Of a stretch of 64,000 nt of DNA, positions 1 through 64,000 are shown piece after piece; positions within the stretch are counted from its first letter, which is position 1; each line of letters begins with the position of its first letter. The position numbers were made by a program, and so were the translations under genes. The notes beneath the pieces are model-generated. The model ran no database searches. It was not told the DNA's origin and worked only from the letters and a program-made list of their open reading frames with translations. Source of the stretch: Anaspis maculata. Lineage: Eukaryota; Arthropoda; Insecta; Coleoptera; Scraptiidae. The DNA is taken from contig OX421966.1 in the NCBI GenBank assembly GCA_949128115.1, positions 2,542,001 through 2,606,000 on the forward strand, written 5' to 3'.

Positions 1-3000
1 AAGATCTTTAGTAAATCTTTGGAAAAATCTTCACTTGAGAGATACCTATATCAGTGACTGTTTGAAATTTGAGCGAAATCGGTTGAACGGTTCAAAACTT
101 ATTACAACTTACAACTTGAACACCCTGTAACTTTTCAACGGAGCCTTTTAGGACATCAAAGTTGTATTTTATTTCTGGTCCATTTTTGATGGGGAATATC
201 TCCTAGAAGTTTATAACCGCAATTGCGAAACACCCTGTATAAAGCTAACTGTACAATTTAGCAAAACTTACCTGTTTATATAAATCTAGAATTCACAAAC
301 AGAGAAACAGAACGAAATCATAACGACACCAGTTACTTCAATGTTGACAATTGGAACAATGGTTCTTCTAAACTTTTTAAATTTTTTTCTGAATTTCTAA
401 AGATTTCCGAAAATTGCTAAAGATTTCGACAAGATTTTTGAAAATCTATAACGATCTTGGAAGATTTCTACAAGATTCTCAGAGATTTCTGGAGAATTCA
501 CAGGATTCTTCTGAAAATTTCCATAAGACTTCTGTGGATTTCTGAAAATTTCTTGAGATTTCTCTCTCAGGATTACTATCACGAGATTTTTAGGAATTTC
601 CGAAAATTGGTTTGGGATTCATAGAAATTTCTATGACAATTCTAGGCATTTCTGAAGACTCATGAAAAGTACCAGTGATTTCCAAAGATTTTTTGATATT
701 TCAGCGGTTTCTAGGGATTTCTGAAAGGTTCAAAATGTCCAAAGCATTTCTTGGAATTTACAAAAATGTGTGTGAGATTCCTAGGGGTTCCTGAAGATTT
801 CTAGAGATTTTTGAAGAATTCCGAGAGCTTTCTACGAATTTTCTAAATATATTAACCTATTTCAGTGACTGTTTGAAATTTGAGCGAAATCGGTTGAACG
901 GTTCAAAAGTTATTACAACTTACAACTTGAACACACTGTAACTTTTAAACGGAGCCTTTCAGGACATCGAAGTTGTATTTTTTTCTGGTCCATTTTTGAT
1001 GGGGAATCTCCTCTAGAAGTTTGTAACCGGAATTGCGATACACCCTGTATAAAGCTAACTGGACAATTCAGCAAAATTACCTGTTTATATGAATCAAGAA
1101 TTCACAAACAGAGAAACAGAACGAAATCATAACGACACCAGTTATTTCAATGTTGACTATTGGACAATGGTTCTTCTGAACTTTTTAAATTTTTTTCTGA
1201 ATTTCTAAAGATCCCCGAAAATTGCTGAAGATTTCGACGATATTTTTGAAAATCTATAACGATCTTGGAAGATTTCTACAAGACTTCCAGAGATTTCTGG
1301 AGAATTCACAGGATTCTTCTGAAAATTTCCATAAGACTTCTGTGGATTTCTGAAGATCTCTTGAGATTTCTCTCAGGATTACTATCACGAGATTTTTAGG
1401 GATTTCCGAAAATTTGTTTGGGATTTATAGAAATTTCTATGACAATTCTAGGCATTTCTGAAGACTTCTGAAAAGTACCAGTGATTTCCAAAGATTTTTT
1501 GATATTTCAGCGGTTTCTAGGGATTTCTGGAAGGTTCAAAATGTCCAAAGCATTTCTTGGAATTTACAAAAATGTGTGTAAAATTTCTAGGGGTTCCTGA
1601 AGATTTCTAGAGATTTTTGAAGAAATCCGAGAGCTTTCTAGTAATTTTCTAAATATACCAACCTATTTCAGTGACTGTTCGAAATTTGAGCGAAATCTAT
1701 TGAACGGTTCAAAAGTTGTTACAACTTACAACTTGAACACCCTGTAACTTTTCAACGTAGCCTTTTAAGACATCGAAGTTGTATTTTTTTCTGGTCCATT
1801 TTTGATGGGGAATCTCCCCTAGAAGTTTATAAACGTAATTGCGAAACACCCTGTATAAAGCTAACTGGACAATTCAGCAAAACTTACCAGTTTATATAAA
1901 TCTAGAATTCACAAACAGAGAAACAGAACGAAATCATGACGACACCAGTTATTTCAATATTGACAATTGGAGCAATGGTTCTTCTAAACTTTTTGAATTT
2001 TTTCCTGAATTTCTAAAGATCCCCGAAAATTGCTGAAGATTTCGACGAGATTTTTGAAAATATATAACTATCTTGGAAGATTTCTACAAGACTTCCAGAG
2101 ATTTCTGGAGAATTCACAGGATTCTCCTGAAAATTTCCATAAGACTTCTGTGGATTTCTGAAGATTTCTTGAGATTTCTCTCAGGATTACTATCACGAGA
2201 TTTTTAGGAATTTCCGAAAATTTGTTTGGGATTTATAGAAATTTCTATGACAATTCTAGGCATTTCTGAAGACTTCTGAAAAGTACCAATGATTTCCAAG
2301 GATTTTTTGACTTTTCAGCGGTTTCTAGGAATTTCTGAAAGGTTCAAGATGTCTAAAGCATTTCTTGGAATTTACAAAAATGTTTGTAAAATTTCTAGGG
2401 TTTCCTGGAGATTTTTAGAGATTTTTGAAAAATTCTGAGAGCTTTCTATGAATTTTCTAAATATACTAGCCTATTTCGGTGGCTGTTTGAAATTTGAGCG
2501 AAATCGATTGAACGGTTCAAAAGTTATCACAACTTACAACTTGAACACCCTGTAACTTTTTAACGGAGCCTTTTAGGACATCGAAGTTGTATTTTTTTCT
2601 GGTCCATTCTTGATGGGGAATCTCCCCTAGAAGTTTGTAACCGTAATTGCGATACACCCTGTATAAAGCTAACTGGACAATTCAGCAAAATTACCTGTTT
2701 ATATAAATCGAGAATTTACAAACAGAGAAACAGAACGAAATCATAACGACAAGAATCATTTCAATGTTGACAATTGGAACAATGGTTCTTCTAAACTTAT
2801 CAAATTTTTTTCTGAATTTCTAAAGATCCCCAAAAATTGCTGAAGATTTCGACGAGATTTTTGAAAATCTATAACGATCTTGGAAGATTTCTACAAGACT
2901 TCCAGAAATTTCTGGAGAATTCACAGGATTCTTCTGAAAATTTCCATAAAACTTCTGTGGATTTCTGAAGATTTCTTGAGAACTCTCTCAGGATTACTAT

Positions 3001-6000
3001 CACGAGATTTTTAGGAATTTCCGAAAATTTGTTTGGGATTCATAGAAATTTCTATGACAATTCTAGGCATTTCTGAAGACTTCTGAAAAGTACCAATGAT
3101 TTCCAAGGATTTTTTGACTTTTCAGCGGTTTCTAGGAATTTCTGAAAGGTTCAAGATGTCTAAGGCATTTCTTGGAATTTACAAAAATGTGTGTGAAATT
3201 TCTAGGGTTTCCTGGAGATTTTTAGAGATTTTTGAAAAATTCTGAGAGCTTTCTATGAATTTTCTAAATATACTAACCTATTTCAGTGGCTGTTTGAAAT
3301 TTGAGCGAAATCGGTTGAACGGTTCAAAAGTTATTACAACTTACAACTTGAACACCCTGTAACTTTTCAACGGAGCCTTTTAGGACATCGAAGCTGTATT
3401 TTTTTCGGGTTCATTTTTGATGGGGAATCTCCCCTAGAAGTTTGTAACCGGAATTGCGATACACCCTGTATAAAGCTAACTGGACAATTCAGCAAAACTT
3501 ACCAGTTTATATAAATCTAGAATTCACAAACAGAGAAACAGAACGAAATCATAACGACACCAGTTATTTCAATGTTGACAATTGGAACAATGGTTCTTCT
3601 AAAATTTTTGAATTTTTTTCTGAATTTCCAAAGATCCCCAAAAATTGCTGAAGATTTCGACGAGATTTTTAGAGATTTTTAGAGAAATTTATAACGATCT
3701 TGGAAGATTTCTACAAGACTTCCAGAGATTTCTGGAGAATTCACAGGATTCTTCTGAAAATTTCCATAAAACTTCTGTGGATTTCTGAAGATTTCTTGAG
3801 AACTCTCTCAGGATTACTATCACGAGATTTTTAGGAATTTCCGAAAATTTGTTTGGGATTTATAGAAATTTCTATGACAATTCTAGGCATTTCTGAAGAC
3901 TTCTGAAAAGTACCAATGATTTCCAAGGATTTTTTGACTTTTCAGCGGTTTCTAGGAATTTCTGAAAGGTTCAAGATGTCTAAAGCATTTCTTGGAATTT
4001 ACAAAAATGTTTGTAAAATTTCTAGGGTTTCCTGGAGATTTTTAGAGATTTTTGAAAAATTCTGAGAGCTTTCTATGAATTTTCTAAATATACTAGCCTA
4101 TTTCGGTGGCTGTTTGAAATTTGAGCGAAATCGATTGAACGGTTCAAAAGTTATCACAACTTACAACTTGAACACCCTGTAACTTTTTAACGGAGCCTTT
4201 TAGGACATCGAAGTTGTATTTTTTTCTGGTCCATTCTTGATGGGGAATCTCCCCTAGAAGTTTGTAACCGTAATTGCGATACACCCTGTATAAAGCTAAC
4301 TGGACAATTCAGCAAAATTACCTGTTTATATAAATCGAGAATTTACAAACAGAGAAACAGAACGAAATCATAACGACAAGAATCATTTCAATGTTGACAA
4401 TTGGAACAATGGTTCTTCTAAACTTATCAAATTTTTTTCTGAATTTCTAAAGATCCCCAAAAATTGCTGAAGATTTCGACGAGATTTTTGAAAATCTATA
4501 ACGATCTTGGAAGATTTCTACAAGACTTCCAGAAATTTCTGGAGAATTCACAGGATTCTTCTGAAAATTTCCATAAAACTTCTGTGGATTTCTGAAGATT
4601 TCTTGAGAACTCTCTCAGGATTACTATCACGAGATTTTTAGGAATTTCCGAAAATTTGTTTGGGATTCATAGAAATTTCTATGACAATTCTAGGCATTTC
4701 TGAAGACTTCTGAAAAGTACCAATGATTTCCAAGGATTTTTTGACTTTTCAGCGGTTTCTAGGAATTTCTGAAAGGTTCAAGATGTCTAAGGCATTTCTT
4801 GGAATTTACAAAAATGTGTGTGAAATTTCTAGGGTTTCCTGGAGATTTTTAGAGATTTTTGAAAAATTCTGAGAGCTTTCTATGAATTTTCTAAATATAC
4901 TAACCTATTTCAGTGGCTGTTTGAAATTTGAGCGAAATCGGTTGAACGGTTCAAAAGTTATTACAACTTACAACTTGAACACCCTGTAACTTTTCAACGG
5001 AGCCTTTAAGGACATCGAAGCTGTATTTTTTTCGGGTTCATTTTTGATGGGGAATCTCCCCTAGAAGTTTGTAACCGGAATTGCGATACACCCTGTATAA
5101 AGCTAACTGGACAGTTCAGCAAAACTTACCAGTTTATATAAATCTAGAATTCACAAACAGAGAAACAGTACGAAATCATAACGACACCAGTTATTTCAAT
5201 GTTGACAATTGGAACAATGGTTCTTCTGAACTTTTTGAATTTTTTTCTGAATTTCTAAAGATCCCCAAAAATTGCTGAAGATTTCGACGAGATTTTTGAA
5301 AATCTATAACGATCTTGGAAGATTCCTACAAGACTTCCAGAGATTTCTGGAGAATTCACAGGATTCTTCTGGAAATTTCCATAAGACTTCTGTGGATTTC
5401 TGAAGATTTCTTGAGATTTCTCTCAGGATTACTATCACGAGATTTTTAGGAATTTCCGAAAATTTGTTTGGGATTCATAGAAATTTCTATGACAATTCTA
5501 GGCATTTCTAAAGACTTCTGAAAAGTACCAATGATTTCCAAGGATTTTTTGACTTTTCAGCGGTTTCTAGGAATTTCTGAAAGGTTCAAGATGTCTAAGG
5601 CATTTCTTGGAATTTACAAAAATGTGTGTGAAATTTCTAGGGGTTCCTGAAGATTTCTAGAGATTTTTGAAGAATTCCGAGAACTTTGTACGAATTTTCT
5701 AAATAAACTAACCTATTTCAGTGACAGTTTGAAATTTGAGCGAAATCGATTGAACGGTTCAAAAGTTATTACAACTTAAAACTTGAACACCCTGTAACTT
5801 TTCAACGGAGCCTTTTAGGACATCAAAGTTGTATTTTATTTCTGGTCCATTTTTGATGGGGAATATCTCCTAGAAGTTTATAACCGCAATTGCGAAACAC
5901 CCTGTATAAAGCTAACTGTACAATTTAGCAAAACTTACCTGTTTATATAAATCTAGAATTCACAAACAGAGAAACAGAACGAAATCATAACGACACCAGT

Positions 6001-9000
6001 TACTTCAATGTTGACAATTGGAACAATGGTTCTTCTAAACTTTTTAAATTTTTTTCTGAATTTCTAAAGATTTCCGAAAATTGCTAAAGATTTCGACAAG
6101 ATTTTTGAAAATCTATAACGATCTTGGAAGATTTCTACAAGATTCTCAGAGATTTCTGGAGAATTCACAGGATTCTTCTGAAAATTTCCATAAGACTTCT
6201 GTGGATTTCTGAAAATTTCTTGAGATTTCTCTCTCAGGATTACTATCACGAGATTTTTAGGAATTTCCGAAAATTTGTTTGGGATTCATAGAAATTTCTA
6301 TGACAATTCTAGGCATTTCTAAAGACTTCTGAAAAGTACCAATGATTTCCAAGGATTTTTTGACTTTTCAGCGGTTTCTAGGAATTTCTGAAAGGTTCAA
6401 GATGTCTAAAGCATTTCTTGGAATTTAAAAAAATGTATGTAAAATTTCTAGGGTTTCCTGGAGATTTTTAGAGATTTTTGAAAAATTCTGAGAGCTTTCT
6501 ATGAATTTTCTAAATATACTAACCTATTTCAGTGGCTGTTTGAAATTTGAGCGAAATCGGTTGAACGGTTCAAAAGTTATTACAACTTACAACTTGAACA
6601 CCCTGTAACTTTTCAACGGAGCCTTTTAGGACATCGAAGCTGTATTTTTTTCGGGTTCATTTTTGATGGGGAATGTCCCCTAGAAGTTTGTAACCGAAAT
6701 TGCGATACACCCTGTATAAAGCTAACTGGACAATTCAGCAAAACTTACCAGTTTATATGAATCTAGAATTCACAAACAGAGAAACAGAACGAAATCATAA
6801 CGACACCAGTTATTTCAATGTTGACTAATGGACAATGGTTCTTCTGAACTTTTTAAATTTTTTTCTGAATTTCTAAAGATCCCCAAAAATTGCTGAAGAT
6901 TTCGACGAGATTTTTGAAAATCTATAACGATCTTGGAAGATTTCTACAAGACTTCCAGAAATTTCTGGAGAATTCACAGGATTCTTCTGAAAATTTCCAT
7001 AAAACTTCTGTGGATTTCTGAAGATTTCTTGAGAACTCTCTCAGGATTACTATCACGAGATTTTTAGGAATTTCCGAAAATTTGTTTGGGATTCATAGAA
7101 ATTTCTATGACAATTCTAGGCATTTCTGAAGACTTCTGAAAAGTACCAATGATTTCCAAGGATTTTTTGACTTTTCAGCGGTTTCTAGGAATTTCTGAAA
7201 GGTTCAAGATGTCTAAGGCATTTCTTGGAATTTACAAAAATGTGTGTGAAATTTCTAGGGTTTCCTGGAGATTTTTAGAGATTTTTGAAAAATTCTGAGA
7301 GCTTTCTATGAATTTTCTAAATATACTAACCTATTTCAGTGGCTGTTTGAAATTTGAGCGAAATCGGTTGAACGGTTCAAAAGTTATTACAACTTACAAC
7401 TTGAACACCCTGTAACTTTTCAACGGAGCCTTTTAGGACATCGAAGCTGTATTTTTTTCGGGTTCATTTTTGATGGGGAATCTCCCCTAGAAGTTTGTAA
7501 CCGGAATTGCGATACACCCTGTATAAAGCTAACTGGACAATTCAGCAAAACTTACCAGTTTATATAAATCTAGAATTCACAAACAGAGAAACAGAACGAA
7601 ATCATAACGACACCAGTTATTTCAATGTTGACAATTGGAACAATGGTTCTTCTAAAATTTTTGAATTTTTTTCTGAATTTCCAAAGATCCCCAAAAATTG
7701 CTGAAGATTTCGACGAGATTTTTAGAGATTTTTAGAGAAATTTATAACGATCTTGGAAGATTTCTACAAGACTTCCAGAGATTTCTGGAGAATTCACAGG
7801 ATTCTCCTGAAAATTTCCATAAGACTTCTGTGGATTTCTGAAGATTTCTCTCAGGATTACTATCACGAGATTTTTAGGAATTTCCGAAAATTTGTTTGGG
7901 ATTTATAGAAATTTCTATAACAATTCTAGGCATTTCAAAGGACTTCTGGAAAGTACCAGTGATTTCCAAAGATTTTTTGATATTTCAGCGGTTTCTAGGG
8001 ATTTCTGAAAGGTTCAAAATGTCCAAAGCATTTCTAGGAATTTACAAAAATGTGTGTGAGATTCCTAGGGGTTCCTGAAGATTTCTAGAGATTTTTGAAG
8101 AATTCCGAGAGCTTTCTACGAATTTTCTAAATATATTAACCTATTTCAGTGACTGTTTGAAATTTGAGCGAAATCGGTTGAACGGTTCAAAACTTATTAC
8201 AACTTACAACTTGAACACCCTGTAACTTTTCAACGGAGCCTTTTAGGACATCAAAGTTGTATTTTATTTCTGGTCCATTTTTGATGGGGAATATCTCCTA
8301 GAAGTTTATAACCGCAATTGCGAAACACCCTGTATAAAGCTAACTGTACAATTTAGCAAAACTTACCTGTTTATATAAATCTAGAATTCACAAACAGAGA
8401 AACAGAACGAAATCATAACGACACCAGTTACTTCAATGTTGACAATTGGAACAATGGTTCTTCTAAACTTTTTAAATTTTTTTCTGAATTTCTAAAGATT
8501 TCCGAAAATTGCTAAAGATTTCGACAAGATTTTTGAAAATCTATAACGATCTTGGAAGATTTCTACAAGATTCTCAGAGATTTCTGGAGAATTCACAGGA
8601 TTCTTCTGAAAATTTCCATAAGACTTCTGTGGATTTCTGAAAATTTCTTGAGATTTCTCTCTCAGGATTACTATCACGAGATTTTTAGGAATTTCCGAAA
8701 ATTTGTTTGGGATTTATAGAAATTTTTATGACAATTCTAGGCATTTCTAAAGACTTCTGAAAAGTACCAGTGATTTCCAAAGATTTTTTGATATTTCAGC
8801 GGTTTCTAGAGATTTCCGAAAGGTTCAAAATGTCCAAAGCATTTCTTGGAATTGACAAAAATGTGTGTGAAATTTCTAGGGGTTCCTGAAGATTTCTAGA
8901 GATTTTTGAAAAATTCCGAGAGCTTTCTACGAATTTTCTAAATATACCAACCTATTTCAGTGGCTGTTTGAAATTTGAGCGAAATCGGTTGAACGGTTCA

Positions 9001-12000
9001 AAAGTTATTACGACTTACAACTTGAACACCCTGTAACTTTTCAACGGAGCCTTTTAGGACATCGAAGTTGTATTTTTTTCTGGTCCATTCTTGATGGGAA
9101 ATCTCCCCTAGAAGTTTGTAACCGTAATTGCGATACACCCTGTATAAAGCTAACTGGACAATTCAGCAAAATTACCTGTTTATATAAATCTAGAATTCAC
9201 AAACAGAGAAACAGAACGAAATCATAACGACAACAATCATTTCAACGTTGACCATTGGAACAATGGTTCTTCTAAACTTATCAAATTTTTTTCTGAATTT
9301 CTAAAGATCCCCAAAAATTGCTGAAGATTTCGACGAGATTTTTGAAAATCTATAACGATCTTGGAAGATTTCTACAAGACTTCCAGAAATTTCTGGAGAA
9401 TTCACAGGATTCTTCTGAAAATTTCCATAAAACTTCTGTGGATTTCTGAAGATTTCTTGAGATCTCTCTCAGGATTACTATCACGAGATTTTTAGGAATT
9501 TCCGAAAATTTGTTTGGGATTTATAGAAATTTCTATAACAATTCTAGGCATTTCAAAGGACTTCTGGAAAGTACCAGTGATTTCCAAGGATTTTTTGATA
9601 TTTCAGCGGTTTCTAGGGATTTCTGAAAGGTTCAAAATGTCCAAAGCATTTCTTGGAATTTACAAAAATGTGTGTGAAATTTCTAGGGGTTCCTGAAGAT
9701 TTCTAGAGATTTTTGAAGAATTCCGAGAACTTTGTACGAATTTTCTAAATAAACTAACCTATTTCAGTGACAGTTTGAAATTTGAGCGAAATCGATTGAA
9801 CGGTTCAAAAGTTATTACAACTTAGAACTTGAACACCCTGTAACTTTTCAACGGAGCCTTTTAGGACATCAAAGTTGTATTTTTTCTCTGGTCCATTTTT
9901 GATGGGGAATCTCCCCCAGAAGTTTGTAACCGTAATTGCGAAACACCTGTATAAAGCTCACTGGACAATTCAGCAAAACTTACCAGTTTATATAAATCTA
10001 GAATTCACAAACAAAGAAACAGAACGAAATCATAAGGACACCAGTTATTCCAATGTTGACAATTGGAACAATGGTTCTTCTAAAATTTTTGAATTTTTTT
10101 CTAAATTTCTAAAGATCCCCAAGAATTGCTGAAGATTTCGACGAGATTTTTGAAAATCTATAACGATCTTGGAGGATTTCTACAAGACTTCCAGAGATTT
10201 CTGGAGAATTCACAGGATTCTTCTGGAAATTTCCATAAGACTTCTGTGGATTTCTGAAGATTTCTTGAGATTTCTCTCAGGATTACTATCACGAGATTTT
10301 TAGGGATTTCCGAAAATTTGTTTGGGATTTATAGAAATTTCTATGACAATTCTAGGCATTTCTGAAGACTTCTGAAAAGTACCAGTGATTTCCAAAGATT
10401 TTTTGATATTTCAGCGGTTTCTAGGGATTTCTGGAAGGTTCAAAATGTCCAAAGCATTTCTTGGAATTTACAAAAATGTGTGTAAAATTTCTAGGGGTTC
10501 CTGAAGATTTCTAGAGATTTTTGAGGAATTCCGAGAACTTTGTACGAATTTTCTAAATAAACTAACCTATTTCAGTGACAGTTTGAAATTTGAGCGAAAT
10601 CGATTGAACGGTTCAAAAGTTATTACAACTTAGAACTTGAACACCCTGTAACTTTTCAACGGAGCCTTTTAGGACATCAAAGTTGTATTTTTTCTCTGGT
10701 CCATTTTTGATGGGGAATCTCCCCCAAAAGTTTGTAACCGTAATTGCGAAACACCTGTATAAAGCTCACTGGACAATTCAGCAAAACTTACCAGTTTATA
10801 TAAATCTAGAATTCACAAACAAAGAAACAGAACGAAATCATAAGGACACCAATTATTCCAATGTTGACAATTGGAACAATGGTTCTTCTAAAATTTTTGA
10901 ATTTTTTTCTGAATTTCTAAAGATCCCCAAGAATTGCTGAAGATTTCGACAAGATTTTTGAAAATTTGTAACGATCTTGGAAGATTTCTACAAGACTTCC
11001 AGAGATTTCTGGAGAATTCACAGGATTCTTCTGAAAATTTCCATAAGACTTCTGTGGATTTCTGAAGATTTCTTGAGATTTCTCTCAGGATTACTATCAC
11101 GAGATTTTTAGGGATTTCCGAAAATTTGTTTGGGAATTATAGAAATTTCTATGACAATTCTAGGCATTTCTGAAGACTTCTGAAAAGTACCAGTGATTTC
11201 CAAAGATTTTTTGATATTTCAGCGGTTTCTAGGGATTTCTGGAAGGTTCAAAATGTCCAAAGCATTTCTTGGAATTTACAAAAATGTGTGTAAAATTTCT
11301 AGGGGTTCCTGAAGATTTCTAGAGATTTTTGAAGAAATCCGAGAGCTTTCTAGTAATTTTCTAAATATACCAACCTATTTCATTGGCTGTTTGAAATTTG
11401 AGCGAAATCGGTTGAACGGTTCAAAAGTTATTACGACTTACAACTTGAACACCCTGTAACTTTTCAACGGAGCCTTTTAGGACATCGAAGTTGTATTTTT
11501 TTTCTGGTCCATTTTTGATGGGGAATCTCCCCTGGAAGTTTGTAACCGTAATTGCGAAACACCCTGTATAAAGCTAACTGGACAATTCAGCAAAACTTAC
11601 CAGTTTATATAAATCTAGAATTCACAAACAGAGAAACAGAACGAAATCATAACGACACCAGTTATTTCAATGTTGACAATTGGAACAATGGTTCTTCTAA
11701 ACTTTTTAAAAATTTTTTCTGAATTTCTGAAGATGCCCGAAAATTGCTGAAGATTTCGACGAGATTTTTGAAAATTTTCAACGATTTTGGAAGATTTCTA
11801 CAAGACTTCCAGAGATTTCTGGAGAATTCACAGGATTCTTCTGAAAATTTTGACTTCTGTGGATTTCTGAAGATTTCTTGAGATTTCTCTCAGGATTACT
11901 ATCACGAGACTTTTAGGAATTTCCGAAAATTTGTTTGGGATTCATAGAAATTTCTATGACAATTCTAGGCATTTCTAAAGACTTCTGAAGAGTACCAGTG

Positions 12001-12227
12001 ATTTCCAAGGATTTTTTGATATTTTTACGAATTTTCTAAATATAACAACCTATTTCAGTGGCTGTTTGAAATTTGAGCGAAATCGGTTGAACGGTTCAAA
12101 AGTTATTACGACTTACAACTTGAACACCCTGTAACTTTTCAACGGAGCCTTTTAGGACATCAGAGTTGTATTTTTTTTCTGGTCCATTTTTGATGGGAAA
12201 TCTCCCCTGGAAGTTTATAACTGTAAT
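1..12227. repeat. Tandem satellite, ~808-bp monomer, about 15 copies
   Basis: A landmark (TTTGAAATTTGAGCGAAATC) recurs near 60, 873, 1677, 2487, 3292, 4109, 4920, 5731, 6539, 7346, 8155, 8967, 9775, 10581 and 11389, giving steps of 804-817 bp. The last step (to about 12,066) is only ~677 bp because roughly 130 bp is missing near 12,025. Each monomer has a complex half (two CACCCTGTA motifs, ACAATTGGAACAATGGTTC) and a half made of degenerate GATTTCTGAAGATTTCT-like minisatellite. Short open frames of 60-85 codons recur at the same monomer position and look like a by-product of the repeat. The array runs off the left edge and ends within a monomer near 12,227. Confidence 0.93.
2460..5700. repeat. 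Two-monomer duplication inside the satellite
   Basis: The ~1,620-bp block starting near 2,460 is repeated almost base for base starting near 4,080, including private variants such as CTAGCCTATTTCGGTGGCTG. Other long-range copies in the array are displaced by about 2,430 bp (3 monomers; 6,064 and 8,492), 4,050 bp (5 monomers; 3,454 and 7,507) and ~808 bp (9,875 and 10,683). This is the pattern expected from repeated unequal exchange. Confidence 0.8.
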
Positions 12228-13490
12228 TACTTGAGAAAATTTCTCAAATTGGATTTATAAAAAGATTTACTCGAGATTTTTCAATAAATTCACTCAAGCT
12301 TCTCCTGAGTTTTACTCAAGATTTCTCAACGAAACTGTTCTAAATTTCTCTAAAGATTCAATCAGGATTTCTCAGAGAATTTGATTAAGATTTCTAGAGA
12401 GATTCACTCAAGATTTTCTAAGGGTTACTCAAGACTACTCATGGTTTTCCAGAAGATTCACCCACGAATTCTCAAGAGATTTACTTGGGATGTCTTGAAA
12501 AATTGACTCAAGATTTCCCACAGTATTCACTCAAAATTTCTCAAGATTTCATTCACTCACGATTCATTAAAAGATCAATAAGTTGGAATTTCTTATGAGA
12601 TGTACTAGGGAAATATTTTTGTATTTTTTGGGCGTTTTACACAAGATTTTCCCAAGAGATTTACTCAAAATGTCTCATAAAACATCATCAAGATTTTCAA
12701 AGAAACTCACTTTAGACTTTCATGGAGATTTGTTCCTAATTTCGTAGGAGGTTTAGGTACTCAAGATTTTTCAACAGATTTACTCAAGGCTTTTCAAGAG
12801 ATTCATCCAAGATTTCCCGCAAGATTTATTGGCAATTCCTCAAAACAGCTCCTCTAAATTTCACACTTTCGATTTATTTAAAGAAATTCACTCAAGATTT
12901 TTCAAAAAATTCATGTGCTTTAGTTTCTCGAACAGTTTCACTGGAGGTTTCCCAACAGAACTGCTCAAAATTTCTCAAAAGATTCAACCAAAATGACTCA
13001 AGAGACAGAAACAAGAAACAGACTCAATTGATATTTGCTGAAGATTTTGAATTAGATTACTTGAGATTTTCCAACGAAATTACTCCAAGTTTCTGAAGAG
13101 ACTTATTCAAGATTTCTCAATACATCTACCCAGGAAGATACACTAAAAATGTCTCAAGGGACTTGGTGAATATTAAGTCTACCTATTTATTCCAACAGAC
13201 ATTTTTGTCCAAAGAGTACAATAATAGTAATAGTAATATCTTTTGAGAGTTCGTGGGTGAATCTTCTGAAAAACCTTGAGTAGTCTTGAGTAACCCTCAG
13301 AAAACCTTGAGTGAATCTCTCATCTCTCTAGGAATCTTGAACAAATTCTCTGAAAAATCCTAATTGAATCTTTAGAGAAATTTTGAACAGTTTCGTTGAG
13401 GAACTTGAGTAAAACTCTCGAGAAACTTGAGTGAATTTTTTGAAAAATCTTGAGTAAATCTTTTTATAAATCAAAATTTTCAGCATCAAT
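12228..13490. repeat. Degenerate CTCAAGATTTCTCAAGAGATT minisatellite with internal hairpin
   Basis: The stretch is built from loosely spaced copies of an ACTCAAGATTTCTCAAGAG-type unit of about 25-30 bp. Its right end (13,240-13,485) is the reverse complement of its left end (about 12,230-12,490): TTACTCAAGACTACTCATGG on the left matches TTGAGTAGTCTTGAGTAACC on the right. The stretch can therefore fold on itself around a ~750-bp loop. No coding signal is visible. Confidence 0.8.
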
Positions 13491-14390
13491 CTTTCTTTGT
13501 GAAAAATTATTCAAATTTTAGCGTAATTTTTCGTCCAATCGTCCCAAAGTTTTCTCAGCCATTCAAGTAACATAGCTTCTATGAAAAAACTCTTGAAATG
13601 CATCCTGGTCGTTTGGCAGCAAAAAGGCACAAGTCAAGTGACTGATGATCGGAATAATCACTTGCGTTTACTTTCGAGCTTTTGAACCAGCTTAAAATGG
13701 TTGGAAATAGCTTTCTTAGCCAATTGAGCAACGTTTTAAAAGCCCGGAGATATTTTGTTACTGTTTTATGGTCCTTCAGCTGAAAAAGGGCGTAAGTGAC
13801 ATCTTGATAAAAAAATTAATTCAAACATGCATTCAAGCCTCAATACGGCTGAAAATGTTTGGAAAAAGCCTTCTTAGTCATTCAAGTAACTTGGTTAAAG
13901 TTGTACTGAATCTTCTCACTGCTTGATAGTCATTTGGCGGGAAAAAGGCACAAGTGATACCGACGATAAAAAATTGTTTGCCTACGCTTGCTTTTGAGCT
14001 TCGAAACGGCAGCAAGTTCTTGGAAAAAAACTTTTAGGCCAGCTGAATAAGATGCGAAAGCCCTAAGAAATTTTCCAACTGTTTAATTTGATTTGACGAT
14101 AGAAAGGTACAAGTGACTCATAATGGAGAATATTCATTCACGTTAGCTTTCGCGCTTTCAAACGCTTTTCAAACGTAACATACCGAAGTTCGAAGATATC
14201 TTGTTATTGCTCCATGCTCATTTGGCTGCAAAAGGGCACAAGTGACGTTCTGATGAAAAATATTCAAGTACGCATTTAAGTTTAAGCACAGATTCAAATG
14301 CTTAAAGGTCTTCTCGGAACTGACGGAGGAATCTTTTCATTGATGGTCATTTGGCGGAAAAAATGCACAAGTGGTATGGAGATAATGTAT
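13240..14390 (+). repeat. Left arm of a ~1.15-kb inverted duplication (mate 23,500-24,660)
   Basis: Reading the complement of 24,660-23,500 gives the same order of features: the CTTGAGT minisatellite, a GCGTAATTTTTCGTC block, then the 160-bp array with the same variant units, including GGCACAAGTGACGTTCTGAT. Similarity ends near 14,390 on the left and about 23,500 on the right. The two arms are separated by about 9 kb. Confidence 0.8.
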
Positions 14391-14790
14391 GTATGTTGAT
14401 AAAAAAATCCCATTTCCTTTCAAGCTTTGAAACAGCAACAGACTCTAGCAAATTGGCTTTTTGGCCAGCCACATATCAAAAGCCCTAATCCTTCAACTGC
14501 TTTGTGGCCATGTGACAGCAAAAGGGCACAAGTGACACCAGCAATTAGTCTTCTTATACATTCGAATAGCTAAGTCTTGAGATATCAAGCTGTTTGAGAT
14601 GCTCATTTGCGGGCAAACAGGCACAAGTGATTACAAATGCTGAAAAATATCAATTTACGCTAGTGCTCGAGCTTCAAAACAACAGAAAGTTTTACAAATA
14701 ACAGCCAGTCAAATAACGTACCAGAAGCTCTGAGGAATCCTGCGTCATTTGGCAGCAAAAGGGCACAAGTGCGAGCACAAGTGTCACCGA
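13560..14790. repeat. ~160-bp tandem array with GGCACAAGTGA core
   Basis: The motif (G)GGCACAAGTGAC recurs near 13,627, 13,787, 13,947, 14,108, 14,236, 14,367, 14,528, 14,622 and 14,762. Each unit also has TCATTTGGC(A/G)G(C/G)AAAAAGG and CGCTTTCGAGCTTTNAAA segments. Spacing is 160 bp for the first units and becomes irregular (94-161 bp) later. Units are diverged, so this is an old array. Confidence 0.8.
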
Positions 14791-15052
14791 AAAATGAAAA
14801 TGATGATTTTTGAAAGCTTTGCAGATTTAAAATCGCCAGATTTGAATCGCCAATTCTCTTGGAGCCACATCTGAAGGCGAAACGTGGCGGCTGAGCTGCA
14901 ACAGCCTTCGCGCTGTGCCAACCTCGAGAAAAAAGCTGGAAAAACACAATTAGGCGAAGTTCAAGTACCCGAGTTGCGTAATTGTCTTGAAAGATCATCG
15001 ACAGCTCCTCTCCTAACAGTTCTTTGTTCGTGTTTGTAAACAAGGCGAACAA
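14660..15052 (-). CDS. Unrecognised 130-codon open frame, doubtful
   Basis: An ATG-started frame runs through the end of the 160-bp array into low-copy DNA. I recognise no domain, signal peptide or motif. About one third of it is array sequence, which argues against a real protein. The stretch from about 14,830 to 15,060 has a more balanced composition than its surroundings and could be part of a gene, but no clear splice sites or promoter place it in one. Treat it as an open frame only. Confidence 0.12.
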   Translation of the reverse strand: MFALFTNTNKELLGEELSMIFQDNYATRVLELRLIVFFQLFSRGWHSAKAVAAQPPRFAFRCGSKRIGDSNLAILNLQSFQKSSFSFFGDTCARTCALLLPNDAGFLRASGTLFDWLLFVKLSVVLKLEH

Positions 15053-16160
15053 TTTGCCGTAGCTTTATAGTAATGCCAGTCATGCGATTATCGGGTTAAT
15101 AGAAGAAGCAGAAGAAGAAATGAAAGCTCGAGCTTGGAAGCCTTGTGTTTGAAGCTTCGTCGCACGTCTTCTGCCTGGTTTTGGCCAAGGCAAAAGAAAT
15201 TATTCGAGTGCTAATTTTGCCAGAGACATATTTTTTTACGCGACGTATTTTTAGAAAATTTCACAATTTCTTCAGCTTCCTGAATATACGATGTCGACCA
15301 GTTCTAATCTGGGAAAGGAATGTCTGTACTCTATTTCCTGATCTTCCTGCAAGTCTACTCTGCAATCAGGCGCTTAGTAATAGAGATATTTTACCTTGTA
15401 GTAATAGTAGGTACCTTTCACATGACGTCTTAATTTCATGCAAAAAAACTATACAAGATCCAAAAAGTGGAACTTGACGATTTCGAGGTTTTTAGTCCAT
15501 AAGTCCATCATTATTATTATTATTTATTTAACATACATACGTAAACGCTTCTCAGCATTTGTAAAATTACACACACGTATATGAAAAAAAAAATAATACG
15601 TGTACGAAAATCTCACGAAGTTTCTGCTTTATTATCTAAATATTGTATCAATTTTTTTCTATTTCATTTGGAATAGCCGATGCTGGCTCTCGTGCTGGCC
15701 CAAGGATCTGGCCGCGATCCAAGAGCTTTTGCCAAATATCGAACATCGAAAATCAGACCGGAAATTATGCAAATTGCGTGCAAAACTGTTGATTTACGGG
15801 CAGGGGGCTGTTACCTATGGGGCCTGCCAAGTTAACGACGCATATCGAAACGGTTCTTTATTGAAAATCACTTTCTCTCCTCCAGAGAGATATTAGCATG
15901 AAGCCATCGCCACGGCCAGAAGAGATAATAGCCGGAGATGTAATAACGAGGTTAGTTTTATAACAGCGTTATAAAATGTCTAGAGATCAGTTGTAACAAA
16001 GTAGGCTAGAAGAATAAGGCAACTGATTACGAATAAGCATCACGACTCGATCGAAAAAAATAGTAGCGAAAACTCAAGCAACGAGTGAAGTTTAATTTTA
16101 TCTCGAATTAATAATTATACAAAATATACTGTTGAAATTTCTAGTCACTGTTCTATTTAG
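14790..16160. other. Low-copy stretch, no supported gene
   Basis: This segment lacks obvious tandem structure. It contains a (TTA)n tract near 15,510, a perfect 9-bp inverted repeat at 15,956-15,976, and open frames at 15,145-15,477 and 15,600-15,896 that resemble no family I know. It is the most gene-like non-repeat DNA between the satellite and the next minisatellite, but I cannot assign a function. Confidence 0.4.
15956..15976. repeat. Perfect 9-bp inverted repeat with 3-nt loop
   Basis: TTTTATAAC and GTTATAAAA flank AGC. The stem is AT-rich and short, with no T-run or other context that would assign a function. Confidence 0.5.
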
Positions 16161-19100
16161 TTGTATTTTATTTTATTTATTTTATTTTCAAGCAAGAAAA
16201 CATCCAACAGATAAAACCATAACATAACATCCTAGAAGTTTTCGGAATTTTTATAAAAATCTTCAGAACTCTCGATTAATCTTGTGGAAATCTTCGAAAA
16301 TCCTGAGATTTTCCATGGAAACCTTCAAAATTTCTAGAAATTCCATACAAATCTTCAGGAATCCGTGAAAGTCCCGTAGAGATTTTTGAAAATCGCTCGA
16401 ATTCGCGTAAAAATCATCAAAAGTCTTGAGAAATTCTTGTAATTACTGGTAAACTTCAGAAACATTTTCCTCAGAATTATCACAGAGATCCCTACAAATC
16501 ACAAATCCCATACAAATCTCCAGAAATCCCTAGAAACTCTTGCAAATTGTTGGAGCTCTCGGAGAAATTCCCGGAAATCCCTAAAAATCTCGTATGAATA
16601 TTACAAATTCCTAGCAATCTTACAGAAATCTCTAGAACTCCCCAGAAATTCTCAAAAATACTTTGCAATCTCGTAGGAAACTTTCGAAATCCCTAGTAAT
16701 CCTGTGGAAAACTATAGTAGCCCCCATAAATCTCGCAGAAATTTTTGTAAATACCTGGAAATCCCGTAAACAAAAACTCCAAAAATCCATAGAAATTTTC
16801 GCAAACTCTCAGAAAATGTTAGACATTTCATACTAATTTTTAGGAATCCTCTGCGATCCCGTAAAGATCCCAAGAGAGTCTTGAGAAACACCTAGAAACT
16901 CCCACATAAATAGGTACTCATAAACTCTGTAGAAATCCCTGGTAATCCCGTTAAAATCTTTGAAAGTATTTAAAAGATTTGTAGAAATCTCCAAAGTCTT
17001 AAAAAGTTCCATAAAAACCTTCGGAAATTCCTAGAAATACCACTCAAATGTTCAGAAATCCTGTGAAACTTCAAACACTGCCTAAAAAGTCTCAGAAGTT
17101 CTTGGAAACCTCGTAGAAATCCCCAGAAATCCCATACTAGTCTGTAAAATATAAATATAAACTACCTCAGATGGGGTCTCTCGATGACACTTCAAATAAA
17201 TTAATAAAAAATAAATGAATCTCAGCCCGTAGTTATCTTGAAAGAATAGCAATCACAAAGATACATATCAATTCCAAAACTCTCTAGAAATTTTTATAAA
17301 ATCTCTCAAATCCCTAAATACCCTATAAAAATCTTCAAAATCCCTAGATATTTTGTAGGAACCTTTAAAAATTCTTAGAAATTCCGTAGAAATGGTCAGA
17401 AATCCACTCCCAACATTCAACTTTATTTCCTTTTTTGACTGAGTCATTACAGCATATGAGTATTATAGTCTATAAACATTGTCAAGCAACTTGAACGTAG
17501 AAAAATATGTCGTAAACATGAATTAAACTTATCTTATGTAGAAGCAATGACAATGAATAAAAATATCACAGACAAGTTGTAGGTACACGGATCATCCACC
17601 CAATGTACCACTTTAAAAAAATCTTGAACATTATGAAATGTGTAAGACAATAATCAAGACTTCACATTTCAATTTCTAGAAATCCCAAACAAATCTACTA
17701 TCTATCTAGTGATCTAGAGTATCTAGAGAATATCTAGTGATCTTGTAGAAATCTTCAGAGATCTCGTTGATATATGATCAAAAACCCCGTAGACATCTCC
17801 AGAAATCCTCAGGAATTCTTTAAAAATGTCGTGAAAATCTTCAGAAATCCCTAGGAATCTCATACAGATCGCTGCAAATTTCTAGAAATTCCCTAGAAAA
17901 CTTGAGCTTTCTAGAAATCCATAGAAACCGTAGAAATATAAAAAAATACTTTGAAATCATTGGTAAATTTCAGGAGTCTTTAGAAAATCCTAGAATTGTA
18001 GATACATCCTTGAAAATTCCATACAGATCTTTGGAAATCCCTAGAAATCCCGTAGTGATTCTCAGAAACTTTTAGAAATCCTCGGAAATCCGCAGAAATC
18101 TCGTCGAAATAATCCTGTAAGGATTTCCAGAAATCTGTTGGGATCTTGCAGGAGTCTATCGGGAGCCTTATGAATCTTCAGAAATCTCGTCAAAAAATCT
18201 TCAGAGATTTGAAACAATCGTGTCGGAATCTCTGGAAACTCCTACGAAATCCGTAGAAATATCCAGAAATCCTTGGAAATTCCGTGGAAATATTCAGAAA
18301 CCCCTAGGAATCTCAAACTAAATGTTCAAAAACCTCTAGAGATCCCGCAGAATTTTTCAAAAATCCCACGAAATTCTCACAAGAATCTTCATAGATTTCG
18401 TAAATATTTTTAGAAATCACGTAGAATTTTCAGAAGTCCCTAAAACGTCCTCAATAGTCTTGTATAAATCTCGAATAATCCCTAGAAACTTCATACAAGT
18501 ATTCATTAATTCCAAGAAATTCCGTTGAAATAATGAGAAATCCATGGAAGTTTTTGGGAATCTCCAAAGATCTTTAGAAATCCCTGCAAAATCTAGGAAT
18601 TTTTTTTGCAAATATCTGGAAATCCCGTGGAAATCTCTGATAATCTACAGAAACTCTCAGGAATCATTAGAAAATTTCAGAAGTTCCATATGAGTCTTCA
18701 GGAATTTCGTAGAAATCTGTATAGGTCTCTTTAGTTCGCGAGGGAATCTTTAGAAATCCCTTGAATTCCCGCAGAAATCTTCAGCCCTAGAAACTTTTGA
18801 AAATTCTCAGAAATCTCGTAGAAATCTCTAGAAGTCCCTAAAAATCGCGTAGAAAGTCCTTAGGAATTTCACTGATATTTACAAGAACCCTGTGAAAAGC
18901 TTTAGAACCCCCTAGAAGATTTCAGAAATCTTTAGAAATTATTAGGGATTCCTTGAGAAATTCCTACCAATCTTGTAGAAATTCTCAAGAATCCTTCAAA
19001 TTTCCATGAAAGCCTCCAGAAATGCCTAAAAATGCCTCATACAAATCTCTAGGAATCCTTGAAACTCCTGTATAAATCGTAAGAGCCTAGAAATTCTCAG

Positions 19101-19386
19101 AGATCTTTAAAATTCTGTAGAAATCTTCAAAGCCGTAGAGCCCTATATCAATCACCAATCTCAGCCCTCAGAAGAAATCATTGAAATAATAGAAATCACA
19201 TACACATTCATGTTTAATCTCAGAACTTCCTAGATATTCTCAAAAATTTCTAGAATCCCTGTAAATCCCGTAAGACTATTTTGAAATCCCTAGAAATCTC
19301 AAACGAGTTCTTAGGAACCCTAATGATCTCGTAGAAATCTTGAAAGATCTTTAGAAATTCTCACAGGGATTATCAAAAATCTCGTT

Positions 19387-19626
19387 ATTGAGAAAAACAA
19401 AATTTACGAACCGACAAAAACGTTTTTCAAAGACAAATACAAAATCAGTAACATCGAAATTATTGGACTTTTCATAGGAGCTCGCGGAACCATCTCAAAA
19501 TTTTTCATTGACTTTATAAAAAAATTCTCTATTCAAAAAAATTTAATCAGACAAATTGTTTTAGAAATCTTGAAATGTTCCGTTTTAATTTTAAAAAACC
19601 ATTTATACACAAATTATACAAGATAA
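19387..19626 (+). pseudogene. C-terminal remnant of a non-LTR retrotransposon ORF2
   Basis: The frame reads without a stop from the insertion point to TAA at 19,624. It includes NIEIIGLFIGARGTISKFF and, further on, IVLEILKCSVLILKNHLY. The hydrophobic 'GARGTI' segment followed by a helical ILK..ILKNH tail is the pattern seen at the very C-terminus of several non-LTR reverse-transcriptase proteins, downstream of the thumb. No RT catalytic motif remains, so it cannot act alone. The frame has no internal stop or frameshift, which suggests a fairly recent insertion. The clade cannot be fixed from this tail. Confidence 0.65.
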
Positions 19627-19776
19627 AACTTTTAAGGTCTACACCCTACTATACCCCGAGTATTTGAATATTTACCTTCGTTACTTATACTTTTTAAGTC
19701 TTTAATATTATTATTGTTAATTATTCCTTGTGATACAGACCACAATTGGTGGTAGGATGTTGAATTTCTTCAATAA
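19387..19776 (+). mobile_element. 5'-truncated non-LTR retrotransposon inserted in minisatellite
   Basis: The minisatellite unit elsewhere reads CTCGTTGATATATGATCAAA (17,763; similar near 20,028). Here it is split after CTCGTT (19,386) and resumes with ATATATCAAAAAACCC (19,777). The ~390-bp insert carries the last 80 codons of a reverse-transcriptase ORF, a ~150-bp 3' UTR and a terminal AATAAA. A 3'-anchored fragment is the usual product of incomplete target-primed reverse transcription. Confidence 0.75.
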
Positions 19777-21589
19777 ATATATCAAAAAACCCGAAGCAAT
19801 CTTCAAAAATATCTAAAAATCTCCAGGAACCCCTAGAAATCTTACACAAATCTTTATGAATTCCTAGAAATCTTTTAGACATCTTGAATCTTTTAAAAAT
19901 CCCTAGAGACCGTAGAAATAAAAAAATCCTTAGAAATCACTAGTAATCTTCAGAAGTCTTTAGAAATCTCTAGAATTGCCATAGAAATCCCTATAAATTC
20001 TCACAGGAACCTTCAGAAATCTCGTTGATATAAGATCAGAAACCCCGTACACATCTCCAGAAATCCTGAGACATATCAAAAAACACTTGGAAATCATTGG
20101 TAAATTTCAGCAGTCTTTAGAAAATCCTAGAATTGTAGAAATCCTTGAAAATTCCATATGGATCTTTGGAAATCCCTAGAAATTCCGTAGTGATTCTCAG
20201 AAACTTCTAGAAATCCTTGGAAATCCGCAGAAGTCTCGTGGAAATAAGCCTGTAAGAAGTTCCAGAAATCTGTGGGGATCTTGTTGAAGTCTTTCGGGAG
20301 CCTCATGAATGAATTTTCAGGAATTTCGTGGAAAAATCTTAGGAGATCTGTGACAATTTTGTCGAAATCTCTTGGAAATTCCTACAAAATCCATAGAAAT
20401 ATCCAGAAATCCTTAGAAATTCCGTGAAAATATTCAGAAATCCATAGGAATCTCAAACGAGTCTTCAGAAACCCCTAGAGATCCCGCAGAATTTTTCAAA
20501 AATCCCACGAAATTCTAGCAAGAATCCCCATTGATTTCTGAAACTTTTCCAACAGTCTCGTATAAATCTCAAGTAATCCCTAAAGACTTCATACAAGTCT
20601 TCATCAATTCCTAGAAATTCCGTTGAAATAACGAGAAATTCATGGAAGTTTTTGGGAATCCTCAAAGATCTTCAGGAATCTCTGCAAAATCGATCAATTT
20701 TTCTGCAAATCTCTGAAAATCCCGTGGAAATCTCTGAAAAGCTACAGGAGCTATAGGACTCTTTGGTTCTCGAGGAAATCTTTAGAAATCCCTCGAATTC
20801 CCGCAATAATTTTCAGCCCTAGAAACCCTCGAAAATTCTCAGAAATCTTGTAGAAAGAAATCTCTAGGAGTCCCTGAAAATCGTGTAGAAAGTCTTTGGA
20901 AATTCCATCGATACTTTCAGGAGCCCTGTAAAGAACTTTAGAACTCCCCATAAGTTTTCAAAAATCTTTAGGAATTATTAGAAATTCCCACCAATCTTGT
21001 AGAAATTTCCAAGAATCCTTCCAATTCCCATGAAACCCTTCAGAAATGCCTGAAAATTTCATACAAATCTTTGGGAATTCGTGAAAATCCTGTGAAAATC
21101 GTAAGAACCTAGAAATTTTCAGAAATCTCTAGAATCCCTGGAAACCTCTTATAAATATTTAAAGATCCCTGGAAATTCTCACAGGAATCATAAAAAATCT
21201 CGTTAGTATATTTAGAAAACCCGTAGCGATCCTCAGGAATCTCCCGAACTTCTTAAAAAATCTCTAAAAATCTCCAGGAACGCCTAGAAATCTTACACAA
21301 ATTTTTATAAATTCCTAGAAATCCCTTCGACATCTTGAACCTTTTAGAAATCCCTAGAACCGTAGAAATATGAAAAAAATCCTTAGAATTGTCATAGAAA
21401 TTTCTATAAATTCCTAACAAATTTTCGGAAATCCCTAGAAATCTCGTAGTAATCTTGAGAAATCTCTAGAATTCTCCAGAAATCCACAGAAATCTCATGG
21501 GAGTTTTCGGAAGAATCCTGTAAATTCTCCAGAGATCTCTTCAAGTCTTGTGGAAATCTTCCAATTGAAAGAAAAATTTGAATAATTAA

Positions 21590-21725
21590 TTCAATACTTT
21601 AGAAGAACCATTGTTCTAATTGTCAACATGGTAATAACTGGTTTCGTTATAACTTCTTTCTTTTTGTGAATTCTATATTCATATAAACTGGTAAATTTTG
21701 ATCAATTGTTCAGCTAGCTTTATAT
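21590..21725 (-). repeat. Diverged single copy related to the 808-bp satellite
   Basis: On the minus strand this reads CAGTTTATATGAATATAGAA, then CCAGTTATTACCATGTTGAC, AACAATGGTTCTTCTAA, in the same order as the complex half of the satellite monomer (for example 1,861-1,990). It lies 9 kb from the array, in opposite orientation, next to unrelated low-copy sequence. It probably represents the dispersed ancestor or a relative of the satellite. Confidence 0.75.
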
Positions 21726-22256
21726 ATCGCAGCCCAAATGTACAGTGCTGGACAACGAAGTTGTCGGTATCGGAAAAATGGTTCGAGTTTGAAGGCCAAT
21801 AACTCCCTATTGTCGAATGCGATTTCCATTTTGTTTGTTGTGTTAATCAGCCTGATGTTTCCATAACCTATCCTGTAATAGTGAATGTTGATAAACTTCA
21901 TGTGAAACTTCTACAGGGTGATGCGTAAAATGCTGCAAAATTGCACCGACCTCATCGGGCCCCCATTTGTCAAAAAAAAATTATTCACATATTCTAATAC
22001 AAAAATCATGAAGTGTCTTGTCTTGAAACGGTTTTGAAATTACCAAGATTGCAAGTCTCAACACTGAAGACATTGAAAAGAACGAAGCTTGGTAAAAATC
22101 ACAAGAGCATTATTTAAATTGCAATTGTATGATTGCAAGTTTCGAAAGCTTCGAAGCTTCAAACAAAATCAATGTTCTTAAGGCCGTCTACCTGCAGTCA
22201 ACGAAAGTGAAAGGTGAATATATTAGTACAACAGGTAGGTAGCCGACGGGTTGTGC

Positions 22257-22265
22257 TATATAAAT
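22257..22265 (+). promoter_or_regulatory. Candidate TATA box
   Basis: TATATAAAT lies in a GC-richer, non-repetitive context, about 30 bp upstream of a GTGTATCAAACGG segment that could hold a start site. Only the position and sequence support it. The first downstream ATG (22,378) opens a very short frame, so the target would be a leader exon. Confidence 0.25.
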
Positions 22266-22369
22266 AAGAGGGTAGGTGGTGTGGGTGTATCAAACGGATT
22301 GAAACCTCGAAGAATACAACACCGTATACATTAAAAACGGGTCCGGATCCAGAATAGCCAAACGACTCG

Positions 22370-22627
22370 TTATCTAATGTTTCGTTGAAATGTCAACGGA
22401 ACAAATAATTTTTCGAGTAGGCTTTGGAACTTTTCGCTCCCGTGAGGTTGGCGAGCAATGCCAACTTGACAGTGACCGAGCATCACGAAACAAATGACCA
22501 TCACCGCGGATATCCGGTGGCCGGCGTTTGTTTCCGAGCCATCATCATCTCCTCCGGTTAATGAATGGACGCCTCCTGCTGTTCGGCCCGAGCCTGCTGC
22601 GATCATCAATTTAAACATACCCATCAC
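22370..22627 (-). CDS. Hypothetical 85-codon frame with a hydrophobic segment
   Basis: The frame starts at ATG and contains HRISAVMVICFVMLGHCQVG around residues 38-57, a hydrophobic stretch ending in small and polar residues, followed by IARQPHGSEKFQSLLEKLFV. From an internal methionine (about residue 43) the product would look like a short secreted peptide precursor, but there is no clear family match. Weak initiation context and heavy overlap with frames on the other strand keep confidence low. It may equally be the antisense of an untranslated exon. Confidence 0.15.
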   Translation of the reverse strand: MMGMFKLMIAAGSGRTAGGVHSLTGGDDDGSETNAGHRISAVMVICFVMLGHCQVGIARQPHGSEKFQSLLEKLFVPLTFQRNIR

Positions 22628-23499
22628 GTAACACGTCGTCGTCGTCGTGGCCGCCTAGTACATCGAATTTGCATTATCTTTTCACCTCGCTTTTCACCTT
22701 TTTACCTGTGCTGCCATTGTAGAAACTCCGTGTGTGTGTGCCTTTAATTGCTCGCAAAACAACAACGCAAGATGTCAAAGTGAAATTTCCAGGATTTCGC
22801 CATGCCGTAAGGGACCTTGGAAAAAACCGATGCGTCGCGGCCATCAGGGTTATACAAGAGCTCGCAATGTCAGTTGTTTCGAAAAGCAGCAAGTGTTGAA
22901 TTTCCAATCGAAAAATGTACGAACACGAACGGGAACGAATGAAGAAGGGAATCGGGAGAAAGGTAGAAAGCCACATGTGTGAGCGGCAGTGCCTATTTTA
23001 TTATTTAATCAATACCCGACTTCCATGCACCTTTACCTACTACAACAATTGGGGTTTCTACTACTACACCCGTAGCCGTATACTTGGATCAATGCACTTT
23101 GAAAGGTCGCATACTTGAAAATGCTCATAGCGAGCGTAAATATCTTTCGTGATGATGATAACACCATAATTCATAACTTCGATAGTGGCTGTCGAAACGA
23201 GAAAAAAGTAGAATGGCCCAGGGTTATTACGATACACTATACTCATCCGATTCATCGATAAAATCGAATATTCCACCGTCGTCAACGAGTAGGCTGTGGC
23301 CGGCGCAATACCAGCCATCAATCAAAATGCAAGCGGCGGATCGCAGTGTGCGGTTTTTAATGTCATTCCGGTTGTCAACTTGCATGACGTTTCGCACATG
23401 TCAATTCGTTTTTGTCGCGAGGTTTTTGTCTTCGCACGACACGTGTTTCACCTACTTGCATTTGGCGAAAATCAGATTTTTTCTATAAACATGGGTATT

Positions 23500-24660
23500 T
23501 TCATTCCACTTGTGCCTTTTTTCCGCCAAATGACCATCAAGCAATGAAAAGATTTCTCGTAACTTCCAGTGTCAGTTCCGGAAAGACCCCCTTTAAGCAT
23601 TTTAATCTGTACTGAGGCTTGAATGCGTGCTTGAATATTTTTCATCAGAACGTCACTTGTGCCCTTTTGCAGCCAAGTGAGCATGAAGCAGTAACAAGAT
23701 ATCTTTGAGCTTCACACATGTTACGCGACTGATCTGAACGACCAGTTTCAACAATTTTCAGCTGTTTGAAAGCGCGAAAGCTAACGTGAATGAATATTCT
23801 CCATCATAAGTCACTTGTGCCTTTCTATCCCCAAATCAACATCAAACAGTTGGAAAATTCCTTAGAGCTTTAGGCATCTTATTCAGCTGGCCAAAAAGAT
23901 TTTTTCCGAGAACTTGCTGCTGTTTCAAAGCTCAAAAGCAAGCGTAGGTAAACATTTTTCATCGTTGGTATCACTTGTGCCTTTTTCCCGCCAAATGACT
24001 ATCAAGCAGTGAGAAGATCCAGTACAACTTTTATCAAGTTACTTGAATGACTAAAAATGCTTTTTCCAAACATTTTCAGCCGTATAGAGGCTTGAATGCA
24101 TGTTTGATTTTTTTTTTAATCAAGATGTCACTTACGCCCTTTTTCAGCTGAATGACCATAAAACAGTAACAAGATATCTTCAGGCTTTCAAAACGTTCCC
24201 ACGCGGCTGAGAAAGCTATTTCCAACCATTTTAAGCTGGTTTGAAAAGCTCGAAGGTGAACGCAAATGATTATTCTTCATCATCAGTCACATGTGTCTTT
24301 TTGCCTTCAAATGATTGTAAAGGGGACGTAAAATTTGACGAAAAATTACGCTAAGATTTGAACAATATTCAACAAAGCTTTCACACTCAAGATTTCTTGA
24401 AAGATTCATGCTGAAAACTTCTCAAATTGGATTTATAAAAACGATTTTCTCAAGATTTTTTTAAAAATTCACTCAAGTTTCTCGAGAGTTTTACTCAAGA
24501 TTTCTCAACGGAACTGTCCAATATTTCTCTAAAGATTCAATCAAGATTTCTCAGAGAATTTGATTAAGATTTCTAGAGAGATTAGATCAAGATTTTCTAA
24601 GGATTACTCAAGACTACTCGAGGTTTTTCAGAAGATTCACTCAAGAAGTCTCATGAAATT
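23500..24660 (-). repeat. Right arm of the ~1.15-kb inverted duplication (mate 13,240-14,390)
   Basis: CACTTGTGCC cores at about 23,508, 23,655, 23,812, 23,971, 24,128 and 24,288 are the complement of the GGCACAAGTG cores of the left array, with 147-160-bp spacing. Shared private details include CAGAACGTCACTTGTGCCC and the GACGAAAAATTACGCTAAG boundary block. Indels and many substitutions separate the arms, so the duplication is old. Confidence 0.8.
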
Positions 24661-25620
24661 TCCTTGAGATTTCCTAAAAGATTGACTTAAGATTTCTTGA
24701 AAGATTGACTTGAGATTTCTCACGGTATTTACTCAAGATTTCTCAAGATATCCACTCGTGATTCATGAAAAGAGTTATTTGAAATTTCTCATGCGATAAG
24801 GAAAATTTTTTGCAGTTTCTGGAGAGCTTTACACAACATTTTTCCAAGAGATTTACTCAAAATGTCTCAATAAACTCCAGCAAGATTTTCAAAGAAACTT
24901 ACTTTATTTAGATTTGTTGGAAATTTCTCAGGAGATTTAGGTACTCAAGGTTCTCCAAGAGTTCACTCAAGGCTTTTCAAGAGATTCATTCAAGATTTCC
25001 CGAAAGATTTATTCAAAACTTCTCAAAAGAGTAAACTCGAGATTTGTTACTTTAGATTTATCAACCAATTCCCTCAAGATTTCTCAAAAGATTTACTCCA
25101 GTTTCTCAAGAGTTTCACTCAAGGTTTCCGAACAGGACTGATCAAAATTTCTCTATAGATTCAATCAAGATTTTTCAAGAGATCTGATCAAGATTTCCAG
25201 TGAAATTTACTCAAGATTCTTCCAGGACTTCTCAAGACATTTTAAAATAAAAGATTTACTGGAAATCTCTCAAGAGATTTATCTTCAATAAACTGTATAA
25301 GGTTTTCGAAAAAACTTACTTGAGACTTCTGGAGAGATTCATTCAAGATTACACAAGAGACTTGGGTCTCGACTTAGGTGGTACTCAAGATTTTCCCGCA
25401 AGGTTTTAATGAGATTTATTCAGAATTTCCCGGAAAATTTATTCGAAATTGTTCACAAGATTCACTCAAGATCTCCCAAGAGATCCCATTTTTCTAAAAA
25501 GTTTTTCACAAAATTATCAAGTATGTCGACCAAGTATAGATCGAGAACATCACAATTTTTCATGAGATTTACTCAAGATTTCATGACAGATATACTCTTG
25601 AAAAATCTTAGGTTGATCTC
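24370..25620. repeat. CTCAAGATTTCTCAAGAGATT minisatellite, second locus
   Basis: Same family as 12,228-13,490. The start (24,410-24,680) matches 12,235-12,500 in direct orientation (CTCAAATTGGATTTATAAAA, AGAATTTGATTAAGATTTCT) and matches 13,240-13,485 inverted. Beyond about 24,680 the relation to the first locus is the general unit only. Confidence 0.8.
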
Positions 25621-25797
25621 TTGAAGATAATATAAAACATGAAAAATAATGCCCATGTTCTCAACCTCGTTTTCAACAAGGAAGAAAAGATGCCAAGATT
25701 TTTTAAAATCAAGAGATGTACTTGAGTTTTCAAAAAACAGAGAAGATATATATTTTTTTTATACTACACCTAGGACTACACCACAATATTTTTTCTT

Positions 25798-25830
25798 TCA
25801 CCAACCGGTTTCACCCTTCGGCATCGTCAG
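25798..25830 (-). ncRNA. Hammerhead-like core, left end of foldback, probably inactive
   Basis: On the minus strand CTGACGA is followed by TGCCGAAGGGT, GAAA, and the same ACC-GGTT-GGT stem III. The base at the cleavage position is G instead of A, C or U, which abolishes hammerhead cleavage in known ribozymes. It mirrors the right-end copy. Confidence 0.35.
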
Positions 25831-26089
25831 GGTTTGTAAAATATTTAAAAAGAATTTGTTTTTTAATAAACTTGTAAAAATATTGACAATTGTAGAAAAA
25901 AAGTTTTTTTGATTTTTTTCAATGGCAAATGTCAATATTTATTAAAATAGTTGTAGTTGGTTAGTAGTTGGTTGAAAATATTGACATCATTTGTGAAAAA
26001 AAAACTTTTTTTTTTCATTTTTTTTTGACAAATGTCAATATTCTCAAAGTTTATTGAAAAATGAATATTTGTTCAATTTTTTTCAAAGT

Positions 26090-26121
26090 CTGACGATGCC
26101 GAGAGGCGAAACCGGTTGGTA
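26090..26121 (+). ncRNA. Hammerhead-ribozyme-like core, right end of foldback
   Basis: CTGACGA (26,090-26,096) fits the CUGANGA box. GCC-GAGA-GGC (26,098-26,107) can form stem II. GAAA is at 26,108-26,111. ACC-GGTT-GGT can form a 3-bp stem III, followed by A as the UH cleavage-site residue (UA at 26,120-26,121). The U at 26,097 is an extra unpaired base between the CUGANGA box and stem II, and stem I would rest on the A/T runs outside, so activity is uncertain. Confidence 0.4.
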
Positions 26122-26219
26122 AAAAAAAAATTATTGTGGTGTAGTTAAAAGAAAAATAAATTATTCATTTTATACTTTTACAACATCACTCCAAAAAAAA
26201 AATGGATTTTTACCTATTT

Positions 26220-26930
26220 ATAAAAAAAAATGATATCCCTGAACTCTCAAGAATCAGGGGAATTATGCTAGGAGTTATGAAAAATCATGTAAATATGATA
26301 GGGTTTTTAAAAAGGAAAGAGGAAGAATGCTAAACTTTTCAACATATAAAAAATATGTTGTTTTCGTAAAAATCCAGACTCAAGTATTTTTGCTTGGGTT
26401 TTTGAAAATCAAGTAGAATGTGCTAAATTTTTGAAAAATAAAAAAAGCTCAAGGTTTATAGAAACCTAAAGATATGCTCTAATTTTGAAACATTTCATAA
26501 AAATGTTGTGGGTGCTGAAAATAAGAATAAAATGGAATGAAAAATATGCTAAGGTTTTGGAGAAACAAGAAGAAATATGGTCAAGTTATAAACAATGAAT
26601 CAAGAATTAAAAATGAAGAAAACTGTGCCAAATTTTTCAAGACGAAAGCAAGAGCAAAAAATAGATGAATTTTTGAAAAAATCAAAAGAAAAATATGCTC
26701 AAGCTCTCACAAATAAAAAAATGTGCTATGGATTTCAAAAATCAAGAAAGAATGCCAAGGTTTCAAAAAATCCATGGAAATATGCTCAAGTTTTCAACAA
26801 CGAGAACAAATGCAAAGATTCAAAAAATCTATAGAATTAATATGCTACAAGTTTTGAAAAATCAAGAAAAAAATGTGTTTAAATTTTTTTTACGCGCTCG
26901 CTCTCAGGAATTCCATAAATTTGAATAATT
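26220..26930 (-). repeat. CCTAGCATATTTCTCTTGATTTTTGAAAA minisatellite, inverted block
   Basis: The plus strand reads TTTTGAAAAATCAAGAAAAA then TATGCTCAAG, with ~35-45-bp unit spacing. The complement is the unit of the 28,300-32,371 block. The orientation flip and the 1.3-kb low-copy gap suggest inversion, or insertion of the gap segment. Confidence 0.7.
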
Positions 26931-28290
26931 TAGTGAAATCACGCGATGATGTTCCACATTTCCGGTCCATTAACACTTTAATTAAGTTCGAAACGTGTGT
27001 GTGTGCGCCAGTGAGACGTGCATCGAGTTTTTAAAATATTAATTTATTGATTTCTATTTCCTCATTTTTCTTTCACACCATAACCGTGTAGGAATTATGT
27101 GGGAAATTAATTACTTAATAGTGCATCTGTGTGTATCATTCCGATTTCGAAAAAAATCTCCCATGATTTTAAAATCTTTGTACTCTGAATATCTTCTTGG
27201 ATATACTGATTATTTGCTAATGGCGATGAGTGCGTGTGAATTTTCTAAACGATTATTTGAAGTAGAGGTATACAATTGAAATTGCCTCTGAGGCTTCGCT
27301 TAAATGACTTTTGATACGTTATTGATTGATTGCAACCTGTACTTGACTGAAAAGATTTCGTAGTAATTATCACTGACACGAGTATTTCCTACCGAAATTG
27401 CTACTTGTGTGTTAAAAACGAGCATAAAAATCTAAAATCTAAACTACAGAAACGTGTAATACTCTACCACAGACTATGTAATAATACAAGTGTCATTACC
27501 TTGCATAAATTACGAGCTGTACCTAACAACTTTGTTTGTGTTAAAGTCAGTATAGTAGCGCACTTAACTGTACTTTTTGGAAACAATTAGTATTCCTCTG
27601 TACCCAAGTAATAGGTATGCACACCAATTGCATAATATACGAAATTATTTGTGTTTACTTTACTTGGACAATTATCGTCATCACGTACTCAAGTAAATAA
27701 CGATAAATTATTGCGTTTTAATAGAGAAAACCTCGCGGAGAAAACTTATCGGAAGCTCTGGGTAATAAATCGCGCTTTATATGGTGCAGATAAAACAAAT
27801 ATTATTATAATATAATCAATTTAAAGGCGAGTTTAAAGAGCAGCCAGAAGGAACTGTTATGATGATGATTATCAATTTAACAACATTTTTTTTATAAGTT
27901 TAAAGATCGCAAAGAAAGAGGCACTGAATAAGGGGGTAATCCGGTAATCTATGCCGTACGCTGAAAAATGAAAATAGCGGAATTTTTTCTGAAAAGGTTT
28001 CGACCTTTTTTTGCAATATCAGAGTGAGCATGCAATATTTGCATGATTAATATTTGGGAAATTTACAAGAAGTAGGCTGACTCATTTGGTTCAATAATCT
28101 TGTAGAATTTGTTTTCTTCCTCCGAAAGCGTATTATTATCGAGGCTTTGAAACGGCTTTCGGGCTTGAGAATAATTTGAAGGTATTTTGAAAGCTTCGTA
28201 AAAGTTTTGAAAGCTTTGTAAAGATCAAGATAAAGATCAAGGTGAAGGTCTAACGAAACCGAGAACGAAACCGTTTACGAGAATGTGTTA
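26930..28290. other. Low-copy AT-rich stretch, nothing assignable
   Basis: Not tandemly repeated except for a run of GAAAGCTT and AAGATCAAGG motifs near 28,140-28,270. Frames of about 60 codons at 27,097 and 27,405 show no domain, and the codon order looks random. Confidence 0.4.
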
Positions 28291-28299
28291 AAAACTCTT

Positions 28300-31200
28300 G
28301 AAAATAATTTGGGATAAACCCTAGCATATTTTTTAAAGCGTTTTTAAAAACCTTTGCATATTTCTCTTGATATTTGAAAAAATCTGAGCATATTTCTCGA
28401 GATATTTCTCGACTGATTTTTGGAAATAAATAATAAATAAAGAATTTTTTTCAACTGATTTTTGAAAACTCTAGCATATTTCTCTTGGTACACATTTAAA
28501 AATCTCCAACTCTTGTCCCAATTTTTAAAAGCCTCAGCATACTTTCAATTGGATTTTCAAAATCCCTATAGCCTATTTCTCTTGATATTTCATAATTTTA
28601 GCATATTTTTCTTGATAATCAAAGAGTTTCAGGCAAAGTTCTAGCATATTATTCAATTGCTATCTGAAAACCCTAGCATATTTTCTATTGAATTTTCAGA
28701 AACCCTACCTTATTTCTTTTGACATTCCAGAAAGCATATTTTAGCATATTTTTCACTAAAATTTTGAAATTACTCGCATATTTTTTTTGACAATTAAACA
28801 GTTACAGCAAATATTTTTTTAATTTTCAAAAAACAGAGCATATTTCACTTGGTACTTCATTCAAAAAGCTTCAGCATACTTTTTCCAGTTTTTTTTTAAC
28901 TTAGCATATTTTCTATCAATGTTTATGAACTCTACCATATTTTACCCAATATTCAAAAATCTAGCTTTTTTTACTTGACTTTTGAAAACTCTAGCATAGT
29001 TCTCTTGATCACTCAAAAGCTTTGGTATATCTGTATCTAATTTTTAACCCTTGGCCTCGCCCTTGGAATATTTCTACTTGATTTTCGAAGCCCTAGAATG
29101 TGATATTATATTATATTGGAAAATATTCAGCATATCTTTTCTCAATTTTCAATAACTCTGGAATATTTTTTATATTCTTTGAAAAAATCTTAAAACATTT
29201 CTCCTTATTATATTTGAAAAAAGTTAATATATCATCGAGCATACTATCGAGCATATTACGAGGCATATTATTTGATTTTTGAAAACTCCAGCATATTTCT
29301 CTCGGTGATTAAGAAATACAGCGTATCTTATCATAACTTTTAAAAAACTCAAGCGTGTTCTCAATTAGATTTAAAAAAATCCTTGCATAACCATTTTGAT
29401 ATTTCGAAATTTTTTTGCATATTATTTACTTGATTTTTGGGAACCCTAGCGTATTTCTCTGGATTGAAAAGCTTCAGCATCTTTTTCTAATTTTTCAAAA
29501 CCCCAGCATATTTTTCATTAAATTTTATAAAGCCCTAGCATATTTCTGTTGATATTTAACAGACCTCCAGGATATCTTCTTTTGATAATTGAAAACCTTC
29601 ATCATATCTTTCCATAGTTCCTTTCGGTTTTCTGAAACCTCAGCGTATTTTCATTAGATTTTTAAAAACCCACATTTTTCGTGATAATTGGAAATTTGAA
29701 AATCTTAGCACATTTCTCACTTGACTTTTGAAAACCCTAGCATATTTTCTATCGGATTTTCAGAAACCCTACCATATTTCTCTTGCTATTTTAGAAAATC
29801 TCACCATATTTCTCTTGGTACATTTATTTCAAAAAATTCGGCTTATCTTGTCCTAATTTTGAAAAGCCTTAGCGTATGTTTTAGTGGATTTTCAGGAACC
29901 CTAGCATATTTCTCTTGATATTTCAAGAAAATCTTAGCACAGTTCTTACTTGACTTTTGAAAATCCTCGCATATTTTTTATCGGTCGATCCCTAATTTTG
30001 TGAAAATCTCGGTCGGCATCTTTTTTCATTGTTCAAAACTTGAGCATATTTTCTTGCATATATTTTTTTTTTGCAAAAATCTTTATATATTTTACACTTG
30101 ATTTTTCAAAGAACCTAGCACTCGATCTAGAATATATTTCTCTCGATTTTTGAAAACTTGAACTTATTTCTTTGGTTAATTTAAAAAAACCAGAGCATAT
30201 TCCTTTTTTCTAAATTATTTGATTGGTTTTTTTTAAACTCTAACATTTATCCTGGTTCTTGGAAACAGCATTTTTCTTTTGATTTTTTCAAACAAAAGCA
30301 TATTTTCAACTTGATTTCTAAAAACTTCAATATAACTATTTCCGAGCCTATTCCTCTTGGTTTCTAAAAACCTTTGGCGTATTTTTTCTCGATTTTTTCA
30401 AACCCTAGCATATTTCTTTTGATTTATGGAAACTCCACCATATTTTCCTGACAACTTGAAACTTCGACATATTTTTCTTGATTGTTTGATAATCTTAGTA
30501 GGTATTATGTATTCTTCACTGTTCAAAACTTGAGCATATTTTCCCGCATAATTTCTTCCTTTTTTCAAAAATCTTGACATATTTTTCACTTGATTTTTCG
30601 AAGAATCTAGCACCCGGCCTCCCGGCCTGCATAATTTTCTTGTTTCTTGTAAACCTGAGCCTCTTTTTTTCTAATTTTTGATAACTAGAGGATATTCCGT
30701 TCGGTTTTTTCAAACCTCAGCCTCGACCTCAGCGTATTTTTCCATCATTGCTGAAAATTTAGCATATTTTTTATTCATTTTGTTGAATACTTAGCATGTT
30801 TCTCTTGATATTAAAAGACTTGAGCATATTTTCCTTGCTATCTGAAAACCTTGGGCATATTTTTTCTTGTTTTTTCCAAACTTCAGCAGACTGTCACTTG
30901 ATTTTTAAAAAACCTAGCTTTTTTTCACCCTAGAATATGTAGTTAGTTTTTCAAAAACCAAAGCATGTTTTCACGATGTGAAAAACTTGAGCATATTTTT
31001 CACTACATTTCTGAAAATCCCAGCATGCTGCCAAGTTTTCATGACGGAACAAAGCTTATTGACTTACGTACTTACGACAAACTTGAACTCACATCAAGTG
31101 CATTTGTGGAACCTGAAGCCTGATTTGTATTCAATCCTGCGTTCCCAACGCGAGTTCCTGGAGAAACTAAAGCTCCATTCACATTACCCTTAGGGCTTGT

Positions 31201-32371
31201 GGTACGTGCTTTTGGCCTACTTGAAGCCTGGTTTACACTCTGTGCGGCGCCGCCAAGTTCCCACGAGGAAATAACAAAGCTTGAATTACAAGCAACTTGA
31301 CCCGCATCAAGTGTTTTTGTGACACCTAAAGCCTGATTTACACTCAGTCCAGCATCCCAGAATTCTATAGAAATATAAAGCTTCATTCACTTCACATAAT
31401 ACTTATTGCTCGTGGTATGCACGTTCTTCTATTTGATTTTTCTAGGTTTTTTGAAAACCTCAAGTTGGCTTTAGCATATTTTTACCTTGATTTTTCAAAA
31501 CTGCAACATTTTTTTCTCATTTTTTCCAACTATTGGCATATTTTACTTTTTTTTGAACATATTTTCTTGGTAATCAGAGAAACCCTAGCATATTTTTTGG
31601 TGAATATTCAAAAATCTTTTTTTCCCAATTTTCCTCGTAATTTTCAAAAACCCTGGCGTATTCGATTTTCAATAACCCTCGCATATTTCCCCTGATATTA
31701 AACAATTTTCCTTTTTAAGAAGTAAGAAAAAGCATATTTCTTACTTGCTCCCTTGGAACCCCCTGAATATTTTTCTTGATAATTGAAGTGCTTAAGGATA
31801 TTTTTTCCCTATTTCAAAAAACCCTAGCAAATTTTTTATTGCATTTTTGGGAACCCTGGCATATTTCTTTTGACATTTAAGTTTTTTTAGCATATTTCCG
31901 ACTTGATTTTGATAGCCCTAGCATATTTCTCTTGATGTTCGAGCAGCTTCAGCATATTTTCTCCTCATATTTGAAAACCCTAGCATGTTTTATGATAGAT
32001 TTTCAAAAACCCATCATTTTCGTGACGATTAATAAAAAAGAAACTTTGAATATATCTTACTTCGAGTCTTACTTGATTCTTGAAAACCTAGCATATTTCT
32101 CTTGATAGGTACATTGTTGCCAAACACTTGCGTATTTTTTATTAGATTTTTAACGACCTAGGCATATTTCTCTAGGTACTTGAAAAACCTCAGCGTATTA
32201 CTTGCTGGATTTTTTATTTCTCTTGATAATTCAAAAGCTTCAGCATATTTTTTTCTAATTTTCAAGAGCCTTGGCATATTTTTCATTCGATTTTTGGAAA
32301 CCCCAACATATTTTCTGTGATAATTAAGAAACCTTGGCATATATTTCTTATTCGATTTCTGAAAACTCTAG
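28300..32371 (+). repeat. CCTAGCATATTTCTCTTGATTTTTGAAAA minisatellite, main block
   Basis: Roughly 100 degenerate units of about 30-45 bp, each with AGCATATTT(T)CTCTTGA followed by TTTTTGAAAACC. It continues after the large transposon at 44,210-44,640 in the same phase and orientation. A non-repeat island sits at 31,060-31,400. Confidence 0.9.
31076..31364 (-). CDS. Candidate internal exon encoding short peptide repeats
   Basis: A minus-strand frame runs through three diverged ~105-bp repeats. The peptide carries NAGLNTNQASGSTNALD, AAQSVNQASSRPKA and AGLSVNQALGVTKTLDAG, an Ala/Gly/Ser/Asn-rich periodic pattern kept in frame despite nucleotide divergence. The frame ends exactly at GTAAGT (donor at 31,070-31,075), and a possible acceptor (TTTCTATAG) lies just upstream of 31,364. 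If real, it is an internal exon of a low-complexity, perhaps extracellular, protein whose introns consist of the surrounding minisatellite. No family is recognised and flanking exons were not found. Confidence 0.4.
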
Positions 32372-32379
32372 CATTTTTC
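32372..32379. repeat. Left target-site duplication (8 bp)
   Basis: CATTTTTC also occurs at 44,202-44,209. Removing the element and one copy rejoins the host as CTCTAGCATTTTTCTCTTGG, which fits the minisatellite consensus seen, for example, at 28,470. Confidence 0.75.
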
Positions 32380-32548
32380 GGGACTCCGTAAAATGCAGAA
32401 CGGTCTGCAATCTGCAGAATTCTGCAGAACGACAGAAAATTTCTCAAAAAATTGCCAGAGCTTGATGAAACTTCGCACTAACAACCAAAATGAATACACC
32501 ATATATATTTATACGTGTACTCCCCCTCCCCCCTTCCCCGTTCGTTCC
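32380..32548. repeat. Left terminal inverted block of the transposon
   Basis: Starts GGGACTCCG, then TAAAATGCAGAACGG. The right terminus read inwards starts GGGGAGCGAA, then the same TAAAATGCAGAACGG. The block includes a perfect 18-bp palindrome, TCTGCAGAATTCTGCAGA, at 32,411-32,428 (mirrored at 44,153-44,170), a natural candidate for transposase binding. Confidence 0.75.
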
Positions 32549-34491
32549 GCAGATTGCAGAATGGACATAAAATGCTGCAGACCAGGTCTTTAGAGTGGCA
32601 CTAGAAGATCGAAACTTGGCAGACGCAATCAGCCAGTGAACCCCCACATAACAGAGAAAACCGAATTCCGATACCTCCCCCCCTTTTCCGTTCTGCAGAT
32701 TGCAGAATGGACTTAAAATGCTGCAGACCAAGTCTTTAGAGTGGTACTAGAAGATCGAAACTTGGCAGACGCAATCAGCCAGTGATCCAACACATAACGA
32801 AGAAGACGGAATTCCGATACCTCCCCCCCTTTTCCGTTCTGCAGATTGCAGAATGGACATAAAATGCTGCAGACCAGGTCTTTAGAGTGGCACTAGAAGA
32901 TCGAAACTTGGCAGACACTATCAGCCAGTGATCCCACACATAACGAAGAAGACGTAATTCCGATACCTCCCCCCCTTTTCCGTTCTGCAGATTGCAGAAT
33001 GGACACAAAATGCTGCAGACCAGGTCTTTAGAGTGGCACTAGAAGATCGAAACTTGGCAAACGCAATCAGGCAGCGATCCCACACATAACGGAGAAGACG
33101 GAATTCCGATACCTCCCCCCCTTTTCCTTTCTGCAGATTGCAGAATGGACATAAAATGCTGCAGACCAGGTCTTTAGAGTGGCACTAGAAGATCGAAACT
33201 TGGCAGACACTATCAGCCAGTGATCCCACACATAACGAAGAAGACGGAATTCCGATACCTCCCCCCCTTTTCCTTTCTGCAGATTGCAGAATGGACATAA
33301 AATGCTGCAGACCAGGTCTTTAGAGTGGTACTAGAAGATCGAAACTTGGCAGACACAATCAGCCAGTGATCCCACACATAACGGAGAAGACGGAATTCCG
33401 ATACCTCCCCCCCCTTTTCCGTTCTGCAGATTGCAGAATGGACATAAAATGCTGCAGACCAGGTCTTTAGAGTGGCACTAGAAGATCGAAACTTGGCAGA
33501 CACTATCAGCCAGTGATCCCACACATAACGGAGAAGACGGAATTCCGATACCTCCCCCCCTTTTCCGTTCTGCAGATTGCAGAATGGACATAAAATGCTG
33601 CAGACCAGGTCTTTAGAGTGGCACTAGAAGATCGAAACTTGGCAGACACTATTAGCCAGTGATTCCACACATAACGAAGAAGACGGAATTCCGATACCTC
33701 CCCCCCTTTTCCTTTCTGCAGATTGCAGAATGGACATAAAATGCCGCAGACCAGGTCTTTAGAGTGGCACTAGAAGATCGAAACTTGGCAGACGCAATCA
33801 GCCAGTGAACCCACACATAACAGAGAGAACGGAATTCCGATACCTCCCCCCCTTTTCCGTTCTGCAGATTGCAGAATAGACATAAAATGCTGCAGACCAG
33901 GTCTTTAGAGTGGCACTAGAAGATCGAAACTTGGCAGACACTATCAGCCAGTGATCCCACACGTAACGAAGGAGACGGAATTCCGATACCTCCCCCCTTT
34001 TTCCGTTCTGCAGATTGCAGAATAGACATAAAATGCTGCAGACCAGGTCTTTGAAGTGGCACTAGAAGATCGAAACTTGGCAAACGCAATCAGGCAGCGA
34101 TCCCACACATAACGGAGCAGACGGAATTCCGATACCTCCCCCCCTTTTCCGTTCTGCAGATTGCAGAATGGCCATAAAATGCTGCAGACCAGGTCTTTAG
34201 AGTGGCACTAGAAGATCGAAACTTGGCAGACGCAATCAGCCAGTGAACCCACACATAACAGAGAGAACGGAATTCCGATACCTCCCCCCCTTTCCAGTTC
34301 TGCAGATTGCAGAATGGACATAAAATGCTGCAGACCAGGTCTTTAGAGTGGCACTAGAAAATCGAAACTTGGCAGACACAATCAGCCAGTGATCCCACAC
34401 ATAACGGAGAAGACGTAATTCCGATCCCTCCCCCCAATTTCCGTTCTGTAGATTGCAGAATGGACATAAAATGCTGCAGACCAGGTCTTAT
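32549..34491. repeat. Left terminal array, ~146-bp unit, 14 copies
   Basis: CAGATTGCAGAATGG recurs near 32,549, 32,693, 32,838, 32,984, 33,131, 33,276, 33,424, 33,570, 33,716, 33,862, 34,010, 34,155, 34,301 and 34,447. Units contain CTGCAGACCAGGTCTTTAGA, AGATCGAAACTTGGCAGAC and a C7-8 run (CCTCCCCCCC). Units are 95% or more alike. Frames of 77-103 codons across them are repeat artefacts. Confidence 0.92.
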
Positions 34492-34831
34492 ACCAGGTTA
34501 GATGAAGTGTTTATTGAGCATTTTGTGATTGAGCTACAGATCTCTTCAGTTGAACAATGTGGGTCGGAAGAAATACACATGACTGAGTTATAGCTAATGT
34601 TTATTCCTACTCAAATGAATTTCACTGACAAAAAAAGTATTATACATAATAAGTAGGTACCTACCGTAAGTTTTTTCTTGACATATGAGTGACCATTGTT
34701 TTCAAATTTCAGGTTCAAACAAGATGGGTATGAAAAATTTAGGTAGTTACTCAATTCATTCATCACTAGATACCAGATATCAACAAAAAAAAAAAATAGA
34801 AGAAGGACCGCATGAAAATCGATCGTCTGTT
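34492..34831 (-). other. 3' flank of left-arm gene with two poly(A) signals
   Basis: On the minus strand this follows the stop codon at 34,832 and contains AATAAA at 34,600-34,605 and 34,510-34,515. It differs from the right-arm equivalent at a few bases (for example an A12 versus T13 run, TATCTAG versus TATTTAG, GACATATG versus GCCATATG complement). Confidence 0.6.
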
Positions 34832-36068
34832 TCATTTCATGCAACTTTCGCAAGTGAAGTCGTCATCGTCGTCGACTTTTCCGTCAATACAGGAAATGTG
34901 GTACCAGTGGTCGCAGTCGCTGCAAAGAACCAGTTTTCCTCCGACATTAGTACACTTGTTTTTCATGAAACAGACAGATCCTGTGTCTTCGTCCCAATAC
35001 GATCCAATGATTCCGGTGAGGAAAGACGCCAGCCTTCCGTTGGTCATGTTCGGTGTCTCTAATTTAAGGTCGGTTATTGCGAGTGTTGGAAGAATCAACT
35101 TGGTTCCTGTCTTTTCTTCCGTCTTCTCTGGAAAATTGCTTTCGCTTCCTGCTGCCAGTGCCTTCAGTTTCTTTGCGATGATTTTCCTGTACGTCGTCAT
35201 GTCGTTAGTGTAATGCGAGCAGTCGTTCTGCGTGAGTAACATTTCGACATACATACAACAGAACATTCCGCAATCGTAACTGTTCTTCTGTTTAAGGTCA
35301 TGACGGGGATTCAAGAGAGTCCATTCATCTGGATGAAACGTCTTGCCTTCCATTTGCATGGACATTGCATACAGCTTGACCACAAATTCGATCTTCTCCT
35401 CTGGCAGATTGTTTCGGAACAAACTGTCGAGATGCACGAACGTCTTTTGCTTTCGAAGAATAAGCATGACAGTCCAATGACTGTGATCGAGAATCGGCAG
35501 AATCACGACATCTTTAAGTGAAACTTTATCGCGGGTAAAGTGATTGACTCCATTTTCCACAGCATCGCATCTACCCGGAAAATTCACATACACGCTTTCG
35601 ACTGGGAAAACGGTCACGGCCCGGCATCTGGCAGTGTTTTCAACACAAAGAGCCAAGAAATGAGCATCTAAAATTCCGTCGCTCAGGTAGAAATCCTTAG
35701 ACTTTGCTGGTGAATCAGGAACCAGTGTCTTCAAGTCGCTCTCTAGCACGACGCGTCCATGAACGTTGTAGTGATATTTGTGGCTTGTCGGCTGTAAAGG
35801 AGCGTCGTCATCGGAATCCTGATCACACAGGTCGATAGGGGAAGACAGACGATAGGCTTTCGTTGGTGTGGAAGTTTTCAGAGGGCCGATTTCGGACAAA
35901 TTCAACGACTCGTTCGTAGAGAAAGGATCAACAAATCTCTTCTTGACTACTCCTCCTTCAATTGTGGGCACCAACAAGGTTCTTTTTTCGTTTTTTTCTC
36001 TTGTGGTTATCGAGTCCTCGGCGGCCTCTACCACTTTAATGTTGGTGGGATCGCCTTTTCTTCCTGAT
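34832..36068 (-). CDS. Exon 2, left arm: Ulp1-type protease plus PHD finger
   Basis: This is the second exon of the left-arm gene. It adds 411 residues to the transposase. Residues 623-1,022 of the fusion are identical to the right-arm copy. The C48 (Ulp1/SENP-like) cysteine protease has its triad in the usual order: His808 (DHSHWTV), Asp825 (HLDSLF), Gln871 and Cys877 (NSYDCGMFCC). The C-terminal PHD finger has Cys977, Cys983, Cys993, Cys996 (CSDCDHWYHISC), His1001, Cys1004, Cys1017 and Cys1020. The first methionine in this exon falls between the catalytic His and Asp, so independent translation would destroy the protease; the exon must be reached by splicing. Likely roles, inferred, are removal of SUMO/Ub-like tags and chromatin reading during transposition. 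Confidence 0.88.
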
Positions 36069-36125
36069 CTGCAAATGTTTCATGGTTGACGTGTTCGTGG
36101 CTCATCATGGCATGATATGACTTAC
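36069..36125 (-). other. 57-nt intron of the left-arm gene
   Basis: On the minus strand it starts GTAAGT and ends TTTGCAG. Splicing joins TACAA to ATCAGG and continues in frame (K-S-G-R-K-G-D-P-T-N-I-K). Its length is a multiple of three, but TAA overlaps the donor, so retention stops translation after the transposase. Confidence 0.8.
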
Positions 36126-37957
36126 TTGTAACCCCGTTCACGCCTCATGACTGTGGACAACTTGGCAGTCTTATGTGGTATTTGTTTGTGACCAATGGCC
36201 AAGCGTGCAGCTTGTATGTGATAACAACCTCGTTTCACCCGGCAAGAACAAATCTCCTTTGGATGGAGAGATACGAGAAATTTATCATTTTCTCTTGATG
36301 CCACCAAAAACACGCCGTCCTCGGGCAGCAACTTCACACGTCCTTCTTGCACAACTTGCTTAGCCACGCTAAAGTTTGTGAAAGGCATTTCAGATGTCTT
36401 GATCATCTTGTGGTCGTTGTTGTGGAACACATATGGAATATCGTCTACATCAAATTGACTTTTAGGAAAAGCCATGCTCTCTATGTCCTTCTGCATGTGT
36501 GGATCGAGGAGCTTGAAATTGCCTTGATTGCAGAAACCACGTAACACTTCCTTTTGCGTGATAACATCGAGATGGTACAGGGAGAGAGCAAGAGCCTGTA
36601 ACTTGACTTCTTTGTTGTTTATGAATCGTTTTACCACCCTGTTCAAACTCTCGGCAGAATTGGTGGTGATGCCACTGCGCCGCTTGTAAATTCCATACAG
36701 CTCCAAGATCCACCTCGCCGAACTTAACATGTCTTTGCGAAGGTGTGCTTCGAAATACTCTTTGAACGGTTGGCTCCACCTTTTCGACATGTTGTTCAAT
36801 TTAAGTTCGAACTGTTCCTCGCTTCTGCTATCTAGCAAGTCCCAGATATGGCTGCTATATATTTTTAAATCTTCCGTGTCGACATTCTTCTGTCTTTTCA
36901 GCCACTGTTGGACGTCTTTAATTATATGGTTCCAGCAAAACACATGTTGGGCATTGGGGAACTGCTCTCTGATGGCGTGTATGATGGCTTTTTCTCTGTC
37001 CGTCACAATCGGGCATTGAAACAGAGCTTTGGAATAAGTTTTCAGCCATTTGAAGAAAACACCGTGTACTTCTTTGAATCTCTCATGATGTACGACATAG
37101 AACAACGGTATTGTCGGCCGTGTTTCAATATTGTTGTGAAAAAACAACGAGTGCTGGTATGAAAAGATTGAGAGATAAAAGTCCCCCAACAGAAAAGTTG
37201 TGTCGTATTGGACAACACATTTCCTTATTGCACAAGCTTCCTGAAATAGTTTGTGCGACTCCGGTCTAACCAGAATCGCAACAAAATGCGGCAGCAAATC
37301 CATCACATGGATGAAGTTTTTCAGTTCATCTTTTAAAACGTAGAGCCCGATTATATCATCAGAAGAAAGTAACTTTCTCTCCCTTTCTTTTATGATTGTA
37401 TTGCTCACTTGCGTTCTATCTCTGGGCAACAACACTGCCATCAGCGAAGGGTCTACGTCTTCTGTTGCCAACTTTTTATAAACTGCTTGTGGTTCTTCCT
37501 TCAATGCTTTTTTTTGTCTCTCGATCTGGGACTTTGCGGTTGTTATGTGTTCTTGTTGAAGGCATTTCCTTTTATTGCCGTGAGGCAAATGTTCGTAGTC
37601 TTCTGTTGATCCAACATAGTGCACTAGTGTTGTGCCGGCGTATATTTTTTTCTCATCTCCGGTATAAATAACATAAGCTCGCTTGTGAAAGTTCCGACAA
37701 GCTATCGACTTGAAATAATGACAGATCAAAATGGGATGGTTTTTGGGGATCAATTTAACTCCATAATGTCTCCATCGGTACTGGTCCACTTTCCAGTCTT
37801 CAAGGTTGGAACTTGTTATTATGAAAATCTCGCCAGGATTTGGCTTGACCGGCGGATATTTGGAACATTTTTCTTCGTCTTTATTGACGATCAGTTCAAA
37901 GTATTTGTCCGTCGACAACCAAAACTTTGATACGTTATACACTTTATTTGCCATCAT
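36126..37957 (-). CDS. Exon 1, left arm: MULE transposase (WRKY-like, DDE, SWIM)
   Basis: The product is identical to the right-arm copy. The start is ATGATGGC at 37,957; the open frame extends 17 codons further upstream but without an ATG. Domains in order: a WRKY/FLYWCH-like DNA-binding fold with DQYRWRHYG (58-66), Cys79, Cys87, His123 and His126; a DDE integrase core with Asp252 (QYDTTF), Asp320 (VTDREK) and Glu436 (NSAESLNR), plus the MULE-typical CWNH (341-344); and a SWIM zinc finger, Cys570-x-Cys572-x5-Cys578-x-His580. Transcription runs outwards, away from the central spacer. No frameshift or stop is present, so it is potentially active. Confidence 0.92.
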
Positions 37958-38363
37958 AAAGTTTAGTGGGAAAATGAAGTTGAGCACTCGTTGAGCTCTA
38001 TAGATCAAAAGTGAGGTTAAAAAGCTCCGTATTGCAATATTGCAACCCCTGCAGTGATAATAATTTTGTCGCTAACAGAAAGAGGATAATCACTGTACCT
38101 GATGCATCTATACCTACTATGTTGCTAACGCTGATGAAACCGACGAGTTGATGTTGAACTTTCTTTTTAGCGCGCTTTCATAATGGAAAAGGCGCTTCTA
38201 TCCGCGCTTTGTCCGTCCGTCCGTCACAGCATCTAGTACTAGGGAAATGAACTTTTCCGAAGAAAAAAAACGAACGTCAACGGGTAGCTTATACACTTAT
38301 TCTTCAACTCTTCAGACCCGAACCAAGAGAGATCTTCTTTCCATATCAATAAATGATGAAAAT

Positions 38364-38505
38364 TCTCGACATGTGGTGAGCTATAGGCACATGGCACAAA
38401 CTCGAAAACCGTTTATCCTGTTTCGAAAATTCTACAGCATACCTTTTCTATTCTGAGTTATTGAATTATTTCGTAGGTATCACAGCGTTTCATAGTATTG
38501 TTGAT
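38364..38505. other. Central 142-bp unpaired spacer (loop) of the palindrome
   Basis: Pairing between the arms ends after ATAAATGATGAAAAT on the left and resumes with ATTTTCATTATTTATTGAT on the right (one mismatch). The spacer has no internal symmetry that I can see. It separates two divergent genes, so it and the adjoining ~400 bp of each arm must contain any promoters. A single loop would be the hairpin turn if the element folds. Confidence 0.75.
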
Positions 38506-38641
38506 ATTTTCATTATTTATTGATATGGAAAAAAGATCTCTCTTGGTTCGGGTCTGAAGAGTTGAAGAATAAGTATAAGCTACCCGTTGACGTTCGTTTT
38601 TTTTCTTCGGAAAAGTTCATTTCCCTAGTACTAGATGCTGT

Positions 38642-38700
38642 GACGGACGGACGGACAAAGCGCGGATAGAAGCGCCTTTTCCATTATGAAAGCGCGCTAA
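38642..38700 (+). repeat. GGACGGACGGACAAAG...GAAGCGCC module in the transposon's inner flank
   Basis: A run of four GGAC units, then AAAGCG, AGAAGCGCCTTTTCC and GAAAGCGCGCT. A mirrored copy lies in the left arm at about 38,169-38,227. A clearly related module lies at 53,821-53,880, outside the element. Confidence 0.6.
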
Positions 38701-38909
38701 AAAGAAAGTTCAACATCAACTCGTCGGTTTCATCAGCGTTAGCAACATAGTAGGTATAGATGCATCAGGTACAGTGATTATCCTCTTTCTGTTAGCGACA
38801 AAATTATTATCACTGCAGGGGTTGCAATATTGCAATACGGAGCTTTTTAACCTCACTTTTGATCTATAGAGCTCAACGAGTGCTCAACTTCATTTTCCCA
38901 CTAAACTTT

Positions 38910-40741
38910 ATGATGGCAAATAAAGTGTATAACGTATCAAAGTTTTGGTTGTCGACGGACAAATACTTTGAACTGATCGTCAATAAAGACGAAGAAAAAT
39001 GTTCCAAATATCCGCCGGTCAAGCCAAATCCTGGCGAGATTTTCATAATAACAAGTTCCAACCTTGAAGACTGGAAAGTGGACCAGTACCGATGGAGACA
39101 TTATGGAGTTAAATTGATCCCCAAAAACCATCCCATTTTGATCTGTCATTATTTCAAGTCGATAGCTTGTCGGAACTTTCACAAGCGAGCTTATGTTATT
39201 TATACCGGAGATGAGAAAAAAATATACGCCGGCACAACACTAGTGCACTATGTTGGATCAACAGAAGACTACGAACATTTGCCTCACGGCAATAAAAGGA
39301 AATGCCTTCAACAAGAACACATAACAACCGCAAAGTCCCAGATCGAGAGACAAAAAAAAGCATTGAAGGAAGAACCACAAGCAGTTTATAAAAAGTTGGC
39401 AACAGAAGACGTAGACCCTTCGCTGATGGCAGTGTTGTTGCCCAGAGATAGAACGCAAGTGAGCAATACAATCATAAAAGAAAGGGAGAGAAAGTTACTT
39501 TCTTCTGATGATATAATCGGGCTCTACGTTTTAAAAGATGAACTGAAAAACTTCATCCATGTGATGGATTTGCTGCCGCATTTTGTTGCGATTCTGGTTA
39601 GACCGGAGTCGCACAAACTATTTCAGGAAGCTTGTGCAATAAGGAAATGTGTTGTCCAATACGACACAACTTTTCTGTTGGGGGACTTTTATCTCTCAAT
39701 CTTTTCATACCAGCACTCGTTGTTTTTTCACAACAATATTGAAACACGGCCGACAATACCGTTGTTCTATGTCGTACATCATGAGAGATTCAAAGAAGTA
39801 CACGGTGTTTTCTTCAAATGGCTGAAAACTTATTCCAAAGCTCTGTTTCAATGCCCGATTGTGACGGACAGAGAAAAAGCCATCATACACGCCATCAGAG
39901 AGCAGTTCCCCAATGCCCAACATGTGTTTTGCTGGAACCATATAATTAAAGACGTCCAACAGTGGCTGAAAAGACAGAAGAATGTCGACACGGAAGATTT
40001 AAAAATATATAGCAGCCATATCTGGGACTTGCTAGATAGCAGAAGCGAGGAACAGTTCGAACTTAAATTGAACAACATGTCGAAAAGGTGGAGCCAACCG
40101 TTCAAAGAGTATTTCGAAGCACACCTTCGCAAAGACATGTTAAGTTCGGCGAGGTGGATCTTGGAGCTGTATGGAATTTACAAGCGGCGCAGTGGCATCA
40201 CCACCAATTCTGCCGAGAGTTTGAACAGGGTGGTAAAACGATTCATAAACAACAAAGAAGTCAAGTTACAGGCTCTTGCTCTCTCCCTGTACCATCTCGA
40301 TGTTATCACGCAAAAGGAAGTGTTACGTGGTTTCTGCAATCAAGGCAATTTCAAGCTCCTCGATCCACACATGCAGAAGGACATAGAGAGCATGGCTTTT
40401 CCTAAAAGTCAATTTGATGTAGACGATATTCCATATGTGTTCCACAACAACGACCACAAGATGATCAAGACATCTGAAATGCCTTTCACAAACTTTAGCG
40501 TGGCTAAGCAAGTTGTGCAAGAAGGACGTGTGAAGTTGCTGCCCGAGGACGGCGTGTTTTTGGTGGCATCAAGAGAAAATGATAAATTTCTCGTATCTCT
40601 CCATCCAAAGGAGATTTGTTCTTGCCGGGTGAAACGAGGTTGTTATCACATACAAGCTGCACGCTTGGCCATTGGTCACAAACAAATACCACATAAGACT
40701 GCCAAGTTGTCCACAGTCATGAGGCGTGAACGGGGTTACAA
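38910..40741 (+). CDS. Exon 1, right arm: MULE transposase (WRKY-like, DDE, SWIM)
   Basis: This encodes 610 complete codons plus two bases of the next. The start chosen is ATG 38,910, with a second ATG directly after it; upstream in-frame sequence has no ATG. The N-terminus (55-126) matches the WRKY/FLYWCH zinc fold: WKVDQYRWRHYG, then Cys79/Cys87 and His123/His126. The catalytic core has Asp252, Asp320 and Glu436, with CWNH at 341-344 between the second Asp and the Glu, as in MULE transposases. SWIM zinc ligands are at 570, 572, 578 and 580 (ICSCRVKRGCYHI). It should bind the terminal repeats in the nucleus and cut and join DNA. If the intron is retained, translation ends at residue 611. Confidence 0.93.
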
Positions 40742-40798
40742 GTAAGTCATATCATGCCATGATGGGCCACGAACACGTCAACCATGAAACATTTGCAG
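40742..40798 (+). other. 57-nt intron of the right-arm gene
   Basis: GTAAGT at 40,742-40,747 and TTTGCAG ending at 40,798. Joining 40,741 to 40,799 keeps the frame. The TAA at 40,743-40,745, inside the donor, ends the unspliced reading frame. Confidence 0.82.
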
Positions 40799-42035
40799 AT
40801 CAGGAAGAAAAGGCGATCCCACCAACATTAAAGTGGTAGAGGCCGCCGAGGACTCGATAACCACAAGAGAAAAAAACGAAAAAAGAACCTTGTTGGTGCC
40901 CACAATTGAAGGAGGAGTAGTCAAGAAGAGATTTGTTGATCCTTTCTCTACGAACGAGTCGTTGAATTTGTCCGAAATCGGCCCTCTGAAAACTTCCACA
41001 CCAACGAAAGCCTATCGTCTGTCTTCCCCTATCGACCTGTGTGATCAGGATTCCGATGACGACGCTCCTTTACAGCCGACAAGCCACAAATATCACTACA
41101 ACGTTCATGGACGCGTCGTGCTAGAGAGCGACTTGAAGACACTGGTTCCTGATTCACCAGCAAAGTCTAAGGATTTCTACCTGAGCGACGGAATTTTAGA
41201 TGCTCATTTCTTGGCTCTTTGTGTTGAAAACACTGCCAGATGCCGGGCCGTGACCGTTTTCCCAGTCGAAAGCGTGTATGTGAATTTTCCGGGTAGATGC
41301 GATGCTGTGGAAAATGGAGTCAATCACTTTACCCGCGATAAAGTTTCACTTAAAGATGTCGTGATTCTGCCGATTCTCGATCACAGTCATTGGACTGTCA
41401 TGCTTATTCTTCGAAAGCAAAAGACGTTCGTGCATCTCGACAGTTTGTTCCGAAACAATCTGCCAGAGGAGAAGATCGAATTTGTGGTCAAGCTGTATGC
41501 AATGTCCATGCAAATGGAAGGCAAGACGTTTCATCCAGATGAATGGACTCTCTTGAATCCCCGTCATGACCTTAAACAGAAGAACAGTTACGATTGCGGA
41601 ATGTTCTGTTGTATGTATGTCGAAATGTTACTCACGCAGAACGACTGCTCGCATTACACTAACGACATGACGACGTACAGGAAAATCATCGCAAAGAAAC
41701 TGAAGGCACTGGCAGCAGGAAGCGAAAGCAATTTTCCAGAGAAGACGGAAGAAAAGACAGGAACCAAGTTGATTCTTCCAACACTCGCAATAACCGACCT
41801 TAAATTAGAGACACCGAACATGACCAACGGAAGGCTGGCGTCTTTCCTCACCGGAATCATTGGATCGTATTGGGACGAAGACACAGGATCTGTCTGTTTC
41901 ATGAAAAACAAGTGTACTAATGTCGGAGGAAAACTGGTTCTTTGCAGCGACTGCGACCACTGGTACCACATTTCCTGTATTGACGGAAAAGTCGACGACG
42001 ATGACGACTTCACTTGCGAAAGTTGCATGAAATGA
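40799..42035 (+). CDS. Exon 2, right arm: Ulp1-type protease plus PHD finger
   Basis: The exon continues the transposase frame with KSGRKGDPTNIK, then an acidic/Ser-rich linker of about 100 residues. The Ulp1 domain follows (about 735-890) with His808-Trp809, Asp825, Gln871 and Cys877, the complete catalytic set. After a second linker comes a compact PHD finger (977-1,020) with eight zinc ligands and the CSDCDHWYHISC signature; its first pair is spaced C-x5-C, not the usual C-x2-C. The stop is at 42,033. Ulp1-like domains are known in some plant MULEs (Kaonashi group). A covalent fusion to both transposase and PHD in an animal element is the notable point. The whole fusion is 1,022 residues. 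Confidence 0.88.
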
Positions 42036-42262
42036 AACAGACGATCGATTTTCATGCGGTCCTTCTTCTATTTTTTTTTTTTTGTTGATATCTGGTATTT
42101 AGTGATGAATGAATTGAGTAACTACCTAAATTTTTCATACCCATCTTGTTTGAACCTGAAATTTGAAAACAATGGTCACTCATATGCCAAGAAAAAACTT
42201 ACGGTAGGTACCTACTTATTATGTATAATACTTTTTTTGTCAGTGAAATTCATTTGAGTAGG

Positions 42263-42268
42263 AATAAA
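42263..42268 (+). promoter_or_regulatory. Poly(A) signal of the right-arm gene
   Basis: AATAAA lies 228 bp after the stop codon; a second AATAAA is at 42,353-42,358, just before the terminal array. Mirrored copies lie in the left arm. Confidence 0.5.
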
Positions 42269-42375
42269 CATTAGCTATAACTCAGTCATGTGTATTTCTT
42301 CCGACCCACATTGTTCAACTGAAGAGATCTGTAGCTCAATCACAAAATGCTCAATAAACACTTCATCTAACCTGG

Positions 42376-44030
42376 TATAAGACCTGGTCTGCAGCATTTT
42401 ATGTCCATTCTGCAATCTACAGAACGGAAATTGGGGGGAGGGATCGGAATTACGTCTTCTCCGTTATGTGTGGGATCACTGGCTGATTGTGTCTGCCAAG
42501 TTTCGATTTTCTAGTGCCACTCTAAAGACCTGGTCTGCAGCATTTTAAGTCCATTCTGCAATCTGCAGAACGGAAAAGGGGGGGAGGTATCGGAATTCGG
42601 TTTTCTCTGTTATGTGTGGGTTCACTGGCTGATTGCGTCTGCCAAGTTTCGATCTTCTAGTACCACTCTAAAGACCTGGTCTGCAGCATTTCAAGTCCAT
42701 TCTGCAATCTGCAGAACGGAAAAGGGGGGGAGGTATCGGAATTCGGTTTTCTCTGTTATATGTGGGTTCACTGGCTGATTGCGTCTGCCAAGTTTCGATC
42801 TTCTAGTACCACTCTAAAGACCTGGTCTGCAGCATTTTAAGTCCATTCTGCAATCTGCAGAACGGAAAAGGGGGGGAGGTATCGGAATTCGGTTTTCTCT
42901 GTTATGTGTGGGTTCACTGGCTGATTGCGTCTGCCAAGTTTCGATCTTCTAGTGCCACTCTAAAGACCTGATCTGCAGCATTTTATGGCCATTCTGCAAT
43001 CTGCAGAACGGAAAAGGGGGGGAGGTATCGGAATTCCGTCTTCTCCGTTATGTGTGGGATCGCTGCCTGATTGCGTTTGCCAAGTTTCGATCTTCTAGTG
43101 CCACTCTAAAGACCTGGTCTGCAGCATTTTATGTCCATTCTGCAATCTGCAGAACGGAAAAGGGGGGGAGGTATCGGAATTCGGTTTTCTCTGTTATGTG
43201 TGGGTTCACTGGCTGATTGCGTCTGCCAAGTTTCGATCTTCTAGTACCACTCTAAAGACCTGGTCTGCAGCATTTTAAGTCCATTCTGCAATCTGCAGAA
43301 CGGAAAAGGGGGGGAGGTATCGGAATTCGGTTTTCTCTGTTATGTGTGGGTTCACTGGCTGATTGCGTCTGCCAAGTTTCGATCTTCTAGTACCACACTA
43401 AAGACCTGGTCTGCAGCATTTTAAGTCCATTCTGCAATCTGCAGAACGGAAAAGGGGGGGAGGTATCGGAATTCGGTTTTCTCTGTTATGTGTGGGTTCA
43501 CTGGCTGATTGCGTCTGCCAAGTTTCGATCTTCTAGTACCACTCTAAAGACCTGGTCTGCAGCATTTTAAGTCCATTCTGCAATCTGCAGAACGGAAAAG
43601 GGGGGGAGGTATCGGAATTCGGTTTTCTCTGTTATGTGTGGGTTCACTGGCTGATTGCGTCTGCCAAGTTTCGATCTTCTAGTGCCACTCTAAAGACCTG
43701 GTCTGCAGCATTTTAAGTCCATTCTGCAATCTGCAGAACGGAAAAGGGGGGGAGGTATCGGAATTCGGTTTTCTCTGTTATGTGTGGGTTCACTGGCTGA
43801 TTGCGTCTGCCAAGTTTCGATCTTCTAGTACCACTCTAAAGACCTGGTCTGCAGCATTTTATGGCCATTCTGCAATCTGCAGAACGGAAAAGGGGGGGAG
43901 GTATCGGAATTCCGTTTTCTCCGTTATGTGTGGGATTGCTGCCTGATTGCGCTTACCAAGTTTCGATCTTCTAGTGCTACTCTAAAGACCTGGTCTGCAA
44001 CATTTTATGTCCTTTCTGCAGTCTGCAGTC
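42376..44030. repeat. Right terminal array, ~145-bp unit, 12 copies
   Basis: TCTGCAATCTGCAGAACGG recurs near 42,407, 42,552, 42,697, 42,842, 42,989, 43,134, 43,279, 43,425, 43,570, 43,715, 43,863 and 44,009. Units are the complement of the left array but form a different subset: most share GAATTCGGTTTTCTCTGTTA, whereas left units mostly carry the complement of GAATTCCGTCTTCTCCGTTA. The arrays have therefore homogenised separately while the arms between them stayed nearly identical. Confidence 0.92.
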
Positions 44031-44201
44031 TGCAGAACGAACGGGGAAGGGGGGAGGGGGGTACACGTATAAATATATATGGTGTATTCATTTTGGTTGT
44101 TAGTGCGAAGTTTCAGCAAGCTCTGGCAATTTTTTGAGAAATTTTTTGTCGTTCTGCAGAATTCTGCAGATTGCAGACCGTTCTGCATTTTATTCGCTCC
44201 C
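44031..44201. repeat. Right terminal inverted block of the transposon
   Basis: Complement of 32,380-32,548, including the 18-bp palindrome at 44,153-44,170 and the ATATATATGGTGTATTCATT segment. It ends CATTTTATTCGCTCCCC. A CTGCAGTCTGCAGTCTGCAG expansion near 44,018-44,035 is private to this end. Confidence 0.75.
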
Positions 44202-44209
44202 CATTTTTC
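44202..44209. repeat. Right target-site duplication (8 bp)
   Basis: CATTTTTC, identical to 32,372-32,379. The following TCTTGGCACATATTTGAAAA is ordinary minisatellite unit sequence. Confidence 0.75.
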
Positions 44210-44640
44210 TCTTGGCACATATTTGAAAAGCTCCCGCATATTCTTCCCTGGTTTTCAAAAGAAACCTAGTTTTTTTTTTAGATTTCAAAAACCCTAGCAA
44301 ATTTATTGTATGTACTTGATTTTTGAAAACAGTAGTATATTTTTCTTGATAATTAAAAAGCGCCTTTAAACACAAAAAAAGCCTCAGGGTATCCTTTCCT
44401 GATTTTCAAGAACTCTACTAGCACATTTTTCGTTGATTTTTTGAAGACCCTGGCACATTTTTCTTGATCTTCAAAAAGCCTTAGCAAATTTATTACTTGA
44501 TTCTTGGAAAACCTATAGCATGTTTCTCTTGGTACATTGTTTAAAAAGCCAGAGCAAGTGTTTTCTTGATTCTTAAAAACCTTGCCGAATTTCCTTTTTT
44601 GTTTCTTTCTCAATTTTAAAAGAGCCCAAAGCGTACCTAG
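44210..44640 (+). repeat. Continuation of the AGCATATTTCTCTTGA minisatellite
   Basis: Same units and orientation as 28,300-32,371, interrupted by the transposon. It fades out near 44,640. Confidence 0.85.
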
Positions 44641-46480
44641 AGTTTTCAACAAGAATAATTACTGTCGAGATTACTGTTACTTTTTCATAGATGAGTACTG
44701 GCTGCTTTGCACAGCAAATTTAACTTTATAAGGACAAATTGCTGGTAGGTATAATAATGGGTGTACCGTTAATATACAGTAGCTTAAAAACCATAAAAAA
44801 TCGAGTAAAGTACACGAGACAGGTGTATAACAGCCAGGTGATTAACCTAGAAAAATTGCTATACCTGAAGAAAAATCATCGTGTGAAGAAAATGAAAATT
44901 TCCTAATTATTTTCGGTACCTATGTACTTGATAACATTAAAAATATTGCTCTTAGTACTGTTTCAAATTTTCCATTGGAATAAGGTTATTGTTGATAACG
45001 AATCGCGTATCAATGTTGATATACTCGAATCCCCCTTGAACCAACCCTGAGGGCCTCACAAACCCACGTGTCCGAATATTTTCCTGATCTACTAACATAG
45101 ATTTTTTTATTTTTTTTTTCATTAATTTTTTATTTATTGATTTTTTTAGTAATTCCTAGTAACTGAATGAAGAAAAAAAATTGTTACCTACCTATCGTTT
45201 CAGTTCTTCAGTGCGTTGTGCGAAACCCAAGAATGGGAAAAGTCGACGGCGACCAGAAGAGGCGACACGAAGAAGACGAAGAAAAATAAGCAGGCCACAC
45301 AGTAGGTCTCTACGACGGCTGGTATGGTCTCTCGGGTTACTCTGCGATTTGCTCCAATAACTCCACTAAAAGATCACTCTACCAGAAACAATACACACTG
45401 GCGCGCGCGTTCTTTTGTTTTTTTTTCTTCTTCCGAATGTTAATCTGAGCACACCGGGCGAGAAAAAATCGAATCGTCTCTGTCGGAGAAAAATTGACGG
45501 TCGAGTCACGGCACACTGTTTTCTGTTGTTGTTGCACATACACACAACACACACGAGATCGTGATGTTGACACTAACGCAGCTCGCTAAAACGTAATCCA
45601 ATCCACTCGCGTCCGTGTCTGAGAACAAACTGGGGAAGAGTGGAAACGGAAACGCACGCCGGCATGTTATACCGATACCGACGGCACAACACGAGTAGTT
45701 GGCTTTGGAAACAGGTGCCGTAGGGGTGGGGGTGGGGATGGTGTAAGTTAAGGGTCGAGTCACTCGAGTCGAGTTGGCTGTGATGTTGCTTGACCCCTTC
45801 TGCTTTTCTACCGGCCACCCGAGAAAAAGCCTGGGGTAAGTCGGTAAGATCTAAAAGAGTATCTAAAGGTACAATCGAAGGTACAATAAAGTCAAGTTCT
45901 AAAGATGCTGAAGATATGGAGATGTAAGAGTTAGATCTGGAGGCAGGGCTGGGTGGTATTTCAAATACAAGTAGATATTTGACATTTTGACAAGTATTTT
46001 TATTTTATATTTTGGGATAAACTGCTCAACAATGGAAGTGTTACGAAGCAAAAATTCAACCAATTTTGAACCGCTGTAACTTTTGAATGGCACAAATGAT
46101 TCTGATTTTGTTTCAAATACTGGATAGCCCAATTTTTCGGCCATCTTTCTTGTCAATATGAAGTCCATAGAGTCCCTCATAAAATTTCTACAGAGAGATG
46201 AACAGAGCAGTGCAAAATTGATGAGAATTCAACATATCCCCGTTCTCGTAGAAAATCTTTTTCGGGAGTATTAACATCCAATTTATGAAGAATGATGTGT
46301 TCCCTCGAAACGGTTTTTGCATTTTCGGGATTCCGCTCGAAACAGCCAAAATGTGATTTTTTATTGTGAATACTGTACCTACCGGGTGATCATTTGAAAA
46401 CTATCCACCTGCAATAACTCCCAATTCCTAGTGAATATTTCTTCGAGAAAGAACATGTCGATTTTTATATCAAAGGGGAC
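44640..46480. other. Low-copy stretch, possible non-coding first exon
   Basis: 44,640-45,180 is AT-rich and featureless. 45,190-45,840 is GC-richer and non-repetitive, with a possible minus-strand donor at 45,191 (listed separately). An open frame at 45,899-46,180 (minus) has a plausible composition but no recognisable domain, and the sequence resembles dispersed-repeat DNA found next to CAGGGTG-type elements. Confidence 0.35.
45192..45600 (-). other. Candidate untranslated first exon
   Basis: On the minus strand a GC-rich, CpG-containing, non-repeat segment ends at GATAG/GTAGGTAA, a good donor followed by a long AT-rich stretch. It has no long frame. Its composition contrasts with the surrounding repeats. 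It could be the leader of a minus-strand gene whose introns hold the minisatellites and the transposon. This is inference only. Confidence 0.2.
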
Positions 46481-46487
46481 ATCTAAA

Positions 46488-46890
46488 ACATACACTGGCA
46501 AATTTCTATCTTCAGCCCCCTCGCCCCCACTCACCCCAACCTTGATTCACAACCCAACAAATTTCAAATGACACGACCTACCTTGCGATAATGCGATACA
46601 TCAAATTGAAGAGAACTGAATTTTCTTTCTGGAAAAAATATCTACAAAATTTTCAACCCCACCTTCCTTCTCCCTGAAAATTCTCTGACAGTCTTATTTT
46701 TAATTCTGGACCCCTCAATTCTTTTCAATTCAGTCAGTGTCATCATAGAAAACATCGAAGAAAAGAATTTTCGGTGGAAATCGTTCTACCCAAATTGACC
46801 CCTTTGCTCTCCCCCGCCTCAACTTCAAAATTTAACAAAACACCACCTATTTTGTGATACATCAAATTGAAGGAAATTAAATTCTTTTTC
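46488..46890 (-). repeat. Two diverged units related to the 59,280-62,690 array, opposite strand
   Basis: GATACATCAAATTGAAG occurs at about 46,600 and 46,855 with flanking CCCCCTCGCCCCCACTCACC and ACCCCTTTGCTCTCCCCC. The complement matches the array unit (TTCAATTTGATGTATCAC plus GGGTGGGTGGGGCAAAAGGG). It lies directly upstream of the microsatellite. Confidence 0.6.
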
Positions 46891-46896
46891 AATTTT

Positions 46897-46900
46897 CACA

Positions 46901-46956
<56 letters not shown>

Positions 46957-47061
46957 CACACGCACACACACACGCACACGCACACGCACACGCACACGCA
47001 CACGCACACGCACACGCACACGCACACGCGCGCGCGCGCACACACACACACACACACACAT
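46897..47061. repeat. 165-bp microsatellite (CACG/CA/CACACG/CG)n
   Basis: Consecutive blocks of (CACG)n, (CA)n, (CACACG)n, (CG)6 and (CA)n without a break in pyrimidine-purine alternation. Such a tract can adopt Z-DNA. Open frames through it are artefacts. Confidence 0.95.
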
Positions 47062-47108
47062 ACCGGTCGCGTGGGACTTGTGGGGACGCATGAAATAGAA
47101 AGAGAGAA

Positions 47109-49364
47109 ATGAGGAAGTGTCTGAGAGTGTGCAAGAAAAAACTGTTCGATGCTGGCTCTGTAGGAGAATATTTGTCCTCAAAATCCATTTATAAAAATAC
47201 TTTGAAGCAGAAGAAATTATTATACTTGAAAAATGAATTGGAAGCCCTGAGTAATTCGAGAGATGCTGTCACTTTTTGGAGTACGCTCCGAAAATACCGT
47301 GGCAATACACGTGTCTCATGCCCACTTTCAGCACAGATTTGGGAGAACTATTTTCAAAATTTCTATCCATCGCGGCTGATCTCCAATGAGGAATTTTTTG
47401 ACGCGGTGCATCCTTATTTAGACAGCCCAATTTCACTAGACGAGTTAAAGTGTAGCCTTGCTCATTCTAAGAACAACAAGGCACCGGGAAGTGACATCAT
47501 TCCAAACGAGTTTTATAAGGCTCTCCCAGATAACTGGTTAACATATTTGAATACACTTTTTAACAGAATAATTCTGGAAGAAGTAACGCCCGTTAAATGG
47601 TCCGAAATAATATTAACTATGGTTCATAAAAAGGGCTCACCGGACGACCCAGCTAATTACCGCGGAATTGCACTGATTAACACCGTCATGAAACTCTTCA
47701 CCACTACTATTTTGAGACGACTAGCACTATGGTCGGAGGAATGTCAAGTCATTCCGGAAAGTCAGTCTGGCTTCCGGAGTGGCCGCGGTTGTATAGATAA
47801 TATTTTTGTCCTGACATCAGTTATCGGCTTGATATTACGACTGGAACACTCAAAGACTTACGCAATCTTTGTAGATTTCCGACGAGCGTTTGATTCCGTT
47901 AATCATACCCTACTATGGCGTAAGCTTTATATCCACGGACTTAGCGGTAAATTGATCAGGATCTTCAGGCAACTTTATGACAGATGTTATATGAGAGTGA
48001 GGACTGGGGGTTCATTTACAGGGAGCTTCGAAGTAACGGAGGGAGTGCTGCAAGGCGAGACTCTCAGTCCGCTACTATTTGCCATTTTTTTAGCTGACAT
48101 CGAAACGTTTTTCAGGAAGAGGGGTGTTAGAGGACTCAATGTGGATGGGAAGGTCGATGTTCTGATGCTTTTATATGCAGATGATCTTGTCATACTAGGG
48201 GATTCACCGGTAGACATCCAACGGAAGATTAAAATACTGGGTCAATACTGCGCTCAAAACTTTCTGGAAATCAATGCCGATAAGACAAAGGTAATGGAGT
48301 TCTCGAAAGGTGGTAGGGGAGGAAAATACACGTTCGAATATAACGATTCAAATATTGAAATAGTGAGAAGCTACCGATACCTAGGAATCACATTTACAAA
48401 AACCTTATCGTTTCTTGAAACCTGCAGTCATTCGATGACAAGTGCAAAGAGGGCTATAGGCGCTGTGTTCTCAATTCTGGCTAAGGGGAGAGTAAACGCA
48501 TGGGAAAGTCGAATGAAGCTATTTAACTCGATAATACTGAGCACGCTTATGTATGGAGTGGCTATTTGGGGAATTAAATACCTGGATGTCATAGAAAAAA
48601 TACAGGTCGGTTTTTTTAAGAAATTACTAGCGCTGCCGAAAAACACATCCAGCTCCCTCGTTAGGCTTGAGTGTGGGCTGCTTCCTCTACGCCATACTGT
48701 GCTGCGGCTTTGCTTTTCGTGGCTGAATAAACTTCATACTATGGATGATACACGCTTGCCAAAACTTTGCTACCTTAGGTTGCACTCTCTTGCCGACTGC
48801 ATGGATGAGAAGCATAACTTGGTAAGACAGATGAGACGATTGTTTGGGGAGGCTGGTTTTGATGGTGGTCCGACACCCGGGGAATACTTCTCGGGGAACC
48901 AAAGAACACGGATTTTAGATGACTTTGCTGAGATTTTGCACACGAAAGACCTTGCCAATGTGAGGACGTCCGCTTCAACTAACTTTATTCTTAAGGAAGA
49001 CCATTTCAGGCGGGGTCTCCCCCGAACTTACCTAACCTTAAGTAATGCAATAAGTACAACCAGATTGATAGCACAGGTAAGACTGCACAACAACTTTAGT
49101 CTGAGGTTCGTTGAGGGGGGCAAATGCCATAGGATCATCCCGGGGGACGTGTGTAGCCTCTGCAACCTAAATGAGCCTGAAACGTTAGAACACATGTTTT
49201 TTAGATGCCCCCTTTATCGCAGCGTGAGAGGGTCAAGGATCCCGAATCGGGTCGAAAGCTTTAGGGCGTTCATGCAAAGTCTGAGTGACGGTGATCAAGC
49301 TTCTAATTTAGCTAAATTTGTGTCAGGTGTTCTGAAAATTAGAGCTTTTGTATTCAACGAATAA
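47109..49364 (+). CDS. Reverse transcriptase of a non-LTR retrotransposon (EN-less)
   Basis: This 751-codon frame from ATG 47,109 copies RNA into DNA at the nicked target in complete elements. It shows the linker (1-110), finger motif HKKGSPDDPANYRGIALI (173-190), SQSGFRSGRGCIDNIF (218-233), motif A FVDFRRAFD (Asp256), motif B LQGETLSPLLF (314-324), catalytic YADD (356-359), thumb, and a C-terminal CCHC zinc knuckle, Cys682-x2-Cys685-x9-His695-x4-Cys700 (CSLCNLNEPETLEHMFFRC). No stop or frameshift interrupts it, so insertion is recent or the sequence is constrained. There is no endonuclease or RNase H. It belongs to the Jockey/I/R1-like group in a broad sense; the clade is not resolved. It is unlikely to move by itself. 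Confidence 0.93.
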   Translation: MRKCLRVCKKKLFDAGSVGEYLSSKSIYKNTLKQKKLLYLKNELEALSNSRDAVTFWSTLRKYRGNTRVSCPLSAQIWENYFQNFYPSRLISNEEFFDAVHPYLDSPISLDELKCSLAHSKNNKAPGSDIIPNEFYKALPDNWLTYLNTLFNRIILEEVTPVKWSEIILTMVHKKGSPDDPANYRGIALINTVMKLFTTTILRRLALWSEECQVIPESQSGFRSGRGCIDNIFVLTSVIGLILRLEHSKTYAIFVDFRRAFDSVNHTLLWRKLYIHGLSGKLIRIFRQLYDRCYMRVRTGGSFTGSFEVTEGVLQGETLSPLLFAIFLADIETFFRKRGVRGLNVDGKVDVLMLLYADDLVILGDSPVDIQRKIKILGQYCAQNFLEINADKTKVMEFSKGGRGGKYTFEYNDSNIEIVRSYRYLGITFTKTLSFLETCSHSMTSAKRAIGAVFSILAKGRVNAWESRMKLFNSIILSTLMYGVAIWGIKYLDVIEKIQVGFFKKLLALPKNTSSSLVRLECGLLPLRHTVLRLCFSWLNKLHTMDDTRLPKLCYLRLHSLADCMDEKHNLVRQMRRLFGEAGFDGGPTPGEYFSGNQRTRILDDFAEILHTKDLANVRTSASTNFILKEDHFRRGLPRTYLTLSNAISTTRLIAQVRLHNNFSLRFVEGGKCHRIIPGDVCSLCNLNEPETLEHMFFRCPLYRSVRGSRIPNRVESFRAFMQSLSDGDQASNLAKFVSGVLKIRAFVFNE

Positions 49365-49553
49365 CCACCTTTTTGTAATTGTATGAATTGTATGAGTTCT
49401 TCTTTGTTTAATTTTGGTTTTGTATCCTTCTTGCGGTTGTACTTGTGGATTGAAGTTGTGTTATTTTGTTTCTTTTATTTTTCACTCTAGTACATATACA
49501 TAATTAGTTAGGAATCAGATCTGTTGTAAGAAATTTCTTCAAAACAATAAATC

Positions 49554-49583
<30 letters not shown>
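49554..49583. repeat. (AAT)n tail of the LINE
   Basis: Ten AAT units directly after AATAAATC. Trinucleotide tails of this kind mark the 3' end of several insect LINE groups. Confidence 0.85.
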
Positions 49584-49584
<1 letters not shown>

Positions 49585-50270
49585 GACCCAATTGTGGGGA
49601 TATCGAGATTTTTACATATTACAGTAGAGTTTTCCAAAATGTAAATGACTCTTTTTGTAGTTTTTTGATACACTAGAAAAATCGTGGGAAAATTGGTAAA
49701 ACCTTACTGTGGGGTCTGTCCCCACAATTTGGTACACACATTTTTGGTGTGTGTTAAGTGTGTGGTCTCATCACACATCTGTTTTGAAATTGTGTGGACA
49801 TCATTGACAATAGTACCTACTTGTTATGGCCACGAGGTTAAAATTCTACAATAAAGTCGATGGGATAAAGGGGTTCATTTTCGGGAAGATGGGTACTGTC
49901 AAAAAAAAAACTAGTTCACTGTCACAAAACTGCCAGTAAAATATTAAATGATAGTGTGTATCAATACTGCAAAACTAAGGAAAATGCTCCTCAAGGAAAA
50001 GAGCTATCGTAAACATTCCTAGTTCAAGGGCTCGTTCAAGGGTAGGTGCAGTTCCAGGGGCCAAGCCTTGAACATTTTTTGACGCCCTTCGTTTCGCAGT
50101 TACAGAAGTTACAGGGTGATTCATGTGTTTTGACGAAAATTTCACAAAATCATTTTCATAATAGCATAAAATTTGAGATGCAGATTCCTGTACCAATGGA
50201 CAGGGAGCTGGTGCTGCAAAACTTACGTCATAAGGTACATGATTTTAACCCTGTAGGTCTAATGTGCGTT
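49584..50270. other. GTGGGG/GTCCCCAC-rich repeat segment, no gene
   Basis: CAATTGTGGGGATATC, ACTGTGGGGTCTGTCCCCAC and GTGTGTTAAGTGTGTGG belong to the same dispersed family as 54,970-55,345 and 63,060-63,600. Frames at 49,975 and 50,046 are not recognisable. Confidence 0.5.
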
Positions 50271-51150
50271 GATAAGTTTGTTGAAAATTTCTTTGTCCCA
50301 CATGTCAGACCGAGAGCTTCAGACTGGTACCTATAGGCTTGTCGAATTTCTAAAAATGTCCAAAATTTACGTTATATAAAGTACTTGAATGAAACCAAAG
50401 GGCTTTTGTGTGGGAACATCCCCTTAGTCAAAAATCGAGTCGTGAGGGAAAATTTTTGAGGGTCCATAAAACAAGTTAGGAATTTTCAAAAAATGACAAA
50501 ATTCATCCCGTTCTGGAGACTTTTTCTCAGACATAATTTTAAGAATGAACAACGATTCTCACATGATTTTTCACATGAGTTTCGAACCTGTCCACAAAAA
50601 TTTTCAAGGGTATATCGCACACAGGCTGCAACATCGAAACATTCTTCTCAAATCGAACACCCTGTATTTAAACATGGAAATCGATTCCGCTTTTCATCTT
50701 GATCATAATTTATAAACATACCGGGTGTTTATAAACGTTTGTTATCATATCGCCTTTGGAATCTCCTATCACTCTTTCAAATCGTGCCTTTCACTGCGAC
50801 TTTTGGCCTGACCAAAGCCTGCCGCGATCACAGACGTTTATAAGCACCCGGTATATCACAAAAAGTGGGTGAGTCAACAAAATATCTACATAAAATTGAT
50901 GGATGAATGCGAATTTTGGTCCTTCTTTTAAAAATTTCAAACTTGTCTTCTGGACTGAAAGGTCCCAAAAATTTTGTCTTACGACCAGATTTTTGATTGG
51001 GGATGTTCCCTTACAAAGTCCCGTTGGTTTCATTCATGTACCTTATGACGTAAATTTTGGCCCCTTTTCTCGACAACAACTGACAAGCCCCTCCCCTCCC
51101 CTACCAGCCTTAAGCCCTGGTTTGACATGTAAGAAAATAGTGAACAAGTG
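50270..51150. mobile_element. Diverged foldback element
   Basis: The left arm (about 50,275-50,510) reads ACATGTCAGACC, AGACTGGTA, AAATTTACG, GGGAACATCCCC and AAAATTTTTGAGGG. The complement of 51,140-50,915 gives ACATGTCAAACC, AGGCTGGTA, AAATTTACG, GGGAACATCCCC and AAAATTTTTGGGAC in the same order. A smaller MITE sits in the loop. Confidence 0.65.
50721..50851. mobile_element. 131-bp TIR element (MITE), TA target
   Basis: Starts CCGGGTGTTTATAAACG and ends CGTTTATAAGCACCCGG, with TA on each side (50,719-50,720 and 50,852-50,853). It is non-coding. Size, termini and TA duplication fit a Tc1/mariner-type MITE. Confidence 0.65.
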
Positions 51151-51185
51151 TCCCAGAAATAAGTACACCAAAAAAATATCATATA

Positions 51186-52640
51186 CAGGGTGGTGAAAAT
51201 TTCGATGCTCACCATTGGTATCTTGGAAACGGTGAGAGATACGAGGTCGGTTGAATTAGAAAAAAGTTGCGTATTTTTGTGGCGATCAAGAATCTGAAAA
51301 GAAACTTTGAATATTTTGATTGATTCACGATTTATCATGAAAAAACTGAAAATTTTGATTTCAAAAATTATTTTCTATCTTTCCAACCATTCAAGCTATT
51401 ATCATCAAACTTGGTAGTTTTATGTTTTTGATCACTCCGAGTCGATCAACGTTGGCAAAAATTTTCCAGGCCTTCTAGATGTCAAATTATGATAGTCAAC
51501 TTTTGTTTTTCTTATGGCCGCCATATTGGATTTTTGCACTAATAGATAGAGAGAAAAATTAGCTTTCCGAATTAGTAATCAACATGTTCTTTTCATGACA
51601 TTTTCAGCGTCAAATTTTGAAATTTTTGTGAATTATTGGAAAAATCGGGAATGCTTTGAAGAACAATTGAAATATTATAAATAGCAACAACAGAAAAAAG
51701 ACAGATTGTGTTCAATTGACGTATCTAAGGGCTCGATACCAAGTTGCAGGGGCGAAGTTTGGGACGGCGTAACTCGTCTGATTGGTTGGTATCCGCCGTT
51801 GCTATGGTAACGGCACTTACGGCGGTCTCAGCCCCAACTTGGTATCGAGCCGTAACTTCTTAATCGTGTTTTGTGCTTGTTTGTACCGAGAGTACATAAA
51901 TTAAATGAGTCAAGGGTGCCTGTGAATTCAAAAACGTCTGTCGAAACTAGGGTAATCCTTATCCTTTTCTAATAAATTTGTCAAACTTTAACAAGAACGA
52001 TGCTAGTTCCGACAGACGTTTTTGAACTCACAGACACCCTTGACCCATTCAATTTATGAACTACCGGTACAAACAAGCACAAAACACGATTAAGAAGTTA
52101 GATACGTCAATTGCACACCATCTGTCACTTTTTTGTTGTTGCTGTTGATAATATTTCAATTGTTTTTCGAGGCATTCCCGATTTTGTCAATAATTTACGG
52201 AAATTTCAAAATTTAACGCTTGAAATGTCATAAAAAGAACATGTTGGTTACTAATTCAGAAAGCTAATTTTTTTCTCTATCTATTTGTGCAAAAATCCAA
52301 TATGGCGGCCATAAGAAAAACAAAAGTTGACTATCATAATTTGACATCTAGGGAGCCTGGAAAATTTCTGTCAACGTTGATCGACTTGGAGTGATCAAAA
52401 ACATAAAACTACCAAGTTTGATTGAAATAGCTTAAATGGTTGGAAAGATAAAAAGTAATTTCTGGAATCAAAATTTTCAGTTTTTTCGTGATAAATCGTA
52501 AACCAATCAAAATAATCTAAGTTTCTTTTCAGATTGTCAATCGCAACAAAAATGCGCAACTTTTTTCTAATTTAACCGACCTCGTATCTCTTACCGTTTC
52601 CAAGATACCAATGGTGAGCATCGAAATTTTCACCACCCTG
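51186..52640. mobile_element. 1.45-kb foldback element, TA-flanked, CAGGGTGG ends
   Basis: CAGGGTGGTGAAAATTTCG at 51,186 mirrors CGAAATTTTCACCACCCTG ending at 52,640, with TA outside both ends. The arms extend to within a ~50-bp centre near 51,951-51,999 (ACGTCTGTCG...CGACAGACGT), giving roughly 650-bp arms about 90% alike. No transposase is visible. The TA duplication and CAGGGTG end suggest mobilisation by a mariner-like enzyme. The left arm is interrupted by a 124-bp MITE. Confidence 0.85.
51729..51852. mobile_element. 124-bp MITE nested in the foldback's left arm, TAA duplication
   Basis: GGGCTCGATACCAAGTTG opens it and CAACTTGGTATCGAGCCG closes it, flanked by TAA at 51,726-51,728 and 51,853-51,855. 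The right arm of the host element reads straight through (complement GTATCTAACTTCTTAATCG), which proves the empty site. A 3-bp TAA duplication fits the PIF/Harbinger (TWA) superfamily. The inside holds CCGTTGCTATGGTAACGG, an 18-bp palindrome. Confidence 0.88.
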
Positions 52641-52659
52641 TATTCCTGACAACAAAATA

Positions 52660-53820
52660 GGTCGATTCCAACCGATTCACTTGGGATTTTGAGTCAGCGT
52701 GTACTTTCAAAACACAATCGATATGCATCACTCATGAGAAATTCCAATATGGCGGCCAAGATGGCGGCGGAATCGTGAAATTCAGCTTGAAAAAAAAAAA
52801 GAATGATTAGATGTACGAGACAAGGGCAAGTTCCAAGTTCCATGAAAATCGTTCCACTGATAAGAAATTTCAAGATGGCGGCAGAATCATGAAACTCAGC
52901 TTGAATTAAGAATGTTCATACGAGACTAGAGTGAGTTCAAAGTTTCATGACAATCGTTCCACTAACAAGAAAATTTCATCATGGTGGCCAAGATGGCGGT
53001 GGAGTCATGAAATCTAATCTGCCCATTGGCCACCTATGAGGGCCTAAGCTATTCATCGGAAAAAGTTCCAGGACTCTAGTTTATTCCTTAAGGAGGAGTT
53101 CAACTTCTTCGAAGTGGACAGGAGGTTCTTTGATGATGATAATAAAAACTATGCATGAATCAAAAGAAGTGGATATCCCCACACGTGCGTGAGTCGCAAT
53201 AGCGCATTTTCTGTGCAGATTTGTCGTCGATGGAAGTGAAGTCCGCTCAAATTGGACTACTTTCAGAGAAATTCAAAATGGCGGATCAAAGATGGCGGTC
53301 AAGTGAGAAAAATCATTGGTCAACTTTATATGATGGTCACGTATGCATTCGATTGGCGTTTACACCCCATCGATATCTTTTTTCGTTGAGGCATAATTCT
53401 TCTAGTTCTATCACTTTGAAACATGTTCAATATGGAGAATAAAAGATGGGAGCGGAGCATCAATTGTCGAAAATTGGATGTATCTAATCTACGTTCACAT
53501 CGCCTGCAAATTTCACTTGAATCAGACCACTTTCAGAGAAATTCAAAATGGCGGATCAAAGATAGCAGCCAAATGACAAAAATCATTGATCAACTTTATA
53601 TGATGGACACGTGACAATTGGATAGATCTTGATGTGGTTCACATTGCCTGCAAATTTCATCTCAATCGGATCACTTTTAGAGAAATTCAAAATGGCGGAT
53701 CAAAGATGGCGGCGGAATAACAAAAATCCAAAAGTCAACTTGACATCCTGGACAAATGTACCATTGATCAGCGTTCACACCACTTCGATATATTTCTTCC
53801 CTGAGGAGTTATCCCGGGTA
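52660..53820. repeat. Degenerate ATGGCGG-bearing repeats with YY1/Pho-like sites
   Basis: AAGATGGCGG(C/T) occurs near 52,758, 52,872, 52,990, 53,291 and 53,704, with companion AA(T/A)ATGGCGG copies near 52,746, 53,273, 53,545 and 53,688. Units such as AGAAATTCAAAATGGCGGAT and CAACTTTATATGATGG recur. Short frames here are not coding. Confidence 0.65.
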
Positions 53821-53880
53821 CGGACGGACGGACAAAGTGAAGTGAAAGCGCCTCTTTCCCATTTTTTAGGAAAGTGCCCT
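53821..53880 (+). repeat. GGACGGACGGACAAAG...AAGCGCC module
   Basis: Aligns with 38,645-38,700 in the transposon: GGACGGACGGACAAAG, a 7-bp variable part, A(A/G)AAGCGCC(T)CTTTTCC-like, then GAAAG.GC.CT. It terminates the ATGGCGG repeats here. Confidence 0.6.
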
Positions 53881-54755
53881 GAAAACGGCCATATGAGCGT
53901 AATGGACCTTTTCAGCAGAAAAGAGACAGATGCGTGCGCGTTCGTACCGCGCAGCTGGTGGTGTCTAGCTATAACGGCGCCTAATATCTCCAAGGGAAAC
54001 TCCGTTCGTTATGATGTGCGCGGCACCACACTGCGGTCATGTGGGGCTGTGACGTAAATCGTGCAAGAGAGACCGCCTTGATTGAAAAGGTCCATTTACC
54101 TACCTCAATTCGGGATGGTTTGGATCACACGGCATAAGGTGTCCTTCTTCATTGTGTCAATACCTATTCACATCTAACAATACCTATGGGTACCTACACA
54201 TAGTGATCGGCAGATTCCAGAAACTGATGATTGCTGAAATTTTCTATGAAAGTTACATGAAATCTATGAAATTTATGGAAATTATGAAACATGGCAAAAT
54301 TGATGTTTTTTTATTATAAAGCGTAAATGTGAGGGTGAAGGTATGACTAATTTGAGTATTTGGGACATTGAACGACTGTCTAAATTTTGATATTGTTATG
54401 ATTGCACATAAACAAGACACAAATGAAGTTATTGAACTTTGATCAAATAACAGGACAACGTTGATGAAACTAAACAAAACAGGTATCGTACGAGTAGGTA
54501 CCAGTTCTTACATGTAGGTAGTTGAGTAACAAAAATTAATTTCAAAAACTAGAATAAAAATTCCAAAACAGAAAACATCCTAACTAACCCTAGAGTGTGG
54601 AAGAAAAAAGGAATTTCCAGTTTCATAACTTTTAGAAATTTATGACTTGGCTAGAAACTTTCGGAAAGTTTCGGGATTTTCTAAAAGTTTCAAAATGAAA
54701 TATTTCACAGCCCATCACTACCTACCTACACACCACCTCATAATATAACCTACAT
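53881..54755. other. Non-repetitive stretch, nothing assignable
   Basis: 53,881-54,060 is GC-balanced and open in one frame (part of 53,629-54,057) without a recognisable domain. The remainder is AT-rich with no gene, promoter or repeat that I can support. Confidence 0.35.
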
Positions 54756-54938
54756 TTATTTATTTTTTTTTTTATTTAATTGTCTTATTTTACGAGGCGG
54801 CATTCAGCTATAAGCTGCTCTACCATGCAACCTCGGGGACAGCACAAAATATCCATGGATGAAGTAGGATTCGAACCCACACAGGGCAGCGCGAATGGTT
54901 TGGCTTGCCATTACCTGTACCACTCGGCTACCACCGCT
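54756..54938 (-). mobile_element. tRNA-derived SINE with target-site duplication
   Basis: On the minus strand the head reads AGCGGTGGTAGCCGAGTGG (RNA polymerase III A box), then GTGGGTTCGAATCCTAC (B box), with spacing typical of a Ser/Leu-like tRNA ancestor. The acceptor ends do not pair, so it is not a functional tRNA. A ~90-bp body follows and ends in an A-rich tail (AATAAAAAAAAAAATAAAT). ATGTAGG lies at both ends (plus-strand CCTACAT at 54,749 and 54,939), giving a duplication of at least 7 bp. Confidence 0.8.
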
Positions 54939-54969
54939 CCTACATAAATATAATACATGATATTGTGTA

Positions 54970-55345
54970 AATTCAATTCTGGATGTCCCCACAACAATGA
55001 GAATATTATGGGGACCTCGATGAATCTGGAACAGTTCGTCACTAGAAAATCAGTCAAACAGCGCCATCTAGCGATTCTGACTGAGGTCCCCACAATTTGG
55101 GTTAAAATTATATGGTTTTACACACCATTCTTGACCTATAATTGTGGGGACATATTGGGAAATTGTGTTTTCTACGGTAAGGAGGCCCCAGAGAACACGT
55201 TAGAAGCACTTAAAATTTGTGGGGACGTGTGTATGTCCCCGTAATTGGTGAAGTCCACACAACTATGGTTACATTCTTGCCAAAGTCCCCATAAGCATAG
55301 CCGCACACGTGCACACACACACACACACACACACACATACCCGCC
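54970..55345. repeat. GTCCCCAC/GTGGGGAC repeat island with (CA)n
   Basis: GATGTCCCCACAAC, ATGGGGACCTCG, GGTCCCCACAATTTGG, TTGTGGGGACATATTGGG, TTGTGGGGACGTG and AAGTCCCCATAAG occur within 350 bp, then (CA)n at 55,311-55,337 followed by CATACCCGCCGGTG. Same arrangement as 47,041-47,090 and 63,174-63,280. Confidence 0.65.
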
Positions 55346-55544
55346 GGTGTAGGTTTGTGGCAACCGTGCATCAAACCAAATTGTGGCAGCTTTGATGAAA
55401 CCATGTAGGTTGGGTACCCCTTTGCGTTAGCAACCCGTAAAACTGACCCATTTGGTTATACACTCCATGGGGGCGGCGCAGCATGTCCCCGAATATTCGT
55501 GCATATAACAAACTAGTGGCGTCGCTGCCACAATTAGGTGTCAA

Positions 55545-55672
55545 GTTTTTGTGCATCCAAGACGCCAGAATTCGGTGTATAGTTTGTGCATCGAAGACGC
55601 CAAAATTCGGTGTATAGTTTGTGTATCGAAGACGTCAAAATTCGGTGTATAGTTTGTGTATCAAAGGTGTCT
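55545..55672. repeat. 35-bp tandem repeat, about 3.5 copies
   Basis: GACGCCAAAATTCGGTGTAT, then AGTTTGTGTATCGAA, begins at 55,561, 55,596 and 55,631, with partial copies on each side. Copies differ at only a few bases. Confidence 0.9.
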
Positions 55673-55779
55673 TGTCTATAGTGTCTAAGTGATTATGTCG
55701 ATATTTTTAACAATTTTCAAAGCGCGACAGTTTTGGATTGCTTTGGAAGATTTTGAATCTGTTTAGACTGGCTGATAGC

Positions 55780-56940
55780 CCCATTTACACACACTCCCTT
55801 GTACACATTCCCATGTATCTTGCACGAATTCAACCAACCCCCACTCCTTCAAAACTACCGCCTTTTCCAAGTTGCTCCGATCTGAACCGGAATTTCTCGG
55901 TTGGATGAAGGAACTTGCGAAGAGAAGATAACTCAATGTCTCTCAACATCCCCCCCCCCCCCCCGAAACCAGGTGAGAGAGTGAAAAGTTTTAATTTCTA
56001 TGATTTCAAGAGAATTGTTATGTTAAATAGAGAAGTTCGCGGGAGGAAAACCTCTTTTGTACCTTTTACAAATTCAACCAACACCCACTCCGCCCCACCC
56101 CTTCAAAACTACCCCCTTTTCCCAAGAATCTCCGATCTTAACCGGAATTTCTCGGTTAGGATAGAGGAACTCTTGAAGAGAAGAAAACTCAATGTCCCTT
56201 TCCCCTCTCGCAAAACCGAGTGAGGGGGGGGGGGGCAAAAAGTTTTCATTTCTCTGATTTTGAGCGGATTTTTTGTGTTTGAGAGAGGAACGCGCGGGAA
56301 GAAAACTCGCATAATACCTTGCACAAATTCAACCAACCCGCACCCCACCTTACCCTTTAAAAACTACCCCCTTGGCCTTTTAGTGTTTTATTCAAGAGGA
56401 AACTCACGGAGATAAAATCTTCTATAAACCTTTCACAAATTCCACCAATTCCCGCATCACCCCACTCCTTCAAACTACCCTCTTTTCTTAAGTACCTATC
56501 TCCGATCTGAACCGGCATTTTTTGGGTGGATAGAAGAATTCGCGGGGACAAGAAAATTCCATGACACTTTCCATCCCCTACATCCGTGAACAGGGGAAGG
56601 GGAAAGGGGCAAATTTTTTAACCTCTTCGATTTAGAGCAGCCTTTTTTTGTTTGATAGGGAAACTTGCGGAGAGAAAATCTCCTAAGTATATGCCTTGCA
56701 CAAATTCCCCAGCAACCCCCACCTCACTCCACTCTTCCAAAAACCACCCCCTTTTTCCAAGTAGCTCCGATCTAAACCGGCATTTTTCGGTTGGATGAGA
56801 GAATTCGCGGGGACAAGAAAATTCCATGACACTTAATCCCTCACATCCTTGAAACCGGGGAAGAGGGGAGGGGCAAATTTTTAAACTCCTTGATTTAGAG
56901 AGGCCTTTTTATGTTTGATAGGGAATCTCGCGGAGATATA
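55780..56940. repeat. ~250-bp tandem repeat, about 4.5 copies
   Basis: CTCCGATCTGAACCGG(A/C)ATTT recurs near 55,876, 56,127, 56,499 and 56,762, preceded by CACCCC..CTTCAAAACTACCCCC and followed by C- or G-runs (C14 at 55,950; G10 at 56,225). The step between the second and third copies is longer, probably an internal rearrangement. Confidence 0.75.
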
Positions 56941-57219
56941 ATATCTATCCTAATGCTAATATTAAACAATATGGTGTCGTATTTGAAAATCAAATGTTGA
57001 TGGCTCTTCCGATTATTTCCGGAAGTGCAGTTCAGTCAAGGTTAGGTGCAAAAGATAGGAAAAGAACCTAGTCCTCGATATTTCATGAACATTTCAAAAC
57101 TAAAGATGTAATTGGAAACGTCATAGGCTATGGGGTCTATAGTCTATAATAAAAAAAGTTACCTATCTATATTTATCTACTTCTACATAATATTATTGTA
57201 TTGTATAGCAATATAAAAA

Positions 57220-57700
57220 TGTAATGGAAAAAAAAACAATTCTGAACATGATAGTGTAATTTTGAGGCAAAAATAACAATAAAATAGAAATATTTTGCAA
57301 GAGTGAACATATTTGAACTAGATTGTTGAGGCACAACTTAGAACAAAATAGAAATACATTGGGCAAACAATCATAGTGAACGAGAACAGCTGCATTACTG
57401 ATTGGCCTTTGAGGTAAAAATGAAAATAATATAGAATACACGCTTGGCAAACAACACATGTAACAGAGGGAAAATGCATGATGACTGAACAAGAACATAG
57501 TTATCGAGCTTGAATGTTGAGGCACAAATTAGAACAAAATAGAAATACATCGGGTAAACAATATATAAAAGAGAAAAAGTAGATGCAGACTGAGCATAAT
57601 TCAGTTTGGATGTTAAGTAAAAAAAAATACATAAAGAGTGACCATAATTGAACTTGAATGTTGATGCACAACTTCGAACAAAGTAGAAATACATTGGGCT
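57220..57700. repeat. Degenerate repeats with ACAAAATAGAAATACATTGGG core
   Basis: AGAACAAAATAGAAATACAT recurs near 57,341, 57,532 and (as GAACAAAGTAGAAATACAT) 57,676, with a partial copy near 57,277. Minus-strand frames of 110-130 codons through it only translate the repeat (MYFYFV..CASTFK). Confidence 0.6.
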
Positions 57701-58425
57701 ACTTCGGCTACGTGATGATGTAAAGGATAGTTTCATAATTGAAAATGTACATGATATACAGTGCGCCAAAAGGAAGAGGGTCAAAAGGGTAAATTGTCAA
57801 CGTTGTGTCACTTTTCTAAAAAAAATTGTAGATTATTTATAATATCGTTTTTTGAAAGGTAGCAATAATATCCCGAAATGGTTTTTTAATTTTCAAATAT
57901 TTCTTTCTTTTCAAAGGCTATGTGATTTTTTCAAAAATTAACATTTTTTTATTGCAATTCTCTTATTGGCCATATTATTGACGTAAATTTGGCAGATATG
58001 CATAAACTCACTTTAATACACCTTCCCACGAAAAAATTCACCTCAACGACCCCCAAGGGGGCTGCCACCCGGTGGACGCCAGCATTCGCTTTTGGAATGG
58101 GTTGAAATGAAGCATGCTGTGGCGGATACGATGCGTTTACCAATTCGGGGATCTTGACGTAACATCAGTAACTTCATGTCACATCGTAATTACCATGGTT
58201 ACGATATCACCCCCCTTCTGGTCATTTTTGTACAGGGTTATTAATTCCGAAAGTTGAAAATCGATAATTCGAGAACGAATGCGCGTAGAGTTGAACTTTT
58301 TTTTAAATTTTATTGGAAATATTGGCGCATTTTTTGACATGTTGGAAATATTATTTAAGATATCCTCCTAAACTACGGGTAGGATAATTTGTCGTGTTTG
58401 ATGTTTTACGTAAATGTTTCACCAA
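57700..58425. other. AT-rich low-copy stretch, no supported feature
   Basis: 58,000-58,230 is less AT-rich, with ACCCCCAAGGGGGCTGCCAC (a short palindrome, CCCCCAAGGGGG). I see no gene. Confidence 0.35.
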
Positions 58426-58429
58426 TGTC

Positions 58430-59085
58430 ATTGGCAACATAAGCATACACTCATGGCATACACTGTCATTTTCAAAATATTATTCAAAGTAAAAGGAGTC
58501 ATTTGAGTTTCATACAATATTTTTTTATCAATAGCAGAGCATAAAACATAACCATGGACATATGGACACCCTGTAAAATTAACGTAATGGAGTATTATAC
58601 TAGAATGTTTTTTTGTCGAAATGGAAACTACATCGAAAAATAATTGACCCGTATTTTTTTATTCGGTCGAAAATCGAATCGTTTGGGCGTAATCGATAAA
58701 AGAAGATCAACTACTTGTGACTGCCTTTGTAAATGACGTCAGAACTAGTAAGAATTTAAGAGTTTCGTTTATTTATTGCGGCCAAACGATTCGATTTCTG
58801 GCTAAACAAAAAAATATGGGTCAGTTATTTTTCAATGTAGTTTCTGTTCCCATCAAAAACAAAATATTTTTTTCAAAATATAATACTCTATTGTGAACTC
58901 GGCATTTCCTAATCACATTTTCACCAATTTCGTTGTGACGGTTTATTTAAATATAATTACTATACAGGTTGTGGGTTACATGTTTTGTACTCTGATATTG
59001 ATAAAATATATTGTATGACGCTCAAAAATGACTCTTTTATTTTTAACCTAATTTTGAAAATGACAGTGTATGCTTATGTTGACAC
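58430..59085. mobile_element. Diverged foldback element
   Basis: CATAAGCATACACT...CACTGTCATTTTCAAAAT on the left and ATTTTGAAAATGACAGTG, TATGCTTATGTT on the right are inverted. Further in, CGAAAAATAATTGACCC and CGAATCGTTTGGGCG mirror GGGTCAGTTATTTTTCAA and GGCCAAACGATTCG. A ~90-bp centre (58,690-58,780) is unpaired. Arms are roughly 70% alike, so this is an old copy. No coding capacity. Confidence 0.65.
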
Positions 59086-59279
59086 TGAGATTCACTAATC
59101 AGGCTTTATTTGAAATGTTTTAGACTTTTTCATGGGGTCCCCTTTGCCCTCTAAAATCTCGAGTCCTAAGGGAACATTTTTTAGGTGCTGCGGGTCAAAA
59201 CTTTCTAATGGGTGTGGACAACAACTGTGCAAAATGGCTTGCTTGTATCATCAAATGCCACTTTTTTTTTGCGTACCGC

Positions 59280-62200
59280 AGGCACCTAATTCCAGTTGAA
59301 GTTTTAAAGTTGAGGTGGGTGAGGGCAAAAGGGGGGTAATAAGAAATATTCATAATATTTTCCTCAACAAAAAAGATAATAATTTTGTTCAATTTGATGT
59401 AAGTACCACAAAGTAATGCCCGTTCACGTTGCAAATTCAGCACAAGAAATTTTTTAATCAAAAATAAAGTGAAAAGCTGGAAAGGTATACGGCTGATGGG
59501 CCCTGATAGATTTGCGCCAAAACTTTGCAGGTCCCATCAGCCGTAGCCGTAGCCCTCTAACTTATCACTTTGTTTTTGATTCCAAAAGTTCTAGTGCTGA
59601 ATTTGCAACGTGAAGAACAGCATATTATAGATGTTTCTACTTGAAATTGTAAAATAGAGGTCGGTGGGGGCAAAAGGGGAAAATTGAAAATTTTTTGAAT
59701 ATTTTTCTCAGTACAATTCTCTTCTGATGTATCACAAGGTAGGTGGTTTCATTTGAAATTTTAAAGTAAAAGGGTGGGTAGGGACCAAAGGGGATGATTG
59801 ATAATTTTTATATTTTTCTTGGAAAAAGAGTTCAATCCTCTCTAATCTGGTGAAACAAAAAGTACGTGTCAGTTATCATTTTTAGTTGGAACTTAAAAGA
59901 GTGGATAGAGCAAAAGGGGGTTGATTAAAAAAAATTATAATATTTTTCTCACAAAGAAAATTTGATGTTTTCAATTTGATTTATCACAAAGTAAATTATC
60001 CTACATGAGTTTTTAAAGTAAGGGTGGGTGAAGACGAGAAGGGGTGATTAATATTCTTCATATTCTTCTCAGAAAGAGAATTCAATTCTCTTCAATCGGA
60101 TGAACCGAGAAGTACGTGGTTTCATTTGAAAGCTAAGGGTGTTTGAATATTTTTTTCACAAAGAGAATTTGATGTTTTCAATTTGATGTACCACAAAGTA
60201 GATAAGCCTACATGAATTTTTTCAAGTGGGTGTGGGGGGGGGGACAACAGGATGTGATAAATAAGTTTTATATTTTTCTCAGAAAGAGAATTCAATTCTC
60301 TTCAATCTGGTGAACCATGCAAAAGTACGTGGTTCCATTTGAAATTTGGAAATCAAGGGTGGGTGGGGCAAAAGAGGGGTTAATAGAAAAAAAATGTTTT
60401 TCTCACAAAGAGAATATGATTTTTTCTGATTGATGTATCGCAAAGTTCATTATTCTACATAAAATATTAAAGTGGGTGGGTGGGGACGAAAGAGAGTAAT
60501 TATAAATTCTTATATTTTCATCAGAAAAAGAACTCAATCCTCTTCAATCTAGTGAACCGAAAGTACGTGGTTCCATTTGAAATTTAGAAGTTGAGTGTGG
60601 GTGGGCCAAAAAGGGGGTTGATCAAAAAAATTCATGATATTTTTCCCACAAATAAAATTTGATGTCTTCAATTTGATGTATCACGAAGTAGATTACTCTA
60701 CATGAAATTTTAAATTAAGGGTGGGTGGGGACAGAAGGGGGTTATTACTAATTTTTATAATTTTTTCAGAAAGAGAGTTCAACCTGGGGAACCAAAAAGC
60801 ACGTGATACCATTTGATATTTAGAATGTAAGGGTAGATGGGGCAAAAGGGGGGTTGATCAAAAAAATTTATAATATTTTTCTCATAAAGAGAATTTGATG
60901 TTTTCAATTTGCAATTTTCAGTTTTTTTCAATATACATGAAGTTTTTTAAGTAGGGGTGGGTGGGGACGACAGGGGGTGATTGATAATTTTTATATTTTT
61001 CTCAGAAAGAGAATTCAAGACTCTTTAATCTGGTTAATCAGAAGTACGTGGTGCCATTCAAAATTTGGAAGTTAAGGGTGGGTGGGACAAAAGGGGGGTT
61101 GAACAAAAAAAATTATAATATATTTCTCACAAAGAGAATTTGATGTCTTCAATTTGATGTATCACGAAATAGATAATTCTACATGGAATTTTAAATTAGG
61201 GGGGGGTGGGGGCAAAAGGGGGTTATTAATAATTTTTATAATTTTCTCAGAAAGAGAGTTCAACCTGGGGAACCAAAAAGCACGTGATACCATTTGATAT
61301 TTTGAATGTAAGGGTAGATGGGGCAAAAGGGGGGTTGATCAAAAAAATTTATAATATTTTTCTCACAAGGAGAATTTGATGTTTTCAATTTGATGTACCA
61401 CAAAGTAGTTCAATATACATGAAGTTTTTTAAGTAGGGGTGGGTGGGGACGACAGGGGGTGATTGATAATTTTTATATTTTTCTCAGAAAGGGAATTCAA
61501 GACTTTTCAATCTGGTTAATCAGAAGTACGTGGTGCCATTTAAAATTTGGAAGTTGAGGGTGGGTGGGACAAAAGGGGGGTTGAACAAAAAAAATTATAA
61601 TATATTTCTCACAAAGAGAATTTGATGTCTTCAATTTGATGTATCACGAAATAGATTATTCTACATGAAATTTTAAATTAGGGGGGGTGGGGGCAAAAGG
61701 GGGTTATTAATAATTTTCATAATTTTCTCAGAAAGAGAGTTCAACCTGGGGAACCAAAAAGCACGTGATACCATTTGATATTTTGAATGTAAGGGTAGAT
61801 GGGGCAAAAGGGGGGTTGATCAAAAAAATTTATAATATTTTTCTCACAAGGAGAATTTGATGTTTTCAATTTGATGTACCACAAAGTAGTTCAATATACA
61901 TGAAGTTTTTTAAGTAGGGGTGGGTGGGGACGACAGGGGGTGATTGATAATTTTCATATTTTTCTCAGAAAGGGAATTCAAGACTTTTCAATCGGGTTAA
62001 TCAGAAGTACGTGGTGCCATTTCAAATTTGGAAGTTGAGGGTGGGTGGGACAAAAGGGGGGTTGAACAAAAAAAATTATAATATTTTTCTCACAAAGAGA
62101 ATTTGATGTCTTCAATTTGATGTATCACGAAATAGATTATTCTACATGAAATTTTAAATCAGGGGGGGCAAAAGGGGGTTATTACAAATTTTTATAATTT

Positions 62201-62690
62201 TCTCAGAAAGAGTGTTCAACCTGGGGAACCAAAAAGCACGTGATACCATTTGATATTTTGAATGTAAGGGTAGATGGGGCAAAAGGGGGGTTGATCAAAA
62301 AAATTTATAATATTTTTCTCACAAAGAGAATTTGATGTTTTCAATTTGATGTACCACAAAGTAGATTAATATACATGAAATTTTATAAGTAGGGGTAGGG
62401 TGGGGACGACAGGGGGTGATTGATGATTTTTATATTTTTCTCAGAAAGAGAATTCAAGACTCTTCAATCTGGTTAATCAGAAGTACGTGGTGCCATTTGA
62501 AATTTGGAACTTAAGGGTGGGTGGGGCAAAAGGGGGGTTGAACAAAAAAAAAAATTATAATATTTTTCTCACAAAGAGAATTTGATGTCTTCAATTTGAC
62601 GTACTCAAAGCAGGTGATTATATTTGTCATTTTGAGAGGGGGTGAGTGGAGTCGAAGGGGGTGAGTGGGGACAAAGGGGGTACGTTTGGA
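59280..62690 (+). repeat. ~240-bp tandem array, dimeric higher-order repeat in its right half
   Basis: AGTACGTGGT or AGCACGTGAT recurs near 59,862, 60,111, 60,323, 60,554, 60,798, 61,042, 61,275, 61,525, 61,756, 62,003, 62,236 and 62,481 (steps 212-250 bp). From about 60,790 the AGTACGTGG and AGCACGTGA types alternate with a 478-483-bp period. Each monomer has two ~120-bp halves: GGGTGGGTGGGGCAAAAGGG with a CTCACAAAGAGAATTTGATG partner, and GGGTGGGGACGACAGGGGG with a CTCAGAAAGAGAATTCAA partner. Confidence 0.92.
59424..59613. mobile_element. 190-bp palindromic MITE in the array's left end
   Basis: TCACGTTGCAAATTCAGCA opens and TGCTGAATTTGCAACGTGA closes it, a perfect 19-bp inverted pair. Pairing continues inward (AATCAAAAATAAAGTGA versus TCACTTTGTTTTTGATT; ACGGCTGATGGGCC versus GGTCCCATCAGCCGT). 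Arms are about 80 bp and the loop about 30 bp. Non-coding. Confidence 0.75.
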
Positions 62691-63060
62691 AATATCTTTT
62701 TATGCTCAGGTTGGTGATTTTAAAAAATCTGAATTTTCTACGACTTTTTGCAGGTGGGTGCCACAAAAGTACACTGATGCATTATGTGTGTGTGCAGATT
62801 GCGAAAGAACAACCAACACCATTGAATATATTCTTGGTTTAGTACTAGTGTGTGAACTCAAGGGGGCGCTTCAGCACAGGAGGTCACAAATGGGTGTCAT
62901 ACCCAAACTTGCACAAAGCACTTCTAATTACTTGTGGCAACCTGATGAATTCACTTATACACCACTAAGTTTTGAAGATCCGAGGATTTCCTTCATATGC
63001 AAAGTCAATATGCTTCTATAAAAGCTGTTCTATAAGTTCTAGCCTTAAGCGGTGATTATT
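62690..63060 (+). other. Low-copy segment with a weak open frame
   Basis: TTTTTGCAG at about 62,753 could be an acceptor for an open stretch ending at TAA 63,019 (..ADCERTTNTIEYILGL, ..YLWQPDEFTYTPLSFEDP). Composition is gene-like, but I recognise no family and no upstream exon. It may be a terminal exon or a transposon fragment. Confidence 0.25.
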
Positions 63061-63171
63061 TTTGAGACAGTGAAGGTTTTTGCTGTGGCAACCGTGTGTA
63101 AGACGCCACAACTAGAGCGGACGCCACAGCATAGGTCGTTGCACGCACAAGTCGCCACAGTTAATGGGGTA

Positions 63172-63222
<51 letters not shown>

Positions 63223-63600
63223 GGGTTAGCCGATGATTGTGGGGACATGTGCTCCAGAAATACTTGTGGGGACAGTGAGACTGCGTACGTCACTGGACGG
63301 ACGTCATTTTGCTTGATGCTGCGATATCACTCCTATATGCATACTCTCCAAAAAACACTCGCTTTTCCATAAAAAGTATTTATGAGGACCGTCCCCATAA
63401 TGGGCTTTGTGTGTTTACGTGTGTGTTCTGTTCAGAATTTGTGGGGACAGTCCCCATAACGAACGTTGTGTACTTTTGTGTGTGTACTATTTAGAGGATT
63501 TGTGGGGACAGTCCTTATAACGAACGTTGTGTATTTTATGTGTGTGTACTATTTAGAGCATTTGTGGGAACAGTCCTCATAACGAAGGTTGTGTTTCGTC
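63060..63600. repeat. GTGGC / (CA)n / GTGGGGAC repeat island
   Basis: TGTGGCAACCGTGTG and three CGCCACA copies precede (CA)n at 63,174-63,219. After CATACGGGTT come TTGTGGGGACATG, TTGTGGGGACAGTGAG, CCGTCCCCATAATGG, TTGTGGGGACAGTCCCCATA and two ~70-bp variants ending AACGAACGTTGTGT. The last three form a short tandem of about 70 bp. Confidence 0.7.
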
Positions 63601-63791
63601 TCTTCCTCGGTCTCTTCTATCTTGAGCATATGTGAAGACGCAGTTACATTAAAAACGTTGTATTCAGACTTCATATCTTCATCATCTCTCGTAAATGGTT
63701 TATTTGGTATAATCAGGTTATCAGAAATCCATCGACAATGGAATGATACTTGTCAAGACGGACGCTTTAACAACAACAAAACCACAACTAC

Positions 63792-63923
63792 CCATGGTTT
63801 GAAGTTCTTCATGACAGGAACATAAGAGAAATTATTCAAATCAGTCGAGTCACTCTCAAAATCCTCGTCGGGGGCGGCACGCGGAGGTGGCGGCTTTTCT
63901 TTCCTTTTGAAACCACCCTTCTG
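63792..63923 (-). CDS. Candidate 44-codon internal exon, function unknown
   Basis: On the minus strand TTCATTCGTTTCAGCAG gives a pyrimidine-rich tandem (NAGNAG) acceptor. The open stretch then reads basic (GGFKRKEK), proline-rich (PPPPRAAP), acidic (DEDFESDSTDL) and NNFSYVPVMKNFKPW. It ends exactly at a GT (GTAGTTG), and both boundaries are phase 0. The compositional blocks look like a disordered linker of a host protein. Another open stretch without a stop lies just downstream on the same strand (about 63,605-63,750, reading WISDNLIIPNKPFTRDDEDM), but in a phase that I could not join. No family is recognised. Confidence 0.3.
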
Positions 63924-64000
63924 CTGAAACGAATGAAACATAAAAATATTCTAATCGGTCGAGCCACTTCCAAGTACAGGGTGTTCACGATAAAATTCAC

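Follow-up and report, generated by a model that had tools for sequence, protein, structure and literature searches.

Among known elements, those closest to the transposon analysed here are either the Rehavkus or the Phantom MULEs, and the precedent for its architecture is the extension of terminal inverted repeats (TIRs) in Galileo. Rehavkus elements encode a MULE-related DDE transposase with a PHD finger, and a minisatellite precedes their 3' TIR (PMC6446971); Rehavkus-1_TC of Tribolium, 9.5 kb in length, has inverted termini with a 164-bp repeat, mostly in five and eight units (PMC10218199). Phantom elements, whose hosts include crustaceans and tunicates, make duplications of 8-10 bp, have a SWIM finger, another finger or none (the finger criterion being none, FLYWCH or SWIM) and in aphids have a minisatellite after the transposase ORF (PMC6446971). 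In the Tm1 Mutator/Foldback elements of root-knot nematodes the TIRs are composite and Foldback-like and the MULE transposase is Phantom-like (PMC3169594), and a 2026 survey of arthropod MULEs describes elements of 1.4-10.0 kb with a central transposase and TIRs of 13-1,193 bp (PMC13359780). In Galileo, a Foldback-like member of the P superfamily, long repetitive TIRs have recruited adjoining internal sequence in inverted form, giving the arrangement TIR1-F1-F1-TIR2, and recombination between copies and arms has been proposed (PMC3573991). KolobokP, a composite-like eukaryotic transposon, has direct terminal repeats and encodes its proteins once, internally (PMC9587614).

The element described here shares with Rehavkus the PHD finger and the minisatellite before the 3' TIR, in the form of 146-bp arrays at both ends, but its target duplication, like that of the related element na1, is 8 bp and not 9 bp, and its gene is present twice, in inverted arms around a 142-bp spacer. 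Given this 8-bp rather than 9-bp duplication, the element is called Rehavkus-like and is not filed as a member of Rehavkus. The duplication falls within the 8-10 bp of Phantom, and two named homologues of the transposase come from crustaceans and tunicates; however, the PHD finger and Ulp1 protease found here are absent from Phantom's table row, and the available sections of that source mention no gene-bearing palindrome for Phantom (PMC6446971). The MULE DDE domain and TIRs are shared with the surveyed arthropod MULEs, whereas the present element is 11.8 kb long and its arms, of about 5.8 kb, enclose the gene. Tm1 differs in its 9-bp duplications, and no palindrome holding a transposase is named for it in the available part of its description (PMC3169594). 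Galileo differs in having a P-type transposase and in recruiting parts beside the TIR, compared with a whole transposase gene here (PMC3573991), and KolobokP is alike in being a DNA transposon with an unusual duplicated architecture (PMC9587614). Within the accessible portion of the literature outside subscription journals and Repbase, no eukaryotic DNA transposon was found with a whole transposase gene inside both arms. In the bacterial composite transposons Tn10 and Tn5, inverted flanking IS arms hold transposase genes, with cargo between two separable IS elements; the present element likewise has its transposase genes in inverted arms but has a 142-bp spacer and unlike ends.

Results

The window, the whole stretch of Anaspis maculata DNA that was analysed, is 64,000 nucleotides long and contains a transposon of 11,822 bp at 32380-44201, the two positions between which a first-pass annotation had placed a palindromic MULE and which are the exact ends of the element. 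It sits in satellite DNA. The 8-bp target duplication CATTTTTC adjoins both ends, at 32372-32379 and, identically, at 44202-44209, with the tips directly inside; when the flanks are joined without the element, 45 of 51 bases match the local satellite. A duplication of 8 bp, here and in na1, fits the MULE range of about 8-11 bp. The 5' terminus and subterminal region (32380-32542, plus strand) begin with the tip GGGACTCCG, which is also present in na1 and in a degenerate copy on contig C3, where it lies on the N-terminal side of the transposase. The 3' subterminal region (44029-44201, minus strand) ends in the tip GGGAGCGAA, also found in a copy on contig C2. No further copy of either tip was found elsewhere in 30001-46500 with up to two mismatches allowed, and the centre is without a tip.

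The palindrome is real. Inverted arms at 34785-38294 and 38573-42082 are identical over 3,510 nt (100% after rounding) with 278 nt between them, and when the imperfect inner part is included the left arm extends to 38363 and the right arm to 38506, so that what remains between them is the 142-bp spacer (38364-38505) that had been described at first reading. The unique part of the left arm (34490-38363, minus strand) is an inverted copy of that of the right arm (38506-42378, plus strand). When the inner arms are aligned, ten of 3,969 columns differ, five by substitution and five by gap; two of the substitutions lie no more than 28 bp from the spacer, and two of the gap columns are slice ends. 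Outside the unique parts lie arrays of 146-bp units, with 13.3 copies on the left (32543-34489, plus strand) and 11.3 on the right (42379-44028, minus strand), so that the element has the long inverted repeats built of tandem units that characterise Foldback elements. The arrays differ when compared unit by unit, and near-identity of the left array to the other arm is confined to the part inward of 34321. The innermost unit was considered as a special 3' unit and rejected, its 30 mismatches reflecting a slice that runs about 28 bp into unique DNA; units were also dropped as a means of assigning arms, since they pair up neither between arms nor between copies.

Each arm contains one gene of 1,022 aa with a CG-1-like domain, a MULE DDE domain, an Ulp1 protease and a PHD finger, and the two coding sequences show no base differences in 3,069. 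The claim that this is a MULE whose arms each carry a complete gene, and are not repeat-only, is thus borne out, as is the outward direction of both genes, away from the centre; the gene is, however, larger than first read, two ORFs being joined by a predicted 57-bp GT-AG intron. Splicing is suggested by the reading frame, the splice signals and the homologue P0002, which is continuous across the predicted exon join. In the right arm (plus strand) exon 1 (38910-40741) holds D252, D320 and E436, the putative intron (40742-40798) runs GTAAGT...TTGCAG, and exon 2 (40799-42035) encodes the Ulp1 protease and PHD finger; in the left arm (minus strand) exon 1 (36126-37957) encodes the CG-1-like domain, MULE DDE domain and a CxC...CxH motif, and exon 2 (34832-36068) the Ulp1/C48 protease and PHD finger. 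The transposase domain matches PF10551 (E=9.5e-10), with the DDE triad at D252, D320 and E436 in the alignment with homologues, and the PHD finger matches PF00628 above cutoff (E=6.2e-6). Alongside the PHD finger, the CxC...CxH at residue 570 is taken to be a SWIM-like motif. Against PDB sequences, exon 2 matched Ulp1/SENP proteases (best E 1.1e-7) and the transposase part gave a single meaningless match (E 0.54); the one NCBIfam match, to IS256, was weak and did not reach its cutoff, and none of the 3,524 candidates from a protein search with exon 2 was significant. The transposase frames found in the 758-Mb genome that are full-length and free of stops number three, all of them within this palindrome and the C2 copy.

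Apart from this locus, a genome-wide search with the centre (38240-38640) found a single close match, at C2:6601896-6602288 (97%, minus strand). This copy, on another contig of the same genome, has the same 142-bp spacer and junction, with one arm cut short. As its centre lies on the minus strand but its gene arm and 3' tip on the plus strand, the spacer is flipped relative to the 3' tip when compared with the element here. The left flank here matches neither flank of the C2 copy, and the right flank shares with both only dispersed repeats (67-89%, in both orientations) at least 1.8 kb from the element, which indicates that the two loci are not a segmental duplication. The mobility test set by the first-pass annotation, a further palindrome that has this spacer but no DNA in common next to the element, therefore gave a positive result.

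Alignment of the four arms over the inner 637 columns gave 18 variable columns. Thirteen of these (ten substitutions and one 3-bp indel) split the copies, with the arms agreeing within each; three are gaps private to one arm here, and in the remaining two, near the centre, the left arm here pairs with the right arm on C2. Differences between the copies are thus present in both arms of each, except at two sites no more than 28 bp from the spacer. The copies differ by about 30 substitutions in 3.97 kb and the arms, beyond the two near-centre sites, by three, whereas free divergence of the arms since the copies split predicts about as many differences between arms as between copies (Poisson, 5e-10).

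The polarity of the arms is indicated by L054 and L055, a related repeat about 70% alike, in which the spacer's final 36 bp (of 142, the part covered by the BLAST match) and some 200 bp of right-arm sequence are continuous and in single copy. Both carry the right-arm bases at the two near-centre sites, which suggests that the left junction is derived and the right arm the ancestral side; both derived bases are also present in the C2 copy. Genome searches found no one-gene relative that is intact and has the spacer. In eight of nine groups of distant relatives the protein matches were fragmentary, and the ninth, C2:92231001, gave none at E<=1e-3, with no intact one-gene copy among them; a viral_contigs scan gave 58 pattern matches and no relatives.

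The end survey, in which 40 of 85 candidates were scored, gave at least 48 end matches, 36 starting at query base 1 (5' type) and 12 at base 10 (3' type). Twenty-two of the 48 form 11 pairs and 26 are without a listed partner (25 of 5' type, including that of this element, and one of 3' type). Among the matches listed, all 11 paired elements have one 5'-type and one 3'-type end, as does the element here. In a separate list of 39 related matches, 24 start at one common base, and 24 lack an opposite-strand partner in that list. These 24 matches speak against the palindrome as the usual form of the family. This is not, however, the sole palindromic locus among monomeric copies, the outcome named in the first-pass annotation as refuting its reading: one copy has the same centre, and three further loci with adjoining opposite-strand matches look palindromic, the junction having been read in one. 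L057 is a nonautonomous palindrome with a different centre and a 163-bp single-copy loop.

Discussion

It is probable that the MULE at this locus is autonomous and Foldback-like, resembling Rehavkus or Phantom, that its TIRs were extended inward over the whole transposase gene in a single origin, and that it transposes as a palindrome with conversion and crossover between its arms. The distinct 5' and 3' tips argue against two joined elements and hence for inverted repeats that grew inward over the gene, leaving the 142-bp spacer. Near 38364 a strand, broken or nicked, may have folded back and primed on 38506, after which the gene arm would have been copied outward into the 3' array and the copied strand would have rejoined the homologous 5' array, inverted; this would have created the spacer and left the 5' tip in place, together with the greater part of the 5' array. 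Comparison of the two copies suggests one such formation, followed by transposition in palindromic form. Their co-variation further suggests that gene conversion between arms, together with crossover, keeps both genes alike; the evidence for conversion comes from the only two loci that have this centre in common, a full palindrome and a truncated one. Crossover between the terminal arrays could also account for the flip of the spacer.

The agreement of the arms within each copy would also be expected had the palindromes arisen separately, from one-gene elements in which a short imperfect inverted repeat around the spacer led to fold-back at the same place, with no need for conversion. Such formation may recur, given that the L057 palindrome has another centre, unless L057 is a deletion derivative of the palindrome described here. 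However, this scenario is unlikely: the short inverted repeat is absent at the spacer site in the related single-copy repeat (the palindromic stretches of L054 lie elsewhere, at 670-794, 960-1143 and 1903-2043), the two derived bases are on the derived arm in both copies, and the orientation of the spacer differs between them. Far less plausible is the head-to-head joining of two whole elements, the dimer originally proposed. It would explain two full genes and two arrays, but joined 3' halves predict two 3' tips, whereas the tip at the left end is the 5' one, GGGACTCCG, the centre is without any tip, and one tip of each type is found in all 11 paired relatives among the matches listed. A composite of two separable elements, each with both ends, was rejected for the same reason, as there is one 5' and one 3' tip only; the locus is a single element in which an arm has been duplicated internally. 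The near identity of the arms could also point to a fold-back read or mis-join in the assembly, yet an artefact is highly improbable: the two arrays agree neither in copy number nor in sequence, the element lies between exact target-site duplicates, and its centre recurs on a second contig, flipped and with differences of its own. The assembler could nevertheless make identical arms slightly too alike.

DNA transposons usually die through mutation of their single transposase gene, and arm-to-arm correction has been proposed for the palindromes of Y chromosomes. A transposon in the form of a mobile palindrome whose two genes stay identical would carry its own template for repair, comparable to those palindromes, and the idea becomes testable in small, movable units. 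This raises the possibility, of which we are doubtful, that the palindrome is the working, selected form, in which mirrored transposase copies repair each other by gene conversion and escape the decay of one-gene elements while transposition keeps the palindrome. TIR extension can, on the reading favoured here, reach as far as a whole gene, and the palindromic autonomous copies, deletion derivatives and palindromic derivatives would offer a natural series for the formation and survival of large palindromes in a eukaryote. Double-stranded RNA is a less likely product than was first proposed, given that genes transcribed apart give RNA of the same sense and a hairpin would form only if transcription came in through the centre. 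Nonautonomous relatives with common ends are probably mobilised by this transposase too; na1 has a 5' tip identical to that of this element, a 3' tip one base off and its own 8-bp duplication, CCATAGAT.

Element structure

The window contains an inverted repeat of 3,510 nt, between 34785-38294 and 38573-42082, at 100% identity (rounded), which bears out the palindrome described in the first-pass annotation, and alignment of the inner arms places their edges at 38363 and 38506, in agreement with its 142-bp spacer. Between the arms 10 of 3,969 aligned columns differ. Five are substitutions, two of which lie no more than 28 bp from the spacer; the others come from indels of 2 bp and 1 bp and from the two slice ends. 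Going outward, the arms remain near-identical as far as 34321, a stretch that takes in 169 bp of the terminal arrays, and past that point the 146-bp units of the left and right arrays differ.

The element is bounded by an 8-bp target duplication, CATTTTTC, which abuts both 32380 and 44201 on the outer side, and when the flanks are joined 45 of 51 bases match a nearby satellite stretch across the join, as for an empty site. As a control, the 300-bp flanks were compared at 85,849 position pairs, of which 33 share an 8-mer; at any single chosen position an exact match thus has a chance of about 4 in 10,000, the empty-site match not counted. A nonautonomous relative, na1 (C1:3322427-3325566), is bounded by its own 8-bp duplication, CCATAGAT, and has an identical 5' tip and a 3' tip one base off.

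The same annotation had spoken of the structure as a dimer. Two joined elements are unlikely, given that the ends are two different tip types, GGGACTCCG on the left and GGGAGCGAA on the right. In a decayed copy on C3, which has a single broken transposase and no match to Ulp1, the 5' tip, of the GGGACTCCG type, and its array adjoin the transposase N-terminus, and all 11 elements whose two ends could be paired from 48 end rows among the matches listed have one end of each type. The unlike tips, the polarity of the C3 copy and the mixed pairs together place the palindrome inside one element. Within 30001-46500, allowing up to two mismatches, no tips were found except at the two element ends.

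Transposase gene

Each arm carries a gene of two exons and a predicted 57-bp intron, encoding 1,022 aa, and the left and right coding sequences are identical over all 3,069 bases. The transposase has CG-1-like, MULE, Ulp1/C48 and PHD domains, and contains the DDE motif and the Ulp1 His/Asp/Cys motifs, within which the assignment of the catalytic residues is presumptive. The CG-1 DNA-binding domain, familiar from CAMTA factors, is matched above cutoff (PF03859, E=6e-8) at the N-terminus, at residues 27-132 of the ORF at 38859-40745. A homologue, P0002, is also labelled with the CG-1 family, and the 1,034-aa homologue P0003 holds the MULE, Ulp1 and PHD families within one protein. None of the few titles listed by a literature search links the CG-1 domain or CAMTA to a MULE transposase.

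Relatives and history of the palindrome

In the 758-Mb assembly (50 contigs) the first ORF has 33 matches, three of which span the full 628 aa stop-free: both window arms and one on C2. The C2 gene, likewise intact at 1,022 aa, differs from the window gene by 17 bases (dN 0.0041, dS 0.0111) and lies in a second palindrome round the same 142-bp spacer, with arms of 631 bp that are 99.7% alike; its left arm stops short at 6601397 and its right arm runs complete to the 3' tip. Comparison of the C2 and window flanks found no shared DNA directly beside the element, the matching dispersed repeats all lying at least 1.8 kb away. The palindrome centre as query gave close matches at these two loci only, and two weak others (71% and 68%).

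Of the inner 637 columns of the four-arm alignment, 18 are variable: 13 split the copies, both arms of each agreeing, three are gap columns private to one window arm, and in the remaining two, columns 10 and 28 counted from the spacer, the window left arm agrees with the C2 right arm. As outgroup, L054 (C5:78650084) and L055 (C4:82212350) share about 230 bp at about 70% with the palindrome centre and gene-upstream region; they belong to a separate repeat family, are 88-96% alike in their five longest aligned pieces and gave no transposase match. In both, a single-copy stretch (BLAST match 38470-38703) corresponds to the final 36 bp of the spacer plus about 200 bp of the right arm and has right-arm bases at both near-spacer sites; the spacer otherwise aligns weakly. 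No matching inverted repeat was found at that place, while L054 has palindromic stretches elsewhere. The left junction is thus derived and, since its two derived bases are common to the window and C2 copies, the simplest history is a single formation of the palindrome, before these copies separated. The arms differ by three substitutions where about 30 would be expected since that split (Poisson 5e-10); that the arms stayed alike while the copies diverged points to gene conversion between arms. The spacer orientation relative to the 3' tip is opposite in the two copies, a flip that a crossover between arms, or between arrays, could have produced.

Searching with the 3' third of the arm found 39 matches, of which 24 start at one base, 41727, suggesting a single deletion derivative that multiplied; the junction was read in na1 only. 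Adjoining opposite-strand matches occur at C1:2582692, C2:115979521 and C9:20718855. At C2:115979521 the junction passes from 41655 (minus strand) to 41818 (plus strand) round a 163-bp single-copy loop, with arms 97.8% alike over 181 bp. This locus may record another, separate palindrome formation, or it may derive from the window palindrome by loss of central sequence. Head-to-head fragments of transposase and Ulp1, on opposite strands, occur in a distantly related family at C1:7764708-7767650 and C4:8773086-8774192; they could be what is left of an older palindrome that lost its centre, or the product of a simple inversion.

Mechanism and affinities

The palindrome could have formed by fold-back priming followed by array-mediated rejoining. 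The TIR extension reported for Galileo resembles such an origin (PMC3573991); in yeast, fold-back inversions mediated by hairpins have been reported (PMC7467729). The earlier suggestion of double-stranded RNA is weakened: because the outward-facing genes would give same-sense RNAs, it need not be an automatic product.

Judged by published features (PMC6446971) the element falls between two families: Rehavkus is described with a PHD finger, a minisatellite before the 3' TIR and 9-bp duplications, Phantom with 8-10 bp duplications, SWIM fingers and a minisatellite after the ORF.

Surrounding sequence

The element sits past a tandem satellite at 44-12024 (units of about 810 bp, about 93-95% alike) and other satellite-like DNA. 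A 751-aa reverse transcriptase ORF (PF00078) at 47109-49364 probably belongs to a LINE; among 113 proteins matched at E <= 1e-100 its best named match is from Lygus hesperus, and the other visible names are arthropod, which makes an arthropod host likely. At 60146-62603 lies a tandem array of 236/481-bp units with a strong excess of G over C.
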